Positions 1 to 64,000 of a stretch of DNA of 64,000 bases are shown one piece after another (the first letter of the stretch is position 1; each line of letters starts with the position of its first letter). Position numbers and translations under genes: made by a program. The notes under the pieces were generated by a model. The model saw only the letters and a program-made list of their open reading frames with translations, had not been told where the DNA came from and made no database searches. The stretch lies in contig NZ_QYUO01000003.1 of assembly GCF_003591035.1 (NCBI RefSeq), forward strand, positions 744,001 through 808,000, in the 5' to 3' direction. Origin of the DNA: Noviherbaspirillum saxi (GTDB lineage Bacteria; Pseudomonadota; Gammaproteobacteria; Burkholderiales; Burkholderiaceae_D).

Positions 1-969
1 GTCTCCGGATCACCGGTCGCCGACGTGTCGGCGATGGGCGCGGTGATGATCCCAATGATGAAGAAAGAGGGCTATCACGCCGACTACGCAGTCAACGTGA
101 CGACCCATGCCTCGCTGGTTGGAGCGTTGATGCCGACCAGCCATAACATGGTGATCTATGCCTTCGCTGCCGGCGGTGCGGTATCGATTTCCTCGCTGAT
201 CATGGCGGGTATGATCCCGGCACTGGTGCTGACAATCTGTATGCTGTTCGCCGCGTATCTGGTGGCCGTGAAGCGTAAGTATCCGGCGGGCACATTCCCC
301 GGATGGGGCGAGGTCATCGCCTCGTTCGCTGCTGCGTTGCCGGGGCTGTTGATCGCTGTAATCATCCTGACAGGCATTTTGTCCGGTGTGTTTACCGCGA
401 CGGAAGCGGCATCGGTCGCCGTGCTCTACGCCTTGATTCTGACTGTCGTGGTGTACAAGTCAATGACTTGGGAGCACTTGATGAAGTCGGCTGCGAAGGC
501 AGTCAAAACCACAGGTGTCGTGCTGCTTCTGATTGGTATCTCGGCGGTTTTCCAGCATCTGATGAGCCTGTATGAAGTGGCTGAGCTGACCGGTGAAATG
601 ATGGCGTCGATCTCCACCAGTCCATGGGCGATCTTTTTGATGATCAACCTGATCCTGTTCATCCTGGGCACCTTCATGGACATGGCAAGCACGATCCTGA
701 TCTGTACGCCGATCTTCCTTCCGATCGCTATGAAGTTCGGGATGGACCCGGTGCAGTTCGGCATGCTCATGCTGATCAACTGCGCGCTTGGCCTGAACAC
801 GCCGCCGGTGGGCACCACCCAGTTCGTCGGTTGTGCGATTGGTGAAATCAGCGTCGGGCAGGTAATGAAAACCATCTGGCCGTTCTATGGCGCGCTGATA
901 GCCGCAATGCTACTGATCACGTTCGTGCCGTCGTTCTCGTTGTGGCTGCCCAACCTGATGCTGAAGTAA
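1..969 (+). CDS. TRAP transporter large permease (DctM-type), 3' part
   Basis: This is the C-terminal three quarters of the large membrane subunit of a TRAP transporter. With a periplasmic receptor and a small membrane subunit it imports organic acids, driven by an ion gradient. The frame is open from base 1, so the true start is outside the window. The family motif SGSPVADVSAMGAVMIP is at the very start of the visible protein. GTFMDMASTILICTPIFLP and LGLNTPPVGTTQFV follow in the second half, among many hydrophobic helices. The substrate cannot be told from this subunit. The convergent GntR gene downstream is a plausible regulator. Confidence 0.93.
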   Translation, partial: VSGSPVADVSAMGAVMIPMMKKEGYHADYAVNVTTHASLVGALMPTSHNMVIYAFAAGGAVSISSLIMAGMIPALVLTICMLFAAYLVAVKRKYPAGTFPGWGEVIASFAAALPGLLIAVIILTGILSGVFTATEAASVAVLYALILTVVVYKSMTWEHLMKSAAKAVKTTGVVLLLIGISAVFQHLMSLYEVAELTGEMMASISTSPWAIFLMINLILFILGTFMDMASTILICTPIFLPIAMKFGMDPVQFGMLMLINCALGLNTPPVGTTQFVGCAIGEISVGQVMKTIWPFYGALIAAMLLITFVPSFSLWLPNLMLK

Positions 970-991
970 TTACAAAGCTTGCTTTATCCCT

Positions 992-1020
992 CGCCCCGGC
1001 CTGAGTTGCCGGGGCGATTT
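992..1020 (+). terminator. Terminator of the TRAP operon
   Basis: A 9-bp GC-rich perfect stem (cgccccggc / gccggggcg, 7-base loop) lies 22 bases after the dctM stop and is followed by a short T-rich stretch. It has the form of an intrinsic terminator. Confidence 0.7.
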
Positions 1021-1034
1021 CATTCAGCGCCGAC

Positions 1035-1082
1035 ATAAAGCAAAGACCTCATGCTCTTCCGAGCATGAGGTCTTTGCTTTAT
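1035..1082. terminator. Perfect 21-bp inverted repeat between convergent genes
   Basis: Bases 1035-1055 and 1062-1082 are perfect reverse complements around a 6-base loop. The arms begin with A-rich and end with T-rich runs, so the structure could terminate transcription from both sides (dctM from the left, the GntR gene from the right). Confidence 0.65.
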
Positions 1083-1128
1083 GAACTGGAGGATTTACGG
1101 GAAGAAGATTGACAACGCAATAATGCAC

Positions 1129-1875
1129 CTAAGCATTGTCAGCAGCAATCGCATTGCGCAGCCGCTCCATGCTGGTCGTCAGATGCGTCAGCATTGCGTC
1201 GCGTGCCTGTTCCGCCTGGCCTGCGGCGATTGCGTCGAATACCGCTTCGTGCTGCTGGTTAACCACGTCAAGATACTGTTGACGCGGCAAGGTTTGGAAC
1301 TGGTGAGTGCGAACCTGCGCGCGAGGAATCGCACGCGAACCGAGAAAGCTCAAGGTTTCGGCGTAAAAGCGATTGCCGCTTGCATTGGCGATGCTCTTGT
1401 GAAAAGCGAAGTCTGCCGCTGTCGAGTCGTCGGCGCGCGCCCGGCAGGCAATCAATTCATCGAGTGCAGCCCTGATCCCGGCAAGTTCTTCCTCGCTGCG
1501 TCGTTGTGCCGCAAGAAAAGCGGTTTCCGGTTCGAGGCTAATTCGGAACTGGAGCAATTGCAGCACTTCCTTGATGGTCTGTACTTCTTTCGGATCGGTT
1601 GCCACGCGCGCACGGCGGCTGGGTTCAAGCACAAAGGTGCCGATTCCATGCCTGGTTTCGACAAGTCCATCGGCTTTAAGACTCGATACCGCTTCCCGGA
1701 CGACGGTGCGGCTGACTCCGTACTGCTCGATCAACTCGATTTCGGTCGGAAACCGGTCGCCTGCCTTGAGTTCGCGCTGGTGGATCCGTTCGGTCAGCAA
1801 ATCAATCAATTGCCGGCTGAGGCTGCCTACATTGCCCCTGTTAGGGTTGCCCGACACTGGTGCGTATGTATTCAT
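1129..1875 (-). CDS. GntR-family regulator, FCD (FadR) subfamily
   Basis: A 248-residue DNA-binding regulator. Residues about 19-82 form the GntR winged helix-turn-helix, with the typical segment GVSRTVVREAVSSLKADGLV. Residues about 100-240 form an all-helical FCD ligand domain with the expected metal ligands D155, H159, H209 and H231. The family senses small carboxylates and usually represses a neighbouring transport or catabolic operon. The TRAP operon that ends just to the left, on the opposite strand, is a candidate target (inference). The length is normal and the frame intact. Confidence 0.92.
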   Translation of the reverse strand: MNTYAPVSGNPNRGNVGSLSRQLIDLLTERIHQRELKAGDRFPTEIELIEQYGVSRTVVREAVSSLKADGLVETRHGIGTFVLEPSRRARVATDPKEVQTIKEVLQLLQFRISLEPETAFLAAQRRSEEELAGIRAALDELIACRARADDSTAADFAFHKSIANASGNRFYAETLSFLGSRAIPRAQVRTHQFQTLPRQQYLDVVNQQHEAVFDAIAAGQAEQARDAMLTHLTTSMERLRNAIAADNA

Positions 1876-2019
1876 CGATGTGGAAAATGCATTAAGGACA
1901 AAAGAAGACGATCCTATTTTACACGGTCTGCCTGAGGGCCCGGATCAATCATCATACAAATGAAAGCGGCGCACGCCGTTTATTGCGGACCGGGCTGACG
2001 ACCTACCGTTGCATGCGGG

Positions 2020-2757
2020 TCATGTCAGGCATGCATTTTCACCAATCAGGATTCGCGCAACCGAGTTATCGATATGGCTTCGCATTGCATCGGCGGCGGC
2101 AACCGGGTCTTGCCGCACAATGGCATCCACGACCGCCCGGTGTTCCTGGTCGGCCGCGGCCTTGCGATCGGCGCTGCGTTCGCGCGCGAAGTTTCTCGAC
2201 AGTGACATGCTGAATAAAACCTGACTGTGAATCGATTCCAGGATCGACTGGAAAAAATGATTCCTGGATGCAGCCGCGACCGCCAAGTGAAATGCAAAAT
2301 CTTCTTCCGCACCCATTTCCCCGCGCTCTAACGCCATACGCAAACGCTGATAAGCCGCCTGGATGTGTTCAAGATCATCGGCACTGCGCAGCTGCGCCGC
2401 CAATGCGCAGGCGCCGGCTTCGATCCCACGCCGAAACTCGAAGCAGCGTTCGAAGTCCGCAATGCTGGACAAGTCGCTGAACGCCAATACGTCCAGATGC
2501 TGCAAGCGGCCCACATAGCTTCCCGAGCCTTGGCGTGAAACGATAATGCCACCTGCACGCAGCCGGGCGAGCGCCTCGCGTATTGTCGGGCGCGACACAT
2601 TGTATTGCTCGCTCAAGGCTTCTTCGCCGGGGAGCCGGTCGCCTTCGACGAGGTCTCCATCCTGGATCGATTTCAAAATCGCGCTAAACAGCATGTCGGC
2701 CAGCTTTTCGCGCTTTTTCGCAGGATATTGCAGGTTCAGAACAGGTTTTTGCGCCAC
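2020..2757 (-). CDS. Second GntR-family regulator, FCD subfamily
   Basis: A 245-residue regulator of the same architecture as its neighbour but clearly diverged. The winged helix is at residues about 20-82 (NVSRPTIREALARLRAGGII). The FCD domain shows ligand residues D153, H157, H206 and H228. It lies on the minus strand 144 bases upstream of the other GntR gene, but each could be transcribed alone. Two FCD regulators side by side suggest control of two related organic-acid pathways. The ligand is unknown. Confidence 0.92.
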   Translation of the reverse strand: MAQKPVLNLQYPAKKREKLADMLFSAILKSIQDGDLVEGDRLPGEEALSEQYNVSRPTIREALARLRAGGIIVSRQGSGSYVGRLQHLDVLAFSDLSSIADFERCFEFRRGIEAGACALAAQLRSADDLEHIQAAYQRLRMALERGEMGAEEDFAFHLAVAAASRNHFFQSILESIHSQVLFSMSLSRNFARERSADRKAAADQEHRAVVDAIVRQDPVAAADAMRSHIDNSVARILIGENACLT

Positions 2758-2992
2758 GGGAATTCACAGTGTTTGTTTGGCTTGCATACTGCAGGCGCAC
2801 CTGAGACAGCTCGGCACTCCTGGCTTGAACAGATGAAAATCATCGTCTTGCGGCAAGCAGTGGATGGGGACATCTTACAACATTGTCTTCTTCAAGTCAC
2901 TGTGAATGCAGTCGGTAAAGTGCGCGGTGCCTAAGAGCCGGAAGTCAAAATCATTCGCGCTATGCACCCCGGCCATCGCTACATCTGGTTCG

Positions 2993-3385
2993 TTAGCCAG
3001 ACACAGGCGTACACAGCTCGACCAATATTCCATCGGGACAGCGGACATATGACACGACCTGACCCCAAGGCTTTTGCATTGGGGCAGCCAATTCAATGGC
3101 TCCCGCAGCCAGAGCAGCCGCATGTGCCGCTGCAACATCGTCGGTGACAAACGCGATCTCGAATCCAAGAGGTTTCACCGAATCGTGGGCGGCCACATGC
3201 CCGCCTGGAAAATTCATGTCGCCCAGCTCATGGGCGGCGAACGACAGTGTCGTATCGCCCGTCTCCATTTCGCCATAGCTGCCTGACTCATGGAGAAAGC
3301 GTCGCGACAGGCCGAACGCTGCTTCGAAAAAACGCAAAGACGCGGCAACGTCCGGTACATAAATAATGGTGTAGCCTAGTTTCAT
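2993..3385 (-). CDS. VOC-superfamily (glyoxalase-like) protein
   Basis: A 130-residue single-module VOC protein (glyoxalase/bleomycin-resistance fold). It begins MKLGYTIIYVPDVAASLRFF and ends with the usual strand motif PDGILVELCTPV. I chose the ATG at 3385 because a purine-rich AGAGAG lies just upstream and the family pattern starts there; the frame stays open further upstream to 3481 without homology. Members bind a divalent metal and catalyse isomerisation, dioxygenation or drug binding. The reaction here is unknown. Confidence 0.85.
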   Translation of the reverse strand: MKLGYTIIYVPDVAASLRFFEAAFGLSRRFLHESGSYGEMETGDTTLSFAAHELGDMNFPGGHVAAHDSVKPLGFEIAFVTDDVAAAHAAALAAGAIELAAPMQKPWGQVVSYVRCPDGILVELCTPVSG

Positions 3386-3569
3386 ATGCTCTCTCTTCAT
3401 GCGTTTGTTTTCGATTAGGAAATGCGTTCTTCCGGCCCTTATGCGGCGTTCTGTTCCTGCCGGGTTATCTTTTCCCACCACGCTTGCGCCGCAGCCTCAT
3501 CGCGATTATCGCGCAGTTAAACGTATCCTGCGCTCTCAATCAGGCTGCTATCGCTCTCAGCCGCGCTCA

Positions 3570-3698
3570 TCAGATAATCCAGACCGCGATCGTTATTTTC
3601 GTCAAGCCTTCGGGCGGTGCGAGGCGCATGAAGAACATGCGCAAGACTGCGAAAAATACCGGGATCATCATGATGCCGAAGATCGCCATCGTAAACAT
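3570..3698 (-). pseudogene. Possible remnant of an RND efflux-pump C-terminus
   Basis: A 42-codon minus-strand reading frame begins MFTMAIFGIMMIPVFFAVLR. This resembles the last transmembrane helix and tail of AcrB-type RND pumps, where the pattern IPVFFVVLR is common. No upstream pump sequence is recognisable, so if the match is real this is only a fragment. A short unrelated membrane peptide is equally possible. Confidence 0.3.
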
Positions 3699-4303
3699 AG
3701 CGATCCAATCGCGTCTCCTCGTTATTATTGTGCGAATGCTTGAATTGCCGTTCCTGGCAAGATATCGCGCATGGCAACCGTTCTTTTCGCGATACTGCCC
3801 GAAATGGGTGGTTCACACGTTGTACCGATCCGGTAGCATCCGTCCATCATCGATGCGGGGGCGGTCGTTATATCGACAAATCATTCGCCTTTCTGCTTGC
3901 CTATCACGGGGGACATGCGGAAGCGCCCCCCAGTGTCGATTGCGACCAGCGTGACCGTCGCGAACCGAATGTCTCTGTCTCCTTGGTTGGGTGACTTTAT
4001 GCTCCGCCCGCTATGTGGGCGGAGCTTTTTTGTCTGCTTCGATCTTGCCGTTCATTGCGCGCATTCATATCGATAGCAGTGGTCGTCGAATGATGATCAA
4101 GCGGAACAGGCCATGCACACACGCGGAATATCTGGAACAGAAGACATTCATGCATATCTAATACTAATCTCCCGTCATAACGCGACATGAAATCGCGTCT
4201 TGTCAGCCGAAAAAAACCATCGATTTCGTTTGTCACGTTATGGCGTGAGATTGGTATAAATCAGTACCGTGACAACTGCTGATGTTCAGCAAGGTAGGCA
4301 GAG
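3699..4303. other. Non-coding interval with one terminator
   Basis: I recognise no gene in this 600-base stretch. It holds the terminator-like hairpin at 4001-4032 and probably the promoter of the exported protein that starts at 4304. Confidence 0.5.
4001..4032 (+). terminator. Intrinsic terminator hairpin
   Basis: A 9-bp stem (gctccgccc / gggcggagc) with a 7-base loop is followed by six T residues, the classic form of a rho-independent terminator reading rightward. No intact rightward gene lies directly before it, so its gene may have decayed. Confidence 0.7.
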
Positions 4304-4627
4304 ATGAAAAAGTCTTTCACCGTAGTGTTTGCGTTGACGTTGATGTCAATCGCAGGATTTGCCCAAGGACGAGACAGTTACTTTGGCAAAACCACAGTAA
4401 ATGCTGGCGGTCTTGACATTGCCGTACAGTCATTTCGTAACACGGTACCCATGGTCGCCCTTGAGAATCGTTCCGGCCGACCAGCACGATGCAGCGCTAC
4501 ATTCAGCAATGGCTTGCAGTTTTCCGATACGCGTAGCGTCACCGTAGCTGCCGGGAAGAGGGCGACCGTTGGTACTGCGATAAATTACATTACGGCCAAA
4601 GTCGATATCGACGTGAAGTGTGCCTGA
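4304..4627 (+). CDS. Small exported protein of unknown function
   Basis: A 107-residue protein with a clear Sec signal peptide: MKKSF, a hydrophobic core, then a probable cleavage after SIAGFAQG or nearby. The mature part is about 85 residues, beta-rich in character, with cysteines near residue 63 and at the second-to-last position that could form a disulfide in the periplasm. A good ribosome site (AGGCAGAG) precedes the ATG. I do not recognise the family. Confidence 0.7.
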   Translation: MKKSFTVVFALTLMSIAGFAQGRDSYFGKTTVNAGGLDIAVQSFRNTVPMVALENRSGRPARCSATFSNGLQFSDTRSVTVAAGKRATVGTAINYITAKVDIDVKCA

Positions 4628-4715
4628 CCGGTCATCGGCGCGTTGTCGAAAGTCGTGCTGCCAGACCGCTTATATACGCTCGGCGAGCGTAGGATGCATC
4701 GCGAAGCCGGACGGT

Positions 4716-4850
4716 TCATTTATCGGTACCCGCCCAGCCAAGCCGCTTGCGGATTTCGTCCAAAGCCGGCGGCGGCGTGCGTTCGGCTTTGCGTTCATTC
4801 AGGTATTGCCGAATCTGTTCCTTAGTCGGCTGTTTCTGGTTCGTACATAT
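4716..4850 (-). pseudogene. Remnant or small gene with a PPPALDEIRKRLGW-type tail
   Basis: On the minus strand a 44-codon open stretch reads QPTKEQIRQYLNERKAERTP followed by PPALDEIRKRLGWAGTDK and a stop. Its strongly charged helical composition and proline hinge look like genuine coding sequence rather than a shadow. There is no start codon in frame: an in-frame stop lies directly upstream, while an ATG lies in a neighbouring frame. It may be a frameshifted small gene. The function is unknown. Confidence 0.35.
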
Positions 4851-5075
4851 TCATTGTTTCCACATCGGGATAGCCGATTCCGAGGGTTTGCTGGCGGGCA
4901 TACGGGTCCGCGTCGCCGTAGCGCGAGTTGTTCGCCGCACGTTTCAAACGCTATCGGTCGGATCCGATGACGCAGTGCTCACATATCAAGTCCGGGTTAA
5001 TTTTCGTTCGTTTGGCGAACCTGTTCAACCACCCGAATACGGTGGTAAGTAATTGCACCTACATCATTACAATTC

Positions 5076-5281
5076 TTGAAGCCCTGCCTTTGCGTTGAGC
5101 AGCGAGAACGCCAGGTGTTGCACCTACTTATCTATGGTTATTCAAATTCGGTCATGGTGAAAAAATTGCTTGTCTCCGAAACGACGGTCCGGACTCGTCG
5201 CGCAGCATCAACCGCAAGCTCGACGCCGAGAACCGTGCCCAGACCGTTGCTCTGGTGCGTAAGATGGGACTCATTCATTAA
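5076..5281 (+). pseudogene. Frameshifted LuxR-type HTH fragment
   Basis: The first part reads EQRERQVLHLLIYGYSNSVM then VKKLLVSETTVRT, matching the start of a LuxR/NarL-type C-terminal HTH domain. After about base 5200 the match continues in the next frame as INRKLDAENRAQTVALVRKM then GLIH and a stop at 5279-5281. One base has been lost and the receiver domain is absent, so this is the decayed end of a response regulator. Confidence 0.75.
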
Positions 5282-6245
5282 GCCATTCGTTCGTGCCGAA
5301 ACGAGTGTCGTGGCTGCGGTGGCCGTGAGCGTCACTGTGTTGTCGCCAGCATGTGCAGAAGATGCCGCCGTCAGGTAGCTGGACCCTGTGGTCGTTAGCG
5401 CCAGTCGCATCGAGCAGCGTCTCTTTGACGCGCCGGCCGCGATTGATTCGGTACAAGTCGATCCTTTCCGCAACACGTCTGCACTGGTCAATATTTCCGA
5501 ACTGCTTCCCGCGGTCCCCGGCCTTCAAATCCGGGATCGGCAAAATTACGCACAGGATTTGCAGATGTCGGTGCGGGGCTTCGGTACGCGTTCGACCTTT
5601 GGCGTGCGTGGCGTGAGGATGTTGATCGACGGCATACCGGCCACCATGCCCGATGGTCAAGGCCAGGCCGCAACCGCCAGCCTTGCCGCTGCAAGACGCA
5701 TCGAAGTCTTGCGCGGCCCAGTTGCCCAGCTATATGGCAACGCCGCCGGTGGTGTGGTGCAGGTATTTACGGCAGACCCGCCGCTTGCACCTGCAATGCC
5801 ATTCGGTGCGGTGGCGGTCGGTGCCGGCGCCTATGGCCAGCGCATGATCAGTGCCTCCGCCGGCGGCGGTACGGAGACGATTGGCGGCGCATTCGATATT
5901 TCCCGTTTTTCAACCGACGGTTACCGCGACCATAGCGCCGCTGAACGTTTGCACATGAATGCGAAGGTGCTTGCGCGGCCTTCCGTCGATACAAGGATTA
6001 CCGGCGTAATCAATATTTTCGATCAGCCGCAAGCGCAGGACCCGTTGGGCCTGACGCATGCGGCCTTCGATCAGAATCCGCGTCAGGCGATTCCTGCGGC
6101 TAGGCTTTTCGACACGCGCAAGAAAGTCGAGCAGCAGCAGGCTGGAATGACTGTCGAGCACAAACTCGCAGCCAGCGACACTTTGTATGCGCGAGTCTAT
6201 GGAGGCACGCGCAAGATCAACCAGAACCTGGAATTCAGTGAAAGT
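5282..6245 (+). pseudogene. TonB-dependent receptor, broken at both ends
   Basis: The N-terminal half of an outer-membrane TonB-dependent receptor. A signal-peptide-like stretch (VVAAVAVSVTVLSPACAEDA) is followed by an in-frame TAG at 5376-5378. The same frame then continues LDPVVVSASRIEQRLFDAP and the plug domain: LQMSVRGFGTRSTFGVRGVR, LIDGIPATMPDGQGQ, IEVLRGPVAQLYGNAAGGVV. The barrel starts but homology stops near base 6240, where an IS200-type transposase remnant begins, so most of the barrel is missing. It was presumably a metal-chelate receptor. It cannot work as it stands. Confidence 0.85.
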
Positions 6246-6565
6246 GCCGCCGAAGTTGTCGATATCGGAGCTGATGGGTGTCCTGAAAGGACGTACGGCG
6301 ATCAGGCTATTCAATGTATTTCCGCAGATGAGGAAGAAGCCGTATTGGGGCAATCATTTTTGGGCGAAAGGCTACTGCGTGGACACGGTGGGACTGGACA
6401 GTGAAATGATCCGGGAGTACGTCAATTTTCAGGAAAAAGAAGAATCGCATCAACAGGAACTGCAATTGCGGTCAAGTTAGCGGGCCTTCTACGAAGGGCC
6501 GCTGGTGTGCCCCCTCTGGGGGGCGTAAGGCAAAACCACGTTCTACGAACGTGGTTCATTTACTT
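6240..6565 (+). mobile_element. tnpA: 3' remnant of an IS200/IS605-family element (tnpA)
   Basis: The frame ending at 6480 carries the C-terminal half of a Y1 (HUH) transposase: PPKLSISELMGVLKGRTAIR, HFWAKGYCVDTVG and MIREYVNFQEKEE, the last with the conserved tyrosine of the IS200 family. The HUH-containing N-terminal half is missing. Right after the stop come three small hairpins, including aaccacgtt/aacgtggtt at about 6533-6556, as expected for the structured right end of these elements. The remnant is fused directly to the truncated TonB receptor gene. Confidence 0.85.
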
Positions 6566-6755
6566 CGACTATGGTCACATCACAGATGAAATGCTCCAAC
6601 CCAAGCGAACGGCCTAGCATTCCGAAACAGCCACGCGCCGTCCTATTTCACTGGATATTCGCAAACGTCAGCTTGGGGTCGAGGCCAGAAATATGGGAGG
6701 ACTGAAAGCATCAAAGACTGACTACTCGCCTCGACCACCTAAGTTACCGGAGACT

Positions 6756-7832
6756 CTACCTTCCGATCCGAATCGGAATTCGACGGCGCCCGAACTGACG
6801 GTCGAACTGTCCAAACCGCCCCGCAATCTGCGTGAAGCATTTGGGACACTTTCCTTCTTGAGTCAGGCGGTAGGATTCGATCTCATGCCAGTCGCGTACG
6901 ATGAGCCGCGCGCGACATGCCGGGCAGTATGTTGAGCCGCCATCGGTGTCATGCACGTTACCCGTGTAGACATATTGCAATCCTTCCGCAAGCGCGATCT
7001 TGCGCGCGCGGGTCAGCGTGGACGGCGGCGTCGGCGGCACATCGGTCATTTTGTAGTCGGGATGGAAGGCCGTGAAATGCAGTGGCACGTCGTCGCCCAA
7101 TTCCTTTGCGATCCATTGCGCCTCGGCGCGAATTTCGTCGTTGCTATCGTTTCTGCCGGGAATGAGCAGCGTCGTGATTTCGAGCCAGACATCGGTCTCG
7201 TACTTCAGGTACTTGAGCGTGTCCAATACCGGCTGCAAGCGCGCACCGGTAACCATGAAATAAAATTCGTTGGTGAATGCCTTCAAGTCGACGTTCGCCG
7301 CATCCATCTTGGCGTAGAAGTCGCGCCGTGCTTCCGCGCCCATGTAGCCGGCCGTCACTGCCACTGCCTTGATGCCGCGCTCGTGGCAAGCGTCGGCCAC
7401 GTCCATTGCATACTCGGCGAAAATCACCGGGTCGTTGTAGGTGAAGGCCACGCTGTTGCACCCGTAGGTCGCTGCCGTCTCGCTGATTGCTTCGGGCCTG
7501 GCCACGGCGGCGAGGGTCTCCATCTCCCGGGACTTGCTGATGTCCCAGTTCTGGCAAAACTTGCACGCCAGGTTACAGCCAGCCGTGCCGAACGACAGAA
7601 CGCTGCTGCCGGGGTAAAAATGGTTGAGCGGCTTCTTCTCGATCGGATCGATGCAGAACCCCGATGAACGGCCATAGGCGGTAAGGATCATCTGGTCATC
7701 GATGCGCTGGCGCACAAAGCAGGCGCCGCGCTGGCCGATGTGCAGGCGGCAGTTGCGGGGGCACAGGTCGCACTGGATACGTCCATCAGGCAGGAAATGC
7801 CAGTAACGACCTGGGTAAAGAACTTCCTTCAT
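6756..7832 (-). CDS. amrS: AmmeMemoRadiSam-system radical SAM enzyme
   Basis: A 358-residue radical-SAM protein of the AmrS family. The cluster motif is CNLACKFC at C86, C90 and C93. Extra cysteines (C21, C24, C28, C38) precede it, and a CPAC / CPKC pair near the C-terminus suggests a zinc-ribbon-like tail. The N-terminal segment CDLCPRNCRL is typical. Members usually sit with a Memo-like and an AMMECR1-like gene, and their reaction is not settled. Neither partner is in this window, so the gene stands alone here. No frameshift is seen. Confidence 0.9.
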   Translation of the reverse strand: MKEVLYPGRYWHFLPDGRIQCDLCPRNCRLHIGQRGACFVRQRIDDQMILTAYGRSSGFCIDPIEKKPLNHFYPGSSVLSFGTAGCNLACKFCQNWDISKSREMETLAAVARPEAISETAATYGCNSVAFTYNDPVIFAEYAMDVADACHERGIKAVAVTAGYMGAEARRDFYAKMDAANVDLKAFTNEFYFMVTGARLQPVLDTLKYLKYETDVWLEITTLLIPGRNDSNDEIRAEAQWIAKELGDDVPLHFTAFHPDYKMTDVPPTPPSTLTRARKIALAEGLQYVYTGNVHDTDGGSTYCPACRARLIVRDWHEIESYRLTQEGKCPKCFTQIAGRFGQFDRQFGRRRIPIRIGR

Positions 7833-8156
7833 GGTAATGGCAGCGCTGACGGCTGCTTCAAAAAAGCTGAGGCCATGTTGACCCGCTCGTGTGTATTCAA
7901 AGCTACAGACTCACACTTAATCATTATCTGCCTTCCTGTCGCGCCCATCAATTTCCCCGAGCAACAGACGGAAGAAGATTGTTGTGCCCCATCCGGCAAG
8001 CGGCACGACCTTGGCTAACCATCAATAGCCCCCACCCGACTCGGGTGTCGTGCGTTTCCACCCATGCATTGAAACTAGACCCCTGAATTGTGCGCAGCGA
8101 TGGCCGCCACTCACTAATCATTGTCCGCACGGCAAGCGGATTAACAGGAGATCCCG
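7833..8156. other. Intergenic region between divergent genes
   Basis: About 320 bases between the leftward amrS and the rightward chimeric ORF at 8157. I see no gene, repeat or clear terminator. It must hold the promoter of amrS. A ribosome site (aacaggag) lies just before 8157, so it may also hold the original promoter of the acyl-CoA dehydrogenase. Confidence 0.5.
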
Positions 8157-9566
8157 ATGCATATCCACCGTACCGTCTACCGTGACGATCATGAGATGCT
8201 GCGCGAAACCGCGCGGCGCTTTTTTGAGCGTGAGTGCTTGCCGCGCCAGGCCGCATGGGATGAAGCCGGTTATGTCGATCGCGAAACCTGGCTCAAGGCC
8301 GGTCGCGAGGGCCTGCTGTGCCTGACCGTGCCCACCGAGTATGGCGGGGGCGGTGGCGACTTTGGTCATTCTGCCGTCCTGATCGAGGAGTTGCATCGCT
8401 CAGGCATCTCCGGCTGGAGCCTGGGAGTCCACTCCGACATCGTGGCCCCCTATATCGTGCGTCTCGGCACCGAGGAGCAGAAGCAGAAGTGGCTGCCCAA
8501 AATCTGCCGCGGCGAGACCATCCTGGCGCTGGCGAGCAACATGGAGAGACTTACATTGATTGGTAGCAGTACGATCAATGGTACGGGCAATACGCTTGGA
8601 AATGTCCTGATCGGCAATCGCGCGGCTAACACTCTCGAAGGCCTGACAGGCGCGGACAGTATGTCTGGTGGTACCGGTAACGATATCTACGTAGTGGATA
8701 ACACCGGTGACGTCGTTACTGAAAATGCGGATGAAGGAACCGACCTTGTCAGGTCCGGCATAACGTACACGCTGAGTGCGAATACGGAAAACCTGGTGTT
8801 GACGGGAACAACCGTGCTTAATGGCACAGGCAACGTTTTGGACAATCTGTTGACCGGAAATTCTGCGATCAACACACTAACAGGCAACGCAGGAAACGAT
8901 ACGCTAGACGGTGGCGCCGGAGCGGACAAGCTTCTTGGTGGCGTGGGCAATGATGTATACCTCATCGATAACGCAAGCGACGTTGTGACTGAAAGCATCA
9001 ATGAAGGGATTGATCAGGTCAGGTCCTCAGTCACGCTTACGGCAGCCACGAATGTCGAATCGCTGGCACGGACAGGAACTGCAGCTATCAACGGTACCGG
9101 CAACGCTTTGGCGAATCTGATTCTCGGTAACGGCGGAAACAATACGCTGGATGGGAGTAGCGGTACGGATCTGCTGCAAGGTGGTGCCGGTGTCGATACC
9201 GTCAAGGACACATCGGGCAACAGCCTGTTGGATGGCGGATCCGGTGCTGATATCCTCACAGGTGGTACAGGCAAAGAGCTGTTGATTGGTGGAGCCGGGA
9301 ACGACACCATCACCACCGGCACCGGTGCTGATGTCATTGTATTTAACCATGGCGACGGCCAGGACACGATCGCAGCAAGTACGGGAAAGGACAATACGAT
9401 ATCGCTGGGACGAGGTATCACCTATGCAGACCTCGTGTTCAAGAAAAGCAGCAAGTATCTCGTTCTGGTGACTGGTACCAGCGAGCAGTTGACATTGAAG
9501 GGCTGGTATCTTACGACGAACAACCGGAATGTAGCGAATCTGCAGTTGGTGATCGAAGATCTTTGA
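8157..9566 (+). CDS. Chimeric ORF: acyl-CoA dehydrogenase N-terminus fused to RTX repeats
   Basis: Residues 1-126 are a clean acyl-CoA dehydrogenase N-terminal domain: HEMLRETARRFFERECLPRQ, LCLTVPTEYGGGGGDFGHSA, GTEEQKQKWLPKICRGETIL ALA. The substrate- and FAD-binding middle and C-terminal domains are absent. From about residue 129 the protein changes to hemolysin-type calcium-binding repeats (LTLIGSSTINGTGNTLGNVL; GGAGADKLLGGVGNDVY; GGAGNDTI) and ends with the RTX-associated tail ADLVFKKSSKYLVLVTGT. The joint is at about base 8535. No known protein needs this pairing, so a recombination between two genes is most likely. The frame is open throughout and has a good ribosome site. A functional enzyme is unlikely; an RTX adhesin fragment without its own start is possible. 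Confidence 0.8.
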   Translation: MHIHRTVYRDDHEMLRETARRFFERECLPRQAAWDEAGYVDRETWLKAGREGLLCLTVPTEYGGGGGDFGHSAVLIEELHRSGISGWSLGVHSDIVAPYIVRLGTEEQKQKWLPKICRGETILALASNMERLTLIGSSTINGTGNTLGNVLIGNRAANTLEGLTGADSMSGGTGNDIYVVDNTGDVVTENADEGTDLVRSGITYTLSANTENLVLTGTTVLNGTGNVLDNLLTGNSAINTLTGNAGNDTLDGGAGADKLLGGVGNDVYLIDNASDVVTESINEGIDQVRSSVTLTAATNVESLARTGTAAINGTGNALANLILGNGGNNTLDGSSGTDLLQGGAGVDTVKDTSGNSLLDGGSGADILTGGTGKELLIGGAGNDTITTGTGADVIVFNHGDGQDTIAASTGKDNTISLGRGITYADLVFKKSSKYLVLVTGTSEQLTLKGWYLTTNNRNVANLQLVIEDL

Positions 9567-9826
9567 AGCGACCCGGCATGGCTCCAGGGACTGACGGTTG
9601 GCAATCTATTCCCGAACGGTCACCGGAACATCGCATTAAGAAAGCGGTCAGCCTGATAAGAAAGAGCAATCACGTTTATCACACCGAACTCGCTCGCATT
9701 TCAACCCGGCTTGTGCAGGATCAAACTACAATGATTATGAGCCTACCACTGTAAATATCGGACTGCACGGTCCGTATGGCTACCGGTCGGGTGCCTTTTA
9801 TCTGGTTTTACTGGACTTCAGCTCCC

Positions 9827-10297
9827 ATGAAGAAACTGCTGCTTCTCGTTGCCTCTCACGCTGTCGCGCTAGGACTTGGCTTCGCCCTCGGCATCTACGC
9901 TCTTCCCATCCTTACGGCGCCAGCGGGGCCCAGCTCGGCCGAGGCGGCATCGGCAGCGAGTCAAGCCAGCTATAGCGGCCAGTTTCGCCGGGACCTCAAG
10001 GACAGCGATTTGCTGCACTGGGGAGAAGGCAAGGTCTCGGTTGGTCGTCAACACATTGTTCTTACTGGCAAGCTTGCTCCGGGGCCTGACTACAAGCTTT
10101 ACCTGTCGCCGGAATTCGTGGAAACCGAGGCGGACTTCATGCGACTGAAATCGCGCATGGTGCGGGTGGGCGACGTGCGGACGTTCGAGAACTTCACGGT
10201 CGCGGTGCCTGAGGCGATCGACGTATCGCACTACAACACCGTGATCGTCTGGTGCGAGTCGTTCAGTCAATTCATTACAGCGGCCAAGTACCGATAG
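9827..10297 (+). CDS. DM13-domain exported or anchored protein
   Basis: A 156-residue protein that starts at the internal ATG at 9827, directly before a hydrophobic N-terminus (KKLLLLVASHAVALGLGFAL). The rest is a DM13 domain with HWGEGKVSVG, LAPGPDYKLYLSPEFVET and the diagnostic VIVWCESFSQFITAAKYR, including its conserved cysteine. DM13 domains are predicted to take part in electron transfer or redox reactions outside the cytoplasm. The membrane anchor places it in the periplasm. No redox partner gene is adjacent. Confidence 0.85.
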   Translation: MKKLLLLVASHAVALGLGFALGIYALPILTAPAGPSSAEAASAASQASYSGQFRRDLKDSDLLHWGEGKVSVGRQHIVLTGKLAPGPDYKLYLSPEFVETEADFMRLKSRMVRVGDVRTFENFTVAVPEAIDVSHYNTVIVWCESFSQFITAAKYR

Positions 10298-10359
10298 ATC
10301 ATTGTGTTGCTGTCGCGCCTAAAAGGATGAACGGGATGCAGAGACACATGGGCGTGAAT

Positions 10360-10746
10360 TCAGCGCATATCGGCGCCGCGTTCGACCAGCAAAGCACGCA
10401 GTATCGATCGGTGGCAATGCGCTTCATCTTCGCAATAGCAGCCCATCGACATATTGGTGCGGTGCGATAGTGCGGCAAGCAGGTCCAGCGTCCGGGTCGC
10501 TTCGGGCTTCTTCATTTCGGCAATGAATTTACGCCTGAAGCTCGCCCAGGATTTGGCATCTCCGGCATGCTGACCTTCCTTCAATAGCTCTTCACTGGGC
10601 GACAGGTTAGGGTACCAGACGTCGTAGATATTCTTGCTTGCATAGTCTTCCTTTCGCACCCCTCTCGGTGGCCGGCGAACCGTTCCAATGCGAAGGCCTT
10701 CATCCTTGTCGCGCGGGCTTCCCAGTCTTACTATCTTGATTGCCAT
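10360..10746 (-). CDS. DUF488-family protein
   Basis: A 128-residue cytoplasmic protein of the DUF488 family, which has no settled function. It begins MAIKIVRLGSPRDKDEGLRI and carries the family's conserved YDVWYPNLSPS, WASFRRKFIAEM and cysteine/histidine-rich GCYCEDEAHCHRSILRALL. A GTG at 10749 is an alternative start; both lie a few bases behind the same AGGGACC ribosome site. Monocistronic on the minus strand. Confidence 0.85.
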   Translation of the reverse strand: MAIKIVRLGSPRDKDEGLRIGTVRRPPRGVRKEDYASKNIYDVWYPNLSPSEELLKEGQHAGDAKSWASFRRKFIAEMKKPEATRTLDLLAALSHRTNMSMGCYCEDEAHCHRSILRALLVERGADMR

Positions 10747-10797
10747 CACAGGTCCCTTTTTTAGATGAAAAAATAGTACCAGTGAAAGCTTGCAGGC

Positions 10798-11037
10798 TCA
10801 ATCCGCCTCGTACACGGCAGGAGGCCTTTGCCCGGCCAGCGCCCTCAGCAGGTTGGTCGTCGCCAGCTTCGCCATCCGGTAGTGCGTCTCATGCGTCGCG
10901 ATGTTGCCATGATTAATCCGAAGATGGTGTCTGCGGTGGTCTCGGTGAGCACTCCCGGCGTGTGACACAGCGTGATCCCGCGTTCCTTCATGGCGCCCCA
11001 GGGATAATTGTCGATGCCATTTACATACCTGCCGCAA
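10798..11037 (-). pseudogene. Deleted 2-hydroxyacid dehydrogenase (GhrB/2-ketogluconate reductase type)
   Basis: Two fragments of a D-2-hydroxyacid dehydrogenase lie in different frames. The first reads GRYVNGIDNYPWGAMKERGI then TLCHTPGVLTETTADTIFGL, the region before the NAD domain. The second is the C-terminal tail MAKLATTNLLRALAGQRPPA VYEAD. The catalytic and NAD-binding middle, and the N-terminus, are deleted. The fragment begins directly at the 3' end of the sugar-kinase gene, which fits an ancestral kdgK-reductase operon that has collapsed. Confidence 0.8.
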
Positions 11038-11974
11038 TGGTCTCTGCCCGTGTGGGTAATCCTTCCGTATCCCCGACAACCTGCACCGCACGAGCGCCTA
11101 TCCACGCTGCGCGCCTGACCGCCTGCCGCACCGAGCGGCCTTCCAGTAACACACTGACGATGCCTGCGGCGAAGCCGTCGCCGGCGCCGACGGTGTCGAC
11201 CACCTCGTCTACCGGAAAAGAAGGGAAGTATTCGCATACTTTCTCGCCATGCACGTCGCCATGGACAAACGCGCCGTCCGCACCGAGCTTCACTATCACC
11301 AGATCGGCCCCCTGGTCGCGATAAAACCGCGCGATACCCTCCGGTGTACTTTCCCCGGTAAGAAAGCGGCCTTCTTCGATTCCCGGCAATACCCAGTTCG
11401 CAAGAAAAGCCATGTTGTTGATGTTTTCTCTCATCAGCTCAGGCGTTGCCCATAAGGTCGGCCGCAGGTTGGGATCGAACGAAATCGAGCGGCCGGCTTC
11501 GCGCATCAATCGGAGGGAGGCAAACGCTACTTCGCGGCAGGTGTCCGAGATTGCGGCGAACACGCCGGTGGCGTGAAGATGACGTGCGGACCGCAGCCAT
11601 TCCACATCGATGTCGTCGACCGTCATCTGGCTGGCGGCAGAACCCTTGCGATGGTATTCGACCGGCGGATCGCCGCCGTCCTCGACCCGGCCCTTGAACT
11701 GAAACGCGGTACGCTGGTCCGGTATACAGGCGACATGGGAACAATCGATTCCCTCTTCTTGCATCGCCGCGAGCAGGTAGCGGCCCATTGAATCGGTGCC
11801 AAGGCGGCTTGCCCATCCCACCTTGAACCCGAGACGCGACAGGCCGATGGCGACATTGGTCTCCGCACCGGCGGTACGCTTGTAGAAAGCCTGTGCGTTT
11901 TCGATCGGCCCGGGCCGGTCGGCGACAAGCAGCATCATTGCTTCGCCATAGGTGACGATATCGAGAGCGTTCAT
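11021..11974 (-). CDS. kdgK: PfkB-family sugar kinase, probably 2-keto-3-deoxygluconate kinase
   Basis: A 317-residue ribokinase-family kinase. It would phosphorylate 2-keto-3-deoxygluconate (or 2-ketogluconate) in the cytoplasm for the Entner-Doudoroff route. The first PfkB signature region is AGAETNVAIGLSRLG (residues 35-49). The second is VDTVGAGDGFAAG with catalytic D266. The start has an AAGG ribosome site. The last codons run into the deleted reductase remnant, so the final few residues may not be original. Two GAAACCGGTTTC operators lie about 190 bases upstream and the LacI gene that probably uses them is next. The exact substrate is inferred from family resemblance and the reductase remnant. 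Confidence 0.85.
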   Translation of the reverse strand: MNALDIVTYGEAMMLLVADRPGPIENAQAFYKRTAGAETNVAIGLSRLGFKVGWASRLGTDSMGRYLLAAMQEEGIDCSHVACIPDQRTAFQFKGRVEDGGDPPVEYHRKGSAASQMTVDDIDVEWLRSARHLHATGVFAAISDTCREVAFASLRLMREAGRSISFDPNLRPTLWATPELMRENINNMAFLANWVLPGIEEGRFLTGESTPEGIARFYRDQGADLVIVKLGADGAFVHGDVHGEKVCEYFPSFPVDEVVDTVGAGDGFAAGIVSVLLEGRSVRQAVRRAAWIGARAVQVVGDTEGLPTRAETIAAGM

Positions 11975-12164
11975 TGCAAGGCCTTTGCAGAGAGGGAGTC
12001 AATCATGATCTTGCGCGGCTTGCATGCCTGATGTCATAAATGAAGCGAAATATCTGCAACCGGTTGAGATTCAATGCCAGGCCTGCCTCGATCTGCCCCT
12101 TTGCGATTGATTCGATGCCGGCCATGCCGCAAGGGCCGGTCCGAAGACTGAAGATTCATTCTAC

Positions 12165-12199
12165 TGAAACCGGTTTCAAAGTGCAAGAAACCGGTTTCA
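12165..12199. promoter_or_regulatory. Twin LacI-type operators upstream of kdgK
   Basis: Two copies of the palindrome gaaaccggtttc lie at 12166-12177 and 12187-12198. Their centres are 21 bases apart, two helical turns on the same face of the DNA. The CG-centred palindrome is typical of LacI-family operators. The same core recurs in front of the LacI gene at 13301. Confidence 0.85.
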
Positions 12200-12228
12200 G
12201 ATTTTTGCAGTCTAAGGCAGCGGATAAT

Positions 12229-13287
12229 TCAGGCGGCCGGCTGGGATGAGCCGCGTAATATCAGCCTTCCCGGTAACAGCATTTGTCGCGGCGCGATATT
12301 GGAGCCGGCAATTCTTTCAATCAGGCATCGCGCCGCAGTGCGTCCGATTTCTTCGGTTGGCTGTGCGACCGTCGTTATCCCGGTGCCAATCAGCGGCGCC
12401 CATTCGGCATCGTCGAATCCGACCAGACCGGCGTCGAGCCCATATCGCAAACCCAGGCGAGCGAAAGCGCTCGCGACAACGAGGGTCATCACCGCATTGC
12501 CGGTAATGATGGCAGTGCGCGCGCCCGAGCGCTTGCGCAGTTTTTGAATGGCGCGATCGAGTGCCTTTGCGTCGTCTTCCATAATTTCAAAAGTCGTTCC
12601 CCGCACCGTTGAGGCATGCCGCTTCATACCATCCTGAAACGCCGACTCGCGCTCGAGGCGAGAACTGACATTGGCGAGGGGCTGCGTCACGAAAAGAAAG
12701 TCGCGGTAGCCGGCATCGATCAGGTGATCGATTGCAATTGTCATGGCATAGGCGTTGTCGAGCGAAACGAAGTCTTCATGCATGTTGGCATGTCGCCGGT
12801 CGACCAGTACTGCGGGCTTGCCATAATGATTTGTCTGACGCGATTTCATGGACCCATAACCCGAGGTATTGAGGATAAATCCCTCGACCTGGTAGGACGT
12901 CAGTGCTGCGATCGCCTCTTGCTCGCGGGCGCGGTCGTTGCCGAGATTGAAAATGATGACCAGATAGCCTGCTTCCCGGCAGGCCAGTTCCACACCGCGC
13001 AGTACCGCCACGGAATAAGGATTGGTGACGTCCGCCACCACCAGGCCGATCAGTCCCGACCGGCCGCGCTTGAGTGACTGCGCCATTGGACTCGGCGTAT
13101 AGCGTAGCATTGCGATCGCGGCTTCGACGCGCGCGGCGATATCGTCCGACAGCAGCGTGTCGCGATGATTCAGAAAGCGCGAGACGGTCGCTTTGGAAAC
13201 ACCTGCCTCCTTCGCGACGTCGGCGATGGTGGTTTTAGGCGTCGGTCCCGGAGGTGTAGTAACACGCGAAGTCGTCTTTGAACGCAT
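12229..13287 (-). CDS. LacI-family transcriptional regulator
   Basis: A 352-residue repressor. The LacI headpiece is at residues about 18-65 (TTIADVAKEAGVSKATVSRF), with the hinge helix around SPMAQSLKRGRSGLIG. A periplasmic-binding-protein-like sugar domain fills the rest (VVADVTNPYSVAVLRGVELA; TTVAQPTEEIGRTAA). It probably represses kdgK and itself, since identical palindromes stand before both. The inducer is presumably a sugar acid. The long N-terminal lead of 17 residues is Thr/Pro-rich. No defect seen. Confidence 0.92.
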   Translation of the reverse strand: MRSKTTSRVTTPPGPTPKTTIADVAKEAGVSKATVSRFLNHRDTLLSDDIAARVEAAIAMLRYTPSPMAQSLKRGRSGLIGLVVADVTNPYSVAVLRGVELACREAGYLVIIFNLGNDRAREQEAIAALTSYQVEGFILNTSGYGSMKSRQTNHYGKPAVLVDRRHANMHEDFVSLDNAYAMTIAIDHLIDAGYRDFLFVTQPLANVSSRLERESAFQDGMKRHASTVRGTTFEIMEDDAKALDRAIQKLRKRSGARTAIITGNAVMTLVVASAFARLGLRYGLDAGLVGFDDAEWAPLIGTGITTVAQPTEEIGRTAARCLIERIAGSNIAPRQMLLPGRLILRGSSQPAA

Positions 13288-13300
13288 GAGCTGGAAAATA

Positions 13301-13322
13301 ATTATGAAACCGGTTTCATAAT
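13301..13322. promoter_or_regulatory. LacI-type operator, autoregulatory
   Basis: A perfect 22-base palindrome centred on gaaaccggtttc lies 13 bases upstream of the LacI start codon. It has the same core as the two operators at 12165-12199, so the gene is probably autorepressed. Confidence 0.85.
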
Positions 13323-13414
13323 CGTAGCATTAACTTGCCAGAATTGCCATTAAAAACCAGCGGCCGTACGGTAATCCTGGAAAGACGAGGCAGCCTTCGG
13401 GACGGTGTCAATTT

Positions 13415-14260
13415 TTACTTTCGAATAATTACCAGCGCCACGCCGCTCAGGACTGTGGCAGCGCAAAGCACCAGGCGTAGGCTGAGCGGTTCGGCAAGGA
13501 TCAGGACGCCGCCGGCGCCCGCAATCACCGGTACGCTGAGCTGTACCGTGGCGGCTTCCACAGAATTCAAGCCGGACAGCGCCATGTACCAGATTACATA
13601 GCCGATGCCTGAAGCGAACGCGCCCGACAGAACCGCATAAGCAAGTCCCGCCAAATCGATCGAAGACCAGGGAAGCATGATGATGCTCAGTCCCACCGCG
13701 AAACACGCGGCACGGCAAAAATTTCCAGCCGTTACGGCGGTCGGATCGGTGGCGCCTTTTCCTCGTAATGAGTAAACGGCCCAGGCAATGCCCGATCCGA
13801 CCATCAGGACAGAACCGGGCAAAGGCGGTGCGGATACGCCTGGCAGCAATAGTGCAACCAGCCCGGCCAGTGCAGCCAGAAATCCGATCAGGCGAACTCC
13901 GCGCAGGCGTTCGCCGTGCATTAAGCCATAGCCGATCATCGTCGCCTGTACCGAGCCGAACAGGAGCAATGCCCCGGTGGCGGCCGGCAGGCTGACATAC
14001 GCGAATGAAAAAGCCGCCGCATAGCCGAATAGCGCGAACGCGGAGCGCCAGTTGCCCTGCATGCCGTGTTGAGGTGTCCGTAGCCGCGTGATGAGCCACA
14101 GGATCACGGCGCCGGACAGAATGCGAATACTGGTAAAGCTGGCCGGGTCCGTATCGCTATGGCTTAACGCATACCGGCACAGCAATGAGTTTGCTGCGAA
14201 AGCGATCATCGCAATCATCGTCAGGACCAGCGTTTGTGCTCGCAACATGCTTTGCCTCAT
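13415..14260 (-). CDS. EamA/DMT-family transporter
   Basis: A 281-residue inner-membrane protein with about ten hydrophobic helices in two EamA repeats (residues about 5-130 and 145-280). The first includes ALFGYAAAFSFAYVSLPAAT and the second VEAATVQLSVPVIAGAGGVL. DMT transporters of this size export metabolites or amino acids, or import small organic compounds. The substrate cannot be deduced. The gene is alone on the minus strand. Confidence 0.88.
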   Translation of the reverse strand: MRQSMLRAQTLVLTMIAMIAFAANSLLCRYALSHSDTDPASFTSIRILSGAVILWLITRLRTPQHGMQGNWRSAFALFGYAAAFSFAYVSLPAATGALLLFGSVQATMIGYGLMHGERLRGVRLIGFLAALAGLVALLLPGVSAPPLPGSVLMVGSGIAWAVYSLRGKGATDPTAVTAGNFCRAACFAVGLSIIMLPWSSIDLAGLAYAVLSGAFASGIGYVIWYMALSGLNSVEAATVQLSVPVIAGAGGVLILAEPLSLRLVLCAATVLSGVALVIIRK

Positions 14261-14320
14261 TCAATAAATATCGATGCGCAAGCCGACCGATTCGGTATGC
14301 ATTCAGCTGCCGCCTGAATA

Positions 14321-14486
14321 TTAAGGCTACGCTGAACAAGTCCTCGCGTGTCGCACATCCTGATTTCGGGCGATCCGCGACGTTGCAAATCCTCGCCATG
14401 GCCCCGCCATGTCTGTGGTTTGCGCCTTGCGCCTCATCCCGAAATCAGGCCTGCGCCATCGCGGGACTTATTCAGCGTAGCCTTAA
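14321..14486. mobile_element. MITE-like inverted-repeat element flanked by TTAA
   Basis: A 166-base segment whose outer 23 bases (ttaaggctacgctgaacaag continuing tcc) recur at the other end as reverse complement with one mismatch. The similarity extends inward, including ctgatttcggg / cccgaaatcag, to about 50 bases per arm. TTAA stands at both outer edges and could be a target duplication. There is no transposase. The end pattern gctgaacaagtcc resembles IS5-like insertion sequences, so this may be a non-autonomous derivative. Confidence 0.65.
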
Positions 14487-14625
14487 CGTTCAAGCGTGCC
14501 TTCAACGTTAATGGATGCGCTGCCAAGAGTAGCATTCCCCGGCATGGAACTATGAATGACCGATATTAAATTCCGCCATTGCCGTATATATCGGGACGGT
14601 ACACTGCGTTACTCATACAGCAGAT

Positions 14626-15552
14626 TTACCACATAGACTGATTCTTTTCTCTCCCGCTATCGCGATATCTGGCAAAGGACTCCAACATATACTCAACAAA
14701 TGCGCGCGTTTTCGCAGACAAGTTATGTTTGGTAGGATAGACAACATAAATATCCGCAGGTGGTACCTCCCACTCCTCAAGCAATCTCCTTAGTCTTCCT
14801 GAGCGTAAGTACGCGGCGACATCCCATTCCGAGCGGATGATGAGACCGTGGCCATCAAGTGCCCAGCCTAAGGCACTTTCCCCATCATTTGTGCTTAATT
14901 GTCCCCGTACCTTAACAGTCTCCTGCCGGTCTTTATAGCGAAAGTGCCACGTTCCATAGGTCTCGTCGCTTTCACGGATAAATATGCATTCGTGTTTAGA
15001 TAGCTCCTTGGGATGTGCCGGAATACCGTGTTGAGAGATGTACGAATGGGAGGCGCATATGAAACGGCGGTTATTCGCCAGCTTGCGAGCCGTCATCCGC
15101 GTATCGGGAAGCTCCCCAAACCGAATCGCTATATCAAAACCATGCTCTGCCATATTCACCGGCCGGTCACTAAGATGCATCTGAACTTCTACGTCTGGAT
15201 ATTTCCGGGCAAACGTCGAAATGACCGGCATGATGTGACGACGTCCAAAACCCAAAGTGGCGCTTACTTTCAATAGGCCCTTTGGCGTATCTGCGCTCCC
15301 GGAAATTCTTTGTTCCAGAGCATCCAGATCGGAAATAATTCTTTCCCCTTCCGTTAAATACAGTTCACCTTCCGGGGTCAGACTTATGCGGCGGGTTGTC
15401 CGATTCAGCAAGCGAACACGAAGTCTTGTCTCAAGACCGGCCAAGCGCTTGCTAACGGACGAAGGCGTTACGCCAAGTTCCTGGGCTGCTGCGGCCAAGC
15501 TCCCCGACTTTACTAATATTGCAAAAAAGCTCAGGTCAGTGATTCCGTCCAT
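14626..15552 (-). CDS. LysR-family regulator, divergent from the Bug/leuCD operon
   Basis: A 308-residue LysR regulator. The winged HTH is at residues about 3-62 (LAAAAQELGVTPSSVSKRLA), and the effector domain from about 90 on belongs to the CrgA-like group (FGRRHIMPVISTFARKYPDV; GFDIAIRFGELPDT). It starts 101 bases from the oppositely directed Bug receptor gene, the usual LysR arrangement, and a CCTTGYAC inverted repeat lies between. It probably activates the receptor-leuCD operon in response to its substrate. Confidence 0.92.
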   Translation of the reverse strand: MDGITDLSFFAILVKSGSLAAAAQELGVTPSSVSKRLAGLETRLRVRLLNRTTRRISLTPEGELYLTEGERIISDLDALEQRISGSADTPKGLLKVSATLGFGRRHIMPVISTFARKYPDVEVQMHLSDRPVNMAEHGFDIAIRFGELPDTRMTARKLANNRRFICASHSYISQHGIPAHPKELSKHECIFIRESDETYGTWHFRYKDRQETVKVRGQLSTNDGESALGWALDGHGLIIRSEWDVAAYLRSGRLRRLLEEWEVPPADIYVVYPTKHNLSAKTRAFVEYMLESFARYRDSGREKNQSMW

Positions 15553-15557
15553 TCATT

Positions 15558-15586
15558 CCTTGTACGACATAATGAATTGTGCAAGG
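15558..15586. promoter_or_regulatory. Candidate LysR operator
   Basis: The inverted repeat ccttgtac-N13-gtgcaagg (7 of 8 positions paired) lies in the 100-base gap between the LysR gene and the Bug receptor gene. Position and spacing fit a LysR recognition site. Confidence 0.5.
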
Positions 15587-15652
15587 GGAAATTATACGGC
15601 GCGAATTTACGAATAGTATAGCGACACATACGATTCGCCTATTGGAGACACC

Positions 15653-16621
15653 ATGAATTCTCGCCGGAAGACACTCATTGCCCTTGCACTTGCATCATTA
15701 GCAATGGCGCCTGCCTATGCAGAGACCTACCCGTCGCGCCCGATCAGGTTGGTTGTGCCCTACGCTCCGGGCGGAAGTGCAGACATTGTCGCGCGCCGCA
15801 TTTCCGAAGAATGGTCGAAACAGCTTGGTGGCTCCATATATGTTGAAAACAAAGCCGGAGCGGGTGGAAACATTGGGGTCAACGACGTTGCAAAATCGAC
15901 ACCGGATGGTTACTCAATAGGCTTGCACACCGTTTCCCTGGCGATCAATCCTTCGATCTTCAAAAAGATGCCGTATGACACTCTCAAAGAGATTGCCCCG
16001 ATCGGTATGGTAGCTACCTCGCAACATGTCTTAATCGTCAACAACAACTTCCCCGCAAAAAATACAGCGGAACTGATTACGGCGGCCAAGGCTGCGCCCG
16101 GAAAATTCAACTATGGCTCAGCAGGGAGTGGCAGCACATTCCACATGTCTGCAGAACTGTTCAAGTCGGCGGCTGGGACTGATATCACGCATATCCCTTA
16201 CAAAGGAGGCGGTCCGGCACTGATTGACACCATCGCAGGCCAAGTAGACATGAGCTTTCCCGTGCTTTCAGCGGCTCAACCACATATTCAAGCAGGCAAA
16301 GTGCGTGCGTTGGGTGTGACAGGTCCTAAGCGTTCCAGCCTGATGCCTAATGTGCCCACCTTGGCGGAATCCGGTGTTCCGAACTACAACTTCGAAACCT
16401 GGTTTATCGTATTTGCACCAGCGGGCACTCCGAAGGACATCGTCGATAAGCTTAATGCGGCTCTGAATAAGACATTGAGCAACGCCACGCTCAAAGAGCG
16501 CATGGTGAAGGAAGGTTTTGACCCTACGCCATCGACGCCGCCGCAGGCCCAGGAAAAAGTCAAAACAGAAATGGATGCATGGGCAAAGCTGGTAAAAACA
16601 CGTGGCATCACAGCGGAATAG
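15653..16621 (+). CDS. Tripartite tricarboxylate (Bug) substrate-binding protein
   Basis: A 322-residue periplasmic receptor of the Bug family with a signal peptide cleaved after about MAPAYA. Characteristic parts are YPSRPIRLVVPYAPGGSADI, VENKAGAGGNIG, FNYGSAGSGSTFHMSAELF and HIPYKGGGPALIDTIAGQVD. Bug proteins bind carboxylates such as citrate or aromatic acids and feed TctAB permeases or signalling. No permease genes are adjacent, a common state in Burkholderiales. A GGAG ribosome site precedes the ATG. The leuC-like gene follows after 20 bases, so an operon is likely. Confidence 0.93.
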   Translation: MNSRRKTLIALALASLAMAPAYAETYPSRPIRLVVPYAPGGSADIVARRISEEWSKQLGGSIYVENKAGAGGNIGVNDVAKSTPDGYSIGLHTVSLAINPSIFKKMPYDTLKEIAPIGMVATSQHVLIVNNNFPAKNTAELITAAKAAPGKFNYGSAGSGSTFHMSAELFKSAAGTDITHIPYKGGGPALIDTIAGQVDMSFPVLSAAQPHIQAGKVRALGVTGPKRSSLMPNVPTLAESGVPNYNFETWFIVFAPAGTPKDIVDKLNAALNKTLSNATLKERMVKEGFDPTPSTPPQAQEKVKTEMDAWAKLVKTRGITAE

Positions 16622-16641
16622 CAATCTGGAGTAGTTAAAAC

Positions 16642-18057
16642 ATGGGTAAGACTTTATATCAGAAGCTGGTAGGCTCGCATACCGTCGCAAAGCTGGACGC
16701 GGACAATGTCCTGCTGTTTGCGGACCTGCACTTGATGAATGAGTACACCAGCCCACAAGCCTTTGCGGGACTGGAAGAGCGTGGCCTTATGACATTGATG
16801 CCAGGGCAGAACGTCTCAACGGTAAGCCATATTATTCCAACGAAGCCTCAAGCCATCAGAGTCATCGCCGACGGCCCGTCTGCACTACAGGCAAGCAATT
16901 TGAAGCGCAATTGCGATCGCCACGGGATCCCGCTGTTTGATACCAACGACGTATGGCAAGGGATTGAACATGTGATTGCGCCAGAACACGGGATGGTTCG
17001 CCCTGGTATGGTCATCATTTGCGGCGACAGCCATACGACGACATACGGGGCATTGGGCGCTCTGGGATTCGGCATCGGAACTACCGAAGTCGAGCATGTA
17101 TTGGCGACGCAAACCTTGGTTTACCGTCTTGCAGGCAATATGAGAATCCGGCTCGATGGCGAAATCCCATCAGGTACGACAGCCAAGGACATCATCCTGA
17201 TGATCATCAGTCGTATCAGTGCACAAGGTGCACGCGGCTATGTGGTCGAATATACCGGATCCGCCTTGAAAGGATTGAGTACCGAAGCAAGGTTCACATT
17301 GTGCAATATGACTGTCGAGGCAGGTGCCAGGGGAGCCCTTATCGCGCCTGATGACGTGACGACGCAGTATATTCTGGCCAAATGCCCTGATATTGCGGAG
17401 AACCCTGCCTGGCTAGCGCAAGCGCGCGAGCATTGGAGCACACTCCATTCCGATAATGACGCGGTTTTTGACGTTGAACATAGCTTCGATGTATCAGCTG
17501 TCGAGCCTTACGTCACATGGGGAACAAGCCCGGACCAGGCGATACCCATTTCAGGCCGCACACCTCTGGTCGGTGACGCCAACGTCGAAGATCAAGCCAA
17601 CGAGCGTGCACGGCGTTACACCATGCTTGCGCCAGACTCGGCAATCGACGGCGTCAAGATTGATCACGTATTCATCGGATCTTGCACCAACGGCCGTATC
17701 GAGGACCTTAGAGCGGTAATAGATGTGGTAGGTGACAGAAAAGTGGCCGACGGTGTCAGGGCCATGGTGGTACCCGGATCTGGTGCAGTGCGTGCGCAAG
17801 CGGAACAAGAAGGTATTGCAGACAAGTTGATCGCTGCGGGCTTCGAGTGGCGCAAGCCAGGTTGTTCCATGTGCCTGGCGATGAATGACGACGTACTGGC
17901 GCCAGGCGTGCGTTGTGCATCGACTACCAATCGCAATTTCGAGGGCCGGCAAGGGCGAGGAGCAATCACGCATTTGATGAGCCCGGCAATGGCTGCCGCC
18001 GCCGCGGTCACAGGAAAAATTACCGATTTCAGAAAGCTTTTAGGCAGTCATGAATAA
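16642..18057 (+). CDS. leuC: LeuC-type hydro-lyase, large (4Fe-4S) subunit
   Basis: A 471-residue aconitase-superfamily subunit of the isopropylmalate isomerase type. The cluster ligands are visible at C348 (GSCTNGR), C408 and C411 (PGCSMC), and ICGDSHTTTYGALGALGFG is in the N-terminal half. With the small subunit it dehydrates and rehydrates a hydroxy acid. It sits in an operon with a Bug receptor and a LysR gene rather than leuA/leuB. It therefore probably handles an imported acid (a citramalate or dimethylmaleate-type compound) rather than making leucine. That role is inference. Confidence 0.9.
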   Translation: MGKTLYQKLVGSHTVAKLDADNVLLFADLHLMNEYTSPQAFAGLEERGLMTLMPGQNVSTVSHIIPTKPQAIRVIADGPSALQASNLKRNCDRHGIPLFDTNDVWQGIEHVIAPEHGMVRPGMVIICGDSHTTTYGALGALGFGIGTTEVEHVLATQTLVYRLAGNMRIRLDGEIPSGTTAKDIILMIISRISAQGARGYVVEYTGSALKGLSTEARFTLCNMTVEAGARGALIAPDDVTTQYILAKCPDIAENPAWLAQAREHWSTLHSDNDAVFDVEHSFDVSAVEPYVTWGTSPDQAIPISGRTPLVGDANVEDQANERARRYTMLAPDSAIDGVKIDHVFIGSCTNGRIEDLRAVIDVVGDRKVADGVRAMVVPGSGAVRAQAEQEGIADKLIAAGFEWRKPGCSMCLAMNDDVLAPGVRCASTTNRNFEGRQGRGAITHLMSPAMAAAAAVTGKITDFRKLLGSHE

Positions 18058-18706
18058 GAATGCGATCATTGAGGGCGTTGCCGTACCACTTCCCATTGCG
18101 AATCTGGACACAGACCAAATCATGCCAAAGCAGTTCTTGCGAGGCATTGACAAGGCGGGATTGGCCCAGGGACTGTTCTACGACATGCGGTTTGACGAGC
18201 AGGGTAAGCCGCGGCGAGACTTCGCATTGAACAAACCCGAGTATGCCCAGGCTACCATCATCCTGGGTGGCAAAAACTTTGGCTGTGGCTCAAGCCGTGA
18301 ACATGCGGTATGGGGTCTCCAGCAGGCCGGCATACGGGCCGTCGTTGCCTCCAGCTTTGCAGAAATCTTTTACTCCAATGCCATGAATAATGGCTTGATG
18401 CTCGCGAGCGTGTCTGAAGCAGATATGCAGCGTCTGTTTGAGGCCGCATCCTCTTCGGCGTCGCCGTTACAACTCCGGATCGATGTTGAGAACCTGCAGG
18501 TAATCAGTTCCACAGGTTCGGCCGCCTTTACGTTGAGCGACCGACATAGGAGCATGTTTCTTCATGGTCTGGACATGCTCGGTGCATCTTTGCTCCACAA
18601 ACCGGAAATCGAAGCATTCGCAAAGCGCTGGTACGATACTTATCCCTGGCTGAAGAACGTCGCCGCCGTTGCTCGCAATAGACTTGATCGAAGCTCCAAC
18701 ACATAG
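18050..18706 (+). CDS. leuD: LeuD-type hydro-lyase, small subunit
   Basis: A 218-residue swivel-domain subunit that completes the active site of the LeuC-type enzyme. Conserved segments are NLDTDQIMPKQFLRGIDKAG, GGKNFGCGSSREHAVWGLQQ and ASSFAEIFYSNAMNNGL. The ATG overlaps the end of the large-subunit gene by 8 bases, indicating translational coupling and a 1:1 complex. The length is normal for LeuD. Confidence 0.92.
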   Translation: MNKNAIIEGVAVPLPIANLDTDQIMPKQFLRGIDKAGLAQGLFYDMRFDEQGKPRRDFALNKPEYAQATIILGGKNFGCGSSREHAVWGLQQAGIRAVVASSFAEIFYSNAMNNGLMLASVSEADMQRLFEAASSSASPLQLRIDVENLQVISSTGSAAFTLSDRHRSMFLHGLDMLGASLLHKPEIEAFAKRWYDTYPWLKNVAAVARNRLDRSSNT

Positions 18707-18765
18707 CAGGGGCATGTTCTATGTCGGGGAAAGCAGTGCTTCTTAGCGTGCCTTTCTTCCACATC

Positions 18766-18794
18766 AGCTTAGCTGCCAGGAATGCAGCTAAGCT
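18766..18794 (+). terminator. Hairpin after the leuCD operon
   Basis: An 11-bp perfect stem (agcttagctgc / gcagctaagct, 7-base loop) 60 bases after the leuD stop. There is no strong T-run directly after it, so termination is possible rather than certain. It may mark the breakpoint where the integron integrase lost its C-terminus. Confidence 0.4.
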
Positions 18795-18859
18795 GGCTAA
18801 TGGTAAAGCTTTTCTTTCAACCAATCTCCATATTGCAAAACACGTCCGCTCTTGCGTGG

Positions 18860-19600
18860 AGTGCACGTGCCGGCGAACGACGCCGCTACGCGGGTCGGTC
18901 GACTCGTGATCAGACGGGAAAGCCCAGAACCTGCCCCATTGGATACCAGCGGACGGATACTTGCGCTCAAGGGTGCCGGGCAGCATGACGCCGTTACGGC
19001 GATACAGCCGATCCTCCTCATACATAGACTTCGCACACACCAGTTGGTCGCGCAATGGCTGAATCAGCGACGACGGCAGCATGGTGAGCCGGTCCTTGCC
19101 TCCTTTGCTGCGCCGGATCGTGGTTTCCCGCCGTTGAAAGTCGATATCGCTGACTCGCCGTTGTGCGCATTCCACCAACCGCATTCCGGTGCCATACAAC
19201 AGTCTGGTATTCAATACGTGCGTGCCTTCCATCTGCGCAAAGATGAGATCGACATCTTGTCGGGTCAGTACGGCCGGTTGCCGTGGCAGCTTCGACGGCT
19301 TCGGCAGGTTATCGATCCAGGGTAATTCGACTTGCAGCACATGCTTGTACAGAAAAGCAAGACGCATGGCGCTTGATGATGGGTGGATAAGGAGACGTTT
19401 CTTTCGTTGGCCAGGTACGACAAAAATGCATGGATTTCATGCTCTCCCATATCAGCGGGATGGCGGAGCTGGTGGACGCGGATATACCATCTTGCCCAGT
19501 ACACATAAACGCGTTCGGTCGGTAGGTTATAGTGCTTGCCTCAGAGGCAACGTCGTAGCTGATCGAGCAGTTTTGGCGGTTGCTTCGAGGCAGTGTTTTC
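18860..19600 (-). pseudogene. Integron integrase (IntI type), broken
   Basis: Minus-strand remains of an integron integrase. The N-terminal part reads LLDQLRRCL, a TGA stop at 19541-19543, then [20 protein letters not shown] and [24 protein letters not shown]. After a frameshift near 19355 it continues [39 protein letters not shown], the first catalytic arginine in LLYGTGMRLVE, and RRSKGGKDRLTMLPSSL up to DPRSGVVRRHVH. The C-terminal catalytic box with HxxR and the tyrosine is missing. It lies in the classical orientation, reading away from the cassette array to its right. Confidence 0.88.
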
Positions 19601-19746
19601 AGCGACGTTTTGTATATTAATTAACGTTGTGCATATGCACAGTATTCCGCTATATGGTAGGCGGCATGCACTTTGCGGAGGATCAAGCGAAATGGTTTTT
19701 CAGGCAGCACACTGATTTATCAGTCAGACCACGCCGATGAAATCTA

Positions 19747-19753
19747 GTTAGGC
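19747..19753 (+). other. Candidate attI crossover site (gttaggc)
   Basis: A GTTRRRY core (gttaggc) lies between the integrase remnant and the first cassette gene, 25 bases before its ATG. The same heptamer ends the first attC at 20209-20215. The position fits the attI/cassette junction. The flanking attI accessory sites are not conserved enough to recognise. Confidence 0.6.
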
Positions 19754-19777
19754 ATCGGGCATCAGGAAGGAGCACTA

Positions 19778-20155
19778 ATGCACAGAAGCAGACTGGGAAA
19801 CATTGTCATTGATTGCCAAACGGACGATCTTTTGTCAGAGGCTCGATTTTGGAGTGCTGCACTGGGTTATCCGCTGCCCCAAGATTTGGATGCAACCAGC
19901 AACTTTATCCAGCTCGTAACGCCACCCGGCGACATGCAGGTCATCCTTCAGCAAGTTCGTCACGAACCATGGGCACATCTTGACATTGAGACGGACTCAA
20001 TAGAGTTAGAGGTTGCGCGCTTGGAGCGTTTGGGGGCAACGATCGTGTCCCGCAAGGATAAATGGGTGGTAATGCAAGCTCCGAGTGGGCATCGGTTCTG
20101 CGTCGGCAGCCCTTATCGTGACGGCTTCGATCAGGGAGCCAACACATGGGAGTGA
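19778..20155 (+). CDS. Integron cassette 1: VOC-family protein
   Basis: A 125-residue VOC/glyoxalase-fold protein. It begins MHRSRLGNIVIDCQTDDLLS and contains FWSAALGYPLPQDLD, a central HLDIETDSIELEVARLERLG and PSGHRFCVGSP. Small VOC proteins are common integron cassette genes, some conferring resistance by binding or modifying toxic compounds. The ribosome site GGAAGGAG is strong. The stop lies 2 bases before an attC, so coding region and recombination site are packed as in a mobile cassette. The substrate is unknown. Confidence 0.85.
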   Translation: MHRSRLGNIVIDCQTDDLLSEARFWSAALGYPLPQDLDATSNFIQLVTPPGDMQVILQQVRHEPWAHLDIETDSIELEVARLERLGATIVSRKDKWVVMQAPSGHRFCVGSPYRDGFDQGANTWE

Positions 20156-20156
20156 T

Positions 20157-20215
20157 GCCTACAACTCATTCAAGCCGAGGCCGCTTTGCGGCGCGCCTTA
20201 ATTCGGGCGTTAGGC
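20157..20215 (+). repeat. attC site 1 (59-base element)
   Basis: Exactly 59 bases running from gcctacaactcattcaagcc, through ccgctttgcgg, to the terminal gcgttaggc. This is the imperfectly palindromic architecture of an integron attC, with the R' box GTTAGGC intact at 20209-20215. The R'' box has lost one base (gcct-acaac in place of gcctaacaac). Confidence 0.9.
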
Positions 20216-20329
20216 TTTAGCCTTGACCCGTGTATTAGTGGTGTCGGGCGTGCGTTGCCTGCCGATCTGGATCGACTTAGCTTGCAAAGTCTGAGCAAAC
20301 CTTGGATGAAGTCTTGAATGGAGAGCCCC

Positions 20330-20833
20330 ATGGGTGAGTTATTCTGGAGCATAGACTGGCACGGCATCTTCACGCCCAAGAATTCGTTGATGGAGTTGGT
20401 TGTGCGAGGCACGATCATGTACTTAGTCCTCTTCGGTCTGCTGAGGTTCGTGCTGAAACGGCAGGCCGGAGGAATCGGAACGACAGATGTTCTCGTCATC
20501 GTGCTGCTGGCCGAAGTTGCTGGGAACGGATTTTCGGCAGAGTACACCTCAGTGGTGGAAGGTAGTGTCCTTGTCGGCACAATTCTGTTCTGGAGCTACA
20601 TGCTCGAATGGGCTGCGCATCGGTATCCGGTAATCCAGCGGATTCTTCATGCACCGACACTGTTACTCATCGAAAACGGGAAAATGATTCGAAAGAACAT
20701 GAGGGCCGAACTCGTCACGAAGGAAGAGTTGATGGCCCAGTTACGCGAGAAGGGTATTGAGGACTGTGCTCAGGTGAAGCGGGCGTGCATGGAGGCCGAT
20801 GGCATGATCAGTGTCATCAAAATGGAGCGGTAA
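20330..20833 (+). CDS. Integron cassette 2: YetF/DUF421-family membrane protein
   Basis: A 167-residue inner-membrane protein of the YetF (DUF421) family, with about three N-terminal helices (TIMYLVLFGLLRFVLKRQAG; VLVIVLLAEVAGNGFSAEYT; GTILFWSYMLEWAA) followed by a cytoplasmic domain (PTLLLIENGKMIRKNMRAEL; MEADGMISVIKMER). The start at 20330 fits the ribosome site GGAGAG; an ATG at 20318 is in frame. The function is unknown. It lies between two attC sites, so it is a mobile cassette gene. Confidence 0.87.
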   Translation: MGELFWSIDWHGIFTPKNSLMELVVRGTIMYLVLFGLLRFVLKRQAGGIGTTDVLVIVLLAEVAGNGFSAEYTSVVEGSVLVGTILFWSYMLEWAAHRYPVIQRILHAPTLLLIENGKMIRKNMRAELVTKEELMAQLREKGIEDCAQVKRACMEADGMISVIKMER

Positions 20834-20853
20834 GTCCGTATGCCAGCGCCCAT

Positions 20854-20910
20854 GCCTAACTATAGTTCGAACGGACGCACTAAAGCGCGCCGCTCAACAT
20901 GGCGTTAAAT
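20854..20910 (+). repeat. attC site 2
   Basis: 57 bases with perfect outer boxes, gcctaac at 20854-20860 and gttaaat at 20904-20910 (both fit the RYYYAAC / GTTRRRY consensus). Inner arms gttcgaacggacgc and gcgccgctcaac pair with an unpaired base, as attC sites do. It closes the YetF-like cassette. Confidence 0.85.
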
Positions 20911-21005
20911 CGTGCATCTATGCGCGGCTGTTATGACATCTTTGATCAAACGATTACATTATTTCTTGAATCGGTACGCACAGCGCACTCTACTCAACTA
21001 AACGC

Positions 21006-21233
21006 ATGAATGACGAGCCACAAATTCCCTTACCCTCCAATGCTTACCAAGCGCGGCAATGGATTGCCGACCTCAGTGTACAACTGGCTCAGAACGATAT
21101 ACTTTTTCGCGATCCACCGGAAGAGCCAACCAGTTGCTGCGGGCGCGGCTGCAATGGCTGTGTATGGGAAGGTTATTTCCAGGCAGTTGGATATTGGTGT
21201 GAGCAAGTGCGAGGCATTTTACTCAAAGAGTAG
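21006..21233 (+). CDS. Oxidoreductase-like small cysteine protein
   Basis: A 75-residue protein carrying the short oxidoreductase-like motif: FRDPPEEPTSCCGRGCNGCV followed by WEGYFQAVGYW. The four close cysteines probably bind a metal or cofactor. It lies about 95 bases beyond attC site 2 with no recognisable attC after it, so it is either a cassette whose site has decayed or the first host gene beyond the array. No clear ribosome site is seen. Confidence 0.75.
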   Translation: MNDEPQIPLPSNAYQARQWIADLSVQLAQNDILFRDPPEEPTSCCGRGCNGCVWEGYFQAVGYWCEQVRGILLKE

Positions 21234-21585
21234 TGAGCCTTGGACGTGCTCCCTCAATCATCATTCACCTGCAACGCGCATAAGATGTAACGGGAGTAAG
21301 GGCGCATCTCGGCTTTGAAGGGTCTTCTGTAAGCGGTTTCGGAAATCCGAATGCGGCGCCGATGACATGTCGCATGCTCACCGCAAACCTATACTGTCGC
21401 TGGCGCGAAGGGCAACGATGTTGACAGGGCCAGGGGATATCGATGCTGCCAATTATGCCGATGTCCAGGTTGTTCTTGCTCACCCACTTTCCCAGTTAGG
21501 AATCATAAGTCGGAGTATGCTAGTTTGTGTGCTGCTGGTGCTTTCCGCCTGCACTTCGGTAAACAAATCAGTCTGGGAGTTAACC
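21234..21585. other. Intergenic stretch before the acetyltransferase
   Basis: About 350 bases without a convincing gene. The acetyltransferase frame is open back to 21367. An ATG at 21517 would add a lipoprotein-like leader (MLVCVLLVLSACTS). The 27-base segment around 21287-21313 is weakly palindromic (agatg...catct). I cannot identify an attC here. Confidence 0.4.
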
Positions 21586-22068
21586 ATGTCCTCACCACCT
21601 GGCTTTAGCGTTCACCAACTTACCCGCGACGACATAGCCTTGACGGAAGCCCTTTTGGCGACCTTCGGAGAAGCTTTTGACGAGGTGGAAACCTATTCCA
21701 GGAAGCGACCAAGTGCGGCTTATCTCCGGAAACTGCTCTCCAGCGACTACTTCATCATGCTCGTCGCACTGAAGGGAAAAGAAGTCGTAGGCGGCATTGC
21801 TGCCTACGAGCTGAAAAAATTCGAGCAAGAGCGCAGCGAGATCTATATCTATGACCTGGCGGTAGCCGCCGGACACCGACGCGAGGGCATTGCGACCGCA
21901 ATGATCCGGGAACTCAACAACATTGCGGCAAGGCGCGAAGCCTATGTCCTGTTCGTACAGGCGGATATCGGTGACGATCCGGCCATCGCGCTGTACACCA
22001 AGCTGGGAACGTCTGAACATGTGCTGCACTTCGATATAGAGGTCGAAGCCGGCAATGGCGCTGGATGA
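21586..22068 (+). CDS. AAC(3)-I-type aminoglycoside 3-N-acetyltransferase homologue
   Basis: A 160-residue GNAT acetyltransferase closely resembling AAC(3)-I enzymes, which use acetyl-CoA to acetylate gentamicin-type aminoglycosides. Family signatures in order are LLATFGEAFDEVETYSRKRP, VVGGIAAYELKKFEQERSEI YIYDLAVAAGHRREGIATAM (GNAT motif A, acetyl-CoA site) and VQADIGDDPAIALYTKLGT. The ATG at 21586 has a GGGAG ribosome site. AAC(3)-I genes are classic integron cassettes, and this copy lies 0.7 kb beyond the last attC. Resistance activity is predicted from family membership and not shown. Confidence 0.9.
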   Translation: MSSPPGFSVHQLTRDDIALTEALLATFGEAFDEVETYSRKRPSAAYLRKLLSSDYFIMLVALKGKEVVGGIAAYELKKFEQERSEIYIYDLAVAAGHRREGIATAMIRELNNIAARREAYVLFVQADIGDDPAIALYTKLGTSEHVLHFDIEVEAGNGAG

Positions 22069-22333
22069 TGATGGATGTCCGTCATCACGGGCGGTTTAGG
22101 CATGAAAGTATGGCGCTTGCAATGCCAAGTCACAGCGATGTCAGATTCCACAGTAAAGCCGAACGATGTGGTCATCGATGACGTTGTAAAGTCGAGTTAG
22201 TTGCTCAAGCAAGATTCAAGCTCGAGACTCAACTGCTGGGTTGGATCGCGAGATAGAAAAGCTGCGCACTCAGCCTAAGAAAAGGAACCCGAGGGCGTGC
22301 TGCAAGCACCCCCGGATTCATCGGCCTGATCTA

Positions 22334-23647
22334 TCAGTCGTTCATTAAATGGGCCGCCACGGCCTCGATGGCCCGGTCGGTCAGCGGGATATTGGCCAGG
22401 TTGCTGGCCACCGGATGGGACGATAGTTTGACGACTACCAGGTCAGCCTTCGGATCGATATAGATACGCTGGCCATGAATGCCACGCGCGTCGAACACTT
22501 CATGAGCGTTATGCGATACCCACCACATACTGCGATAGGACGAACCTTTCCCATAGCCGGGCACATCGGGATAGGCTGCCTTGGTGAACTTGGCTGGGTC
22601 GCCACCCTTACGGATGTCATCGATCACGGTCTGAGGAATGATTTGCCGGCCGTTGTACTTGCCGCCAAGCCGCATCATGTCGCCGAATCGGGCCATATCG
22701 CGCAAGGTCAGGTTCAGGCCGCCGCCTCCGCCTTCGGTACCGATCGCATCCACCGTAAAGTAGGCATCGTTCTCGACGCCGAGCGGTTGCCAGATTTTTT
22801 CGGACATGAGCGCGGATAAGGATTTTCCGGATACACGCTTGATGATCCAGGCGAGTACTTCGGTGTTGACCGTCTTGTAAGCAAACGCTTCACCGTGGCT
22901 GCCTTCCTTCTTCAGTGTGAGCAAAAATTCATAGAAGGTTTTTGGCCCCGCATAGTCCGCCGCTACCGGAAGTGAACCGCCGGCACGCGAGTAATCCCAT
23001 ATTTCGGCCTTCGGATCGGCATATTTTTCGGAGTAGCGGACACCGACTGTCATGTCCATCAGATTGCGTACCGTTGCATCCCCATAGGCGCCGTCCTTGA
23101 GTTCGGGAATGTATTTGACGACAGGAGCGTCCAGATCCAGTGTTCCTTCGGCCGCCAGTGTTGCTGCGAGCACGCCCACGAATGACTTGGTGATCGAGAA
23201 TACCGAATGCGGTACTTGCGGCTCGGCGATGTTCATGTACTTTTCATACACTATCCGGCCCTTGTGCAATACCAGGATGCTGTCTGTATAGGTGCGGGTC
23301 AGCATCTCGGCCCATGTGGTCTTTCCGCCTTTATCGTCGGTGAACGAAATGGCGTCCAATGGACGCGGCGCGGCCGACAGCGGTGTCGCGGCTGAAGGGC
23401 CGCGCCATACATTGGCGGTGGGCCACAATTCGCGGACATGGGAAAAGGTCCAGCGGGTACGCGGAAATTTATAAAAGCTGCCATCTTCAAAGCGGATGGT
23501 CTTTTCCGGAGCGGGCGGAAAGCCTTGCATCCAACCCAAGGTCCGAGGATCGGTCGTTGCCGGATCGGGCAATGGCTGGGCAGGTTGGGCTAAAGTGGTG
23601 CCACAGACGAATGTCAGGATCACCGAAGCAAGCGGTTTGATGCTCAT
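22334..23647 (-). CDS. Exported serine hydrolase (class C beta-lactamase-like)
   Basis: A 437-residue serine hydrolase of the beta-lactamase/penicillin-binding-protein fold with an N-terminal signal peptide (MSIKPLASVILTFVCGTTLAQ). The catalytic SxxK is SITK (S151, K154 from this start) within HSVFSITKSFVGVLA. YGDATVRNLMDMTVGVRYSE and GIHGQRIYIDPKADLVVVKL are further family segments. Proteins of this group are often esterases or 6-aminohexanoate-dimer-type hydrolases rather than true beta-lactamases. I chose the start at 23647 because it begins the signal peptide; the frame is open further upstream. It is divergent from the CRP-like gene. Confidence 0.88.
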   Translation of the reverse strand: MSIKPLASVILTFVCGTTLAQPAQPLPDPATTDPRTLGWMQGFPPAPEKTIRFEDGSFYKFPRTRWTFSHVRELWPTANVWRGPSAATPLSAAPRPLDAISFTDDKGGKTTWAEMLTRTYTDSILVLHKGRIVYEKYMNIAEPQVPHSVFSITKSFVGVLAATLAAEGTLDLDAPVVKYIPELKDGAYGDATVRNLMDMTVGVRYSEKYADPKAEIWDYSRAGGSLPVAADYAGPKTFYEFLLTLKKEGSHGEAFAYKTVNTEVLAWIIKRVSGKSLSALMSEKIWQPLGVENDAYFTVDAIGTEGGGGGLNLTLRDMARFGDMMRLGGKYNGRQIIPQTVIDDIRKGGDPAKFTKAAYPDVPGYGKGSSYRSMWWVSHNAHEVFDARGIHGQRIYIDPKADLVVVKLSSHPVASNLANIPLTDRAIEAVAAHLMND

Positions 23648-23783
23648 GTCTTGTCTTTCTATAATGGTTTTGTCCAACTTCTCATTGGTCCATTGGCCGC
23701 AAGTCCCAGGGCGGGGGCGTTGCCAACGCGACGGAAGTCGTGGAAAACAGTACCTTGCGTCGGCGCGTGGCGCATTCAACTAG

Positions 23784-24440
23784 TTGAAGAAAATGGAAAA
23801 CATGTATCTTGAGCAAACAAGACGATTTCAATCCACGATGCTGGAACGATTCGGTTTTAGCGAGAAAGCCTATTGGGATGCAGCGTATGTGCTGGCCGAA
23901 CTGGCACAGCCTGTGTCTTTCCGGAAAGGCGAATACCTGCAGCGGCAGGGTGAGCCGGCAAAGGCGTATTACTGGATCACTCGTGGTATTGCGCGGACGG
24001 GATACCTTGCGGAAAACGGCGCTGAAGTCACGCTCAGATTCGCCGCTGAAAGCGAGATTGCCGGCACCCATGACGATTTGCTGGACGCGGAAACCGGGAC
24101 GCCCGCGCGCTGCTTTGTGGTTGCGGAAGAATGCATCGAGTGCTTCAAGTTCGATTGGTTTGTCTCGCGGCGACTGGAGGCGGAAGGCGTGCTTCCATCG
24201 GAAATGTCGGCAAGAATCATCGAATACAATCTGCGCAAGCAAGCCCGGAGCGGATATATCAATGGCGTAGCATCCGCGCAGCAGCGTCTCGCTGCCTTCA
24301 GGAACGACTATCCCGGACTTGAAGCCAGAGTGACGCGCAAGGTGATTGCATCCTATCTCGGAATCACTCCGCAGTATCTGTCGCAATTATCGAAAAGCTC
24401 ATCCGGGTCGTACGGGGGCAATGACGACACCGCTGCATAA
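23784..24440 (+). CDS. Crp/Fnr-type cyclic-nucleotide-binding regulator
   Basis: A 218-residue regulator. The cNMP-binding beta-barrel is at residues about 30-125 (FRKGEYLQRQGEPAKAYYWI) and a C-terminal helix-turn-helix lies around VTRKVIASYLGITPQYLSQL. Residues that contact cAMP in Crp are not clearly conserved, so it may sense another cue or none. It starts 137 bases from the divergently transcribed serine hydrolase, a possible target. An alternative start is M5 or M7. Confidence 0.85.
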   Translation: MKKMENMYLEQTRRFQSTMLERFGFSEKAYWDAAYVLAELAQPVSFRKGEYLQRQGEPAKAYYWITRGIARTGYLAENGAEVTLRFAAESEIAGTHDDLLDAETGTPARCFVVAEECIECFKFDWFVSRRLEAEGVLPSEMSARIIEYNLRKQARSGYINGVASAQQRLAAFRNDYPGLEARVTRKVIASYLGITPQYLSQLSKSSSGSYGGNDDTAA

Positions 24441-24548
24441 GGCGTGATGCTGATGTGCGTGCTTCTCTTCATATCGCTATTGAATTGCGAGTGAAGCCAT
24501 CGCAATCGGTCCCAGCACTTGTTCGTAAAACCGGTTCATGCCGTGCGA

Positions 24549-25547
24549 TCACTTATGGATGGCATGCGATTCGATAGCCTGGCCAATGTTCTCTTCTCCT
24601 CCCATTGAGTTCGGAGCAATGCAGTGGCGCAGAACTTGATCGAGGGACGTATGCGGCACCTCACCGATGAGCGAAGCCAGTTTCGTTTCGTCCAGCCGGT
24701 GCGGACGCAGCCACAGATACCGCATCTCCAGCACAGCCTTGCACATCGGCACCACCGGCGACAGGAGACGCAAAAGCCACCACGGCATCTGCTTCAGCTG
24801 TAGGGCGCGACCTGTGACGCGCTCCATCGCATGGAACAGTTCCCGCCCGGTACAAGCCAGCCCGCCATAGTGAAGCACCTCGAATGGCGGCAAGGCGTTC
24901 CGATGCTCGCCGACCGCGACGAACACCCGTGCCAGGTCCGGCAGATAGGCCCAGGCATGCTCAACATCGGTTGGCCCCAAATACGTGAATTGCTGCTTAT
25001 TCAGTTTTTTTGCCATCACCATATCCATCCAGGTGCCGGGACCCGCGCCACCCAGGAAATCACCGGCTCGGATTACTACGCTCCTTACCCCTTCCGCAGC
25101 GGCCAACTGCATCTGCCGCTCCAACTCAATGCGTACTCTTGCCTTCGAGGTATTCGGTACGGATGACGTGTGCTCGCTCAAGACTTCCGGCAGCGCGGAG
25201 CCGAAGTTATAGACATTGCCGGGCAGCATGATCATTGCTCCGGTCTCTCGGGCGAGTGCCAGAACGCTCGCTGTGATCGGCGGCACCAGTTGTTCCCACT
25301 TGGTATAGGCAGGATTCAAGGCATTGACGATCACCTGAATTTTGCCGGTACACGCGCCGTGTATCCGGTCCGTGTCCAGGGCCTCGCACACCAAGGGAAC
25401 CGCATTACGGGGAAGCGCTTCCGAAGGCGCCGAGCGACTTTGTGCAATCACATGCCAACCGGCGCGGCTGAAGGCTTCCACTGCCACCCGTCCGAAACGG
25501 CCGTTGGCGCCAAGAATCAATACGGAAGAAGGTGAATTGGCTTGCAT
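24549..25547 (-). CDS. NAD(P)-dependent epimerase/dehydratase-family protein
   Basis: A 332-residue extended-SDR-like protein with the N-terminal nucleotide motif LILGANGRFGRVAVEAFSRA. MIMLPGNVYNFGSALPEVLS and TDVEHAWAYLPDLARVFVAV follow later. The start at 25547 has a GGAAG ribosome site; the frame stays open upstream. No YxxxK is obvious, so catalysis as a classical SDR is uncertain and an atypical (NmrA-like or quinone-reductase-like) role is possible. It is divergent from a LysR gene, which probably regulates it. Confidence 0.83.
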   Translation of the reverse strand: MQANSPSSVLILGANGRFGRVAVEAFSRAGWHVIAQSRSAPSEALPRNAVPLVCEALDTDRIHGACTGKIQVIVNALNPAYTKWEQLVPPITASVLALARETGAMIMLPGNVYNFGSALPEVLSEHTSSVPNTSKARVRIELERQMQLAAAEGVRSVVIRAGDFLGGAGPGTWMDMVMAKKLNKQQFTYLGPTDVEHAWAYLPDLARVFVAVGEHRNALPPFEVLHYGGLACTGRELFHAMERVTGRALQLKQMPWWLLRLLSPVVPMCKAVLEMRYLWLRPHRLDETKLASLIGEVPHTSLDQVLRHCIAPNSMGGEENIGQAIESHAIHK

Positions 25548-25652
25548 GACACTTCCAATAAAAAAGAAAGAATGGATTGAGCTTATTGAGCACATTGTCA
25601 TGTAGTGCAAAGGCCATCACAATACGCATATCTGAAATCCTGCTATTCATTC

Positions 25653-26639
25653 ATGAATACCGATAACGCGAAAAAACATTTGATCACTGCCAGCAAGTCG
25701 GGGCAGGGCTTCCTGGATCCCCAGCAGATCGACTGGAACCTGCTTAAAAGCTTTTACCTGGTGGCCGACCTCGGATCCCTGACCCGCGCGGCAGCGGTAC
25801 TCGGTCTGAGTCAACCCACGCTGTCGCGGCAAATCGCGGAACTGGAAACGCACGTGGGCGCTGCGCTGTTCGAGCGGCTTTCCCGAGGTTTGCGCCTGAC
25901 CGAAGCCGGGACCGCGCTCATGGAACCCGCCCGGCGTATGCTGGCAGCCGCGCAGGCGGTCAGCCTGGCCGTCACCGCGCAGCATCGGGACGTGGCGGGG
26001 ACGGTCCGCATTACCGCAAGCGAAATCATGTCCGCCTATGTGCTGCCGCCGATCTTTGCCGCGTTACGCGCCGCATATCCCGCCATCCAGATCGAACTGG
26101 TCGCGTCGAATCGGATCGACAATCTTTTAACGCGCGAGGCCGACATTGCGATTCGCATGATCCGGCCACAACAGGCCGGTCTGATTACCAGAAAAATCGC
26201 GGACTATCCGATGGGCTTTTATGCGCACGAGGTTTACCTGGCCAAGCATTCCGTAGTCGAAGGCAACGACGAATGGATGCAGTATGACTGGGTCGGGCTT
26301 GACCAATCCAACCAGTTGATCGAAGGCTTTCGGGAAGTCGGCTTCAAGGTCGACAAGTCGTTTTTTGCGTTCCGCACCGATAACCATATCGTGGGCTGGC
26401 AGGCGGTCCTGGCAGGCCTGGGCGTCGGGATCACCCTGCAGCGCGTGGCGCAATGCTATCCGCAACTCAAGCAGGTCATGCAAGATCAGCCCTTGCCGCA
26501 ACTGCCCGTCTGGCTCACCGCGCACCGCGAGCTGAGGGATTCCATTCGCATTCGCGCCGTCTTTGATTTTTTGGCGGACGCGCTGGTGCCGCCGGCGATC
26601 TGCTCCGGAGAGCATGCCGACCGGGGCAAGGCACTTTAA
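25653..26639 (+). CDS. LysR-family regulator, divergent from the epimerase
   Basis: A 328-residue LysR regulator whose HTH reads LVADLGSLTRAAAVLGLSQP TLSRQIAELE, with an effector domain containing TVRITASEIMSAYVLPPIFA and READIAIRMIRPQQAGLI. I start it at the ATG at 25653. The gap of 105 bases to the oppositely directed epimerase gene fits a shared regulatory region. Confidence 0.9.
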   Translation: MNTDNAKKHLITASKSGQGFLDPQQIDWNLLKSFYLVADLGSLTRAAAVLGLSQPTLSRQIAELETHVGAALFERLSRGLRLTEAGTALMEPARRMLAAAQAVSLAVTAQHRDVAGTVRITASEIMSAYVLPPIFAALRAAYPAIQIELVASNRIDNLLTREADIAIRMIRPQQAGLITRKIADYPMGFYAHEVYLAKHSVVEGNDEWMQYDWVGLDQSNQLIEGFREVGFKVDKSFFAFRTDNHIVGWQAVLAGLGVGITLQRVAQCYPQLKQVMQDQPLPQLPVWLTAHRELRDSIRIRAVFDFLADALVPPAICSGEHADRGKAL

Positions 26640-26954
26640 TCATCTCGTGCCTATGCAGTCGTCATCACGGGCATGGTGTCCAATGTAGACAGGGACTGGT
26701 TATGAAAGTAAACCGGCCGGTCAATCACAATTAAACTCTTTAATCATGCGGGTTCCAGAATCTGTCGATGATCGAGTGGGAGTAGACATTCCAATAGGAA
26801 ACATTCTTCGCTAGTTGACTGACTATTAAAGACCTATTTTTACAGGGCTTTATATTTTGGATTGTCGCTTGGCAGTACTCGCATTCTGAAGAATGTTGGC
26901 GGAACTCGTGGCGATCCAGTCCAGTTTAGTGCAACCGCACTTGGCACTGCCGTG

Positions 26955-27110
26955 GATATCGCCATGGCGCATGGAAGCTCGCCGGTTCCAACCACGTCCT
27001 GCGCAATGGTGTTCGTCTGTCAAATTATCCGTATGCGGCAGCGTTTGTGGAAAGCATCGATATATTACAAGGCACCGGCGTGGCGACGGATAATAGCGGC
27101 TACATCATTT
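26955..27110 (+). pseudogene. Fragment of a TonB-dependent receptor plug
   Basis: A plus-strand frame with no start reads GSNHVLRNGVRLSNYPYAAA FVESIDILQGTGVATD. This matches the segment of siderophore-receptor plugs that ends in the ...VEVLKGP... motif. Neither a barrel nor an N-terminus is present. It is a short relic just upstream of the OsmC-YcaO gene. The rest of 26640-27135 shows nothing recognisable. Confidence 0.45.
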
Positions 27111-27135
27111 TGAGCACCATTTTTGGAAATCCCCC

Positions 27136-29358
27136 ATGGAAATTAAGGTCAATTTTCTCGATAAGCTTCGTCTTGAAGCCAAGTTTGATGATTTTACGGT
27201 GGTGGCCGACCAGCCTATCCGCTATAAGGGCGATGGCTCGGCGCCCGGTCCCTTCGATTACTTTCTCGCCTCATCGGCCTTGTGTGCGGCTTACTTTGTC
27301 AAGTTGTATTGCGCCACTCGCAACATTCCGACCGATAATATCCGCCTGTCGCAGAATAATATTGTTGATCCGGAAAACCGTTACCAGCAGATTTTCAAGA
27401 TTCAGGTTGAGTTGCCGACGGATATCTCCGACAAAGACCGCCAAGGTATTTTGCGCTCCATCGACCGTTGTACGGTGAAAAAGGTGGTACAAGCTGGGCC
27501 CGAGTTTGTGATTGAAGAGGTAGAAAACTTAGATGCCGATGCCCAGTCGTTGCTAACCTTGAAGCCAGCTTCTGACGCCAGCACCTATATTGCTGGCAAG
27601 GATCTGCCATTGGAGCAAACCATCGCCAATATGTCGGGCGTGTTGGCGGGCTTGGGCATCAAGATTGAAATCGCTTCGTGGCGCAATATCGTTCCCAATG
27701 TGTGGTCGCTGCATATCCGCGATGCCCACTCGCCGATGTGTTTTACCAATGGCAAGGGAGCGACCAAAGAAAGCGCGTTGGCGTCGGCGTTGGGAGAGTA
27801 TATCGAGCGACTCAATAACAACCATTTCTACGCCGGTACGTTTTGGGGCGAAGACATCGCCAATGCGGCGTTTGTACATTACCCGAACGAGCGCTGGTTC
27901 AAGCCTGGTTCTAAAGATGCGCTGCCGGCTGAAATTCTCGATGAATACTGCCTGCCCATTTACAATCCCGATGGCGAGTTACGTGGCTCGCACCTGGTCG
28001 ACACCAACTCGGGAAATGTGCAGCGCGGTATCTGTTCGCTGCCGTTTGTGCGGCAGTCGGACGGCGAAGTGGTGTATTTCCCGTCCAACCTGGTCGAAAA
28101 CCTCTATGTCAGCAATGGCATGAGTGCCGGTAATACGCTGGCCGAAGCGCAAGTGCAATGCCTGTCCGAAATTTTCGAACGGGCGGTAAAGCGCGAAATT
28201 CTGGAAGGCGAAATGGCACTGCCTGATGTGCCGCACGAAGTGCTGGCGAAATACCCTGGCATTCTGGCCGGCATTCAGGGGTTGGAAGAGCAAGGCTTTC
28301 CGGTGCTGGTGAAGGATGCGTCGTTGGGTGGAATCTACCCGGTGATGTGCGTCACCTTGATGAACCCACGAACTGGCGGTGTCTTTGCTTCGTTCGGCGC
28401 GCACCCAAGCTTCGAGGTGGCGCTGGAACGGAGTCTGACAGAATTGCTACAGGGGCGCAGTTTTGAAGGCCTGAACGATTTACCTCAGCCCACCTTTGAA
28501 AGCAACGCGGTGACTGAGCCAAACAACTTTGTTGAACACTTCATTGATTCCAGCGGTGTGGTGTCGTGGCGCTTTTTCAGCGCCAAAGCGAATTTCGATT
28601 TTGTCGAGTGGGATTTTTCCGGCCAGGGTGAAAACTCCAATGCCGAGGAAGCCGCGAGCTTGCTCGGCATTCTTGAAGGCATGGGCAAAGAGGTGTACAT
28701 GGCGGTGCATGACCAGCTGGGCGCCATTGCTTGCCGGATTTTGGTACCCGGCTATTCGGAAGTTTATCCTGTAGAAGATTTGATCTGGGATAACACCAAC
28801 AAGGCGCTGTTGTTCCGCGCCGATATCTTGAACTTGCATCGCCTGGACGACGCAAGCCTGGAAGCGCTGCTTGAGCGTTTGAATAACAATGAGCTCGATG
28901 AATACTCCGACATCGCCACGTTGATCGGCATCGAATTTGATGAGAATACGGACTGGGGGCAGCTGACAGTTCTCGAGTTGAAGCTGCTCATTCATCTCGC
29001 CTTGCAGCAATTTGAGGCGGCGCACGAGCTGGTGGGCGCCTTCTTGCAGTACAACGACAACACGGTCGAGCGCGGATTGTTTTATCAAGCCTTGAACGTG
29101 GTGCTGGAGGTGCTGCTCGATGACGACCTGGAACTGGACGATTACGTGGTAAATTTCCGCCGGATGTATGGCAATCCGCGGATGGACGCGGTGCTGGGCT
29201 CAGTGGACGGCAGCGTGCGCTTCTTTGGCTTGACGCCAACCAGTATGAAACTGGAGGGGCTCGACAGGCACCGCCGCTTGATCGACAGCTACAAAAAAAT
29301 GCATATGGCGCGGGCCAAGGTAGCGGCTACAGCCATTAGGGTTAGGAGTCATGGCTGA
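27136..29358 (+). CDS. OsmC-YcaO domain fusion protein
   Basis: A 740-residue cytoplasmic protein. Residues about 1-140 are an OsmC-like domain (YKGDGSAPGPFDYFLASSAL with the family cysteine, then RCTVKKVVQAGPEF). Residues about 180-560 are a YcaO domain (GKGATKESALASALGEYIER; AEAQVQCLSEIFERAVKREI; PSFEVALERSLTELLQGRSF). An acidic alpha-helical C-terminal region follows (LLIHLALQQFEAAHELVGAF). YcaO domains use ATP to activate amide backbones, and E. coli YcaO affects RimO-dependent methylthiolation of ribosomal protein S12. OsmC domains reduce peroxides with thiols. This fusion is known in proteobacteria, but its role is not settled. Codon usage looks less GC-rich than the neighbours. Confidence 0.92.
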   Translation: MEIKVNFLDKLRLEAKFDDFTVVADQPIRYKGDGSAPGPFDYFLASSALCAAYFVKLYCATRNIPTDNIRLSQNNIVDPENRYQQIFKIQVELPTDISDKDRQGILRSIDRCTVKKVVQAGPEFVIEEVENLDADAQSLLTLKPASDASTYIAGKDLPLEQTIANMSGVLAGLGIKIEIASWRNIVPNVWSLHIRDAHSPMCFTNGKGATKESALASALGEYIERLNNNHFYAGTFWGEDIANAAFVHYPNERWFKPGSKDALPAEILDEYCLPIYNPDGELRGSHLVDTNSGNVQRGICSLPFVRQSDGEVVYFPSNLVENLYVSNGMSAGNTLAEAQVQCLSEIFERAVKREILEGEMALPDVPHEVLAKYPGILAGIQGLEEQGFPVLVKDASLGGIYPVMCVTLMNPRTGGVFASFGAHPSFEVALERSLTELLQGRSFEGLNDLPQPTFESNAVTEPNNFVEHFIDSSGVVSWRFFSAKANFDFVEWDFSGQGENSNAEEAASLLGILEGMGKEVYMAVHDQLGAIACRILVPGYSEVYPVEDLIWDNTNKALLFRADILNLHRLDDASLEALLERLNNNELDEYSDIATLIGIEFDENTDWGQLTVLELKLLIHLALQQFEAAHELVGAFLQYNDNTVERGLFYQALNVVLEVLLDDDLELDDYVVNFRRMYGNPRMDAVLGSVDGSVRFFGLTPTSMKLEGLDRHRRLIDSYKKMHMARAKVAATAIRVRSHG

Positions 29359-29886
29359 ATGCGATGATGCCGTTCAACCCCCAGCACAAAGGTAGGTTCG
29401 ATACCCGAGCGACCATCTGGGCCGGCGTGCATCAGTGTCGATGTCGCCAGCGTTGATGGTCAGATACGAAGGACAGATCGAGGGCCCTCAATATGAATCC
29501 CATCTTTGGATTATGTCGCCGGCCGGAAGGTCAACCGGAATTGATGGTACGTTTGATGGGATACGAGCTACTGTGCCTGACAAATCCTTTTTAAATTCAG
29601 GCACCTGAAAGTGCAATTGATAATCGAGTGGGTAGCCGCATAGTTTCTCCATCGTAGCAGACGTCAACTATCGGGCAGGAGCGGACGCAAAGTGCCCCAT
29701 ACATTTGGTATTGTTGTGCCAACTTTGGCGTGGCAGGATAAGCAACGCTGCCGTCACGACCAAACGTTGGAGAAGCTGTGGTTTCGATGGATTCGGTTGG
29801 CTTGCAAGTCGGGCACGACCAGCGGTAACAGGCACTCGATTCCCCGCTCTCCATGCACATACGCTTCTTTCTGTTAGCGGGCACAA
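29359..29886. other. Degenerate interval, possible transposase relic
   Basis: No intact gene. On the minus strand around 29690-29820 shifted frames read CPTCKPTES, then HRNHSFSNVWS, then RQRCLSCH. This vaguely recalls the zinc-ribbon start of IS1/IS1595-type transposases, with stops and frameshifts. The resemblance is weak. Confidence 0.25.
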
Positions 29887-29997
29887 ATGACGAACATAAC
29901 TCTCAAGCTTTGCAGAAATATCTTATTGGTCTTTTTTGCAGGGCTAATTTCAGCCGCTGCAGCAGGTGAATCAGGCACTCAGACGAACTTTACATAT
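29887..29997 (+). pseudogene. 5' part of a secreted-protein gene interrupted by an IS
   Basis: An ATG at 29887 opens a signal peptide (MTNITLKLCRNILLVFFAGL ISAAAA) and about ten mature residues (GESGTQTNFTY) before the insertion sequence begins. Its continuation lies 1.4 kb away, at about 31436-31967. Together they would have made a secreted protein of roughly 215 residues. Confidence 0.75.
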
Positions 29998-30011
29998 ATG
30001 GACTCCCTCCG

Positions 30012-30266
30012 AAGTACAAGGGACTGATCGACAGGGATGACATGAGGGATAAGCCTGCAGTCGTATATCCGGCATCTGAAGTGGACTCTTTTTTGGTCCG
30101 TGCCGACATGGAATCTGCGTCACCGCTGCGCCAATCGATACAAGCGGCAGGCGTGAAGCTGCCGGAAGAGTTATCGGCGTCAAGCGGTGTGGGTGCGTCC
30201 CGGTGTGCCATGATGGGCGATCAATCTCTGTGCAAAGGCGGGTGGGTCAAACGTGGTCCAATCGAT
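30012..30266 (-). ncRNA. Probable bridge-RNA region of the IS1111-group element
   Basis: The 255 bases between the transposase stop and the element's right end hold no transposase frame. In IS1111-group elements the guide (bridge) RNA that pairs with donor and target DNA is encoded in this 3' non-coding end. I assign it by position; I could not fold it or map its loops. Confidence 0.5.
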
Positions 30267-31352
30267 TCAGGCTGGCATCGCGTAAGCAGTGCGTTCCATT
30301 TTCTTGCTCATGCGCGTCACCGTTCCGGTATAGGGTTCCCCGTCGCGCAGCGTCGCGTAGCAAATGCGAGCGAGTTTGTTGGCCAGCGCACAGGTGGCCT
30401 TGTTGTGGTTCGACCTTCCCTGAACAGTGAGCGCCCAAATTCGCAAGTGATCGATGCGCTTGCCGGCGGCCTGTGCAACACTGGCGGCACGCAGTATCGA
30501 CCGGGCACCGTGGGTGAGCAACATGCGCAGGTAGCGGTCGCCGCGCTTGGAGATGTGGCCGAGAGAGCGGCTGCTGCCGGAGGAGTATTCCTTGGGTGTG
30601 AGGCCGAACCAGCTGGCGAAGTGGCGGGCATCTCGGAAGTGTTCGACGTTGCCACTGGTGGCGGCAACCATGGCGGTGGCAGTGAGCAGACCGACGCCGG
30701 GGATCGACAGCAGAGTGGTGCAGGCAGGGCTGTGCCTGGCCAGCTCAGTCAGTTCGCGTTCCAGTTGCGCGATGCGCGCTTCGAGCAGGTGGATTTCTTC
30801 GACCAGCAGTTTCATGGTGCCGCGGATCAATACAGGAACAGCGGAATTCGGATCGGCCAGGACACGGCTGATTTGTTCCAGGCCGTTGCGGCTGCCAGCC
30901 GTAACGGAAATACCGAATTCCCGACAGAAACCGCGCAGTGCATTGATACGCGAGGTGCGGGTGCCCATCCACAGGGAGCGGGTGCGATGCAACCCTTGCA
31001 GCGCCTGCTGCTCAATCGACTTGACCTTGACGGGTACGATGTCGGCGCAGCGGGCGGCCTCGAGCAAGGCACAGGCATCAGCGGCATCAGTCTTGTTGCG
31101 CTTGACGTAGGCGCGGATGTAGGCCGCAGGCAGCAACTTGACGGTAATGCCCAGGGCATTGAACTGGCGCGCCCAGTGGTGAGCCGAACCGCAGGATTCC
31201 ATGATGACGAGGGAAACATTACGATTGACGAACCAGCGCTCGAACTGGCTGCGGGTCAGGCGGTGCTGTTCAATGACATGCCAGGAGGAATTGGCCACGG
31301 CGAGCTGAAAGACGGATTTGGCCAGATCGACGGCCACAGTAGTAGCATTCAT
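30267..31352 (-). CDS. IS110-family (IS1111 group) transposase/recombinase
   Basis: A 361-residue recombinase. The N-terminal RuvC-like DEDD domain (MNATTVAVDLAKSVFQLAVA; LVIMESCGSAHHWARQFNAL; KRNKTDAADACALLEAA) carries acidic residues in the expected places. The C-terminal Tnp domain (LLSIPGVGLLTATAMVAATS; FASWFGLTPKEYSSGSSRSL GHISKRGDRYLR) contains the conserved serine. It catalyses RNA-guided, target-specific insertion of its own element. The frame is intact, so the element may be active. Confidence 0.93.
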   Translation of the reverse strand: MNATTVAVDLAKSVFQLAVANSSWHVIEQHRLTRSQFERWFVNRNVSLVIMESCGSAHHWARQFNALGITVKLLPAAYIRAYVKRNKTDAADACALLEAARCADIVPVKVKSIEQQALQGLHRTRSLWMGTRTSRINALRGFCREFGISVTAGSRNGLEQISRVLADPNSAVPVLIRGTMKLLVEEIHLLEARIAQLERELTELARHSPACTTLLSIPGVGLLTATAMVAATSGNVEHFRDARHFASWFGLTPKEYSSGSSRSLGHISKRGDRYLRMLLTHGARSILRAASVAQAAGKRIDHLRIWALTVQGRSNHNKATCALANKLARICYATLRDGEPYTGTVTRMSKKMERTAYAMPA

Positions 31353-31435
31353 AGTGGGCTCCTTTCGTTAACTGATTCCCGTCTCCACGTGAACCAGTAC
31401 GCCTACTTTGGCGCAAAAAGACGGAGGGAGTCCAT

Positions 31436-31967
31436 CCCATCAATCAAGATGGATGAACGTGTGTTCTCTATTTCTACTCCAATTCCTCCGGACAACGAGT
31501 TCGTCACGTATCGTCCGTCACTCTCGCTGCAGGACAGTGCGCTGTTCGAGAAAGCAAACGAAGTCAAGGCCCTCAACGTGCACTGGACTTTCCGGAGCGG
31601 GCTGCTTCGTCAGGTTGCCGGTGTGGCTGAACTGAAAGTCCACCTATATCCCGCCCATGAGAACGAAATCAAGTCGAGTGCGGACTTAAGGGCAGAACTG
31701 CTTTCGGCTTTCAAACGGGAACTGGTTAAAGTGGGTTATACAGGCGGGCCGGTTCAGTTCTACCGGGTAGTCATCAACGGGCGGACCTGGCTTACCTACG
31801 AGGTTCCCGTGATCGGAGTGAGGGAATTCGCGATCGCGGTCTCGGACACACGCTACCTGACGGTCCAGCTTGCGTACATCGACAACACGCGAGAAAAGCC
31901 GGCCGCCTGGCGCAAAGAAGCGGCCGAGCTCATGGAAAAGGTCATTGGGTCGATACGGGTGGATTAA
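31436..31967 (+). pseudogene. 3' part of the interrupted secreted-protein gene
   Basis: About 176 codons resume beyond the IS at IKMDERVFSISTPIPPDNEF, continue through ALNVHWTFRSGLLRQVAGVA and GGPVQFYRVVINGRTWLTYE, and end SIRVD. The protein is unrecognised. The pattern of a short N-terminus plus an alternating beta region suggests a small periplasmic or lipoprotein-type domain. The longer frame that begins at 30042 is read antisense through the transposase and is not real. Confidence 0.7.
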
Positions 31968-32230
31968 CAGCGACGGGGATCAGTATCAACGTTACAAGGC
32001 GGCGTAACCATCGCACATTATGGCCACATCACATGCAGTACCAATGTGGACTGTCATCGTGTGAGAGCTGACACCGCCGATGATCGTCGACTTTTGAAAA
32101 CACTGAATGTCAGTATAGGGTCGTGTTGCGCCTGTTGGGCATTGACTGCTAACCGCTACATTTTTGCCGTTCCATCACATGTCACATCTGGGCGGTAAGT
32201 TCCATGAGGTTTTATAGTAGCCCGTTGAGA

Positions 32231-32267
32231 ATGAGGTTCCTTTCATCGATTGAAGGAGAACCTCATG
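32231..32267 (+). promoter_or_regulatory. Hairpin covering the ribosome site and start of the recombinase
   Basis: The arms atgaggtt (32231-32238) and aacctcat (32259-32266) pair perfectly and are extended by cctttc / gaagg. The downstream arm contains the ribosome site aaggag (32253-32258) and the first two bases of the ATG at 32265. A folded transcript would hide the start, so translation may be gated, or only active from certain transcripts. Confidence 0.55.
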
Positions 32268-32891
32268 GACTCGCATTCCGTTCAGCCACACCGCCAGGTA
32301 CCGTGGAACAAAGGGCGCCTTACCGGTCAGAAAGCCCCGTTGAAGCAAAAGGAAATCTGGGCCATTCGTGTCCGTCTCCAACTTGCGTACCGGATCCGAG
32401 ACCTGGCTTTGTTCAATCTCGCCATTGATAGCAAGCTACGGGCTTGTGATCTGGTTCGCTTGCAAGTGGCAGATGTGACGCAAGGAGGTGCAGTGTTACG
32501 ACGCACCATCATAATGCAGCAGAAAACAGGTCGTCCCGTACAGTTCGAAATCACAGAGCAAACCCGGCAGGCAATTGCAGACTGGACCACCCAGGCACAG
32601 CTCAAACCCAACGGGTACTTGTTCCCCAGCCGCATACGACGCTCGCCACATTTGTCGACGCGCCAGTACGCCCGCATTGTGGACTCTTGGGTTGCATCGA
32701 TTGGTCTCGATACTGCAGCCTATGGCACCCATACCATGCGGCGAACCAAGGCGACACTGATTTACCGAAGGACCAAGAATCTGCGCGCGGTACAGCTTCT
32801 GCTTGGCCATACCAAGCTGGAGAGCACAGTGCGACACCTCGGCATTGACGTCGACGATGCATTGGAAATCGCAGAGCAGACGGAGGTGTAG
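32265..32891 (+). CDS. Short tyrosine recombinase, catalytic tyrosine replaced
   Basis: A 208-residue catalytic-domain-only recombinase of a group common in proteobacterial islands. R59 (LRACDLVRL), H156 and R159 (THTMRRT) and H182 (LLGHTKLEST) are in place. The position that carries the nucleophilic tyrosine in relatives (TVRYLG) is H191 here (TVRHLG), which one base change from tac to cac would explain. It may therefore be catalytically dead. The start at 32265 is set by AAGGAG. It borders the defence-like genes to the right. Confidence 0.85.
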   Translation: MDSHSVQPHRQVPWNKGRLTGQKAPLKQKEIWAIRVRLQLAYRIRDLALFNLAIDSKLRACDLVRLQVADVTQGGAVLRRTIIMQQKTGRPVQFEITEQTRQAIADWTTQAQLKPNGYLFPSRIRRSPHLSTRQYARIVDSWVASIGLDTAAYGTHTMRRTKATLIYRRTKNLRAVQLLLGHTKLESTVRHLGIDVDDALEIAEQTEV

Positions 32892-33151
32892 TGCGCCAGG
32901 CCGGTAGTCCTTTGGAAAAGGGGGCTGCCGGCCAAAGCGGCCCATTGGTTTCCGCTATGTGCAGCATTGCTGCCCTTCAGTAGTAGTCGCATGCCGGCCA
33001 GAAGCGGCCGCTCAAAAACAACTGGCAATCATGCACCCGGTCGCAAAGTGGTGAAGTGTAATATGGCAACTACCCATGTTATATTGCTATTTTCAATGTA
33101 TATCCGTTAGATCGCTCAGTTACCATCGCGCCACAATGAGGATTACAAGCA

Positions 33152-33532
33152 ATGCCGTGGATTGAAATAGCCTTGCCAGGAGTCTTGCTGCTCGCGAAGT
33201 TCTTGGTGAAGCTGGTCGTTGATCGGTCAGCTACCTTGCCTGATTTTATTTCGGCCATTCTTGCGCTTCCGGTAGATATCGTTTTCCTATCAGCATCTCT
33301 TCTTGCTGGTTACGTCATCTCTTCGCCAAACAACCTGAAGGAGGGCCTTGTACTCTTCATGGGGTGTATTTGCCTGTCCCTAGTCATTGTCCTTCTCTGG
33401 CGTAGGTCCGATGGACAATTCACGAAAGACAGGTACATAGCTGCAGCCACATTCGGTCTTCTAAACATGGGAGCGGCGACGGCAACTCTTGTCTATTCAC
33501 TCTCGCTCTTAACTTCAGGAGCCAGTCGATGA
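33152..33532 (+). CDS. Small membrane protein, coupled to the next gene
   Basis: A 126-residue protein with about four hydrophobic helices (IEIALPGVLLLAKFLVKLVV; ISAILALPVDIVFLSASLLA; VLFMGCICLSLVIVLLWRR; FGLLNMGAATATLVYSLSLL). I do not recognise a family. Its TGA overlaps the ATG of the following gene (ATGA), so the two are translationally coupled. The pair probably forms one membrane unit. Confidence 0.75.
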   Translation: MPWIEIALPGVLLLAKFLVKLVVDRSATLPDFISAILALPVDIVFLSASLLAGYVISSPNNLKEGLVLFMGCICLSLVIVLLWRRSDGQFTKDRYIAAATFGLLNMGAATATLVYSLSLLTSGASR

Positions 33533-34566
33533 TCTCCTTCAGCGTCTCCGATCTGATCAGCGTCGTTGGCGTGGTCATCGCTTTCACCGCGTTGCTGCTC
33601 ACGGTTATGGTGATATACAACAATCGCCGCCACACACGGTACGATGACGACAGACATCGAATTGAGCTCGAACTGATGCGCCGCTCAATCGAGTCTCAAA
33701 TGTATGGCTTGAACGAAAAGTTGCTGGCAACTGAGGACCGTTGGCGAGACGTAAATCACCTTCTGATTTCCTCTCAGAGTCGGCAGCCAGATGCGTTCGA
33801 ACCGTCGAAGCAAGTCGTGCCATCAGTCTTTCTAAGCTCCGCTGGCATCTCGCCTGACGATCTGAAGATTGAGCGGGACTTGGTCTTCGTGCTTACGCCG
33901 TTTCACCCAACCTATAAGAAACAATTCGAAGTGGTCGCTTCAGTCTGCAACGGCCTCGGATTGAGAGCAATGAGAGGCGATGAGGAGTTCGTTCCAGGTG
34001 ACGTTTTTCCTCACATCCTCCGTCTGATAACACGAGCTAGGATCGTTGTGGCAATTATCGACGGCCGGAACCCCAACGTGTTCTACGAGCTGGGTATCGC
34101 ACATGCACTAGGAAAGCCTGCCATCTTAATCGCTCCGACACCGGAAGATGTGCCTTTCGACATCCGAACAAAGCGTCTCGTATTGTTCCAATCCTTGGAC
34201 GAACTGCAGGAAAAGCTGAAAGACGAGTTGGCGCGTGTCGTAGTTGCTAGCGAGCAGCCAATCCAACCTGTGGCCGAAGCAAGGACTGGAGTACCGGAGC
34301 TTCTGCCGGAAGCGCGCGTCCTTTTAAAGGAGGCTAGTCTCGACCCGCAAGGCGCAATCATTCTCGCCCGCTATATCGGAGGGACAACGTTGCAGACTAA
34401 CGGAAAGAACCTCATTCCCTCGAACGAGCGAAGAGAGGTTGCGAGGTGGGAGCAAGCGCTGGAATTGCTAACCGCCAGAGGTCTAGTTGTAGCACGCGGT
34501 CACAAGGGCGAGATATATGAGGTGACAAACACAGGATACCAAGTTGCGGACATGATCGACCTTTGA
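33529..34566 (+). CDS. Membrane-anchored NDT/TIR-like effector candidate
   Basis: A 345-residue protein. Residues about 9-30 form one transmembrane helix, and residues 35-75 look like a charged helical stalk. Residues about 117-220 form a nucleoside 2-deoxyribosyltransferase/TIR-like Rossmann domain (DLVFVLTPFHPTYKKQFEVV; ARIVVAIIDGRNPNVFYELG IAHALGKPAILIA) with the candidate catalytic glutamate E187. Residues about 270-345 form a winged-helix-like tail (QALELLTARGLVVARGHKGE). Such domains hydrolyse nucleotides or NAD in several immune systems. An anti-phage role is inferred from architecture and neighbours only. Confidence 0.75.
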   Translation: MISFSVSDLISVVGVVIAFTALLLTVMVIYNNRRHTRYDDDRHRIELELMRRSIESQMYGLNEKLLATEDRWRDVNHLLISSQSRQPDAFEPSKQVVPSVFLSSAGISPDDLKIERDLVFVLTPFHPTYKKQFEVVASVCNGLGLRAMRGDEEFVPGDVFPHILRLITRARIVVAIIDGRNPNVFYELGIAHALGKPAILIAPTPEDVPFDIRTKRLVLFQSLDELQEKLKDELARVVVASEQPIQPVAEARTGVPELLPEARVLLKEASLDPQGAIILARYIGGTTLQTNGKNLIPSNERREVARWEQALELLTARGLVVARGHKGEIYEVTNTGYQVADMIDL

Positions 34567-34842
34567 GACACGAGACTACCCTACTCACGCTTATAGTGCC
34601 AACGCCCAGCAACTAATAGGTGCGAGTGTCAGAGCGGCGAAGGTCAGTCCGCTTAGTGTCGCGAGTTGCTGCCCGTGGGTGAGCGGGTGCCGTTCGGAGT
34701 CGACAGGGCGGTAGTGCTGGACCTAGCCGACGCTGGGATGGCGCAGCGGCCGTTCGGCGCGAGCTGACGATCTTGCGCGCGGTGCTGCCAAATCGGTGCG
34801 CCATGCCCGCTCGCGACCACTGACACACAGAATAGGATCAAA
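34567..34842. other. Intergenic stretch
   Basis: 276 bases with no gene, repeat or clear terminator recognised. The SMEK gene's ribosome site AGGA lies at its right end. Confidence 0.4.
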
Positions 34843-35922
34843 ATGTTTGCAACAGCCGAGGCGTTCCAAGATATCGTCGTGCGGCTCTCCGTGCTGCGTT
34901 ATGTCGTAACATCCAATACGAAGCGTGGCAAGCATGATATCGCCACGGATGCCGAAGATTTCTTTGCCGGTTTTTTCAACCGACTGTTCCCCTGGACGCT
35001 GGTCAACCTGAATAAGACCGAGCGCAAGAATTTCCCGGCCATCGATCTCGGCGACACGAAGCATAGAGTCGCCATTCAGGTCACGGCGGAAAACAGCGTC
35101 GATAAGATCAAAGCCACGCTCGACGTGTTCTACGACCACGGCCTGCGTGGTTCGTACGACCGGCTGATCATCCTGATCCTGTCGCGCAAATTGCAATACA
35201 CGACGAATTTCGAGGTCCTTAAGCGAGACTTGCGCTATCTCGATATATGGGATATCGACGACGTGCTCGCTCTGGTCGAAACTCACCTCATCCAGGATGA
35301 ATTGCACGACCGTGACCACAACTTGATCGAGGTGCTTGAAGAATTTACCCGACGTGAACTGCCGTCGATCGTGCGCACGCTGGCCTCCGACCCGAGCGGG
35401 AAATACCCGGGACTGCTGGCGAATCTCGAGGTCGTGATCGGTCACCCGCCAACATCGGCGCATCGATTCCTCGACTCGCTACACCTGTCAGGCGCAGATG
35501 AGCGGGCTGCGGGTCTCGAGGCGATCATACAGCTGTACGTGCAGCTCAAGGACCGCAGCTATATCGGCAGTCGCATGATCCTTGCTCACGCCATTCAGTA
35601 TTCGATCGACGCCAGCGAATTCAAATGGCGGTTTTCAAACTATCACGGCCCGTATATTTCCGAGGATACACTGATATTCGCCCCGCATCTGGTGGCTCTG
35701 CACATGACCTACCAGAGGCGAGAGCAATTCTGGAAGCAGGTCGATGGCTTGCAATTTCTTGGCTGGGCGACCCAGCTCGAGGACACTAACTTTCTGAGCA
35801 TCTGCTCCTATTCGCGAGGGCTAGAGCTGAACCTTTTCTACTATTTGAAAAAATTTCTCGGCAACGATATACAAAAACTGCGCTCGGTTCTGGTCGACCT
35901 CGACTTCCGTCACCTCGATTGA
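34843..35922 (+). CDS. SMEK-domain protein
   Basis: A 359-residue protein. The N-terminal about 140 residues form a SMEK domain, recognised from LNKTERKNFPAIDLGDTKHR VAIQVTAENSVDKIKATLDV F. SMEK domains are found at the front of predicted conflict and defence proteins and are thought to be sensor or nuclease-like modules. The C-terminal half (residues about 200-359) is unrecognised and mostly helical. It follows the membrane effector pair on the same strand after 276 bases, so it may belong to the same island, though not obviously the same operon. Confidence 0.78.
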   Translation: MFATAEAFQDIVVRLSVLRYVVTSNTKRGKHDIATDAEDFFAGFFNRLFPWTLVNLNKTERKNFPAIDLGDTKHRVAIQVTAENSVDKIKATLDVFYDHGLRGSYDRLIILILSRKLQYTTNFEVLKRDLRYLDIWDIDDVLALVETHLIQDELHDRDHNLIEVLEEFTRRELPSIVRTLASDPSGKYPGLLANLEVVIGHPPTSAHRFLDSLHLSGADERAAGLEAIIQLYVQLKDRSYIGSRMILAHAIQYSIDASEFKWRFSNYHGPYISEDTLIFAPHLVALHMTYQRREQFWKQVDGLQFLGWATQLEDTNFLSICSYSRGLELNLFYYLKKFLGNDIQKLRSVLVDLDFRHLD

Positions 35923-36780
35923 TCTCCTCGAAGAAGCCGTTCTGCTGGAATCGACACGCCGCAAGCAGGTGGCCTGTATCTCGGGCAGGATCGCTTTGCA
36001 GCGCGGCCGAATGGCGCGATCACGCGCAACATGTAAATCGGCAGCAGAGCCGGGCGTGTTCGATCATTCCTAGTCCTTCCACAACACCGCCAGCGCGCTG
36101 TGCCATTTTTCTCCGCTGCGGCCGGTCACCGTGATGTTGATGGCCTCGCGCTCCCAGCAGATAACCTTGTAGATTCCAATGTTGGTCCCCGGTTTGTGGA
36201 TCTTGACCTTATGACTGAAGAGTGGTTTCGCCAAACAGCTGTGCGATCTTCTGGACCGATTTGACCTGACGCCATCGACCGTGTACATCATGCTATTGAT
36301 AGGTATGAAACCAGCGCAGGCCATCTAACCCGCCGGCTAGTTCGCCGAAACGTTCGAGCGAGCTAGACTGAATGACCGCAATGGGTCGTTCTCTGCCGGC
36401 CGCCCAGTTTAGGGCAATGACCGAAGTTGAGCACGTTGTTGACGAGGCTCATGAGCACCGGTCTAATGGCTGACCGTGTCGAACCAACTGCGGACGAATA
36501 CCGGAATACGCAATTACTGCCTTCGGTGAGGCGGTGACGCCAAGCAGTCGATCAGGATGTTCCACGAACAAGTACCGCCACAATCAACCTTCAGCCGCTT
36601 GCCTGTCAGAGGCGGCTCCCTCTACACCACACCGAGCGCCCGCTGACCGCCGAAGGCTCATGCCGTCCGATGCCTTGCGCGGTCTCTTCGACTACGGCTA
36701 TTGATCCACGCACTCTCCCTCGGCCTTAAGGCCGTCGAAACGGCCCGTAGTTGCGCTTTAACCTATCAAAGTGCACTACA
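35923..36780. other. Long non-coding or degenerate interval
   Basis: About 860 bases in which no gene can be supported. A minus-strand frame around 36200-36330 (RWRQVKSVQKIAQLFGETTL) has protein-like character but is bounded by stops, so it could be a relic. No transposase signature or terminator is obvious. This stretch separates the island genes from the catabolic operon. Confidence 0.45.
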
Positions 36781-36790
36781 TTCCATCTAT

Positions 36791-36914
36791 TTGTTCCATA
36801 TATAAAACAACGGTTCAAATAAAGAACAAAATGGGCTGGTATTCCAAAAAATATCTGGTATATTTCAAGCGAATGACAGCCCATATATAAATCTTTGTTT
36901 TATATATGGAACAA
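36791..36914. promoter_or_regulatory. Pair of 20-bp inverted sites upstream of the catabolic operon
   Basis: The 20-mer at 36791-36810 (ttgttccatatataaaacaa) recurs perfectly as its reverse complement at 36895-36914, centres 104 bases apart. Each copy is itself a near-palindrome (TTGTT..ATATAT..AACAA). The region is very AT-rich against a GC-rich background and lies 100-220 bases before the first ABC gene. It is a good candidate for the binding sites of the operon's own IclR regulator, with room for a promoter between. Confidence 0.65.
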
Positions 36915-37016
36915 AAGCAGTGCCGATGTCAGTGTGCCGGGTAAGCATGCTGATTGGACATGAAAGGCATGCAGTCTCCGCCGGACGCATGTGGGTATAA
37001 CCGACTCAGAGGCATC

Positions 37017-37805
37017 ATGATCGAAATCGAATTCCGCAATGTCGGCAAAAGCTTTATCGACCGACAAACATCCGAGCCGCGCGCTGCGGTGAGCAACCTG
37101 AACATCTCCATCCGCAGCGGGGAGGTGGTTTCGATCATCGGGCCGTCCGGCTGCGGCAAAAGTACGCTGCTCAACATGGGCGCTGGCCTGTATCTGCCGA
37201 CGACGGGCGAGGTCTATATCGGCGGCGAACGCGTGACCAAGCCGGTGCGCAAGGTTGCCTTCATGTTGCAGAAGGATTTGTTGATGCCGTGGCGTACCAT
37301 CCGCGCCAACGTTTCGCTAGGCCTCGAAATCGACGGCGTCGCTGCGTCCGAACGCAAGCGTGTTGCCGATGCATTGCTGGCGAAATGCCATCTCAAAGGT
37401 TTTGAAGAACACTTTCCTTATCAGCTATCGGGCGGCATGCGCCAGCGCGCGGCGCTGGCCCGCACCTTGGCCGTCGATCCGCAGGTGCTGCTGCTGGACG
37501 AGCCATTCTCTGCACTGGATGCGCAGACAAAAATGGTGCTGCAGCAGGACCTTGCCAAAATGGTTTACGAAAAGCGCAAGACCGCTCTCTTCATTACCCA
37601 CGATCTGGTCGAGGCAATCGCCTTGTCCGACCGCCTGCTTGTCATGAGCGAGCGACCGGGAACCATTATTGAAGAAATCGAAGTCAATCTCCCGTTCCGT
37701 GATAACCCGCTCGAACGTCGCAAACTGCCTGAAATCGGTCCGCTGCAAGGCCGTTTGATGGAGCTGCTCAAAGTCGGCAAGGAAGAAGCCGCAGCACTGC
37801 ACTAA
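37017..37805 (+). CDS. NitT/TauT-type ABC transporter ATPase
   Basis: A 262-residue ATP-binding subunit of an SsuB/TauB-like importer. Walker A is GPSGCGKST, the Q-loop is LQKDLLMPW, the signature is LSGGM, Walker B is VLLLDEPFSALDA, and the switch histidine is in FITHD. The start at 37017 has a GAGG ribosome site; an in-frame ATG at 36954 would add 21 residues. First gene of the large operon. In related clusters such importers take up sulfonates, nitrate or aromatic acids such as phthalate. Here the enzymes downstream point to an aromatic acid. Confidence 0.92.
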   Translation: MIEIEFRNVGKSFIDRQTSEPRAAVSNLNISIRSGEVVSIIGPSGCGKSTLLNMGAGLYLPTTGEVYIGGERVTKPVRKVAFMLQKDLLMPWRTIRANVSLGLEIDGVAASERKRVADALLAKCHLKGFEEHFPYQLSGGMRQRAALARTLAVDPQVLLLDEPFSALDAQTKMVLQQDLAKMVYEKRKTALFITHDLVEAIALSDRLLVMSERPGTIIEEIEVNLPFRDNPLERRKLPEIGPLQGRLMELLKVGKEEAAALH

Positions 37806-37837
37806 GCACGCAACCCAACTGATCAACCAGGAGTGAA

Positions 37838-38830
37838 ATGAGTATGAATAAACTTCTCGCATCTCTTTGCTGCAAGGTGGTATTCGCGGCCGCAGCAATT
37901 GTCCCGATCTACGCGCAAGCCGCAATCGAGGAAGTGACTTACCTGTTGCCGGCACCCCCGAACTCGCCCGCCTTCGCACCATGGATGATCGCGCAGCAGA
38001 AGGGCTATTACACCGATGAAAATCTGAAGATCAATTTCGTGACCGCCAAGGGCGGCGTTGACGTTGCCAAGCAGATCGGTGCCGGCAATGCCGTCATCGG
38101 CGGCGCGATCGGCGACACGCCGATCATCGTGCGAGCCAACGGCGTACCGGTAAAGGCCATTGCAGTCCTCGGTGCCGGATCGCTGACCATGGTCGGCGTG
38201 CACCAGAACGAAGGCATCAAATCGCTGCAAGACCTGAAGGGCAAGACCATCACGGTGATGTCGTATACCGACACCACTTACTATGCGTTGCTGGGCAACC
38301 TGAAGACCATTGGCCTGACCAAGAACGATGCGTCGATCCAGGCCGCCGGTCCTTCCGGCGTCTGGCAGATCTTTGCCGGCGGCAAGGCGGCGGCGCTGGC
38401 CGGCGTACCCGACTGGATCGTCAGCGCCAGCGATGCCGGCGCCAAAGTCGATCTGATCGAAACCACCGGCTTCAAGAGCATGGCACAGGCCATCCTCGCT
38501 TCCGATGAAACGATCCAGAAAAACCCGGAACTGCTGAAGCGCCTGGTACGCGCAACGCTGCGCGGGATGGAAGACATCATGAAAGACCCGAAGGCAGCAA
38601 CAGCCGCCTACATCGAGGCGGTGCCCTCCTTCAAAGGCAAGGAAGCAAGCGTCGAGCAGATCTTCAATCTGTATCGCAAGCACGTCTATGCAAATCAGCA
38701 ACCGCTCGGCCAGATCGATGCGGCGCGCATGGAAAACGTGCAAAAGTTTTATGTCAGTGAAGGCATCGTCTCCAAGGCGACGCCGGTCAAGGATTTGTTC
38801 ACCAATCAATTTGTCGGAACAGCTCGATAA
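37838..38830 (+). CDS. NitT/TauT-type ABC substrate-binding protein
   Basis: A 330-residue periplasmic receptor with a signal peptide (about residues 1-29, ending PIYAQA). The SsuA/TauA-type fold is seen in SPAFAPWMIAQQKGYYTDEN, IGGAIGDTPIIVRANGVPVK AIAVL and LKGKTITVMSYTDTTYYALL. It captures the substrate for the adjacent permease and ATPase. A ribosome site (CAGGAG) stands before the ATG. Its stop codon shares its last base with the permease ATG. Confidence 0.92.
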   Translation: MSMNKLLASLCCKVVFAAAAIVPIYAQAAIEEVTYLLPAPPNSPAFAPWMIAQQKGYYTDENLKINFVTAKGGVDVAKQIGAGNAVIGGAIGDTPIIVRANGVPVKAIAVLGAGSLTMVGVHQNEGIKSLQDLKGKTITVMSYTDTTYYALLGNLKTIGLTKNDASIQAAGPSGVWQIFAGGKAAALAGVPDWIVSASDAGAKVDLIETTGFKSMAQAILASDETIQKNPELLKRLVRATLRGMEDIMKDPKAATAAYIEAVPSFKGKEASVEQIFNLYRKHVYANQQPLGQIDAARMENVQKFYVSEGIVSKATPVKDLFTNQFVGTAR

Positions 38831-39669
38831 TGGACACCGCAACTACGGCACCTAAGCTTGCCATGCCTCAGCCACCGAAACACCGTCGTGTGCTCAGCGA
38901 AAAAACCCGTACTGTCGCCGGCAGCCTGATGGTGCTGGTCGTATTCCTGGCAGCGTGGCAATGGGGTCCTGGCCTGCTCGGCATGCCGGAATTCATTCTG
39001 CCCAACTTCACCCGGGTTCTGCAGGAATCGGTGGTGATGTGGAACAACAGCAATTTGCTTGGCCATTTTGGCATCACCGCATTGGAAGTCGTGATCGGTT
39101 TTGCTCTCGGCTCCTTGCTCGGCCTTGCCGTTGGCGTCGCGCTCGGTCTGTCGCCGCGCGCGGAAGCGATGCTGTCGCCCTACATCCTGGCTTTGCAGAT
39201 TGCGCCGAAAGTCGCATTTGCGCCGCTGTTCGTGATGTGGCTGGGTTACACCATCTATCCAAAGATCCTGGTCGCGGTCTTGATCGTCTTCTTCCCGGTG
39301 ATGATCAATGTGCTGTCGGCAGTGCGCACCGTCGATCCGGACATGGTCAACCTCGTGCGTACGCTGAATGCAACCCGCTGGCAGATTTTCCATCTGGTCG
39401 AGTTCCGTTCGGCGATGCCGGCTTTGTTTTCCGGGCTGCGCATTGCGTCGACCCTGGCGGTCATCGGCGTGACCGTTGGCGAACTCGTCGGCGGCAACAA
39501 AGGGCTCGGTTATCTGCTGGTCGACGGCGAGGGGCAGGGCAATACGGCAGCGGTATTTGTCGCTATCTGCGCACTGACCCTGATCGGTATCGTGACCTAT
39601 GGCGCAGTGGTCTGGGCCGAGCGCCGCGTGCTGCACTATCTGCCCAAAGTCAATACGAGCACGGTGTAA
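38830..39669 (+). CDS. NitT/TauT-type ABC permease
   Basis: A 279-residue inner-membrane permease with about six helices. The EAA-loop region is LNATRWQIFHLVEFRSAMPA LFSGLRIA, followed by VIGVTVGELVGGNKGLGYLL. It overlaps the receptor gene by one base (TAATG). It completes the ABC importer of the operon. Confidence 0.92.
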   Translation: MDTATTAPKLAMPQPPKHRRVLSEKTRTVAGSLMVLVVFLAAWQWGPGLLGMPEFILPNFTRVLQESVVMWNNSNLLGHFGITALEVVIGFALGSLLGLAVGVALGLSPRAEAMLSPYILALQIAPKVAFAPLFVMWLGYTIYPKILVAVLIVFFPVMINVLSAVRTVDPDMVNLVRTLNATRWQIFHLVEFRSAMPALFSGLRIASTLAVIGVTVGELVGGNKGLGYLLVDGEGQGNTAAVFVAICALTLIGIVTYGAVVWAERRVLHYLPKVNTSTV

Positions 39670-39682
39670 GGGAGCAATGACA

Positions 39683-40447
39683 ATGTCTTCTACTAATCAG
39701 CTTCTGGCGGGACGGCGGGTGCTGGTCACCGGTGCGGCTCGCGGCTTGGGACTGAGCTTTGCGACAGCCATCGCCGAAGCCGGCGCATCGGTGGCGATGG
39801 CCGATATTCTTGAGGATAGCTTGAATGAGAGCGTAGCTGTTTTGAAGAGGCGCGGTTTCGACGTGCACGGCTGCAAGCTCGACCTGGCGGATCCGATATC
39901 GATCGATGCCTGTGTGAAGAATGTAGTTGAACGCCTCGGTGGCCTGGATGGACTGGTCAACAATGCTGCGGTGACCAACTCTGGCGGCCGCAGCTCGGAG
40001 CAACTCGACATTGCCATGTGGGACAAGGTCATGACAGTCAATGTGCGCGGTACCTGGCTGATGACCAATGCCTGCCTCCCGGCCTTGCGCGAGTCCGGTC
40101 GCGGCAGCATTGTCAATCTGTCTTCCGACACACCGCTGTGGGGAGCGCCGAATCTGCTGGCCTATGTGGCGAGCAAGGGCGCAATCATCGGCATGACACG
40201 TTCGCTGGCGCGCGAGGTCGGGAACGACAACATTACCGTGAATGCGGTGGCACCCGGATTGACGCTGGTGGAAGCGACCGAATATGTGCCCGAACACCGT
40301 CATCGTACCTATCACGATGGACGGGCGCTGCAGCGCAATCAATTACCCGACGACGTATCGGGCGCCGTGGTGTTCGCACTGTCCGATCTTTCCCGCTTTA
40401 TCACGGGGCAACTTCTTGCCGTCAATGGCGGCTTTGTGATGAATTAA
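39683..40447 (+). CDS. Short-chain dehydrogenase/reductase 1
   Basis: A 254-residue classical SDR. It has the cofactor motif TGAARGLGLSFATAIA, NNAAVTNSGG, the catalytic serine in VNLSSDTPLWG, and YVASKGAI with the Tyr-Lys pair. The ATG at 39683 is spaced correctly from AGGGAG; an ATG at 39677 is too close. It should oxidise or reduce a hydroxyl or keto group of a pathway intermediate, perhaps a cis-dihydrodiol made by the Rieske oxygenase of the same operon (inference). Confidence 0.9.
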   Translation: MSSTNQLLAGRRVLVTGAARGLGLSFATAIAEAGASVAMADILEDSLNESVAVLKRRGFDVHGCKLDLADPISIDACVKNVVERLGGLDGLVNNAAVTNSGGRSSEQLDIAMWDKVMTVNVRGTWLMTNACLPALRESGRGSIVNLSSDTPLWGAPNLLAYVASKGAIIGMTRSLAREVGNDNITVNAVAPGLTLVEATEYVPEHRHRTYHDGRALQRNQLPDDVSGAVVFALSDLSRFITGQLLAVNGGFVMN

Positions 40448-40467
40448 TTGAATCTTAGGAGCTAAGG

Positions 40468-41007
40468 ATGAGCGATATGGCAGAACAGCAGAAGATGAAG
40501 CGTAGCTGGGATCAACCGGAGGGCGCCAGTTTTTCCGATTGGATGGATAGCCGCGTTGCGCGTTTTTCGACACGCCAGTACGACTGGAATGCGCTGAAGT
40601 TTCAGGCCGACTATGACCCGAAATACCGCCGGGCGCAAATGCGTTATATCGGCACCGGCGGCACCGGCGTCGCTACGGATTCCAATACCATTCCATCCGA
40701 ACACTTTACGTTTTCGACCATGATCATTCCGGCCGGCCATGAAGGTCCGTCGCATCTGCATATCGACGTCGAAGAAGTGTTTTTCGTCATGCGCGGCAAA
40801 ATCAAGCTGGTGCTAGAAAAAGATGGTGAACGTTATGAAACCATTCTGACCGATCGCGACGTCGTCTCGGTTCCGCCGGGCGTCTATCGCGAGGAAATCA
40901 ATATTGGCGAAGAAGATGCGCTGATGTGCGTCATGCTCGGTTCGAAAAAACCGGTGACGCCGACCTATCCTCCCGAGAGCCCACTCGCGAAAATCAAGCG
41001 TGGCTGA
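40468..41007 (+). CDS. Cupin-domain protein
   Basis: A 179-residue single-cupin protein. Cupin motif 1 is clear (GHEGPSHLHIDVEEVFFVMR G) with ligands H96, H98 and a glutamate at 102/103. Motif 2 (VVSVPPGVYREEINIG) lacks the usual histidine. It may bind metal with fewer ligands and act as a dioxygenase, isomerase or binding protein. Its place between transporter, SDR and hydrolase points to a catabolic step. Confidence 0.85.
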   Translation: MSDMAEQQKMKRSWDQPEGASFSDWMDSRVARFSTRQYDWNALKFQADYDPKYRRAQMRYIGTGGTGVATDSNTIPSEHFTFSTMIIPAGHEGPSHLHIDVEEVFFVMRGKIKLVLEKDGERYETILTDRDVVSVPPGVYREEINIGEEDALMCVMLGSKKPVTPTYPPESPLAKIKRG

Positions 41008-41008
41008 A

Positions 41009-41893
41009 ATGACGACTGCCAGCACATCCTCTGCCCGCTCCGCCGATCTGCAGGAATCGCTGTTCCTGCTGAACCAGCGATTCCCCGAGCGCGCCGTTGA
41101 AGTGAACGGCAGCGTCGTTTCATATCGGACCTGCGGCAGCGGGCCGGCGATCGTGTTACTGCATGGGATCGGGTCCGGCGCCGCATCGTGGCTGCCCTGC
41201 GCACTGCGCCTGGCCGAAGAAGCCACGGTGATTGCGTGGAATGCGCCGGGTTACGGCGCTTCATCGATGTTGTCCAGCCAGTCTCCAACCGGAACGGAGT
41301 ACGCCGCGCGGCTTGAGCAATTGCTCGCGGCATTGGGTATCGAGCAATGCGTGCTGGTCGGCCATTCGCTGGGAGCCATCATGGCGGCGGCGTATGTTGC
41401 TTCGGGCACGACACGCATCTCGCGCCTGGTGTTGATCAGCCCGGCACAGGGCTACGGCAGCGAAGAAAAGCGTGCGCGCGGCGAAGCGGTGGCGCAGGAG
41501 CGGATGACGGCATTGCAGACGCTGGGCATCGCCGGCATGGCGGAGCACCGCTCGCGCCGCATGCTGTCGGAAAATGCGAGCGATGCGCAGCGCGCATGGG
41601 TGCGCTGGAATATGCAGCAGTTGCATCCGGAGGGATACACGCAAGCCGTGCATCTATTGTGTGGCGATGATATTTACCGCTACGCGCGGCGCGGCATGCC
41701 GGGCGCTGTATATTGCGGCAGCGCCGATGCCATTACCACGCCGCAAGACAGCAGGGAGCTGGCACGGGAAATCGAATTGCCATTCGCGCTGATCGACGGT
41801 GCAGGCCATGCCTGCTACGTCGAGCAAGCCGACGCGGTGGCATCGGCCATCCTCGAGAACTCAACGTCCAATCAAATACAACATCATGAATAA
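41009..41893 (+). CDS. Alpha/beta-fold hydrolase
   Basis: A 294-residue alpha/beta hydrolase. It has the oxyanion-hole segment VLLHGIGSGAASWL, the nucleophile elbow GHSLG with S120, a probable acid in GSADAITTPQDS and the catalytic histidine in GAGHACYVEQ. Its resemblance to meta-cleavage-product hydrolases suits an extradiol pathway. It starts at 41009 just past the cupin stop; a GTG at 41000 overlapping the cupin is an alternative. Its 3' end overlaps the IclR gene. Confidence 0.9.
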   Translation: MTTASTSSARSADLQESLFLLNQRFPERAVEVNGSVVSYRTCGSGPAIVLLHGIGSGAASWLPCALRLAEEATVIAWNAPGYGASSMLSSQSPTGTEYAARLEQLLAALGIEQCVLVGHSLGAIMAAAYVASGTTRISRLVLISPAQGYGSEEKRARGEAVAQERMTALQTLGIAGMAEHRSRRMLSENASDAQRAWVRWNMQQLHPEGYTQAVHLLCGDDIYRYARRGMPGAVYCGSADAITTPQDSRELAREIELPFALIDGAGHACYVEQADAVASAILENSTSNQIQHHE

Positions 41894-42719
41894 AGCAGAG
41901 CTACCAGAAGAAGAGTCGCAAGAAAAATATTCCGTACCAGGGCTGGAGCGCGGTTTGCGCCTGCTGTGCGAGTTCAACCGCCAGGACAAGACCCTGTCCG
42001 CACCGGAACTGGCACGCCGTCTCAGTGTTCCGCGTTCGACGGTATTTCGCCTGCTTACCACGCTGGAGCGCATGGGTTTTGTCGAGCGCACCGAAGGCGG
42101 CCGCGACTACCGGCTTGGCATGGCAGTGCTGCGTCTCGGGTTTGAATATCTGGCATCGCTGGAACTGACTGAAATCGGCCGTCCCTTGCTCGACCGGCTG
42201 CGTGATGAAATCGGTTATTCCTGCAATCTGGTGGTGCGCGACGGCAGGTCGATAGTCTATGTGGCCAAGTCGGTCACACCGACCGCATTCGCCAGTTCCG
42301 TGACCGTGGGGACTCGCTTGCCGGCACACGCCACCGTGCTTGGACGCGTGCTGCTGGAAGACCTGTCACTGGCTGAGCTGCGCAAGATTTATCCGGAAGG
42401 ACAGCTGGAAGTCTTTTCCGAAAACACACCGAAGACCGTTGTCGACCTCTTCAATATGGTTCAGCAGGACCGCGAGCGCGGTTATGTCCTGCAAGAAGGC
42501 TTCTTCGAGCGCGGCATTTCGACGGTCGCCGCACCGGTGCGTGACCATACCGGCAACGTGGTGGCGGCGCTGGGCGCAACCATCCCGGCTCCGCATATCG
42601 ATGCCGACAAGCTTGAAGTCATCGTGCGCCGGGTCCGTGAAACCGCAAGCGAATTGTCGCGCTTGCTTGACCATGCGCCGGAACGTTCGGGCAAGGTTGT
42701 CAACATGTGGCAAGGATAA
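41886..42719 (+). CDS. IclR-family regulator within the operon
   Basis: A 277-residue IclR regulator. The winged HTH is at residues about 16-75 (VPGLERGLRLLCEF; APELARRLSVPRSTVFRLLT) and the GAF-like effector domain follows (YSCNLVVRDGRSIVYVAKSV; FERGISTVAAPVRDHTGNVV AALG). It overlaps the hydrolase gene by 8 bases, so it is cotranscribed with its probable targets. The paired 20-bp sites at 36791-36914 are candidate binding sites. Confidence 0.92.
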   Translation: MNKAELPEEESQEKYSVPGLERGLRLLCEFNRQDKTLSAPELARRLSVPRSTVFRLLTTLERMGFVERTEGGRDYRLGMAVLRLGFEYLASLELTEIGRPLLDRLRDEIGYSCNLVVRDGRSIVYVAKSVTPTAFASSVTVGTRLPAHATVLGRVLLEDLSLAELRKIYPEGQLEVFSENTPKTVVDLFNMVQQDRERGYVLQEGFFERGISTVAAPVRDHTGNVVAALGATIPAPHIDADKLEVIVRRVRETASELSRLLDHAPERSGKVVNMWQG

Positions 42720-42724
42720 GCAAG

Positions 42725-43528
42725 ATGCAACTGATTCATCTCGACGGCAAGGTGGCCGTCGTCACAGGAGGCTCTTCCGGCATCGGTCTGGCGACGGTCG
42801 AGCTGTTGCTTGAAGCCGGCGCCGCGGTGGCCTTCTGCGGGCGCGACGCCGAACGCCTCGCAACGGTCGAGCACCGTTTGCGTGACCGTTTTCCGCAGGC
42901 GCGCCTGCTGTCGGCGGTGTGCGACGTTCTTGTGCCGGAACAGGTTAAGGCCTTCGCCGCCAGGGTTGAACAGGAACTTGGCACGGTCGGGATGCTGATC
43001 AATAACGCAGGCCAGGGCCGCGTCTCGACCTTTGCCGATACCGAAGACGCGGCCTGGGTGGAAGAACTGCAATTGAAATTCTTCTCGATCATTCATCCCA
43101 CGCGCGCCTTCCTGCCTCAGTTGCAAAAGGCTGCCGATGCAACCGTCGTGTGCGTCAATTCCCTGCTCGCGGTACAACCCGAGCCGCACATGGTGGCAAC
43201 CTCCGCCGCGCGCGCCGGCGTGCACAATCTGGTGCGCTCGCTGGCGACTGAATTCAGCCCTCATGGAATCCGCGTGAACGGCATTCTGATCGGCCTGGTC
43301 GAGTCCGGCCAATGGCGCCGACGTTACGACGCGCGCAGCGAGGAAGAGCGCGACCTTTCATGGCAGCAGTGGACGGCCAGACTGGCGCAAAGAAAACAGA
43401 TTCAACTCGGCCGTCTTGGCCTACCAGAGGAAGCGGCACGCGCCATCGTGTTCCTCGCAACACCGCTTTCTTCGTACACAACAGGCAGCCACATCGATGT
43501 TTCAGGAGGACTATCCCGCCATGCCTAA
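42725..43528 (+). CDS. SDR-fold protein lacking the catalytic Tyr-Lys
   Basis: A 267-residue SDR with an intact cofactor motif (TGGSSGIGLATVELLL) and NNAG. The active-site serine S146 (VCVNSLLAV) is present. Where YxxxK is expected the sequence is TSAAR (T159, R163). It cannot use the usual SDR mechanism, so it may be a lyase-like, binding or altered-chemistry member. It starts at 42725 after AAGGATAAG, and its end overlaps the ThDP gene by 8 bases. Confidence 0.85.
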   Translation: MQLIHLDGKVAVVTGGSSGIGLATVELLLEAGAAVAFCGRDAERLATVEHRLRDRFPQARLLSAVCDVLVPEQVKAFAARVEQELGTVGMLINNAGQGRVSTFADTEDAAWVEELQLKFFSIIHPTRAFLPQLQKAADATVVCVNSLLAVQPEPHMVATSAARAGVHNLVRSLATEFSPHGIRVNGILIGLVESGQWRRRYDARSEEERDLSWQQWTARLAQRKQIQLGRLGLPEEAARAIVFLATPLSSYTTGSHIDVSGGLSRHA

Positions 43529-45203
43529 GCAAAACAAAGTTACCGTCGGCTGCGCCATCGCAGCTTTTCTCGAGCAATGCAATGTCAAGGCTGCGTTCGG
43601 TGTGATTTCCATTCACAACATGCCGATCCTCGACGCCTTCGGCGAGCGCGGCAAGATCCGATTCATTCCGGCGCGCGGCGAAGCCGGCGGCGCCAACATG
43701 GCCGATGCCTATGCGCGTACGACCGGCGGGCTGGGCGTCTGCCTGACCAGTACCGGCACCGCCGCTGGCAACGCTTCCGGCGCCATGGTCGAGGCATTGA
43801 CCGCCGGTACACCGATGCTGCACCTGACCGGCCAGATCGAGACGCCGTACCTCGACCAGAGCCTGTCATACATCCATGAAGCACCGGATCAGCTGGCGAT
43901 GCTCAAGGCCGTGTCAAAGGCGGCGTTCCGCATCCGTAGCATCGACACTGCGATCAGCACCGTGAAACTGGCCGTACAGACCGCTCTGACGCCGCCCATG
44001 GGTCCGGTCAGCGTAGAAATCCCCATCGATATCCAGGCCGCGCTGATTGATATGCCGGCCGATTTGCGTCCGCTGCCGATTGCTTGTCAGGAACCTTCGG
44101 CGCATGCCCTTGACGAATTGGCTGCACGCTTGATGAAGGCCAAACGGCCGATGTTGTGGCTGGGCGGTGGCACACGCGGCGCCGGCGCACAAGTCAAGCG
44201 CCTGATGGACATGGGCATTGGCGTGGTAACGACAACACAAGGCCGGGGCGTGGTGCCGGAAGACGATGCGCGTTCGCTCGGCGCCTTCAATCTGCACAAG
44301 CCGGTGGAAAATTTTTATCAGACCTGCGATGCGATGGTCGTCGTCGGCTCCCGCCTGCGCGGTAATGAAACCTTGAAGTACGAGCTGAAGCTTCCGCGTC
44401 CGCTGCTGCGTATCGATGTCGACCCTGCCGCCGAAGGCCGCTGCTACCAGAGCGACTACTTCGTATGCGGCGACGCGGCGCTGGCACTGCAAGGCTTGGC
44501 CGATCGACTGGAAGGCAAGATGCAGATCGACCCATCCTTCATCGGCGACTTGCAGAAGGCGCGCGACACCGCCGTCGCCGGCCTGATCGACGGCCTGGGC
44601 CCATATAGCGCCTTGGTGGCGAAGCTGCAGGAAGCGGCCGGCCGCAGCTTCAATTGGGTACGCGACGTTACCGTATCGAACAGCACCTGGGGCAATCGCT
44701 TCCTGCGCATATTCGATCCGACAGCCGGCGTGCATGCATTGGGAGGTGGCATAGGTCAGGGCCTGGCAATGGCGATCGGCGCTGCAGTCGGCGCGGCCGA
44801 GACGGCGTCCCGGAAAAAGACCTTCTGCCTCGCCGGTGACGGCGGTTTCATCCTGAACCTGGGTGAGCTGGCGACCGCGGTGCAGGAACGTGCAGACATG
44901 GTGATCGTCTTGATGAATGACAAGGGCTATGGCGTCATCAAAAATATTCAGGATGTGCAGTACGGTGGCCGCCGCCATTACGTCGATCTGCATACGCCGG
45001 ATTATGCGCTGCTGTCGAAGTCGCTGAGCCTGCGTCATGCACGCATCAGCAACCTGGCCGATGTGGAAACCGGCTTGCGCACTGCGTTGTCCGAACCGGG
45101 TCCTTTCCTGCTCGAAATCGACATGCTGTCTATCGGTAGCTTCAAGACTGCGTTTGCCGGGCCGCCGGTCAAGGTCGAGGAAGCTGCGGCTGCTGTGGTC
45201 TAA
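43521..45203 (+). CDS. ThDP-dependent enzyme (acetolactate synthase/benzoylformate decarboxylase type)
   Basis: A 560-residue thiamine-diphosphate enzyme with Pyr, central and PP domains. The activating glutamate is in ARGEAGGANMADAYARTTGG. The cofactor motif is AGDGGFILNLGE followed by LMNDKGYGVIKN. CLTSTGTAAGNASGAMVEAL is the substrate-side loop. Family members decarboxylate 2-oxo acids or cleave/ligate next to a carbonyl. A role on an oxo acid from ring fission is likely (inference). The ATG at 43521 follows AGGAGGA and overlaps the SDR stop. Confidence 0.9.
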   Translation: MPKQNKVTVGCAIAAFLEQCNVKAAFGVISIHNMPILDAFGERGKIRFIPARGEAGGANMADAYARTTGGLGVCLTSTGTAAGNASGAMVEALTAGTPMLHLTGQIETPYLDQSLSYIHEAPDQLAMLKAVSKAAFRIRSIDTAISTVKLAVQTALTPPMGPVSVEIPIDIQAALIDMPADLRPLPIACQEPSAHALDELAARLMKAKRPMLWLGGGTRGAGAQVKRLMDMGIGVVTTTQGRGVVPEDDARSLGAFNLHKPVENFYQTCDAMVVVGSRLRGNETLKYELKLPRPLLRIDVDPAAEGRCYQSDYFVCGDAALALQGLADRLEGKMQIDPSFIGDLQKARDTAVAGLIDGLGPYSALVAKLQEAAGRSFNWVRDVTVSNSTWGNRFLRIFDPTAGVHALGGGIGQGLAMAIGAAVGAAETASRKKTFCLAGDGGFILNLGELATAVQERADMVIVLMNDKGYGVIKNIQDVQYGGRRHYVDLHTPDYALLSKSLSLRHARISNLADVETGLRTALSEPGPFLLEIDMLSIGSFKTAFAGPPVKVEEAAAAVV

Positions 45204-45216
45204 AAAGGAAAAAGCC

Positions 45217-46023
45217 ATGTTGCACGTATCGATGATTGGTTGCGGCGCCATTGGCGTCGGTGTAATGGAATTGCTCAAGAGTGATCCTGAAGTGAGCTTC
45301 GATCTGGTGATCGTGCCGGAGGCCGGGCTCGACGCGGCGCGTCCGGTAGTGTCATCGCTGGCACCGCAGGCACGCGTCGCAGCCCGTCTCGATGATGATG
45401 GCGTGCGGCCCGACCTGCTGATCGAATGCGCAGGCCATCGTGCAATTGAAGAGCACATCTTGCCGGCATTGGCGAGGGGAATCCCCTGCATGGTGGTATC
45501 GGTCGGTGCCTTGTCCGAGCCAGGCCTGGCGGAACGGCTGGAAGCGGCGGCAAGGCAAGGCAAGACACAGGTGCAATTATTGTCCGGCGCCATCGGCGCC
45601 ATCGATGCGCTGTCGGCTGCAAAGATCGGCGGTCTCGATTCCGTCATCTACACCGGCCGCAAGCCGCCGCAGGCATGGAAGGATACGCCGGCCGAAGCCT
45701 TGTTCGCGCTCGACAGCCTGGAGACGGCCACGGTCATTTTCGAAGGCACCGCACGCCAGGCTGCGCGCCTGTACCCGAAGAACGCGAATGTCGCAGCCAC
45801 GTTGTCGCTGGCAGGTCTCGGCATGGACCACACGCAGGTGCGCCTGCTGGCCGATCCGGGTGTGACAGAGAACGTGCATCACGTGGAAGCCAAAGGCGCG
45901 TTCGGCGGTTTCGAACTGACCATGCGCGGCAAACCGCTTGCCGCCAATCCTAAAACCTCTGCGTTGACGGTATTCAGCGTGGTGCGTGCGCTGGGTAACC
46001 GCGCCCATGCGCTTGCAATCTGA
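45217..46023 (+). CDS. L-aspartate dehydrogenase-like protein
   Basis: A 268-residue NAD(P)-dependent dehydrogenase of the NadX type. The N-terminal Rossmann motif is MIGCGAIGVGVMELL and the domain typical of aspartate dehydrogenases contains YPKNANVAATLSLAGLGMDH TQVRLLADP. Aspartate dehydrogenases interconvert aspartate and iminosuccinate. Inside a catabolic operon with a RidA protein, it may act on an amino/imino intermediate or, as other relatives do, with the aldehyde dehydrogenase next to it. Ribosome site AAAAGGAAAA. No nad genes are nearby, so NAD synthesis is unlikely. Confidence 0.88.
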   Translation: MLHVSMIGCGAIGVGVMELLKSDPEVSFDLVIVPEAGLDAARPVVSSLAPQARVAARLDDDGVRPDLLIECAGHRAIEEHILPALARGIPCMVVSVGALSEPGLAERLEAAARQGKTQVQLLSGAIGAIDALSAAKIGGLDSVIYTGRKPPQAWKDTPAEALFALDSLETATVIFEGTARQAARLYPKNANVAATLSLAGLGMDHTQVRLLADPGVTENVHHVEAKGAFGGFELTMRGKPLAANPKTSALTVFSVVRALGNRAHALAI

Positions 46024-46045
46024 GTCATACGACATAAAGGCAGAC

Positions 46046-47521
46046 ATGAACCTGAGTGAAACACTTCCTATCTGCATCGCCGGCAACTGGCGCGTGGGCC
46101 AGGGCGATCGGTATGCAAGCCTCTACCCGGCTACCGGCGAGCCGGTGGCTTACCTGAATGCCGCCAATCTCGACGATGTGGAAGAAGCGATCCAGGGCGC
46201 GGACAAAGCGTTCCGTACCAGCGGCTGGGCACAAAAGAAGCCGCATGAACGCGCTACCGTGCTGTACCGGGTTGCACAGCTGATTCGCGAGCGCGGCGAA
46301 GAGCTGGCACAGCGCCAGCGCCTCGACAACGGCAAGCCGATCAGCGAAACGCGCAATCTGGTCGGCAGCGCCGCTGCGACATTCCAGTTCTTTGCAGCGG
46401 CTTGCGAGACGCTCGAAGAAACCATTACCCCTATGCGCGGCGACAACCTCACGATGAGCGTGTACGAGCCCATGGGCGTAGTAGCCGCGATTACACCGTG
46501 GAATTCCCCGATCGCCAGTGAAGCGCAAAAAATGGCGCCGGCGCTTGCCGCAGGCAATGCAGTCGTGGTCAAGCCGGCCGAAGTTACTCCGCTGATGGCG
46601 CTGGAGCTGGCAAGGATTTGCGAAGAAGCCGGCGTGCCAAAAGGCTTGATCAGCGTGTTGCCTGGCAAAGGTTCGGTGATCGGCGACGCCATCACGTTGC
46701 ATCCGCTGGTGCGTCGCGTGTCGTTTACCGGCGGCACGACTACCGGCAAGCATATCGCGCATATCGCCGCCGACAAGATGATGCCGGTATCGCTGGAATT
46801 GGGCGGCAAGTCGCCGACCATGGTGTTTGAAGACGCCGACCTCGACCATGCGGTGGCCGGCGTGTTGTACGGGATTTTCAGTTCATCGGGCGAATCGTGC
46901 ATCGCCGGCTCGCGGCTGTTTGTCGCGCACGGCATTTACGATGCGTTCATGGAGCGCCTTGCCGCCGGCGCGGCCGCGCTGCGCGTCGGCGATCCGGCCG
47001 ACGAGCGTACGCAACTTGGCCCATTGATCACGGCGCGTCATCGCGAATCGATCGAAGCTTACGTGGCGCTGGGCGTGGAAGAGGGCGGCCGCTTGCGTAC
47101 CGGCGGCATGCGTCCGCAAGGCGCGGCCTTCGAGCGCGGCTACTACTACACGCCGACCATCATCGAAGGCGTACGCAACGATCAGCGCATCTGCCAGGAA
47201 GAGATTTTCGGGCCGGTACTGGTGGCGATGCCGTTCAGCGATGAAAACGATCTGATCGAACAGGCTAACGATAGCGTCTATGCGCTGGCCGCCGGCATCT
47301 GGACGCGCGATTACAAGAAAGCCTGGCGTTTCGCCCGCGCCGTGCAGGCCGGCAATGTATGGATCAACACCTACAAGCAGTTTTCGATCTCGACCCCGTT
47401 CGGCGGCTGGCGCGACAGCGGCCTCGGACGCGAAAAGGGTCGTCTCGGCATTCTGCAATACATGGAACAGAAGAGCCTCTACTGGGGCATGAATGAACAA
47501 CCGTTGCCCTGGGCGAACTGA
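46046..47521 (+). CDS. Aldehyde dehydrogenase
   Basis: A 491-residue NAD(P)-dependent aldehyde dehydrogenase. The general base is E251 (VSLELGGKSP) and the catalytic cysteine is C285 (SSGESCIAG). TPWNSPIASEAQKMAPALAA and PFGGWRDSGLGREKG are conserved. It should oxidise an aldehyde or semialdehyde, such as a 2-aminomuconate- or hydroxymuconate-type semialdehyde from ring cleavage (inference from context). Length normal. Confidence 0.93.
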   Translation: MNLSETLPICIAGNWRVGQGDRYASLYPATGEPVAYLNAANLDDVEEAIQGADKAFRTSGWAQKKPHERATVLYRVAQLIRERGEELAQRQRLDNGKPISETRNLVGSAAATFQFFAAACETLEETITPMRGDNLTMSVYEPMGVVAAITPWNSPIASEAQKMAPALAAGNAVVVKPAEVTPLMALELARICEEAGVPKGLISVLPGKGSVIGDAITLHPLVRRVSFTGGTTTGKHIAHIAADKMMPVSLELGGKSPTMVFEDADLDHAVAGVLYGIFSSSGESCIAGSRLFVAHGIYDAFMERLAAGAAALRVGDPADERTQLGPLITARHRESIEAYVALGVEEGGRLRTGGMRPQGAAFERGYYYTPTIIEGVRNDQRICQEEIFGPVLVAMPFSDENDLIEQANDSVYALAAGIWTRDYKKAWRFARAVQAGNVWINTYKQFSISTPFGGWRDSGLGREKGRLGILQYMEQKSLYWGMNEQPLPWAN

Positions 47522-47545
47522 GCCTGCCGGGTGAGGAGAAATGCA

Positions 47546-48511
47546 ATGGATGTATTAGGTATCGATGAAATCACCTACGGCGCGGATGATCTGCCGCTCT
47601 GCAAGACGTTCTTCGCCGATTGGGGCATGACGCTTGCCGAAGAAAACGAAGGCTTGCTGGTGTATGAAACGCAAAACGGTTGCCGCGTGGTGGTCAAGCG
47701 CAGTGACGCCGCCGACCTGCCGCCGGCAATCGAGCCGGGCCCGACGCTGCGTGAAGTCGTGTGGGGCGTCTCGGCACCCGAAGTGCTGGAACGCTTTGCG
47801 GCCCGCATCGCCGATGCACCGGGTTATGTGAATACCGGCGACCGGCTCGGCTGCACCGATCCCAATGGCCTGGCTGTGCGTTTTCAAGTCACGCGCAAAC
47901 GTGAAATCGACGTCGAATGCGCGGCAATGAATACCTGGTCGCACCGGCCGCGCGTCAATCAGCGCAGCCCGGCCTACGAGAACGCCGCACCGATCGAAGT
48001 CGGTCACGTGGTGTTCTTCGTGAAGGATGTGAATGCCTGCGAAGAGTTCTACTGCAAGAACTTCGGTTTCGTCCCCTCCGACCGCTACCCGGGCCGCGGC
48101 GCCTTCCTGCGCTGCGCGGCCGAAGGCGGCCACCATGACCTGTTCCTGCTGCAGACGCCGGAACGCCGCGCCGGCCTGAACCATGTGGCCTTCACGGTGC
48201 GCGACATTCATGAAGTGTTTGGCGGCGGCATGCATATGGCGCGCAAGGGTTGGGACACGCAGCTCGGCCCGGGCCGGCATCCGATTTCGTCCGCTTACTT
48301 CTGGTATTTCCGCAATCCGGCGGGCGGCCTGATCGAATACTACGCCGACGAGGACCAGCTCGATGCCGAGTGGGAAGCAAGGGAGTTCGAGCCTGGTCCG
48401 ACCGTGTTCGCCGAATGGGCAATCGAAGGCGGCATCGACGGCAACACCCGTCGCCAGCGCAATGCCGATGCCCCGAGCGGCAAGTTCCTGACCGATAAAC
48501 CGAAGCACTGA
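47546..48511 (+). CDS. VOC-type extradiol dioxygenase
   Basis: A 321-residue two-module VOC protein like type I extradiol dioxygenases. The active C-terminal module keeps the 2-His-1-carboxylate iron triad H154 (VGHVVFFVKD), H213 (LNHVAFTVRD) and E264 (GLIEYYADED). The N-terminal module (MDVLGIDEITYGADDLPLCK) is degenerate. It is the likely ring-opening enzyme of the operon, cleaving beside a catechol or aminophenol. GGAG ribosome site. The next gene begins 13 bases later. Confidence 0.88.
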   Translation: MDVLGIDEITYGADDLPLCKTFFADWGMTLAEENEGLLVYETQNGCRVVVKRSDAADLPPAIEPGPTLREVVWGVSAPEVLERFAARIADAPGYVNTGDRLGCTDPNGLAVRFQVTRKREIDVECAAMNTWSHRPRVNQRSPAYENAAPIEVGHVVFFVKDVNACEEFYCKNFGFVPSDRYPGRGAFLRCAAEGGHHDLFLLQTPERRAGLNHVAFTVRDIHEVFGGGMHMARKGWDTQLGPGRHPISSAYFWYFRNPAGGLIEYYADEDQLDAEWEAREFEPGPTVFAEWAIEGGIDGNTRRQRNADAPSGKFLTDKPKH

Positions 48512-48524
48512 ACCGGAATCAAGC

Positions 48525-48851
48525 ATGCCGAACGAAGCGAACACCATGCTGCTGACCGTGATCCTGAAGCATGACCAGTCGAAAAACCTGGATGCGATCC
48601 AGGAACACATGAAGCAGGTCGACTGGTGGGAACGTTTTCCGGTGGAAGGCACGCGCGTCGTCTCATGGACGGTGGCGATGGGCCTGGGCCAGATCGTCAC
48701 GCTGGAACTGGCGCCGGAACTGCTGCCGCTGGTGAACGTGGAACTCGAGCGTTCGGCATGGGGCGTATTCCGTACCGAGTGCTATCCGACTTACGACTTT
48801 GTACCCGTGCGCGAGCGTATTCGCGAGCGCGTTAGAAATGGAGGTAAATGA
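48525..48851 (+). CDS. Small protein of the catabolic operon (unknown)
   Basis: A 108-residue protein with alternating strands and helices (LLTVILKHDQSKNLDAIQEH; MGLGQIVTLELAPELLPLVN VELE; WGVFRTECYPTYDFVPV). It resembles dimeric alpha-beta-barrel (EthD/muconolactone-isomerase-like) proteins in outline, but I do not recognise the family. Its stop overlaps the start region of the next small gene. It may be an isomerase or an accessory of the Rieske oxygenase. Confidence 0.75.
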   Translation: MPNEANTMLLTVILKHDQSKNLDAIQEHMKQVDWWERFPVEGTRVVSWTVAMGLGQIVTLELAPELLPLVNVELERSAWGVFRTECYPTYDFVPVRERIRERVRNGGK

Positions 48852-49075
48852 TGCAAGAGCTCTATCTCAATCCCCACCAGGCGCGCCGTCGTCAGCCTAC
48901 CGCCTACGAAGATTTGCTGGGCGACTCGATTGAACGCGCCTACGCGGCAGGCGTACATGACCTGGCCGGTCTGGTGGCACACCTGAACCGCACCGGTCCG
49001 AATTGTCCGGCCGGCGGCGTATGGACTGAAGACTCGTACCGGGCAGAGATCGCGCGTCTGGCCGCCGAGTGCTGA
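48851..49075 (+). CDS. Small recombinase-like HTH protein
   Basis: A 74-residue protein starting MQELYLNPHQARRRQPTAYE. The sequence DLLGDSIERAYAAGVHDLAG LVAHLN and TGPNCPAGGVWTEDSYRAEI resembles the short helix-turn-helix module seen in resolvases (how to start a new base-reading region). The same kind of stand-alone protein is often found beside Rieske oxygenases, where its job is unknown. It starts on the second of two tandem ATGs after GGAGGT. Confidence 0.75.
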   Translation: MQELYLNPHQARRRQPTAYEDLLGDSIERAYAAGVHDLAGLVAHLNRTGPNCPAGGVWTEDSYRAEIARLAAEC

Positions 49076-49096
49076 TTATTTGAGAAGGATAGTGTG

Positions 49097-50122
49097 ATGA
49101 GAACGAATGCAAATGATCCGGTTGACGCAGTGCTCGCCGTTGGTTTGAAAGATCTGTGGTATCCGATGTGCCCATCCAGCTTCGTCGCCGAGCGTCCGGT
49201 GTCGCTGCGCCGCCTCGGTCGCAAGTTTGTGCTGTGGCGTGAAGCGTCCGGTGTGCTGCATGCGCTGGAAGATCATTGCCCGCACCGCGGCGCACCGCTG
49301 TCTCTGGGTATCGCGCTCGGCGACCGTATCGCCTGCGGCTACCACGGCGTGCAGGTACGTGCCGATGGTGTGGTGATGAGCGTGCCCGGCAGCCCCGGCT
49401 GCAAGCTGGAAGGCGCAAAGGCCACCCGTTCGTATCACGTACGTGAAGCAGCAGGCGCCATCTTCCTGTACAACTCCAGCGTCGACATCACCGATCCGCC
49501 GCCGCTGAATCTGCCGACCGAATTGACCGACGACGTGCACTCGCATTTCTTGTGCTACACCGAATGGAAAGGCGATTACCGCTACGTGCTCGACAATGTG
49601 ATGGACCCGATGCACGGCACTTTCCTGCACAAGCAGTCGCACTCGATGGCCGAAGGCGATTCGACCGCTGCTTTCCGCGTGCGTGAAACCGATACCGGTT
49701 TCGTATTCGAGAAGGAAGGCCAGCGCGGCGTCAACTTCGACTGGACCGAGTGGGCCGACACAGGCCTGCACTGGATGCGTCTCGAGATTCCGTATCCGAA
49801 GACCGGCGGCCCCGGCGGCAACTTCATCATCATCGGCAGCTACACGCCGATTTCCGAAAACGTCTCGGCCGTGTTTCACTGGCGTTGCCGCAAGGTCGAT
49901 GGCTGGCAGCGCGACACCTGGCGTTTCCTGTACCAGAATCGGCTCGAAGCGCGGCACTGGGCAGTGCTTGAACAGGACCGTGCGATCCTGGAAATGATGG
50001 AGCCGGACGCCAACCAGCGCGAGATGCTGTATCAGCATGATATGGGCATCGTCCGCCTGCGCCGCCACTTGCGCAACCTGGCCAAGGCGCAGCTTGAAGC
50101 CGGTGCGGAGAAGGCAGCATGA
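49097..50122 (+). CDS. Rieske non-heme iron oxygenase, alpha subunit
   Basis: A 341-residue oxygenase of the vanillate-demethylase/phthalate-oxygenase type, with no separate beta subunit. Rieske 2Fe-2S ligands are C61, H63 (CPHRGAPLSLG) and C80, H83 (CGYHG). The mononuclear iron site includes H173 and H178 in DNVMDPMHGTFLHKQSH. With the reductase two genes later it would hydroxylate, dihydroxylate or O-demethylate the imported aromatic. ATG at 49097 after GAAGGAT. Confidence 0.93.
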   Translation: MRTNANDPVDAVLAVGLKDLWYPMCPSSFVAERPVSLRRLGRKFVLWREASGVLHALEDHCPHRGAPLSLGIALGDRIACGYHGVQVRADGVVMSVPGSPGCKLEGAKATRSYHVREAAGAIFLYNSSVDITDPPPLNLPTELTDDVHSHFLCYTEWKGDYRYVLDNVMDPMHGTFLHKQSHSMAEGDSTAAFRVRETDTGFVFEKEGQRGVNFDWTEWADTGLHWMRLEIPYPKTGGPGGNFIIIGSYTPISENVSAVFHWRCRKVDGWQRDTWRFLYQNRLEARHWAVLEQDRAILEMMEPDANQREMLYQHDMGIVRLRRHLRNLAKAQLEAGAEKAA

Positions 50123-50541
50123 GAGAGCGGGTTCCGGTCCGGCATGTGAAGACCGATGAGGTCGCTGAATTGCCGATCGCGACGTGGTCGAATTGCCTGG
50201 TAGTCGGCAATGAAATTGCACTGTCCGGCATGACTGCGCATCCGGCTTCACGTCAAGCCGAACTCGGAACTTACGATCAGACGATGACGGTGCTGAAAAA
50301 AATCCGCGCGCTGGTCGAAGCGGCCGGCGGCGGTATCGAAAACATTTACAAGCTTGTCATTTACGTCACGGATATCGCCGACAAGGACGAAGTGGGACGG
50401 GCACGGCGCGACTTCTTTCAGGCGCCGTACCCCTGTTCGACGCTGATCGGCGTCAGCGGCCTGGTGTTCCCGGAACTGAAAGTCGAGATCGATGCATTCG
50501 CGCGGCTCGACATTGATCTGCGCACTGCCGTGCAATCTTAA
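50119..50541 (+). CDS. RidA-family protein
   Basis: A 140-residue protein of the RidA/YjgF family. Conserved parts are VGNEIALSGMTAHPASRQAE, AAGGGIENIYKLVIYVTDIA and PYPCSTLIGVSGLVFPELKV EIDAFA. Known members hydrolyse imines/enamines, and one branch is 2-aminomuconate deaminase. Its place among ring-cleavage and aldehyde-dehydrogenase genes favours such a deaminase role. It overlaps the Rieske gene by 4 bases (ATGA). Confidence 0.9.
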   Translation: MRERVPVRHVKTDEVAELPIATWSNCLVVGNEIALSGMTAHPASRQAELGTYDQTMTVLKKIRALVEAAGGGIENIYKLVIYVTDIADKDEVGRARRDFFQAPYPCSTLIGVSGLVFPELKVEIDAFARLDIDLRTAVQS

Positions 50542-50555
50542 TTTGAGTAGTCATC

Positions 50556-51509
50556 ATGAATACCAGCGCCCTTATCTCCGTCCGCGTCCAAGCGATGCGC
50601 TTTGAAGCCGCCGGCATCGTCAGCGTTGAACTGGTGTCGCCGCAAGGCGGCGAGCTGCCCGCATTCGAGGCCGGCGCGCATGTCGACCTGCATCTGCCCA
50701 ACGGCATCGTGCGCAGCTATTCGCTGCTGAATTCGCCGCAGGAGCGCCATCGCTATGTCGTCGGCGTGCTGAACGACCGCAACAGCCGCGGCGGATCGCG
50801 TTATGTGCATGAACAATTGCGTGTCGGCGCGACGATTCCGATTTCGGCGCCCCGCAATAATTTTCCGCTCGATGAGTCGGCAGCGCATTCGGTCCTGATC
50901 GCCGGCGGTATCGGCATCACGCCGATTTCATGCATGTTCAGCCGCCTGCGCAGTCTTGGCAAACCGGCGGAGCTGCTGTATTGCGCACGCTCACGCACGG
51001 AGGCGGCGTTCTGCGACGAGTTGCTGGCGCAGGACGGCGTGCAGGCGCATTTCGACCAGGACAAGAGCGGGCCGCCCGACCTGCGCAGCTACCTCGCCAG
51101 CAAGCCGAAAGACGCGCATTTTTATTGCTGCGGACCGACACCCATGCTGAATGCGTTTGAAAGCATTTGCGAAGAACTCGGCTTGCCGAACGTGCATATC
51201 GAACGTTTCGCAGCGACCGAACAGGTCGAAGCAGTACAGGGCAGCGACTATGTCGCCTATCTGGAGCGCACAAAGAAATCGATTACGGTGCCGGCCGGGA
51301 AGTCCTTGCTGGATGCCCTGCTCGAAGCAGGAATGGATGTCGACCACAGCTGCCGCGAAGGCGTCTGCGGCGCCTGCGAAACCAAAGTGCTCGACGGGAT
51401 TCCCGAGCACCGGGACGGCGTATTGAGCAAAGCCGAACGCGCGAGCAACAAGACCATGATGGTATGCGTGTCCGGATGCCGGGGACAAAGACTGGTGCTG
51501 GATTTGTAA
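50556..51509 (+). CDS. Rieske-oxygenase reductase (VanB/PDR type)
   Basis: A 317-residue electron-transfer protein. It has an FMN-binding barrel (VRSYSLLNSPQERHRYVVGV), an NAD domain (LIAGGIGITPISCMFSRLRS; HFYCCGPTPMLNAFE) and a C-terminal plant-type 2Fe-2S ferredoxin domain (DHSCREGVCGACETKVL and a later MMVCVSG cysteine). It passes electrons from NAD(P)H to the Rieske oxygenase. Last enzyme gene before a terminator. Confidence 0.93.
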   Translation: MNTSALISVRVQAMRFEAAGIVSVELVSPQGGELPAFEAGAHVDLHLPNGIVRSYSLLNSPQERHRYVVGVLNDRNSRGGSRYVHEQLRVGATIPISAPRNNFPLDESAAHSVLIAGGIGITPISCMFSRLRSLGKPAELLYCARSRTEAAFCDELLAQDGVQAHFDQDKSGPPDLRSYLASKPKDAHFYCCGPTPMLNAFESICEELGLPNVHIERFAATEQVEAVQGSDYVAYLERTKKSITVPAGKSLLDALLEAGMDVDHSCREGVCGACETKVLDGIPEHRDGVLSKAERASNKTMMVCVSGCRGQRLVLDL

Positions 51510-51529
51510 GCAGCGAGCGCTTCAGGAAA

Positions 51530-51555
51530 CACCCGATTCGAATCGGGTTTTTTTG
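51530..51555 (+). terminator. Terminator after the oxygenase genes
   Basis: An 8-bp stem (acccgatt / aatcgggt) followed directly by six or seven T residues, 20 bases past the reductase stop. A strong intrinsic terminator that separates the enzyme genes from the porin. Confidence 0.85.
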
Positions 51556-51746
51556 AACCTGATGAAAATTTCGAAACGTTGTTTTATAGGTGAAACGAGA
51601 TGGCGATCACTCGTTTCCCGATGACTTGCTTTTGCCGGGATCGGCGTTATGCGATGCATGTGCCATGAGGTATGCCGTCCACACGCAATGCGCATGTGGA
51701 TACAACAAAGCGGCGTTTGCCGTGTTTTTCAACGAAGGGGAGTGAG

Positions 51747-52811
51747 ATGAAGAAGGTTCTGATTGCCGTAGCAGCAACCGGCTTGACCGCCGGTGCATTC
51801 GCGCAAAGCAATGTAACGATCTACGGCAGCATGGATGCCGGCGTTGCGTACATCAACAACATTGGCGGCAACTCGGCTGTGCGTCTTGATCAGGGTACGA
51901 TGCAACCGGACCGCATCGGCTTTCGCGGCGTCGAAGATTTGGGTGGCGGATTGAAAGCCAACTTCCAGCTTGAGACAGGCTTCTTTGTCGACACCGGCGC
52001 AATGACGAACGCTGGACGATTGTTCAACCGGGCCAGCACGGTTGGCCTGTCCGGCAATTTTGGCGCAGTCACCCTCGGCAACATGCCTGACATCGTGTTC
52101 GATTACGCAGGCAAGCTCAGCAACGGCTTCCAGCTCACCAATTTTTACCTGTTCCATCCGGGTAACCTCGATACGCTGGCCAATACCTACCAGTTTAATA
52201 ATGCAATCCGCTATACCTCGCCGACGTTTTCCGGCCTGACGGTCAGCGGTATGGTCGGTTTGGGCGAAGTGGCCGGCGACAGCGGCCGAGGCCGCAATGT
52301 GAGCGCCGGCGCGAATTACGTGCAGGGTCCGCTGCGCCTGGCCCTGGCGTACTCGAAGCAGAACGATCGCCCTGCAGGTTTCGCAGGCACCTTCCTCGGC
52401 AGCCTCGGCCTCGGCAATGGCGGAACGGTGTTCGACAGCCTGACCACTATCGCGGCCGGCGCCGGCTATGCCATCGGCAACGTTCGCATGCACGCGTTGT
52501 ACACGCAAAGCAAGATCGAACTGCCGACCATCAGCCCCACCCAGAAGAACGTGGACATCGGCACCAGCTGGCGCTATACCCCGGCCAATGCGCTGAATGT
52601 CGGTTATTCGCATTCCAGGCTTGAAGGCGCACGCTATAACCAGATCAGCGTCGGCAATGCGTACTCACTGTCCAAGCGCACGGAAATCTACGCACAGGCG
52701 GCTTACCAGCGCGCAGGCGGCACCGCACGCTTCGCCATCCAGAACAATACGGGCGTGTCGAGCAGCGATAGTCAATTGGTGACGACGGTCGGCGTGCACC
52801 ATTCCTTCTAA
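51747..52811 (+). CDS. Trimeric porin 1
   Basis: A 354-residue outer-membrane porin of the betaproteobacterial type. The signal peptide is MKKVLIAVAATGLTAGAFAQ and the mature start SNVTIYGSMDAGVAYINN. GFRGVEDLGGGLKANFQLET is a diagnostic strand-loop, and the C-terminal residue is a phenylalanine (VGVHHSF) as needed for barrel assembly. GGGGAG ribosome site. It probably lets the pathway's substrate through the outer membrane. Confidence 0.93.
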   Translation: MKKVLIAVAATGLTAGAFAQSNVTIYGSMDAGVAYINNIGGNSAVRLDQGTMQPDRIGFRGVEDLGGGLKANFQLETGFFVDTGAMTNAGRLFNRASTVGLSGNFGAVTLGNMPDIVFDYAGKLSNGFQLTNFYLFHPGNLDTLANTYQFNNAIRYTSPTFSGLTVSGMVGLGEVAGDSGRGRNVSAGANYVQGPLRLALAYSKQNDRPAGFAGTFLGSLGLGNGGTVFDSLTTIAAGAGYAIGNVRMHALYTQSKIELPTISPTQKNVDIGTSWRYTPANALNVGYSHSRLEGARYNQISVGNAYSLSKRTEIYAQAAYQRAGGTARFAIQNNTGVSSSDSQLVTTVGVHHSF

Positions 52812-52816
52812 CCAGC

Positions 52817-52843
52817 TTGCGGACCGGTGTCCCCGGTCCGCAA
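52817..52843 (+). terminator. Hairpin after porin 1
   Basis: An 11-bp GC-rich stem (ttgcggaccgg / ccggtccgcaa) six bases after the porin stop, with no T-run. Either a weak terminator or an mRNA-end stabilising hairpin. Confidence 0.55.
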
Positions 52844-52886
52844 TCATGGCTGTCTGTAGAATTTATCAACGCGGATGGAGTCTGGC

Positions 52887-54434
52887 ATGATGGCTAACCT
52901 GAAGATAGGAAAGCGGCTTGCACTGGGATTCGGCGTACTGGTCCTGTTAGTGGCCGGCATCGCGGCGCTCGGTGTGCAAAGCCTTGGCGTACTCCACGAG
53001 AGCACCGATACGATTGTCAAGAATCGCTATCCGCAAGTCGTTCTCGCCACGAATGTCTTGTTGCAGGTTGGCGAAAATGCGACGTCGATGCGCAACATGC
53101 TTTTGCTCGACGACCGCGAAAAACTCAACAGCGAAATCAATGCGATTCAGATCGGCGAAAAAAGTATTGCCGACAACCTCGCCAAACTGGAACCATTACT
53201 GTCAAGCGCACCTGGCAAGAAAGCATTTCAGGACATACTTCAGCTGCGCAGCAGTTACCAGGTCCGTCAGGCCGAATTCATGAAACTCGCGGCAACCGGC
53301 GGCACGCTGGATGCCACGGCACTGATGCTGGGTCCGCTGAAAGTCGACCAGCAAAATTATGTCAACCGTATCAAAGCCTTTATCGACGGCGGCGGCCGCA
53401 TCATGGAAAAGAGCGGTGAAGAGGCTGCAACGCAATACCGGCATAAGGCGGCCACGATCCTGGCGTTGAGCGCGGTCGCCGTGCTGCTTGCATGCGCCTT
53501 CGCCTATCGGATCGCAAGGTCGATCACGGTGCCGGTCGTTCATGCGGTGACGGTCGCCAGAGCGGTAGCGGCCGGCAATCTGACCAGCACGATCGAAGTC
53601 CGTACGCGCGACGAGACCGGTCAACTGATGCAGGCCCTCCACGACATGAACGCCAGTCTGCAAAAAATCGTTCGCGAAGTACGTTCAGGCACCGAAACCA
53701 TTGCCAGCGCATCCAGTGAAATTGCGACCGGCAACATGGACTTGTCGAGACGTACCGAACAGCAAGCCGGCTCGGTGGAAGAAACCAGTTCGACGATGGA
53801 AGAACTTACCGTCACTGTTGGCCGGAATGCAGACCATGCGTATGAAGCGAACCGTCTTGCAGCCGCGGCGTCCGACGTGGCTGCCAACAGCAGCAAGGTC
53901 GTGTCGGAAGTCGTCGCAACGATGAGCGCAATTGATGAGTCGTCGAAGAAAATCGTCGATATCATCAGCGTCATCAATGGCATCGCGTTTCAAACCAACA
54001 TTCTTGCATTGAATGCCGCGGTTGAAGCGGCGCGCGCAGGCGAGCAAGGGCGCGGCTTTGCGGTCGTCGCGGGAGAAGTACGTAACCTCGCCCAGCGATC
54101 CGCCGCGGCCGCCAAGGAAATCAAGGCCCTGATCGACAATTCGGCCAGCAATGTCAGCCACGGCAGCAAGCTGGTCGAGCAGGCAGGGAGGACCATGCAT
54201 CGGGTAGTGGACAGCGTCGGCACGCTGAGCGGCATCGTCAGCGAAATCTCCGCCGCGAGCAAAGAGCAAAGTGCCGGCCTGGGCCAAATCAATCGTGCCA
54301 TCATGGATATGGACCAGACCACGCAGCAGAATGCCGCACTGGTGGAGCAAGCCGCTGCGGCTGCGCAATCGCTGCAGAACCAGGCCGCGCATCTGGCGCA
54401 ACTGGTCAGTGTATTCAAGCTGCAGCCGAAATAG
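52887..54434 (+). CDS. Methyl-accepting chemotaxis protein
   Basis: A 515-residue chemoreceptor. It has an N-terminal transmembrane helix ([20 protein letters not shown]), a four-helix-bundle periplasmic domain, a second helix around residues 190-210 ([20 protein letters not shown]), HAMP, and the signalling hairpin ([37 protein letters not shown]). It ends FKLQPK without a CheR-binding pentapeptide. Placed after the catabolic operon, it may sense the same substrate (inference). Start set by GGAG before ATGATG. Confidence 0.92.
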
Positions 54435-54472
54435 AATGAAACACGCTGGCGGATACTGTCGGACCGCCAGCG

Positions 54473-54499
54473 ATGCCAACAATGCCAACAATGCCAACA
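54473..54499 (+). repeat. Three tandem copies of atgccaaca
   Basis: The nonamer atgccaaca occurs three times head to tail directly before the FRG gene, 14 bases upstream of its start. It might vary in copy number and change the distance between promoter and ribosome site. Confidence 0.7.
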
Positions 54500-54512
54500 A
54501 AAGGGCCGCTAC

Positions 54513-55307
54513 TTGGAAGAACTTCGTGTTTCAAGCTGGAATGAATTTGTTGCATTGAATGCCCAACTCGATGGGTGGGCATTCCGTGGCCAGCAGGACG
54601 CGCGCTGGGCGCTGATCAGTTCGCTCTCGCGCTATCTCGAGGCGTTCATTCCGGAACGGCCCACCTGGCGCATACGTGAAGAGCGGGCGATCCGCATCTT
54701 CAAACGCAAGGCGCACAACTATCTGACCAACCCGGCAGTTCTGGACAACGACCTGCGATGCCTCGCGCTGATGCAGCATCACGGCGCGCCGACGCGCTTG
54801 CTCGACTTTACCAAGTCTCCTTTCGTTGCTGCCTTCTTCGCGATGGAAAGTGCGGTCACCGATGCAGCGGTCTTTGCGCTGAACACGCCGAAATTGTGGA
54901 ATGCGACACCGGTCAACAATTCGCTGCTGGATCGGGAATACATCGATCCGCGCACTGAAGGCAATTTCGAGCGCTATTTCCTGCGAAACGATCATCAGAT
55001 CCTCTGGATCGGCGAGCCGACCGAGATGGACCAGCGGCTGGTCGCACAGTCCGGCACGATGGTCGTGCCAGGCGTCCTCGATAAATCGCTTGACGAGATC
55101 CTCTGCGAGTACCCGGAGAAGGATTCGCTGATCAAGAAAATCGTCTTGCCTCATTCGATTCGCGAAGAGGCGATGAAAGCGCTATATCGCATGAACATCA
55201 CCAATGCGACGCTATTCCCGGATCTCGACGGATTGGCGCGGTCGATCCGGGTTGAGCTCGAAATCATCTGGCCGGGACCGGCGGGTGGTATGTCACTCGG
55301 CTATTAA
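54513..55307 (+). CDS. FRG-domain protein
   Basis: A 264-residue cytoplasmic protein with the FRG domain: GWAFRGQQDARWALISSLSR, ALMQHHGAPTRLLDFTKSPF VAAFFAME. The catalytic-looking FRG, QHHGAPTRLLDF and FAME segments are complete. The start is a TTG at 54513 after AGGG. FRG proteins occur in mobile and defence contexts, but their biochemistry is poorly known. It is convergent with the porin 2 operon. Confidence 0.85.
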   Translation: MEELRVSSWNEFVALNAQLDGWAFRGQQDARWALISSLSRYLEAFIPERPTWRIREERAIRIFKRKAHNYLTNPAVLDNDLRCLALMQHHGAPTRLLDFTKSPFVAAFFAMESAVTDAAVFALNTPKLWNATPVNNSLLDREYIDPRTEGNFERYFLRNDHQILWIGEPTEMDQRLVAQSGTMVVPGVLDKSLDEILCEYPEKDSLIKKIVLPHSIREEAMKALYRMNITNATLFPDLDGLARSIRVELEIIWPGPAGGMSLGY

Positions 55308-55341
55308 TACCGCGAGGATGCCGCATGATAGGGGCTCGTCA

Positions 55342-56445
55342 TCAGAACAAGTGATGCACACCTATGCGAATCGCCGACTGGCGTTGGCCTGTTGCGTAAC
55401 CGAACGAATTGACTGCGGCGACCGTACCCGTGCCGGATGCGCGCTGGTGGAGGGCCTGTGCATACACAGCAGTTCTTTTGGAAAGCGAATACACATTATT
55501 GAGCGTCAGCTGGTCCCAGCTCATGTCATTGAGCGAGGTATGGGCGACGCCCAGATTAAGCGAGTTGGCCGGAGTGATCCGGTAATTGACACCGAGTTCG
55601 CTGCTCTTCATGGTCGCGGTTGCCGCTGCGACACTGATATCGGTTTGCACATGCAGCGCATGCAGTAAAGCCGGGCCCATGGCGTAACTGCCGCTGACTG
55701 CAACACTGCGAACCTTGTCGGTTGCCAGCGCTGAATAGACCGGAGCCTGGGCAGAGCCCGAAATCAGCGTGCGTCCGAGCAGTGTCCTGATGCCGGTGGT
55801 TTGGCCAAGCGTGAGACTGCGATTATTGCTGTCGCTGAGGGCAGCGGCAATCTTGAAAGGCCCGGCGGCATAATTCGCCCCCAGGCTGAACGCGCGGTTC
55901 CTTGCCGAGTCGCCGCTTTGTTCTCCCAGTGCATACATCGCACCCAGTGTCACTCCTGATATTGGTGCACTGACCAGTTTGACAGCATTGTCATAGGCGC
56001 CGGCGTTGGTAAGGTCGTCGATATTACCCGGGTGGAAAGCATAGAAGCTGCCGAGTAAAAAACCGTTGCTGTACTTGCCGACCATATCGAACATGAAATT
56101 GTTCTGGCGGCCGAAAGTCAGCGTGCCAAAATTATTTCCAATGCCTACGTAGGCGCCGCGATTGAAGAGTTTGGCGGGATTTAATTGCGCTCCGGTGTCG
56201 GTCACATAACCATTCTCGAGCTGGAACACGGTTTTGACGCCGCCGCCGAGGTCTTCGCTGCCGCGTATGCCGATCCGGTCCGGTTGTCGGTTGCCGCTGT
56301 CGACACGCGTCAGCTTGGTGCCAGCGACGTTGCTGATATGCGTGACACCGGAGTCGATGCTGCCATAAATAGTCATGCTGCCTTGCGCATGGACGTTAAA
56401 GATCCAGACCGCGAATGTCGCGGCAAGCAATGTTTTTTTCATCAT
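55342..56445 (-). CDS. Trimeric porin 2
   Basis: A 367-residue outer-membrane porin with signal peptide (MMKKTLLAATFAVWIFNVHA) and mature start QGSMTIYGSIDSGVTHISN. It contains GIRGSEDLGGGVKTVFQLEN and ends IRIGVHHLF. The start at 56445 follows GGAG. Third gene of the operon behind the FAD monooxygenase and the MBL protein. The sequence is clearly different from porin 1. Confidence 0.92.
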   Translation of the reverse strand: MMKKTLLAATFAVWIFNVHAQGSMTIYGSIDSGVTHISNVAGTKLTRVDSGNRQPDRIGIRGSEDLGGGVKTVFQLENGYVTDTGAQLNPAKLFNRGAYVGIGNNFGTLTFGRQNNFMFDMVGKYSNGFLLGSFYAFHPGNIDDLTNAGAYDNAVKLVSAPISGVTLGAMYALGEQSGDSARNRAFSLGANYAAGPFKIAAALSDSNNRSLTLGQTTGIRTLLGRTLISGSAQAPVYSALATDKVRSVAVSGSYAMGPALLHALHVQTDISVAAATATMKSSELGVNYRITPANSLNLGVAHTSLNDMSWDQLTLNNVYSLSKRTAVYAQALHQRASGTGTVAAVNSFGYATGQRQSAIRIGVHHLF

Positions 56446-56477
56446 GTCTCCTCTGGTTTTTTGGTGGCGGCGTCGCT

Positions 56478-57404
56478 TCATTCGCTCGCTTTGGTGGTGC
56501 TGACCTTGATCTGTTCGCCGATCTCGAATGTCATCAGGTCCTCGCCGATGGTCAGCGGGCCGGCATAGGTCTTTCTGGTGCGCTGTTCGAGCTGAGCTTC
56601 TGATACGCCGAACAGGACAATGTGCGAATACACGGCCATGCGCGGTGCCGTCTCCAAAAATACCTTGCCGGCCATTTCAGGCTCGGTATGGATGCCGACG
56701 ACATTGCGAACCATGGGAGAAGTGCGCATCAGCTCGTCCGATCCGGCGGCGACTTCATGTACCAGCAGGTCGACGCCCTTGGCGTGCTTTACGAGGGACT
56801 CGGAATACCTGGTGTCGCCGGACAGGATGACGCTGCGGCCCTTGTAGTCGATACGAAAACCGAATGCGGGTTTGACCGGACCGTGATCGACCTCGAACGC
56901 GGTAATGGTGACATCGTCTTTTTGATATACCACGCCTTCGGTGAACTCGGTGGTTTCCACTTTTGATCCAGCGTTCTGATCGAGCCGGATCTTGATGTCA
57001 TAGTCGAAAGACTTGACCATATGTTCCATCATATGGCGAGTGCCGGCTGGCCCCCATACCTTGAGCGGAACCTTACGCCCACGCAGCCAACCGGTCAGGT
57101 ACAGATCGGGAATGCCGATGGTATGGTCGGAATGCAGGTGCGTCAGGAACAGCTTGTCGGCTTCCGCGAACGGTATGCCTAGCGTATGCAGCCGCTGTAT
57201 CGGTCCGCGTCCTGCATCGAAAATGAACTTCTGTTGGCCTGCCTCGACCAGTATCGAGGGACCGAAGCGTAGCGTTGCCGGAAGCGGGCTGCCGGTGCCC
57301 AGCAGGTGCACACGCAGATCGGCGGAGATCTTCTCCTGCGCCGCGACGGCGCTGAAATGGATCAGGACCAGCAGACTGGCGGCCAGGGTTTTGATGAAAG
57401 ACAT
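56478..57404 (-). CDS. Exported MBL-fold metallo-hydrolase
   Basis: A 308-residue metallo-beta-lactamase-fold hydrolase with a signal peptide (LAASLLVLIHFSAVAA). It has the zinc motif LFLTHLHSDHTIGIPDLYL, an RNase-Z-like early loop (LLGTGSPLPATLRFGPSILV) and later metal ligands in ILSGDTRYSES and VYSHIVLFG. The periplasmic location argues against RNase activity, so it probably hydrolyses an ester, lactone or phosphoester. It lies 40 bases after the monooxygenase gene. Confidence 0.88.
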   Translation of the reverse strand: MSFIKTLAASLLVLIHFSAVAAQEKISADLRVHLLGTGSPLPATLRFGPSILVEAGQQKFIFDAGRGPIQRLHTLGIPFAEADKLFLTHLHSDHTIGIPDLYLTGWLRGRKVPLKVWGPAGTRHMMEHMVKSFDYDIKIRLDQNAGSKVETTEFTEGVVYQKDDVTITAFEVDHGPVKPAFGFRIDYKGRSVILSGDTRYSESLVKHAKGVDLLVHEVAAGSDELMRTSPMVRNVVGIHTEPEMAGKVFLETAPRMAVYSHIVLFGVSEAQLEQRTRKTYAGPLTIGEDLMTFEIGEQIKVSTTKASE

Positions 57405-57444
57405 TTCGATGCTCCTGTATTGAAGGCGCGGATTGCTGACTGCT

Positions 57445-58608
57445 TCAAGTCATGCTTGTGCATTCCGGCGCGGCTTCGCGTACCGGCACTGTCCAGGCGT
57501 CATAGGCATATACCCAGTCGGCATTCCCGCCCTCCCGCAGCCAGTTGTTGCCGCGAGAACCGATCTGGATCTTGGCTGCGCGCTCCATGCGCAGAGACTC
57601 GTAGTGACGCAGCGCATCTGCGACCTCCGACGGCTGTCGTACATGCTGCAACGCGCGCGAGAGAACCACCGCATCTTCGATCGACATGCCTGCGCCCTGT
57701 GCCATGAACGGCATCATCGGATGGCAGGCGTCGCCCAGCAGCGCCATATTGCCCTTGGCCCACGCAGGCATCGGATCGCGCTCATACAAAGCGGTCTTCA
57801 AGACTTCATCGCAGGCGTCGAGCAGCGCGCGTGCGTCCGGGTGGAAATGCGCATAACTGTCACGCAATTCCTGGACACTGCCTTGCGTAGTCCAGGATTC
57901 GAGGTGCCAGCTTTCCTGCGCGGTGGTGGCAAAGATGAAAATGTCTTTGCCGCGATTCAACGGGAAGGTCACGATCTGGCTTTGCGGATTGGGACCCCAC
58001 CATTTGGTGAACGCCTGGAGGTTCGGCACGTCGGCGACGCGTTCGGCCGGTACCACTGCACGGAACGCCACGACGCCGGTAAAGCGAGGTTTTTCCTGGC
58101 CGAACATTGCAGTGCGCACCGCCGAGTGAATACCGTCGGCGCCAATCAATACGTCGACCTGGTCTGAACTGCCGTCGTTAAATTCGATGGCGATACCGTT
58201 CGCGTCCTCGCGTAGCGCTTGCGCGTGCCTGCCAAACCGCACGCGCTCCGCCGGGAATACCTCAGCCAGTGCCGCAAGCAAGTCCGCGCGATGGATCGTC
58301 AATTGCGGCGCGCCGTACTTTTTCTCGGCGGTGTCTGCCATTTCCAGCCTGGAGGTTTCTTCGCCCGTATCCCAGGTGCGGCTGATGCGATGCGTGGGTC
58401 GCGCCGCCGTCCGGCGCAAGCCTTCGCCGATGTCCAGTGTGTCCAGCGCGCGCACCGCGTTTGGCGTGAGGTTAATGTCTGCGCCCACACGCAGAAACTG
58501 TTTCGATTGCTCGAACACGCGCACATCGTGCCCCATCTTATGCAGCGCAATCGCAGCGGTCAGACCGCCAATGCCTGCCCCGACAATACCGATTTTTAGC
58601 GAACCCAT
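57445..58608 (-). CDS. FAD-dependent aromatic monooxygenase (NicC/salicylate-hydroxylase type)
   Basis: A 387-residue flavoprotein hydroxylase. The N-terminal FAD motif is GIVGAGIGGLTAAIALHKMG, the DG motif is LIGADGIHSAVR, and the second FAD motif is ALLGDACHPMMPFMAQGAG. The C-terminal WVYAYDAW resembles 6-hydroxynicotinate 3-monooxygenase and salicylate hydroxylase. It would decarboxylatively or simply hydroxylate an aromatic acid using NAD(P)H. First gene of a three-gene operon, divergent from an IclR gene. Confidence 0.9.
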   Translation of the reverse strand: MGSLKIGIVGAGIGGLTAAIALHKMGHDVRVFEQSKQFLRVGADINLTPNAVRALDTLDIGEGLRRTAARPTHRISRTWDTGEETSRLEMADTAEKKYGAPQLTIHRADLLAALAEVFPAERVRFGRHAQALREDANGIAIEFNDGSSDQVDVLIGADGIHSAVRTAMFGQEKPRFTGVVAFRAVVPAERVADVPNLQAFTKWWGPNPQSQIVTFPLNRGKDIFIFATTAQESWHLESWTTQGSVQELRDSYAHFHPDARALLDACDEVLKTALYERDPMPAWAKGNMALLGDACHPMMPFMAQGAGMSIEDAVVLSRALQHVRQPSEVADALRHYESLRMERAAKIQIGSRGNNWLREGGNADWVYAYDAWTVPVREAAPECTSMT

Positions 58609-58713
58609 GATGTTGTCCTATTGAAAGATATGAAATGCCGGCTGGAGACTGATCGCGCCTTGACGAGCCTGCTTGAACTTGAATATAGCAGCATTTCTTC
58701 GATTTGAATACTT

Positions 58714-58732
58714 TTTGAACTATATGTTCAAA
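58714..58732. promoter_or_regulatory. IclR-type operator candidate
   Basis: A perfect 7-bp inverted repeat with a 5-base centre (tttgaac-tatat-gttcaaa) lies in the AT-rich gap between the divergent FAD-monooxygenase and IclR genes. Confidence 0.6.
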
Positions 58733-58871
58733 AATGAACAACGAGCGGTGCAGGGCCTGCCAAGTAGAAAGGGGGTAACGCGTGCGTCGAAAGCTGCAGA
58801 GCGGGGCGGTTATACTGGCGGCAAAATTTCAACTGCAACAATGACGTCCACACCAAGCAAGAGGAACATCG

Positions 58872-59690
58872 ATGCGCCCTTCCAAAAAAAACCTGTCGTC
58901 CGACTCAACGCCGGAAGACAGTTTGCAAGAGGACAGCAAGGGTGGGCCGGTCTCGCGCGCGTTCCGGGTACTGCGTTATGTCGTAGAGGGTGGTTCGACG
59001 GCAAACCTCAGCGACTTGGCGAGGCAAGTCGAGATCAATCGCATCACGGCCACGCGCTTGCTTGCAACGCTGGAACAGGAAGGTATGCTTGAGCGTCTCC
59101 CGCAGGGCGGACACCGGATCGGCATAGGCTTTCTATCGTTGGCGGCCACAAGCCTGGCAAGCGGCGACATGTTTGGCCACGGCCGTCGTCTCCTGGCGCG
59201 CTTAAGTAAGGAATTGCAATTGTCCGCATACTTGGTCGTGCCGGACGGTGCATATGTGCTGTATGTACTGCGCGAAACGCCGCAAACGCCTCTGGTCAGC
59301 AATATCCAGCCTGGTAGCCGTATCCCCGCGCACTTGATGACGCCGGGCCGCGTGTTGATTGCGCAGCAGCCGTCCGAGTCCTGGGCCGCGATGCTTGAGG
59401 CGACGCGAGACGACGAGCGCAGCAGGAAGATCACGCTCGCCGGCCTTGAAACCATGTTGAAAGAAGATCGTGAGCGCGGATGCGCATGGAGTTTTTCGGG
59501 TTTTGAGTCGGGGATCGACGCATGTGCGGCACCGGTCTTCGATGCCCACGGACAAGCGGTCGCCGCCATCAGCGTCGCGGGGCCGGACAGCCGTTTTGAG
59601 GGAGATCCGGATTTCAAGGATCAAACCGAGCAGGCCGTGAAAGCTGCTGCAGCACAGTTGTCGCAGCTGCTAGGATATGTGGGCAGATAG
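58872..59690 (+). CDS. IclR-family regulator 2
   Basis: A 272-residue IclR regulator. The winged HTH is at residues about 25-90 (PVSRAFRVLRYVVEGGS; LSDLARQVEINRITATRLLA) and the effector domain contains AYLVVPDGAYVLYVLRETPQ and FESGIDACAAPVFDAHGQAV AAIS. Ribosome site GAGGAA. It is divergent from and probably controls the FAD-monooxygenase operon through the palindrome at 58714. Confidence 0.92.
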   Translation: MRPSKKNLSSDSTPEDSLQEDSKGGPVSRAFRVLRYVVEGGSTANLSDLARQVEINRITATRLLATLEQEGMLERLPQGGHRIGIGFLSLAATSLASGDMFGHGRRLLARLSKELQLSAYLVVPDGAYVLYVLRETPQTPLVSNIQPGSRIPAHLMTPGRVLIAQQPSESWAAMLEATRDDERSRKITLAGLETMLKEDRERGCAWSFSGFESGIDACAAPVFDAHGQAVAAISVAGPDSRFEGDPDFKDQTEQAVKAAAAQLSQLLGYVGR

Positions 59691-59893
59691 CTTTTCCTGC
59701 GCGTAAACGGTGTCCTGCATACCGGGCAGGCAACATGCCTGGAAGACACTGGTTGTCGATTCAATTCTGAAGGAGATGGCAGTCGCGGTCGCTGCCGGAA
59801 TAAATTTTTATTCTCCGTCCATCAGATTGTCGATTTTGGCGCTCGCCGATCGTCGTGCATTCAGAGGGCCTTCCTCTTTTTTCGGGAAATAAC

Positions 59894-60337
59894 ATGTCTA
59901 CCAACACCGTCCGGCTTCACCGCGTCATTCGTACCACGCCAGAAAGTATTTATCGAGCGTTCCTCGATGCCGACGCAATGGCCAAATGGCTTCCTCCGAA
60001 CGGATTCACCGGCAAGGTCCATCACATGGATGCCAGGACCGGAGGCAGCTACAGGATGTCGTTCACCAACTTCACGACAGGGCATAGCCTCGCATTCGGC
60101 GGGGAGTACCTCGAGTTGGTGCCCGGTGAACGCATACGCTACACCGCGATGTTTGAAGATCCGAACCTGCCGGGGACAATGCAGACAACGGTCTCGTTGT
60201 TAAAGGTTTCTTGCGGAACCGAAATGAGTGTTGTGCAAGAAGGAATTCCTGAGGTTATTCCTGCGGACTCTTGCTATCTGGGCTGGCAGGAGTCGCTGAC
60301 CTTGCTGATAAAACTCGTCGAAGCCCACATCGAATAG
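59894..60337 (+). CDS. SRPBCC (AHSA1-type) protein
   Basis: A 147-residue START/SRPBCC-fold protein of the AHSA1 group: VRLHRVIRTTPESIYRAFLD ADAMAKWLPP, TGGSYRMSFTN, FGGEYLELVPGERIRYTAMF and GWQESLTLLIKLVEAHIE. These proteins bind hydrophobic ligands in a deep cavity; the ligand is unknown. The start at 59894 follows GGGAAA. Confidence 0.88.
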   Translation: MSTNTVRLHRVIRTTPESIYRAFLDADAMAKWLPPNGFTGKVHHMDARTGGSYRMSFTNFTTGHSLAFGGEYLELVPGERIRYTAMFEDPNLPGTMQTTVSLLKVSCGTEMSVVQEGIPEVIPADSCYLGWQESLTLLIKLVEAHIE

Positions 60338-60430
60338 CAAGCGAGAATCCGCTTTTCTGCTTTTCCGGTGATCCGGCCTGATACCGAGGCGATTAACCCG
60401 GCTGACTCAGACGAAAAAAGGAAATCCATA

Positions 60431-60646
60431 ATGACCGCAAGCGAAAAACCAAAAGGCCCCGCGTCGTACTTTCCATCGATCGAAAAAAAGTATGGACATC
60501 CCATCGAGCACTGGCTGCGTCTTCTGCAGGGATCCAAGGGAATGAAGCATATGGAAATGGTGAATTGGCTCAAGACGGAACATCGCATGGGGCATGGTCA
60601 CGCCAATGCTCTCGTTGCCTATCACCTGGCTGGCATGAAAACCTGA
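60431..60646 (+). CDS. DUF4287-family small protein
   Basis: A 71-residue protein. YFPSIEKKYGHPIEHWLRLL and MEMVNWLKTEHRMGHGHANA LVAYHL are the DUF4287 pattern. Function unknown. AAGGAAA ribosome site. It follows the SRPBCC gene after 93 bases, an association seen often enough to suggest linked roles, but the pairing is inference. Confidence 0.82.
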   Translation: MTASEKPKGPASYFPSIEKKYGHPIEHWLRLLQGSKGMKHMEMVNWLKTEHRMGHGHANALVAYHLAGMKT

Positions 60647-60712
60647 GCAGGTTTAAAAAACTTCTTTGACTTCACGGTAGCCTTTCTAGGTTCGCGCGCT
60701 GGCCGCAGACAA

Positions 60713-61036
60713 GCAGGCATGGCGGCGCAAGCCATTAGGAGTTCGATCTGCTTTGGGTGCAGCCGAGCGCAAGTTGTTGCTGCAAGGCGCGGTAGCGAAT
60801 GGATTTGCGACCGAACTGTGGACACTGCAACGCATTGCCGAGGTGATCGAACGCGAGTTCGGCGTGGCTTATTGCTAAGCCAACGTCTGGCTCTTGCTCA
60901 AAGCCCTGCGGTTCTCTTGCCAGCGGCCGACCCGGCGGGCCAGCCAGCGTGATGAGAAAGCGATTCTGGAATGGAAGCGCAAGCGCTGGCCGATGTTAAA
61001 AAAAGCCCGCCGAGAGTGGAGAACGATCCCCTTAAA
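60713..61036 (+). pseudogene. IS630-family transposase remnant
   Basis: A plus-strand frame without a proper start reads WRRKPLGVRSALGAAERKLL, ATELWTLQRIAEVIEREFGV, an in-frame TAA at 60876-60878, then LLLKALRFSCQRPTRRASQR and LEWKRKRWPMLKKARREWRT. These are the N-terminal HTH segments of an IS630-type transposase (YHPxHVWRLL...W SCQRP). The DDE catalytic part is missing. Confidence 0.8.
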
Positions 61037-61635
61037 ACAGCAATGGGTAAGAAACATCCCTCAATCCGCTATGCATTTAACAAGCAAATAGAAGCGTCTT
61101 TGGGGAGCAGGGCTTACGACCAGACAGCAAATGTATCGCACATAAGGTTCAGGCGTGGAGCAAAGTAATTTTAGCTACATTTTTTGAGGCATTTCCCTCT
61201 GAAGCCTCCGATTTTCAAATTGTGGGGGCACGCACACCATACTGGTTGAATGCTTTTTTACTGGATGCAGCGTACCGGTGTAGTAAATGTCGTGAAATCT
61301 ATCTCGGCACGCTGCCATCACTATCGAAAAGGTCGCCGATGCGGAAGTGGGAGCGAACGGCAATTACGCGTGTCCGATAAGGATGCACGTAACTTAGTTT
61401 CCACTCCGTTGAGGACTCATGGGCCGCGAGCCGATGCGCCCCTGGCTTTGAATACCCGGTGGTAGGCTGGAATGGAGCGCTCCGGATCTATTGGATACTG
61501 ACCGGGGCGGATGGTTCAACGACTCACAACGATTGGCAGCTATCGAACGAAGGGGTAGAACGCACCTTCCAGCACAGTCAAATATGCTTCCAAACCAGAC
61601 AAGCGGCGGCAGTACAACTTCCCGATAATCTCGGT
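61037..61635. other. Non-coding interval before the flavin reductase
   Basis: About 600 bases with no recognised gene, only chance frames. It separates the IS630 relic from the monooxygenase pair and should hold their promoter. The downstream reductase frame is open back to 61459, but homology starts only at 61636. Confidence 0.45.
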
Positions 61636-62139
61636 ATGCAAATTCAAATCCCTCCGTTTGACACGCGCGAACTTCGCTCGGTTTTTGGAAAATTCGTCAC
61701 AGGTGTCACTGTCATCACGACTGTCGACGCCTGTCACAAAGCCCACGGCCTAACCGTCAATTCGTTCGTTTCCGTCTCGCTCGATCCGCCACTGGTTCTG
61801 TGGAGCCAGTCCAAGCGCGCTGCGAGTTATCCAACGTTCATGGAGGTTGACGAGTTCGCGGTGAGCATCCTGTCCGAGGAGCACATCGGAGTTGCCACCA
61901 CCTTCGCCAAGCCTCACCCCGATAAGTTCGCTGATGTGAGGGTGAATCGAGCGTTCTGCGGCCTTCCGGTAATTGAGGACAGTTGTGCGTGGCTTTACTG
62001 CAGGACGATCACCAGAGTCGAGGGGGGCGACCACACAGTCCACATTGCCGAAGTCATAAAGGCCGCAAAAAGCACTGCGCGTCCGCTGGTATTCGGTGCC
62101 GGCGAGTTCCTTGCCGCACAACCTCTTTCAATTACCTAA
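61636..62139 (+). CDS. Flavin reductase (HpaC-like)
   Basis: A 167-residue flavin reductase of the short HpaC/FRD type: LRSVFGKFVTGVTVITTVD, GLTVNSFVSVSLDPPLVLWS, FAVSILSEEHIGVATTFA and GGDHTVHIAEVIKA. It supplies reduced flavin to the monooxygenase encoded next, 33 bases downstream. No clear ribosome site precedes 61636, so the true start might be slightly different. Confidence 0.9.
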   Translation: MQIQIPPFDTRELRSVFGKFVTGVTVITTVDACHKAHGLTVNSFVSVSLDPPLVLWSQSKRAASYPTFMEVDEFAVSILSEEHIGVATTFAKPHPDKFADVRVNRAFCGLPVIEDSCAWLYCRTITRVEGGDHTVHIAEVIKAAKSTARPLVFGAGEFLAAQPLSIT

Positions 62140-62172
62140 CTTTCACAAAAATCATCAACAGGAGATCGATGT

Positions 62173-63618
62173 ATGACTGCACGCACTGGCCAACAATACT
62201 TGCTAGGCCTGAAAGATCAACGAAGGGTTTGGCTTGGCAATCAAGCTGTGAGCGTCACGGAGGAGATGCGGTTTCAGGGCTCCCTCGTTGGTCTCGCGGG
62301 CTACTACGATTGGCAGCACGAATACGCTGAGGATTGCCTTGTTCCCGACCCCGAAACCGGTCAACCAATGAGTGCAAGCTTGCTGGTTCCTCGACGGCCC
62401 GACGACCTAAGGGCGCGTCAGCGCTGCTTTGAAAGCATCGCGCGCTACTCCCGCGGGATGATGGGACGAACGCCGGATTACGTGAACTGCACACTCGCGG
62501 GCTTTGTTGCGCGGGCGGATGCACTTTCCAGCAGCGGCGACACAACGCCGGGTGAGCGCCTGCGCAAATTTCACAGAGACGTAATCGCTGGCGATTTGTC
62601 TCTTACTCATGCGTTAGTTCAGCCGGCCATCGACAGAGGGGTCGACGAGGTGAGCGGCCTCAATGCAACGTTGGCCGCGCACGTCACGCGGCGAACAAAA
62701 ACTGGCATCGTCATACGCGGTGCGCGGGTTCTGGCAACCCTTGGGCCGTTTGCGGACGAGATGTTCGTCTATCCGGCCGCACCACTTCCAGCCAATGCGG
62801 ACCCAAAGTATGCCGTGATGTTCTCAATCCCTGTGAACACGCCCGGGTTGATTCAAGTATGTCGCGATCACTATGGAGTCCCCGGAGCTGGGAGTGATCA
62901 CCCCTTCTCGTCCCGATTCGATGAGCAGGACAGCTTCGTTATCTTTGACGATGTTGAGGTTCCCTATGAGCGGGTCTTCATTGACGGCGACGTCAAGGCA
63001 TACAACGGCCTCGTTCGGACAGGATGGTATGCAAACATCTCTCAGCAGACGAACACGCGTGCAGCGGTCAAGCTGGAGTTCGCGTATGACCTCGGGTGCC
63101 GTATGGCAGAGATCACCAATACTGTGCGGCGGCCCGAAGTTGCAGGTATGCTCGGAGAGATCCTTGAGTACGCTCGTCTCGCCCGCGCAGCGGTCAACGC
63201 AGGCATAGCCGGAGCTCGAGACTGGGGAAATGGCGCGCTGTTTCCGGACGACTTGGCAGCTCGAGCAACGCGTGCCATGCTACCGCAGTGGATGGTTCGG
63301 ACCAATGAGATCCTCGTGACTTTGGGATCGCATAATCTACTTGCGACCCCATCGCTGGAAGCGTTTGACCACTCAGAACTTGGTCCCCTCTTGGAGCGGT
63401 ATCTCCCAGGCGCTGATGGGCATAGCGCAAAAGAGCGAGCAATGATTTTCCGAACGGCGTGGGACTTTGTCGGCTCGGCGCTGGGGTCACGCATCGCCCT
63501 GTATGAGCGCTTCTATCTCGCGAGCCAATTCAGGGCACTGTCTGGAGATCATATGGCATGGTATGGCGCAAACGCGTCGAACGCCGAACGCCCGGTAGCA
63601 CAGTTCCTTGGTGATTGA
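62173..63618 (+). CDS. HpaB-type flavin-dependent monooxygenase
   Basis: A 481-residue oxygenase of the 4-hydroxyphenylacetate 3-hydroxylase family. RTGQQYLLGLKDQRRVWLGN at the start, MGRTPDYVNCTLAGFVARAD and FDDVEVPYERVFIDGDVKAY are family hallmarks. Using reduced FAD from the partner reductase, it ortho-hydroxylates a phenolic substrate, which need not be 4-hydroxyphenylacetate. Ribosome site CAGGAG. Convergent with the AraC gene that probably controls it. Confidence 0.92.
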   Translation: MTARTGQQYLLGLKDQRRVWLGNQAVSVTEEMRFQGSLVGLAGYYDWQHEYAEDCLVPDPETGQPMSASLLVPRRPDDLRARQRCFESIARYSRGMMGRTPDYVNCTLAGFVARADALSSSGDTTPGERLRKFHRDVIAGDLSLTHALVQPAIDRGVDEVSGLNATLAAHVTRRTKTGIVIRGARVLATLGPFADEMFVYPAAPLPANADPKYAVMFSIPVNTPGLIQVCRDHYGVPGAGSDHPFSSRFDEQDSFVIFDDVEVPYERVFIDGDVKAYNGLVRTGWYANISQQTNTRAAVKLEFAYDLGCRMAEITNTVRRPEVAGMLGEILEYARLARAAVNAGIAGARDWGNGALFPDDLAARATRAMLPQWMVRTNEILVTLGSHNLLATPSLEAFDHSELGPLLERYLPGADGHSAKERAMIFRTAWDFVGSALGSRIALYERFYLASQFRALSGDHMAWYGANASNAERPVAQFLGD

Positions 63619-63633
63619 AGCTTGAGAAACGAG

Positions 63634-64000
63634 CTACGGGGCAGGGCCAAGTAATTGGCGCGACTCCTGCCCGCGCCAATTACTTGGCCCTGCCCCGTAA
63701 CGTTTCTTGAAGAGTCGGCTGAAGTGTGCGCTGTCTGAGAATCCGCAAGAGTATGCGACTCCGGTCACGCTGCTCGCCGAGCCAAGCATGGTTCGCGCAG
63801 CCTCGAGCCGTTGATGCCAAATCGCTGCTGACACGGTTGTGCCCACGATCCGGATGAACAGTTCGTCAAGGCGGCGGCGACTCAGCCCACGCGCCGCCGC
63901 CACGACCCCAGCATTCAGTGCAGGATCAAAGAAGTGTTCACGAATATGGGAGAGTGCAGCATGGACATGATTGGTCGCGTTACTTGCCTCTTCGCCGTCG
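63634..64000 (-). CDS. AraC-family regulator, C-terminal part
   Basis: The C-terminal 121 residues of an AraC regulator; the rest lies beyond the right edge. Two HTH motifs are visible (VVAAARGLSRRRLDELFIRI and VTGVAYSCGFSDSAHFSRLF KKRYGAGPSNWR). The final residues QESRQLLGPAP are written by the second arm of the inverted repeat at 63636-63698, so the tail may be a late addition. The likely target is the HpaC/HpaB pair. Confidence 0.9.
   Translation of the reverse strand, partial: DGEEASNATNHVHAALSHIREHFFDPALNAGVVAAARGLSRRRLDELFIRIVGTTVSAAIWHQRLEAARTMLGSASSVTGVAYSCGFSDSAHFSRLFKKRYGAGPSNWRGQESRQLLGPAP
63636..63698. terminator. Perfect 27-bp inverted repeat, shared terminator
   Basis: Bases 63636-63662 and 63672-63698 are exact reverse complements around a 9-base loop, GC-rich at the outer ends. 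It lies just past the HpaB stop and inside the last codons of the AraC gene, so it can serve both as terminators. There is no long T-run. Confidence 0.65.

Follow-up and report, generated by a model that had tools for sequence, protein, structure and literature searches.

A widespread Rieske and extradiol dioxygenase gene cluster with a predicted L-aspartate dehydrogenase in Noviherbaspirillum saxi: a probable route for degradation of a nitrogen-containing aromatic acid

The window, a stretch of 64,000 nucleotides of Noviherbaspirillum saxi DNA, holds one tightly packed operon (36954-51509), all on the + strand and with intergenic gaps of -8 to +32 bases, whose proteins were assigned by Pfam and NCBIfam profile matches. 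It begins with an ABC importer: an ATPase similar to NrtC, SsuB and TauB (36954..37805, with an alternative start possible at 37017; PF00005, all NCBIfam models falling below cut-off), a periplasmic receptor of the NMT1/SsuA type (37838..38830; PF09084) and a permease (38830..39669; PF00528). There follow SDR1 (39677..40447; PF13561), a cupin (Cupin_2; 40468..41007), an alpha/beta hydrolase (Abhydrolase_6; 41000..41893; PF12697), an IclR/PcaR-type regulator (41886..42719; Pfam/NCBIfam), SDR2 (42725..43528; NF005468, 452 bits, cut-off 266), a ThDP enzyme (43521..45203; NF005470, 916 bits, cut-off 495) and a predicted L-aspartate dehydrogenase (AspDH; 45217..46023; NF009827, 493 bits, cut-off 226). 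The second half encodes an aldehyde dehydrogenase (ALDH; 46046..47521; PF00171), a predicted type I extradiol (VOC) ring-cleavage dioxygenase (47546..48511; PF00903, Glyoxalase/extradiol), the small protein p108 (48525..48851), which belongs to no Pfam family and has a predicted ferredoxin-like fold, a small HTH_62 protein (48848..49075; PF20552, 114 bits), a single-subunit, VanA/DdmC-like Rieske oxygenase alpha subunit (49097..50122; Rieske and VanA_C domains), a Rid-like protein (Ribonuc_L-PSP; 50119..50541) and a reductase with a C-terminal 2Fe-2S domain (50556..51509; Fer2/NAD, Pfam/NCBIfam), the putative partner of the Rieske oxygenase.

A porin (Porin_4; 51744..52811, + strand; PF13609) starts 234 bases past the end of the operon, and next to it lies a chemoreceptor (MCP; 52875..54434, + strand; PF00015/PF12729) that has relatives in 15 of the best 80 of at least 476 related loci and possibly senses the same substrate. 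The - strand encodes a second porin (55342..56481; PF13609), a metallo-beta-lactamase-fold hydrolase (56478..57404; PF12706) and a NicC-like flavin monooxygenase (57445..58608). All genes named in the original prediction are present on the + strand; its list did not include the HTH_62 gene or the three genes of the - strand (55342-58608).

A genome scan yielded at least 595 stretches with the pattern and at least 476 relatives, of which the best 80 loci, mostly from Burkholderiales and Pseudomonas, were kept. Seventy-two of these hold ALDH, VOC, Rieske and reductase genes by our own gene calls and were retained; the eight left out (L036, L045, L048, L074, L091, L096, L097 and L105) include six stretches shorter than 16 kb. 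Because 72 of the best 80 loci share these four genes, the grouping is more than chance. Among the 72, drawn from the best 80 of at least 476, IclR is present in 71, SDR2 in 70, the ThDP enzyme in 69, AspDH and HTH_62 in 64 each, SDR1 in 62, the cupin in 59, the alpha/beta hydrolase in 54, the Rid-like protein in 28 (absent from 44), p108 in 27, the ABC receptor in 23 and the flavin monooxygenase in 22. SDR1, cupin and hydrolase were not found within eight of the same 72 loci, seven of them Pigmentiphaga-like and one (L095) a short stretch, which counts against the interpretation proposed below. A compact version in Acinetobacter (L220) consists of genes for a ferredoxin, a small unnamed protein, Rieske alpha, SDR1, VOC and an FAD reductase, then MFS, cupin, hydrolase, SDR2, AspDH, ALDH and ThDP proteins; the enzymes of Caballeronia pNK83 (L221) are the same, but there VOC comes later in the order. 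This set of genes, which recurs in soil Burkholderiales and Pseudomonas, is widely shared among bacteria yet uncharacterised.

The families of the enzymes support the earlier view of a catabolic operon of the aromatic-acid type with Rieske, extradiol, aldehyde dehydrogenase and nitrogen-handling enzymes. The VOC protein carries the residues predicted for a type I extradiol dioxygenase: H154, H213 and E264, which we take to be the 2-His-1-carboxylate metal ligands, and H196/H197, H245 and Y254, presumably second-shell residues. H154, H213, E264, H245 and Y254 are invariant in alignment A1 (19 rows), and the catalytic residues are kept in 80 of 80 rows (79 relatives and the window protein, with one gap at E264). 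Likewise, the oxygenase appears to be a Rieske non-haem oxygenase, as what we take to be its cluster ligands (CxH...CxxH) and iron site (D-x2-H-x4-H...D) are kept in 75 rows, three being gapped at the first two ligands. In many Cupriavidus loci, as well as in Acinetobacter and Caballeronia, the gene directly 3' of the Rieske gene encodes an SDR1 relative, and SDR1 is a candidate cis-dihydrodiol dehydrogenase.

The ThDP enzyme, a candidate 2-oxo-acid decarboxylase, keeps the ThDP glutamate and GDG...N in 75 of 75 rows, and 5-guanidino-2-oxopentanoate decarboxylase is among its next relatives (248 bits, cut-off 500); however, its closest solved relative is an acetolactate synthase (166 bits), not a decarboxylase, which counts against decarboxylation. 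The Ser-Asp-His triad of the alpha/beta hydrolase is kept in 54 of 54 rows. The cupin, a weak match to the quercetinase QueD, keeps HxH and E and has Arg at the position of what we take to be the last His of the motif.

Judged by its sequence, AspDH appears to be a genuine L-aspartate dehydrogenase. The ends of AspDH in Cupriavidus clusters (MLHVSM...HAVSI) match those encoded by the ReuAspDH primers (MSMLHVSM...HAVSI), and the ends in a Delftia cluster (MTMNIAVI...ATAIAI) match those encoded by the DelAspDH primers (MNIAVI...TAIAI); clusters of this kind encode relatives of two published L-aspartate dehydrogenases. DelAspDH has an activity of 32.8 U/mg in amination versus 5.1 in deamination; ReuAspDH in crude lysate reaches only about 1.1-1.2 U/mg, which counts against our main reading. 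The gene is lacking at eight of the 72 loci, and all seven of the genomes tested (L051 left out) carry an AspDH elsewhere (66-71%); found at 64 of the 72 loci and also in these seven genomes, it is too constant for a side role.

The aspartate-dehydrogenase-like enzyme of the original prediction is classed as L-AspDH by NF009827, and the nitrogen step would fall to it rather than to RidA. In the available text of PMC4433059, RidA imine hydrolysis requires the Arg105-equivalent, and about 10% of RidA proteins carry Ser at that position. The Rid-like protein has Ser there in 30 of 30 sequences, at a position that aligns ungapped to Arg-bearing relatives, which argues against a RidA imine hydrolase and the RidA-type deamination once predicted. 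Its closest solved relative is PA3499 of P. aeruginosa PAO1 (2ig8, 154 bits); its matches to non-RidA-like chains, 2-aminomuconate deaminase among them, are weak (23.6-24.5 bits; 6izh 24.5 bits), which together with the missing Arg speaks against a 2-aminomuconate deaminase.

An orthologue of the flavin monooxygenase lies within the cluster in other genomes. With the L100 protein as query, its closest solved relative is 6-hydroxynicotinate 3-monooxygenase (NicC, 278 bits), but the two active-site histidines, which we take to be H47 and H302 of NicC, are replaced by Asn and Phe, with the same motifs in the window protein, so that identity with NicC is improbable. The gene is carried by 10 of 145 family genomes (own included), all within the 13 that have the VOC gene (raw counts, kinship ignored); it was not found in the other three of these 13, nor in 20 of 50 further genomes. 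A molybdenum hydroxylase adjoins it at 7 of 18 unlinked places and is present in 20 of 30 carriers versus 2 of 20 non-carriers (raw counts, kinship ignored); the window's own genome encodes nothing close to it (best match 43%). As each is absent from part of the genomes, neither enzyme is essential. The metallo-beta-lactamase-fold hydrolase adjoins the flavin monooxygenase in the window and in one unlinked relative (L161).

The cluster probably imports and degrades a nitrogen-containing aromatic acid. The fuller proposal, to which we give an even chance, is a probably inducible operon that breaks down an aromatic carboxylic acid with nitrogen in it; the likeliest substrate would be a bicyclic N-heteroaromatic, for example kynurenate, quinaldate or a hydroxylated relative. 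Only enzyme families were assigned, and from these we infer every reaction. After uptake through the porin and ABC importer, the Rieske oxygenase and reductase would dioxygenate the carbocyclic ring, SDR1 would rearomatise the cis-diol, and extradiol cleavage by the VOC enzyme would yield a 2-oxo-acid side chain. SDR2 may reduce the cleavage product, although enone reduction by an SDR is unusual and counts against this step; the ThDP enzyme would decarboxylate the 2-oxo acid to an aldehyde, to be oxidised by ALDH. The remaining nitrogen ring might be opened with the help of hydrolase and cupin, and in many strains the flavin monooxygenase; this would set free iminosuccinate (aminofumarate) for reduction to L-aspartate by AspDH. 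IclR would regulate the operon.

It is unlikely that the substrate is instead a nitrogen-free monocyclic aromatic acid, taken by Rieske, SDR and VOC enzymes to a meta-cleavage product, with ALDH oxidising a semialdehyde, the ThDP enzyme decarboxylating, and AspDH feeding oxaloacetate/aspartate or NAD synthesis in a side role. Such a route is favoured by sub-cut-off scores of ALDH against 5-carboxymethyl-2-hydroxymuconate semialdehyde dehydrogenase (470 bits, cut-off 638) and of VOC against HpaD (71, cut-off 321), and by the filing of PA3505 under nicotinate metabolism in the available text of PMC9732424; yet ALDH scores higher, likewise below cut-off, against betaine-aldehyde dehydrogenase (496 bits), AspDH is too constant, and no tautomerase or nadA/nadC-type protein was found among the window operon proteins, nor any 4-oxalocrotonate decarboxylase, hydratase or aldolase there or in annotations inside the L220 and L221 clusters. 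Less probable still is a vanillate/dicamba-type O- or N-demethylase making the catechol for VOC from a methoxylated or N-methylated aromatic acid. VanA-type Rieske enzymes, whose VanA_C domain is present here, are often demethylases, which counts against dioxygenation, and dicamba O-demethylase is among the solved relatives (61 bits); but the match to carbazole 1,9a-dioxygenase is just as strong (66 bits), the gene after the Rieske gene encodes an SDR in both L220 and L221, and the window operon showed no protein of a family known to handle formaldehyde, although an SDR or ALDH might do so. The 2-aminophenol/2-aminomuconate route of the original prediction, with RidA-type deamination, agrees in broad enzyme classes (ring cleavage, ALDH, a Rid-fold protein) but has become very improbable, for Rid lacks the Arg, matches the deaminase weakly and is absent from 44 of the 72 loci, the only ring-cleavage family found in the operon is VOC (PF00903) whereas 2-aminophenol 1,6-dioxygenase is LigB-type, downstream meta-pathway genes are missing from the window operon, and the ThDP enzyme and AspDH are left without explanation.

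The N-heteroaromatic reading can be set beside several known systems. Beyond PA3499, the full gene order PA3498-PA3514 of PAO1, the apparent counterpart, presumably agrees with that of the window cluster. PA3512-PA3514 are described as a putative ABC transporter, part of an extensive locus that also covers aldehyde and acetolactate metabolism. PA3498-PA3503 and PA3504-PA3514 are termed uncharacterized operons, without assigned function, in the available text of PMC12771364, in keeping with the earlier statement that this gene set could not be matched to a described operon. Catabolism of riboflavin/lumichrome (lum), as described in the available text of PMC12746152, is likewise an N-heteroaromatic pathway with a ThDP-dependent heterocycle decarboxylase, a Rieske dioxygenase and an extradiol enzyme, but differs in its P450 and xanthine-oxidase steps and multi-component Rieske system (LumA-D), with no AspDH named in the abstract.

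The cluster may contain the missing genes of an old pathway, for example that of kynurenic acid degradation. In Pseudomonas, the kynurenate ('quinoline') pathway (EC 1.14.99.2, 1.3.1.18, 1.13.11.10), reportedly the subject of extract work in 1961, starts with a dioxygenase and a diol dehydrogenase; ring cleavage of the extradiol type and a reduction follow, then decarboxylation of a 2-oxo acid and oxidation of an aldehyde. We know of no genes assigned to it, and no reference genes for kynurenate-dependent Rieske or extradiol activities were found in the literature searched. Its enzyme classes are compatible with those of the operon, and its steps with the order proposed above, although the same classes fit other substrates and no enzyme of the operon stands out as a clear candidate for the reduction. 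We tentatively suggest, as a possibility still on the doubtful side, that the cluster is this orphan pathway, with or without a quinaldate-feeding molybdenum hydroxylase (best solved match 4-hydroxybenzoyl-CoA reductase, not a quinoline enzyme, which counts against), its nitrogen passing through iminosuccinate to a dedicated L-AspDH. If the N-heteroaromatic reading is true, an old orphan pathway becomes testable; if the substrate is kynurenate, a pathway known from extract work of the 1960s gains its genes, and the existence of a catabolic L-AspDH is explained.

The genes at 36954-51509 (+) form a real operon, as the original prediction held, whose members follow one another in the same direction, separated by -8 to +32 bases; by the intergenic distances of the window, a porin gene follows after a gap of 234 bases. 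Family searches identified, in order, an ABC ATPase, an NMT1-type receptor, a permease, SDR1 (39677-40447), a cupin, an alpha/beta hydrolase, an IclR protein, SDR2 (42725-43528), a ThDP enzyme (43521-45203), an aspartate dehydrogenase (AspDH, 45217-46023), an ALDH, a two-domain VOC protein (a type I extradiol dioxygenase, 47546-48511), the small protein p108 (48525-48851), an HTH_62 protein (48848-49075, +) that the original prediction had overlooked, a Rieske oxygenase, a Rid-like protein (50119-50541) and a Fer2-type reductase; p108 matched no Pfam family in the search of window proteins. A chemoreceptor (4HB_MCP, HAMP, MCPsignal; 52875-54434, +) immediately follows the porin. Given this adjacency, and since proteins related to it occur at 15 of the loci examined (the best 80 of 476 VOC relatives), chemotaxis to the cluster substrate is possible. 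Adjoining the chemoreceptor is an FRG-domain protein (54513-55307, +; PADLOC candidate PDC-S15), which recurs near a few cluster relatives. Farther downstream, a flavin monooxygenase gene lies on the minus strand at 57445-58608, along with genes for a metallo-beta-lactamase-fold hydrolase and a second porin. Upstream of the operon, possible defence genes at 33529-35922 (+) encode a protein with a weak TIR-effector-like match and, after it, one with a SMEK domain (PF21941; matched by PADLOC as Aga-type), and an IS110-family transposase is found at 30267-31352 (-).

Genomes were scanned with the VOC protein alignment as query. The best 80 of at least 476 relatives were used, with hosts including Herbaspirillum, Noviherbaspirillum, Collimonas, Duganella relatives, Cupriavidus, Ralstonia, Pigmentiphaga, Delftia, Comamonas, Variovorax, Ramlibacter and Pseudomonas. 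By gene calls, 72 of these 80 loci hold ALDH, VOC, Rieske and reductase genes; the other eight were left out of the counts. Among the 72, IclR is present in 71, SDR2 in 70, ThDP in 69, AspDH and HTH_62 in 64 each, SDR1 in 62, cupin in 59, hydrolase in 54, Rid in 28, p108 in 27, the ABC receptor in 23 and the flavin monooxygenase in 22. SDR1, cupin and hydrolase were all missing by gene calls from eight of the 72, and p108 and Rid co-occur (27 loci have the pair, 44 lack both genes and one has Rid without p108). Putative MFS transporters or tripartite-type receptors are close by in other loci. Distant p108 relatives (~50%) occur in two further loci (L165, 9668-9973; L166, from 8527), in whose genomes no VOC gene was found at E 1e-110 and no other cluster gene was recognised near the p108 relative. 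Three more VOC dioxygenase paralogues (33-36% identity) on contig C2 of G000 (L122, L123 and L124), each near a distant flavin monooxygenase, probably belong to other aromatic clusters.

The distribution is patchy: the VOC gene was detected at E 1e-110 in 13 of 145 family genomes (own included), and all ten flavin monooxygenase carriers are among these 13 (p 3e-13, uncorrected for relatedness; 4 versus 5 of 44 genera). The monooxygenase, closest to NicC but without two NicC histidines, is within the fetched stretch of 23 of the best 80 of 476 loci; it lies between the VOC and Rieske genes in Herbaspirillum, in some Collimonas and some Pseudomonas, and in a few others; in some Cupriavidus it is located farther downstream. 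Of 50 more genomes whose cluster locus lacks it, 30 encode it elsewhere and 20 do not. Seven of 18 unlinked places fetched (five Cupriavidus, two Comamonas) adjoin a CoxLMS-type molybdenum hydroxylase, which in the genomes of L068 and L077 separates the monooxygenase from the main cluster. This hydroxylase is present in 20 of the 30 carriers versus 2 of the 20 non-carriers (p 1e-4, uncorrected), and was not found in the window's own genome (best match 43%).

With a score of 493 bits, the window AspDH clears the equivalog cut-off (226). Eight of the 72 loci (from the best 80 of 476) lack AspDH; all seven genomes examined encode it elsewhere (66-71% identity), and the three controls gave matches too. 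Primers in the available text of PMC5554190 translate to MSMLHVSM and HAVSI at the N- and C-termini of ReuAspDH, and to MNIAVI and TAIAI for DelAspDH. Five Cupriavidus cluster AspDHs share MLHVSM, though not the two preceding residues, and end in HAVSI; two Delftia cluster AspDHs begin MTMNIAVI and MTMKIAVI, and both end in ATAIAI. Since these primer-encoded ends agree, both published enzymes are judged close relatives of the cluster enzymes. That text reports that DelAspDH prefers amination (32.8 versus 5.1 U/mg) and that ReuAspDH is weak (1.1-1.2 U/mg crude).

In the window and 79 relatives, the VOC protein retains its ligands H154, H213 and E264 (a single row is gapped at E264) as well as H245 and Y254 of the second shell. 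The Rieske ligands are conserved across 75 rows (three gapped at the N-terminus), the ThDP enzyme has its Glu and GDG...N in 75/75 rows, and the hydrolase triad is present in 54/54. The cupin retains HxH and Glu, with Arg in 63/63 rows at what we take, from its motif, to be the place of the last His. In the Rid-like protein, Ser occupies (30/30) the position of the Arg that RidA requires according to the available text of PMC4433059; the same text gives Ser there in ~10% of RidA proteins, which tempers the reading that the Rid-like protein is likely inactive. The alignment places Ser likewise in PA3499, its closest solved relative. PAO1 appears to carry a counterpart of the cluster, its gene match beyond PA3499 being our presumption. 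The available text of PMC12771364 terms PA3498-PA3503 and PA3504-PA3514 uncharacterized operons, and literature searches found no paper assigning a substrate to the cluster.

What the analysis demonstrates is which genes are present, how they are ordered and conserved, that the catalytic residues are intact and that the AspDH family is genuine. A ring would be dioxygenated, rearomatised and cleaved by the extradiol enzyme; the ThDP enzyme may decarboxylate a 2-oxo-acid side chain, which ALDH would oxidise; and the remaining nitrogen ring would be opened, releasing nitrogen as iminosuccinate for AspDH.

Rieske oxygenase, SDR and extradiol enzyme are the textbook sequence of ring dihydroxylation, rearomatisation and cleavage. 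An Acinetobacter locus (L220) shows this order (ferredoxin, small unnamed protein, Rieske alpha, SDR1, VOC, FAD reductase, MFS, cupin, hydrolase, SDR2, AspDH, ALDH, ThDP), whereas Caballeronia pNK83 (L221), with the same enzymes, an annotated HTH_62 and VOC close to its end, shows only Rieske then SDR. Nine window enzymes are matched in both (40-66% identity in Acinetobacter, 42-73% in Caballeronia), and no p108, Rid or flavin monooxygenase relatives were found in either stretch. The kynurenate route of KEGG and MetaCyc proceeds from 7,8-dioxygenation through diol dehydrogenation to 8,8a-cleavage; the side chain is then reduced, decarboxylated to a formylethyl group and oxidised to give a carboxyethyl dihydroxypicolinate. 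Its enzyme classes, which would fit other substrates as well, agree with the cluster at each step, reduction being the weakest fit. Cutting that picolinate ring at C4-C5 and N-C6 would yield aminofumarate, the enamine form of iminosuccinate. A 1961 title reportedly concerns kynurenate degradation by Pseudomonas extracts. Kynurenate is a possible substrate, though less likely than not; the cluster itself belongs to a familiar class, the aromatic-degradation operons, and its ending is unusual.
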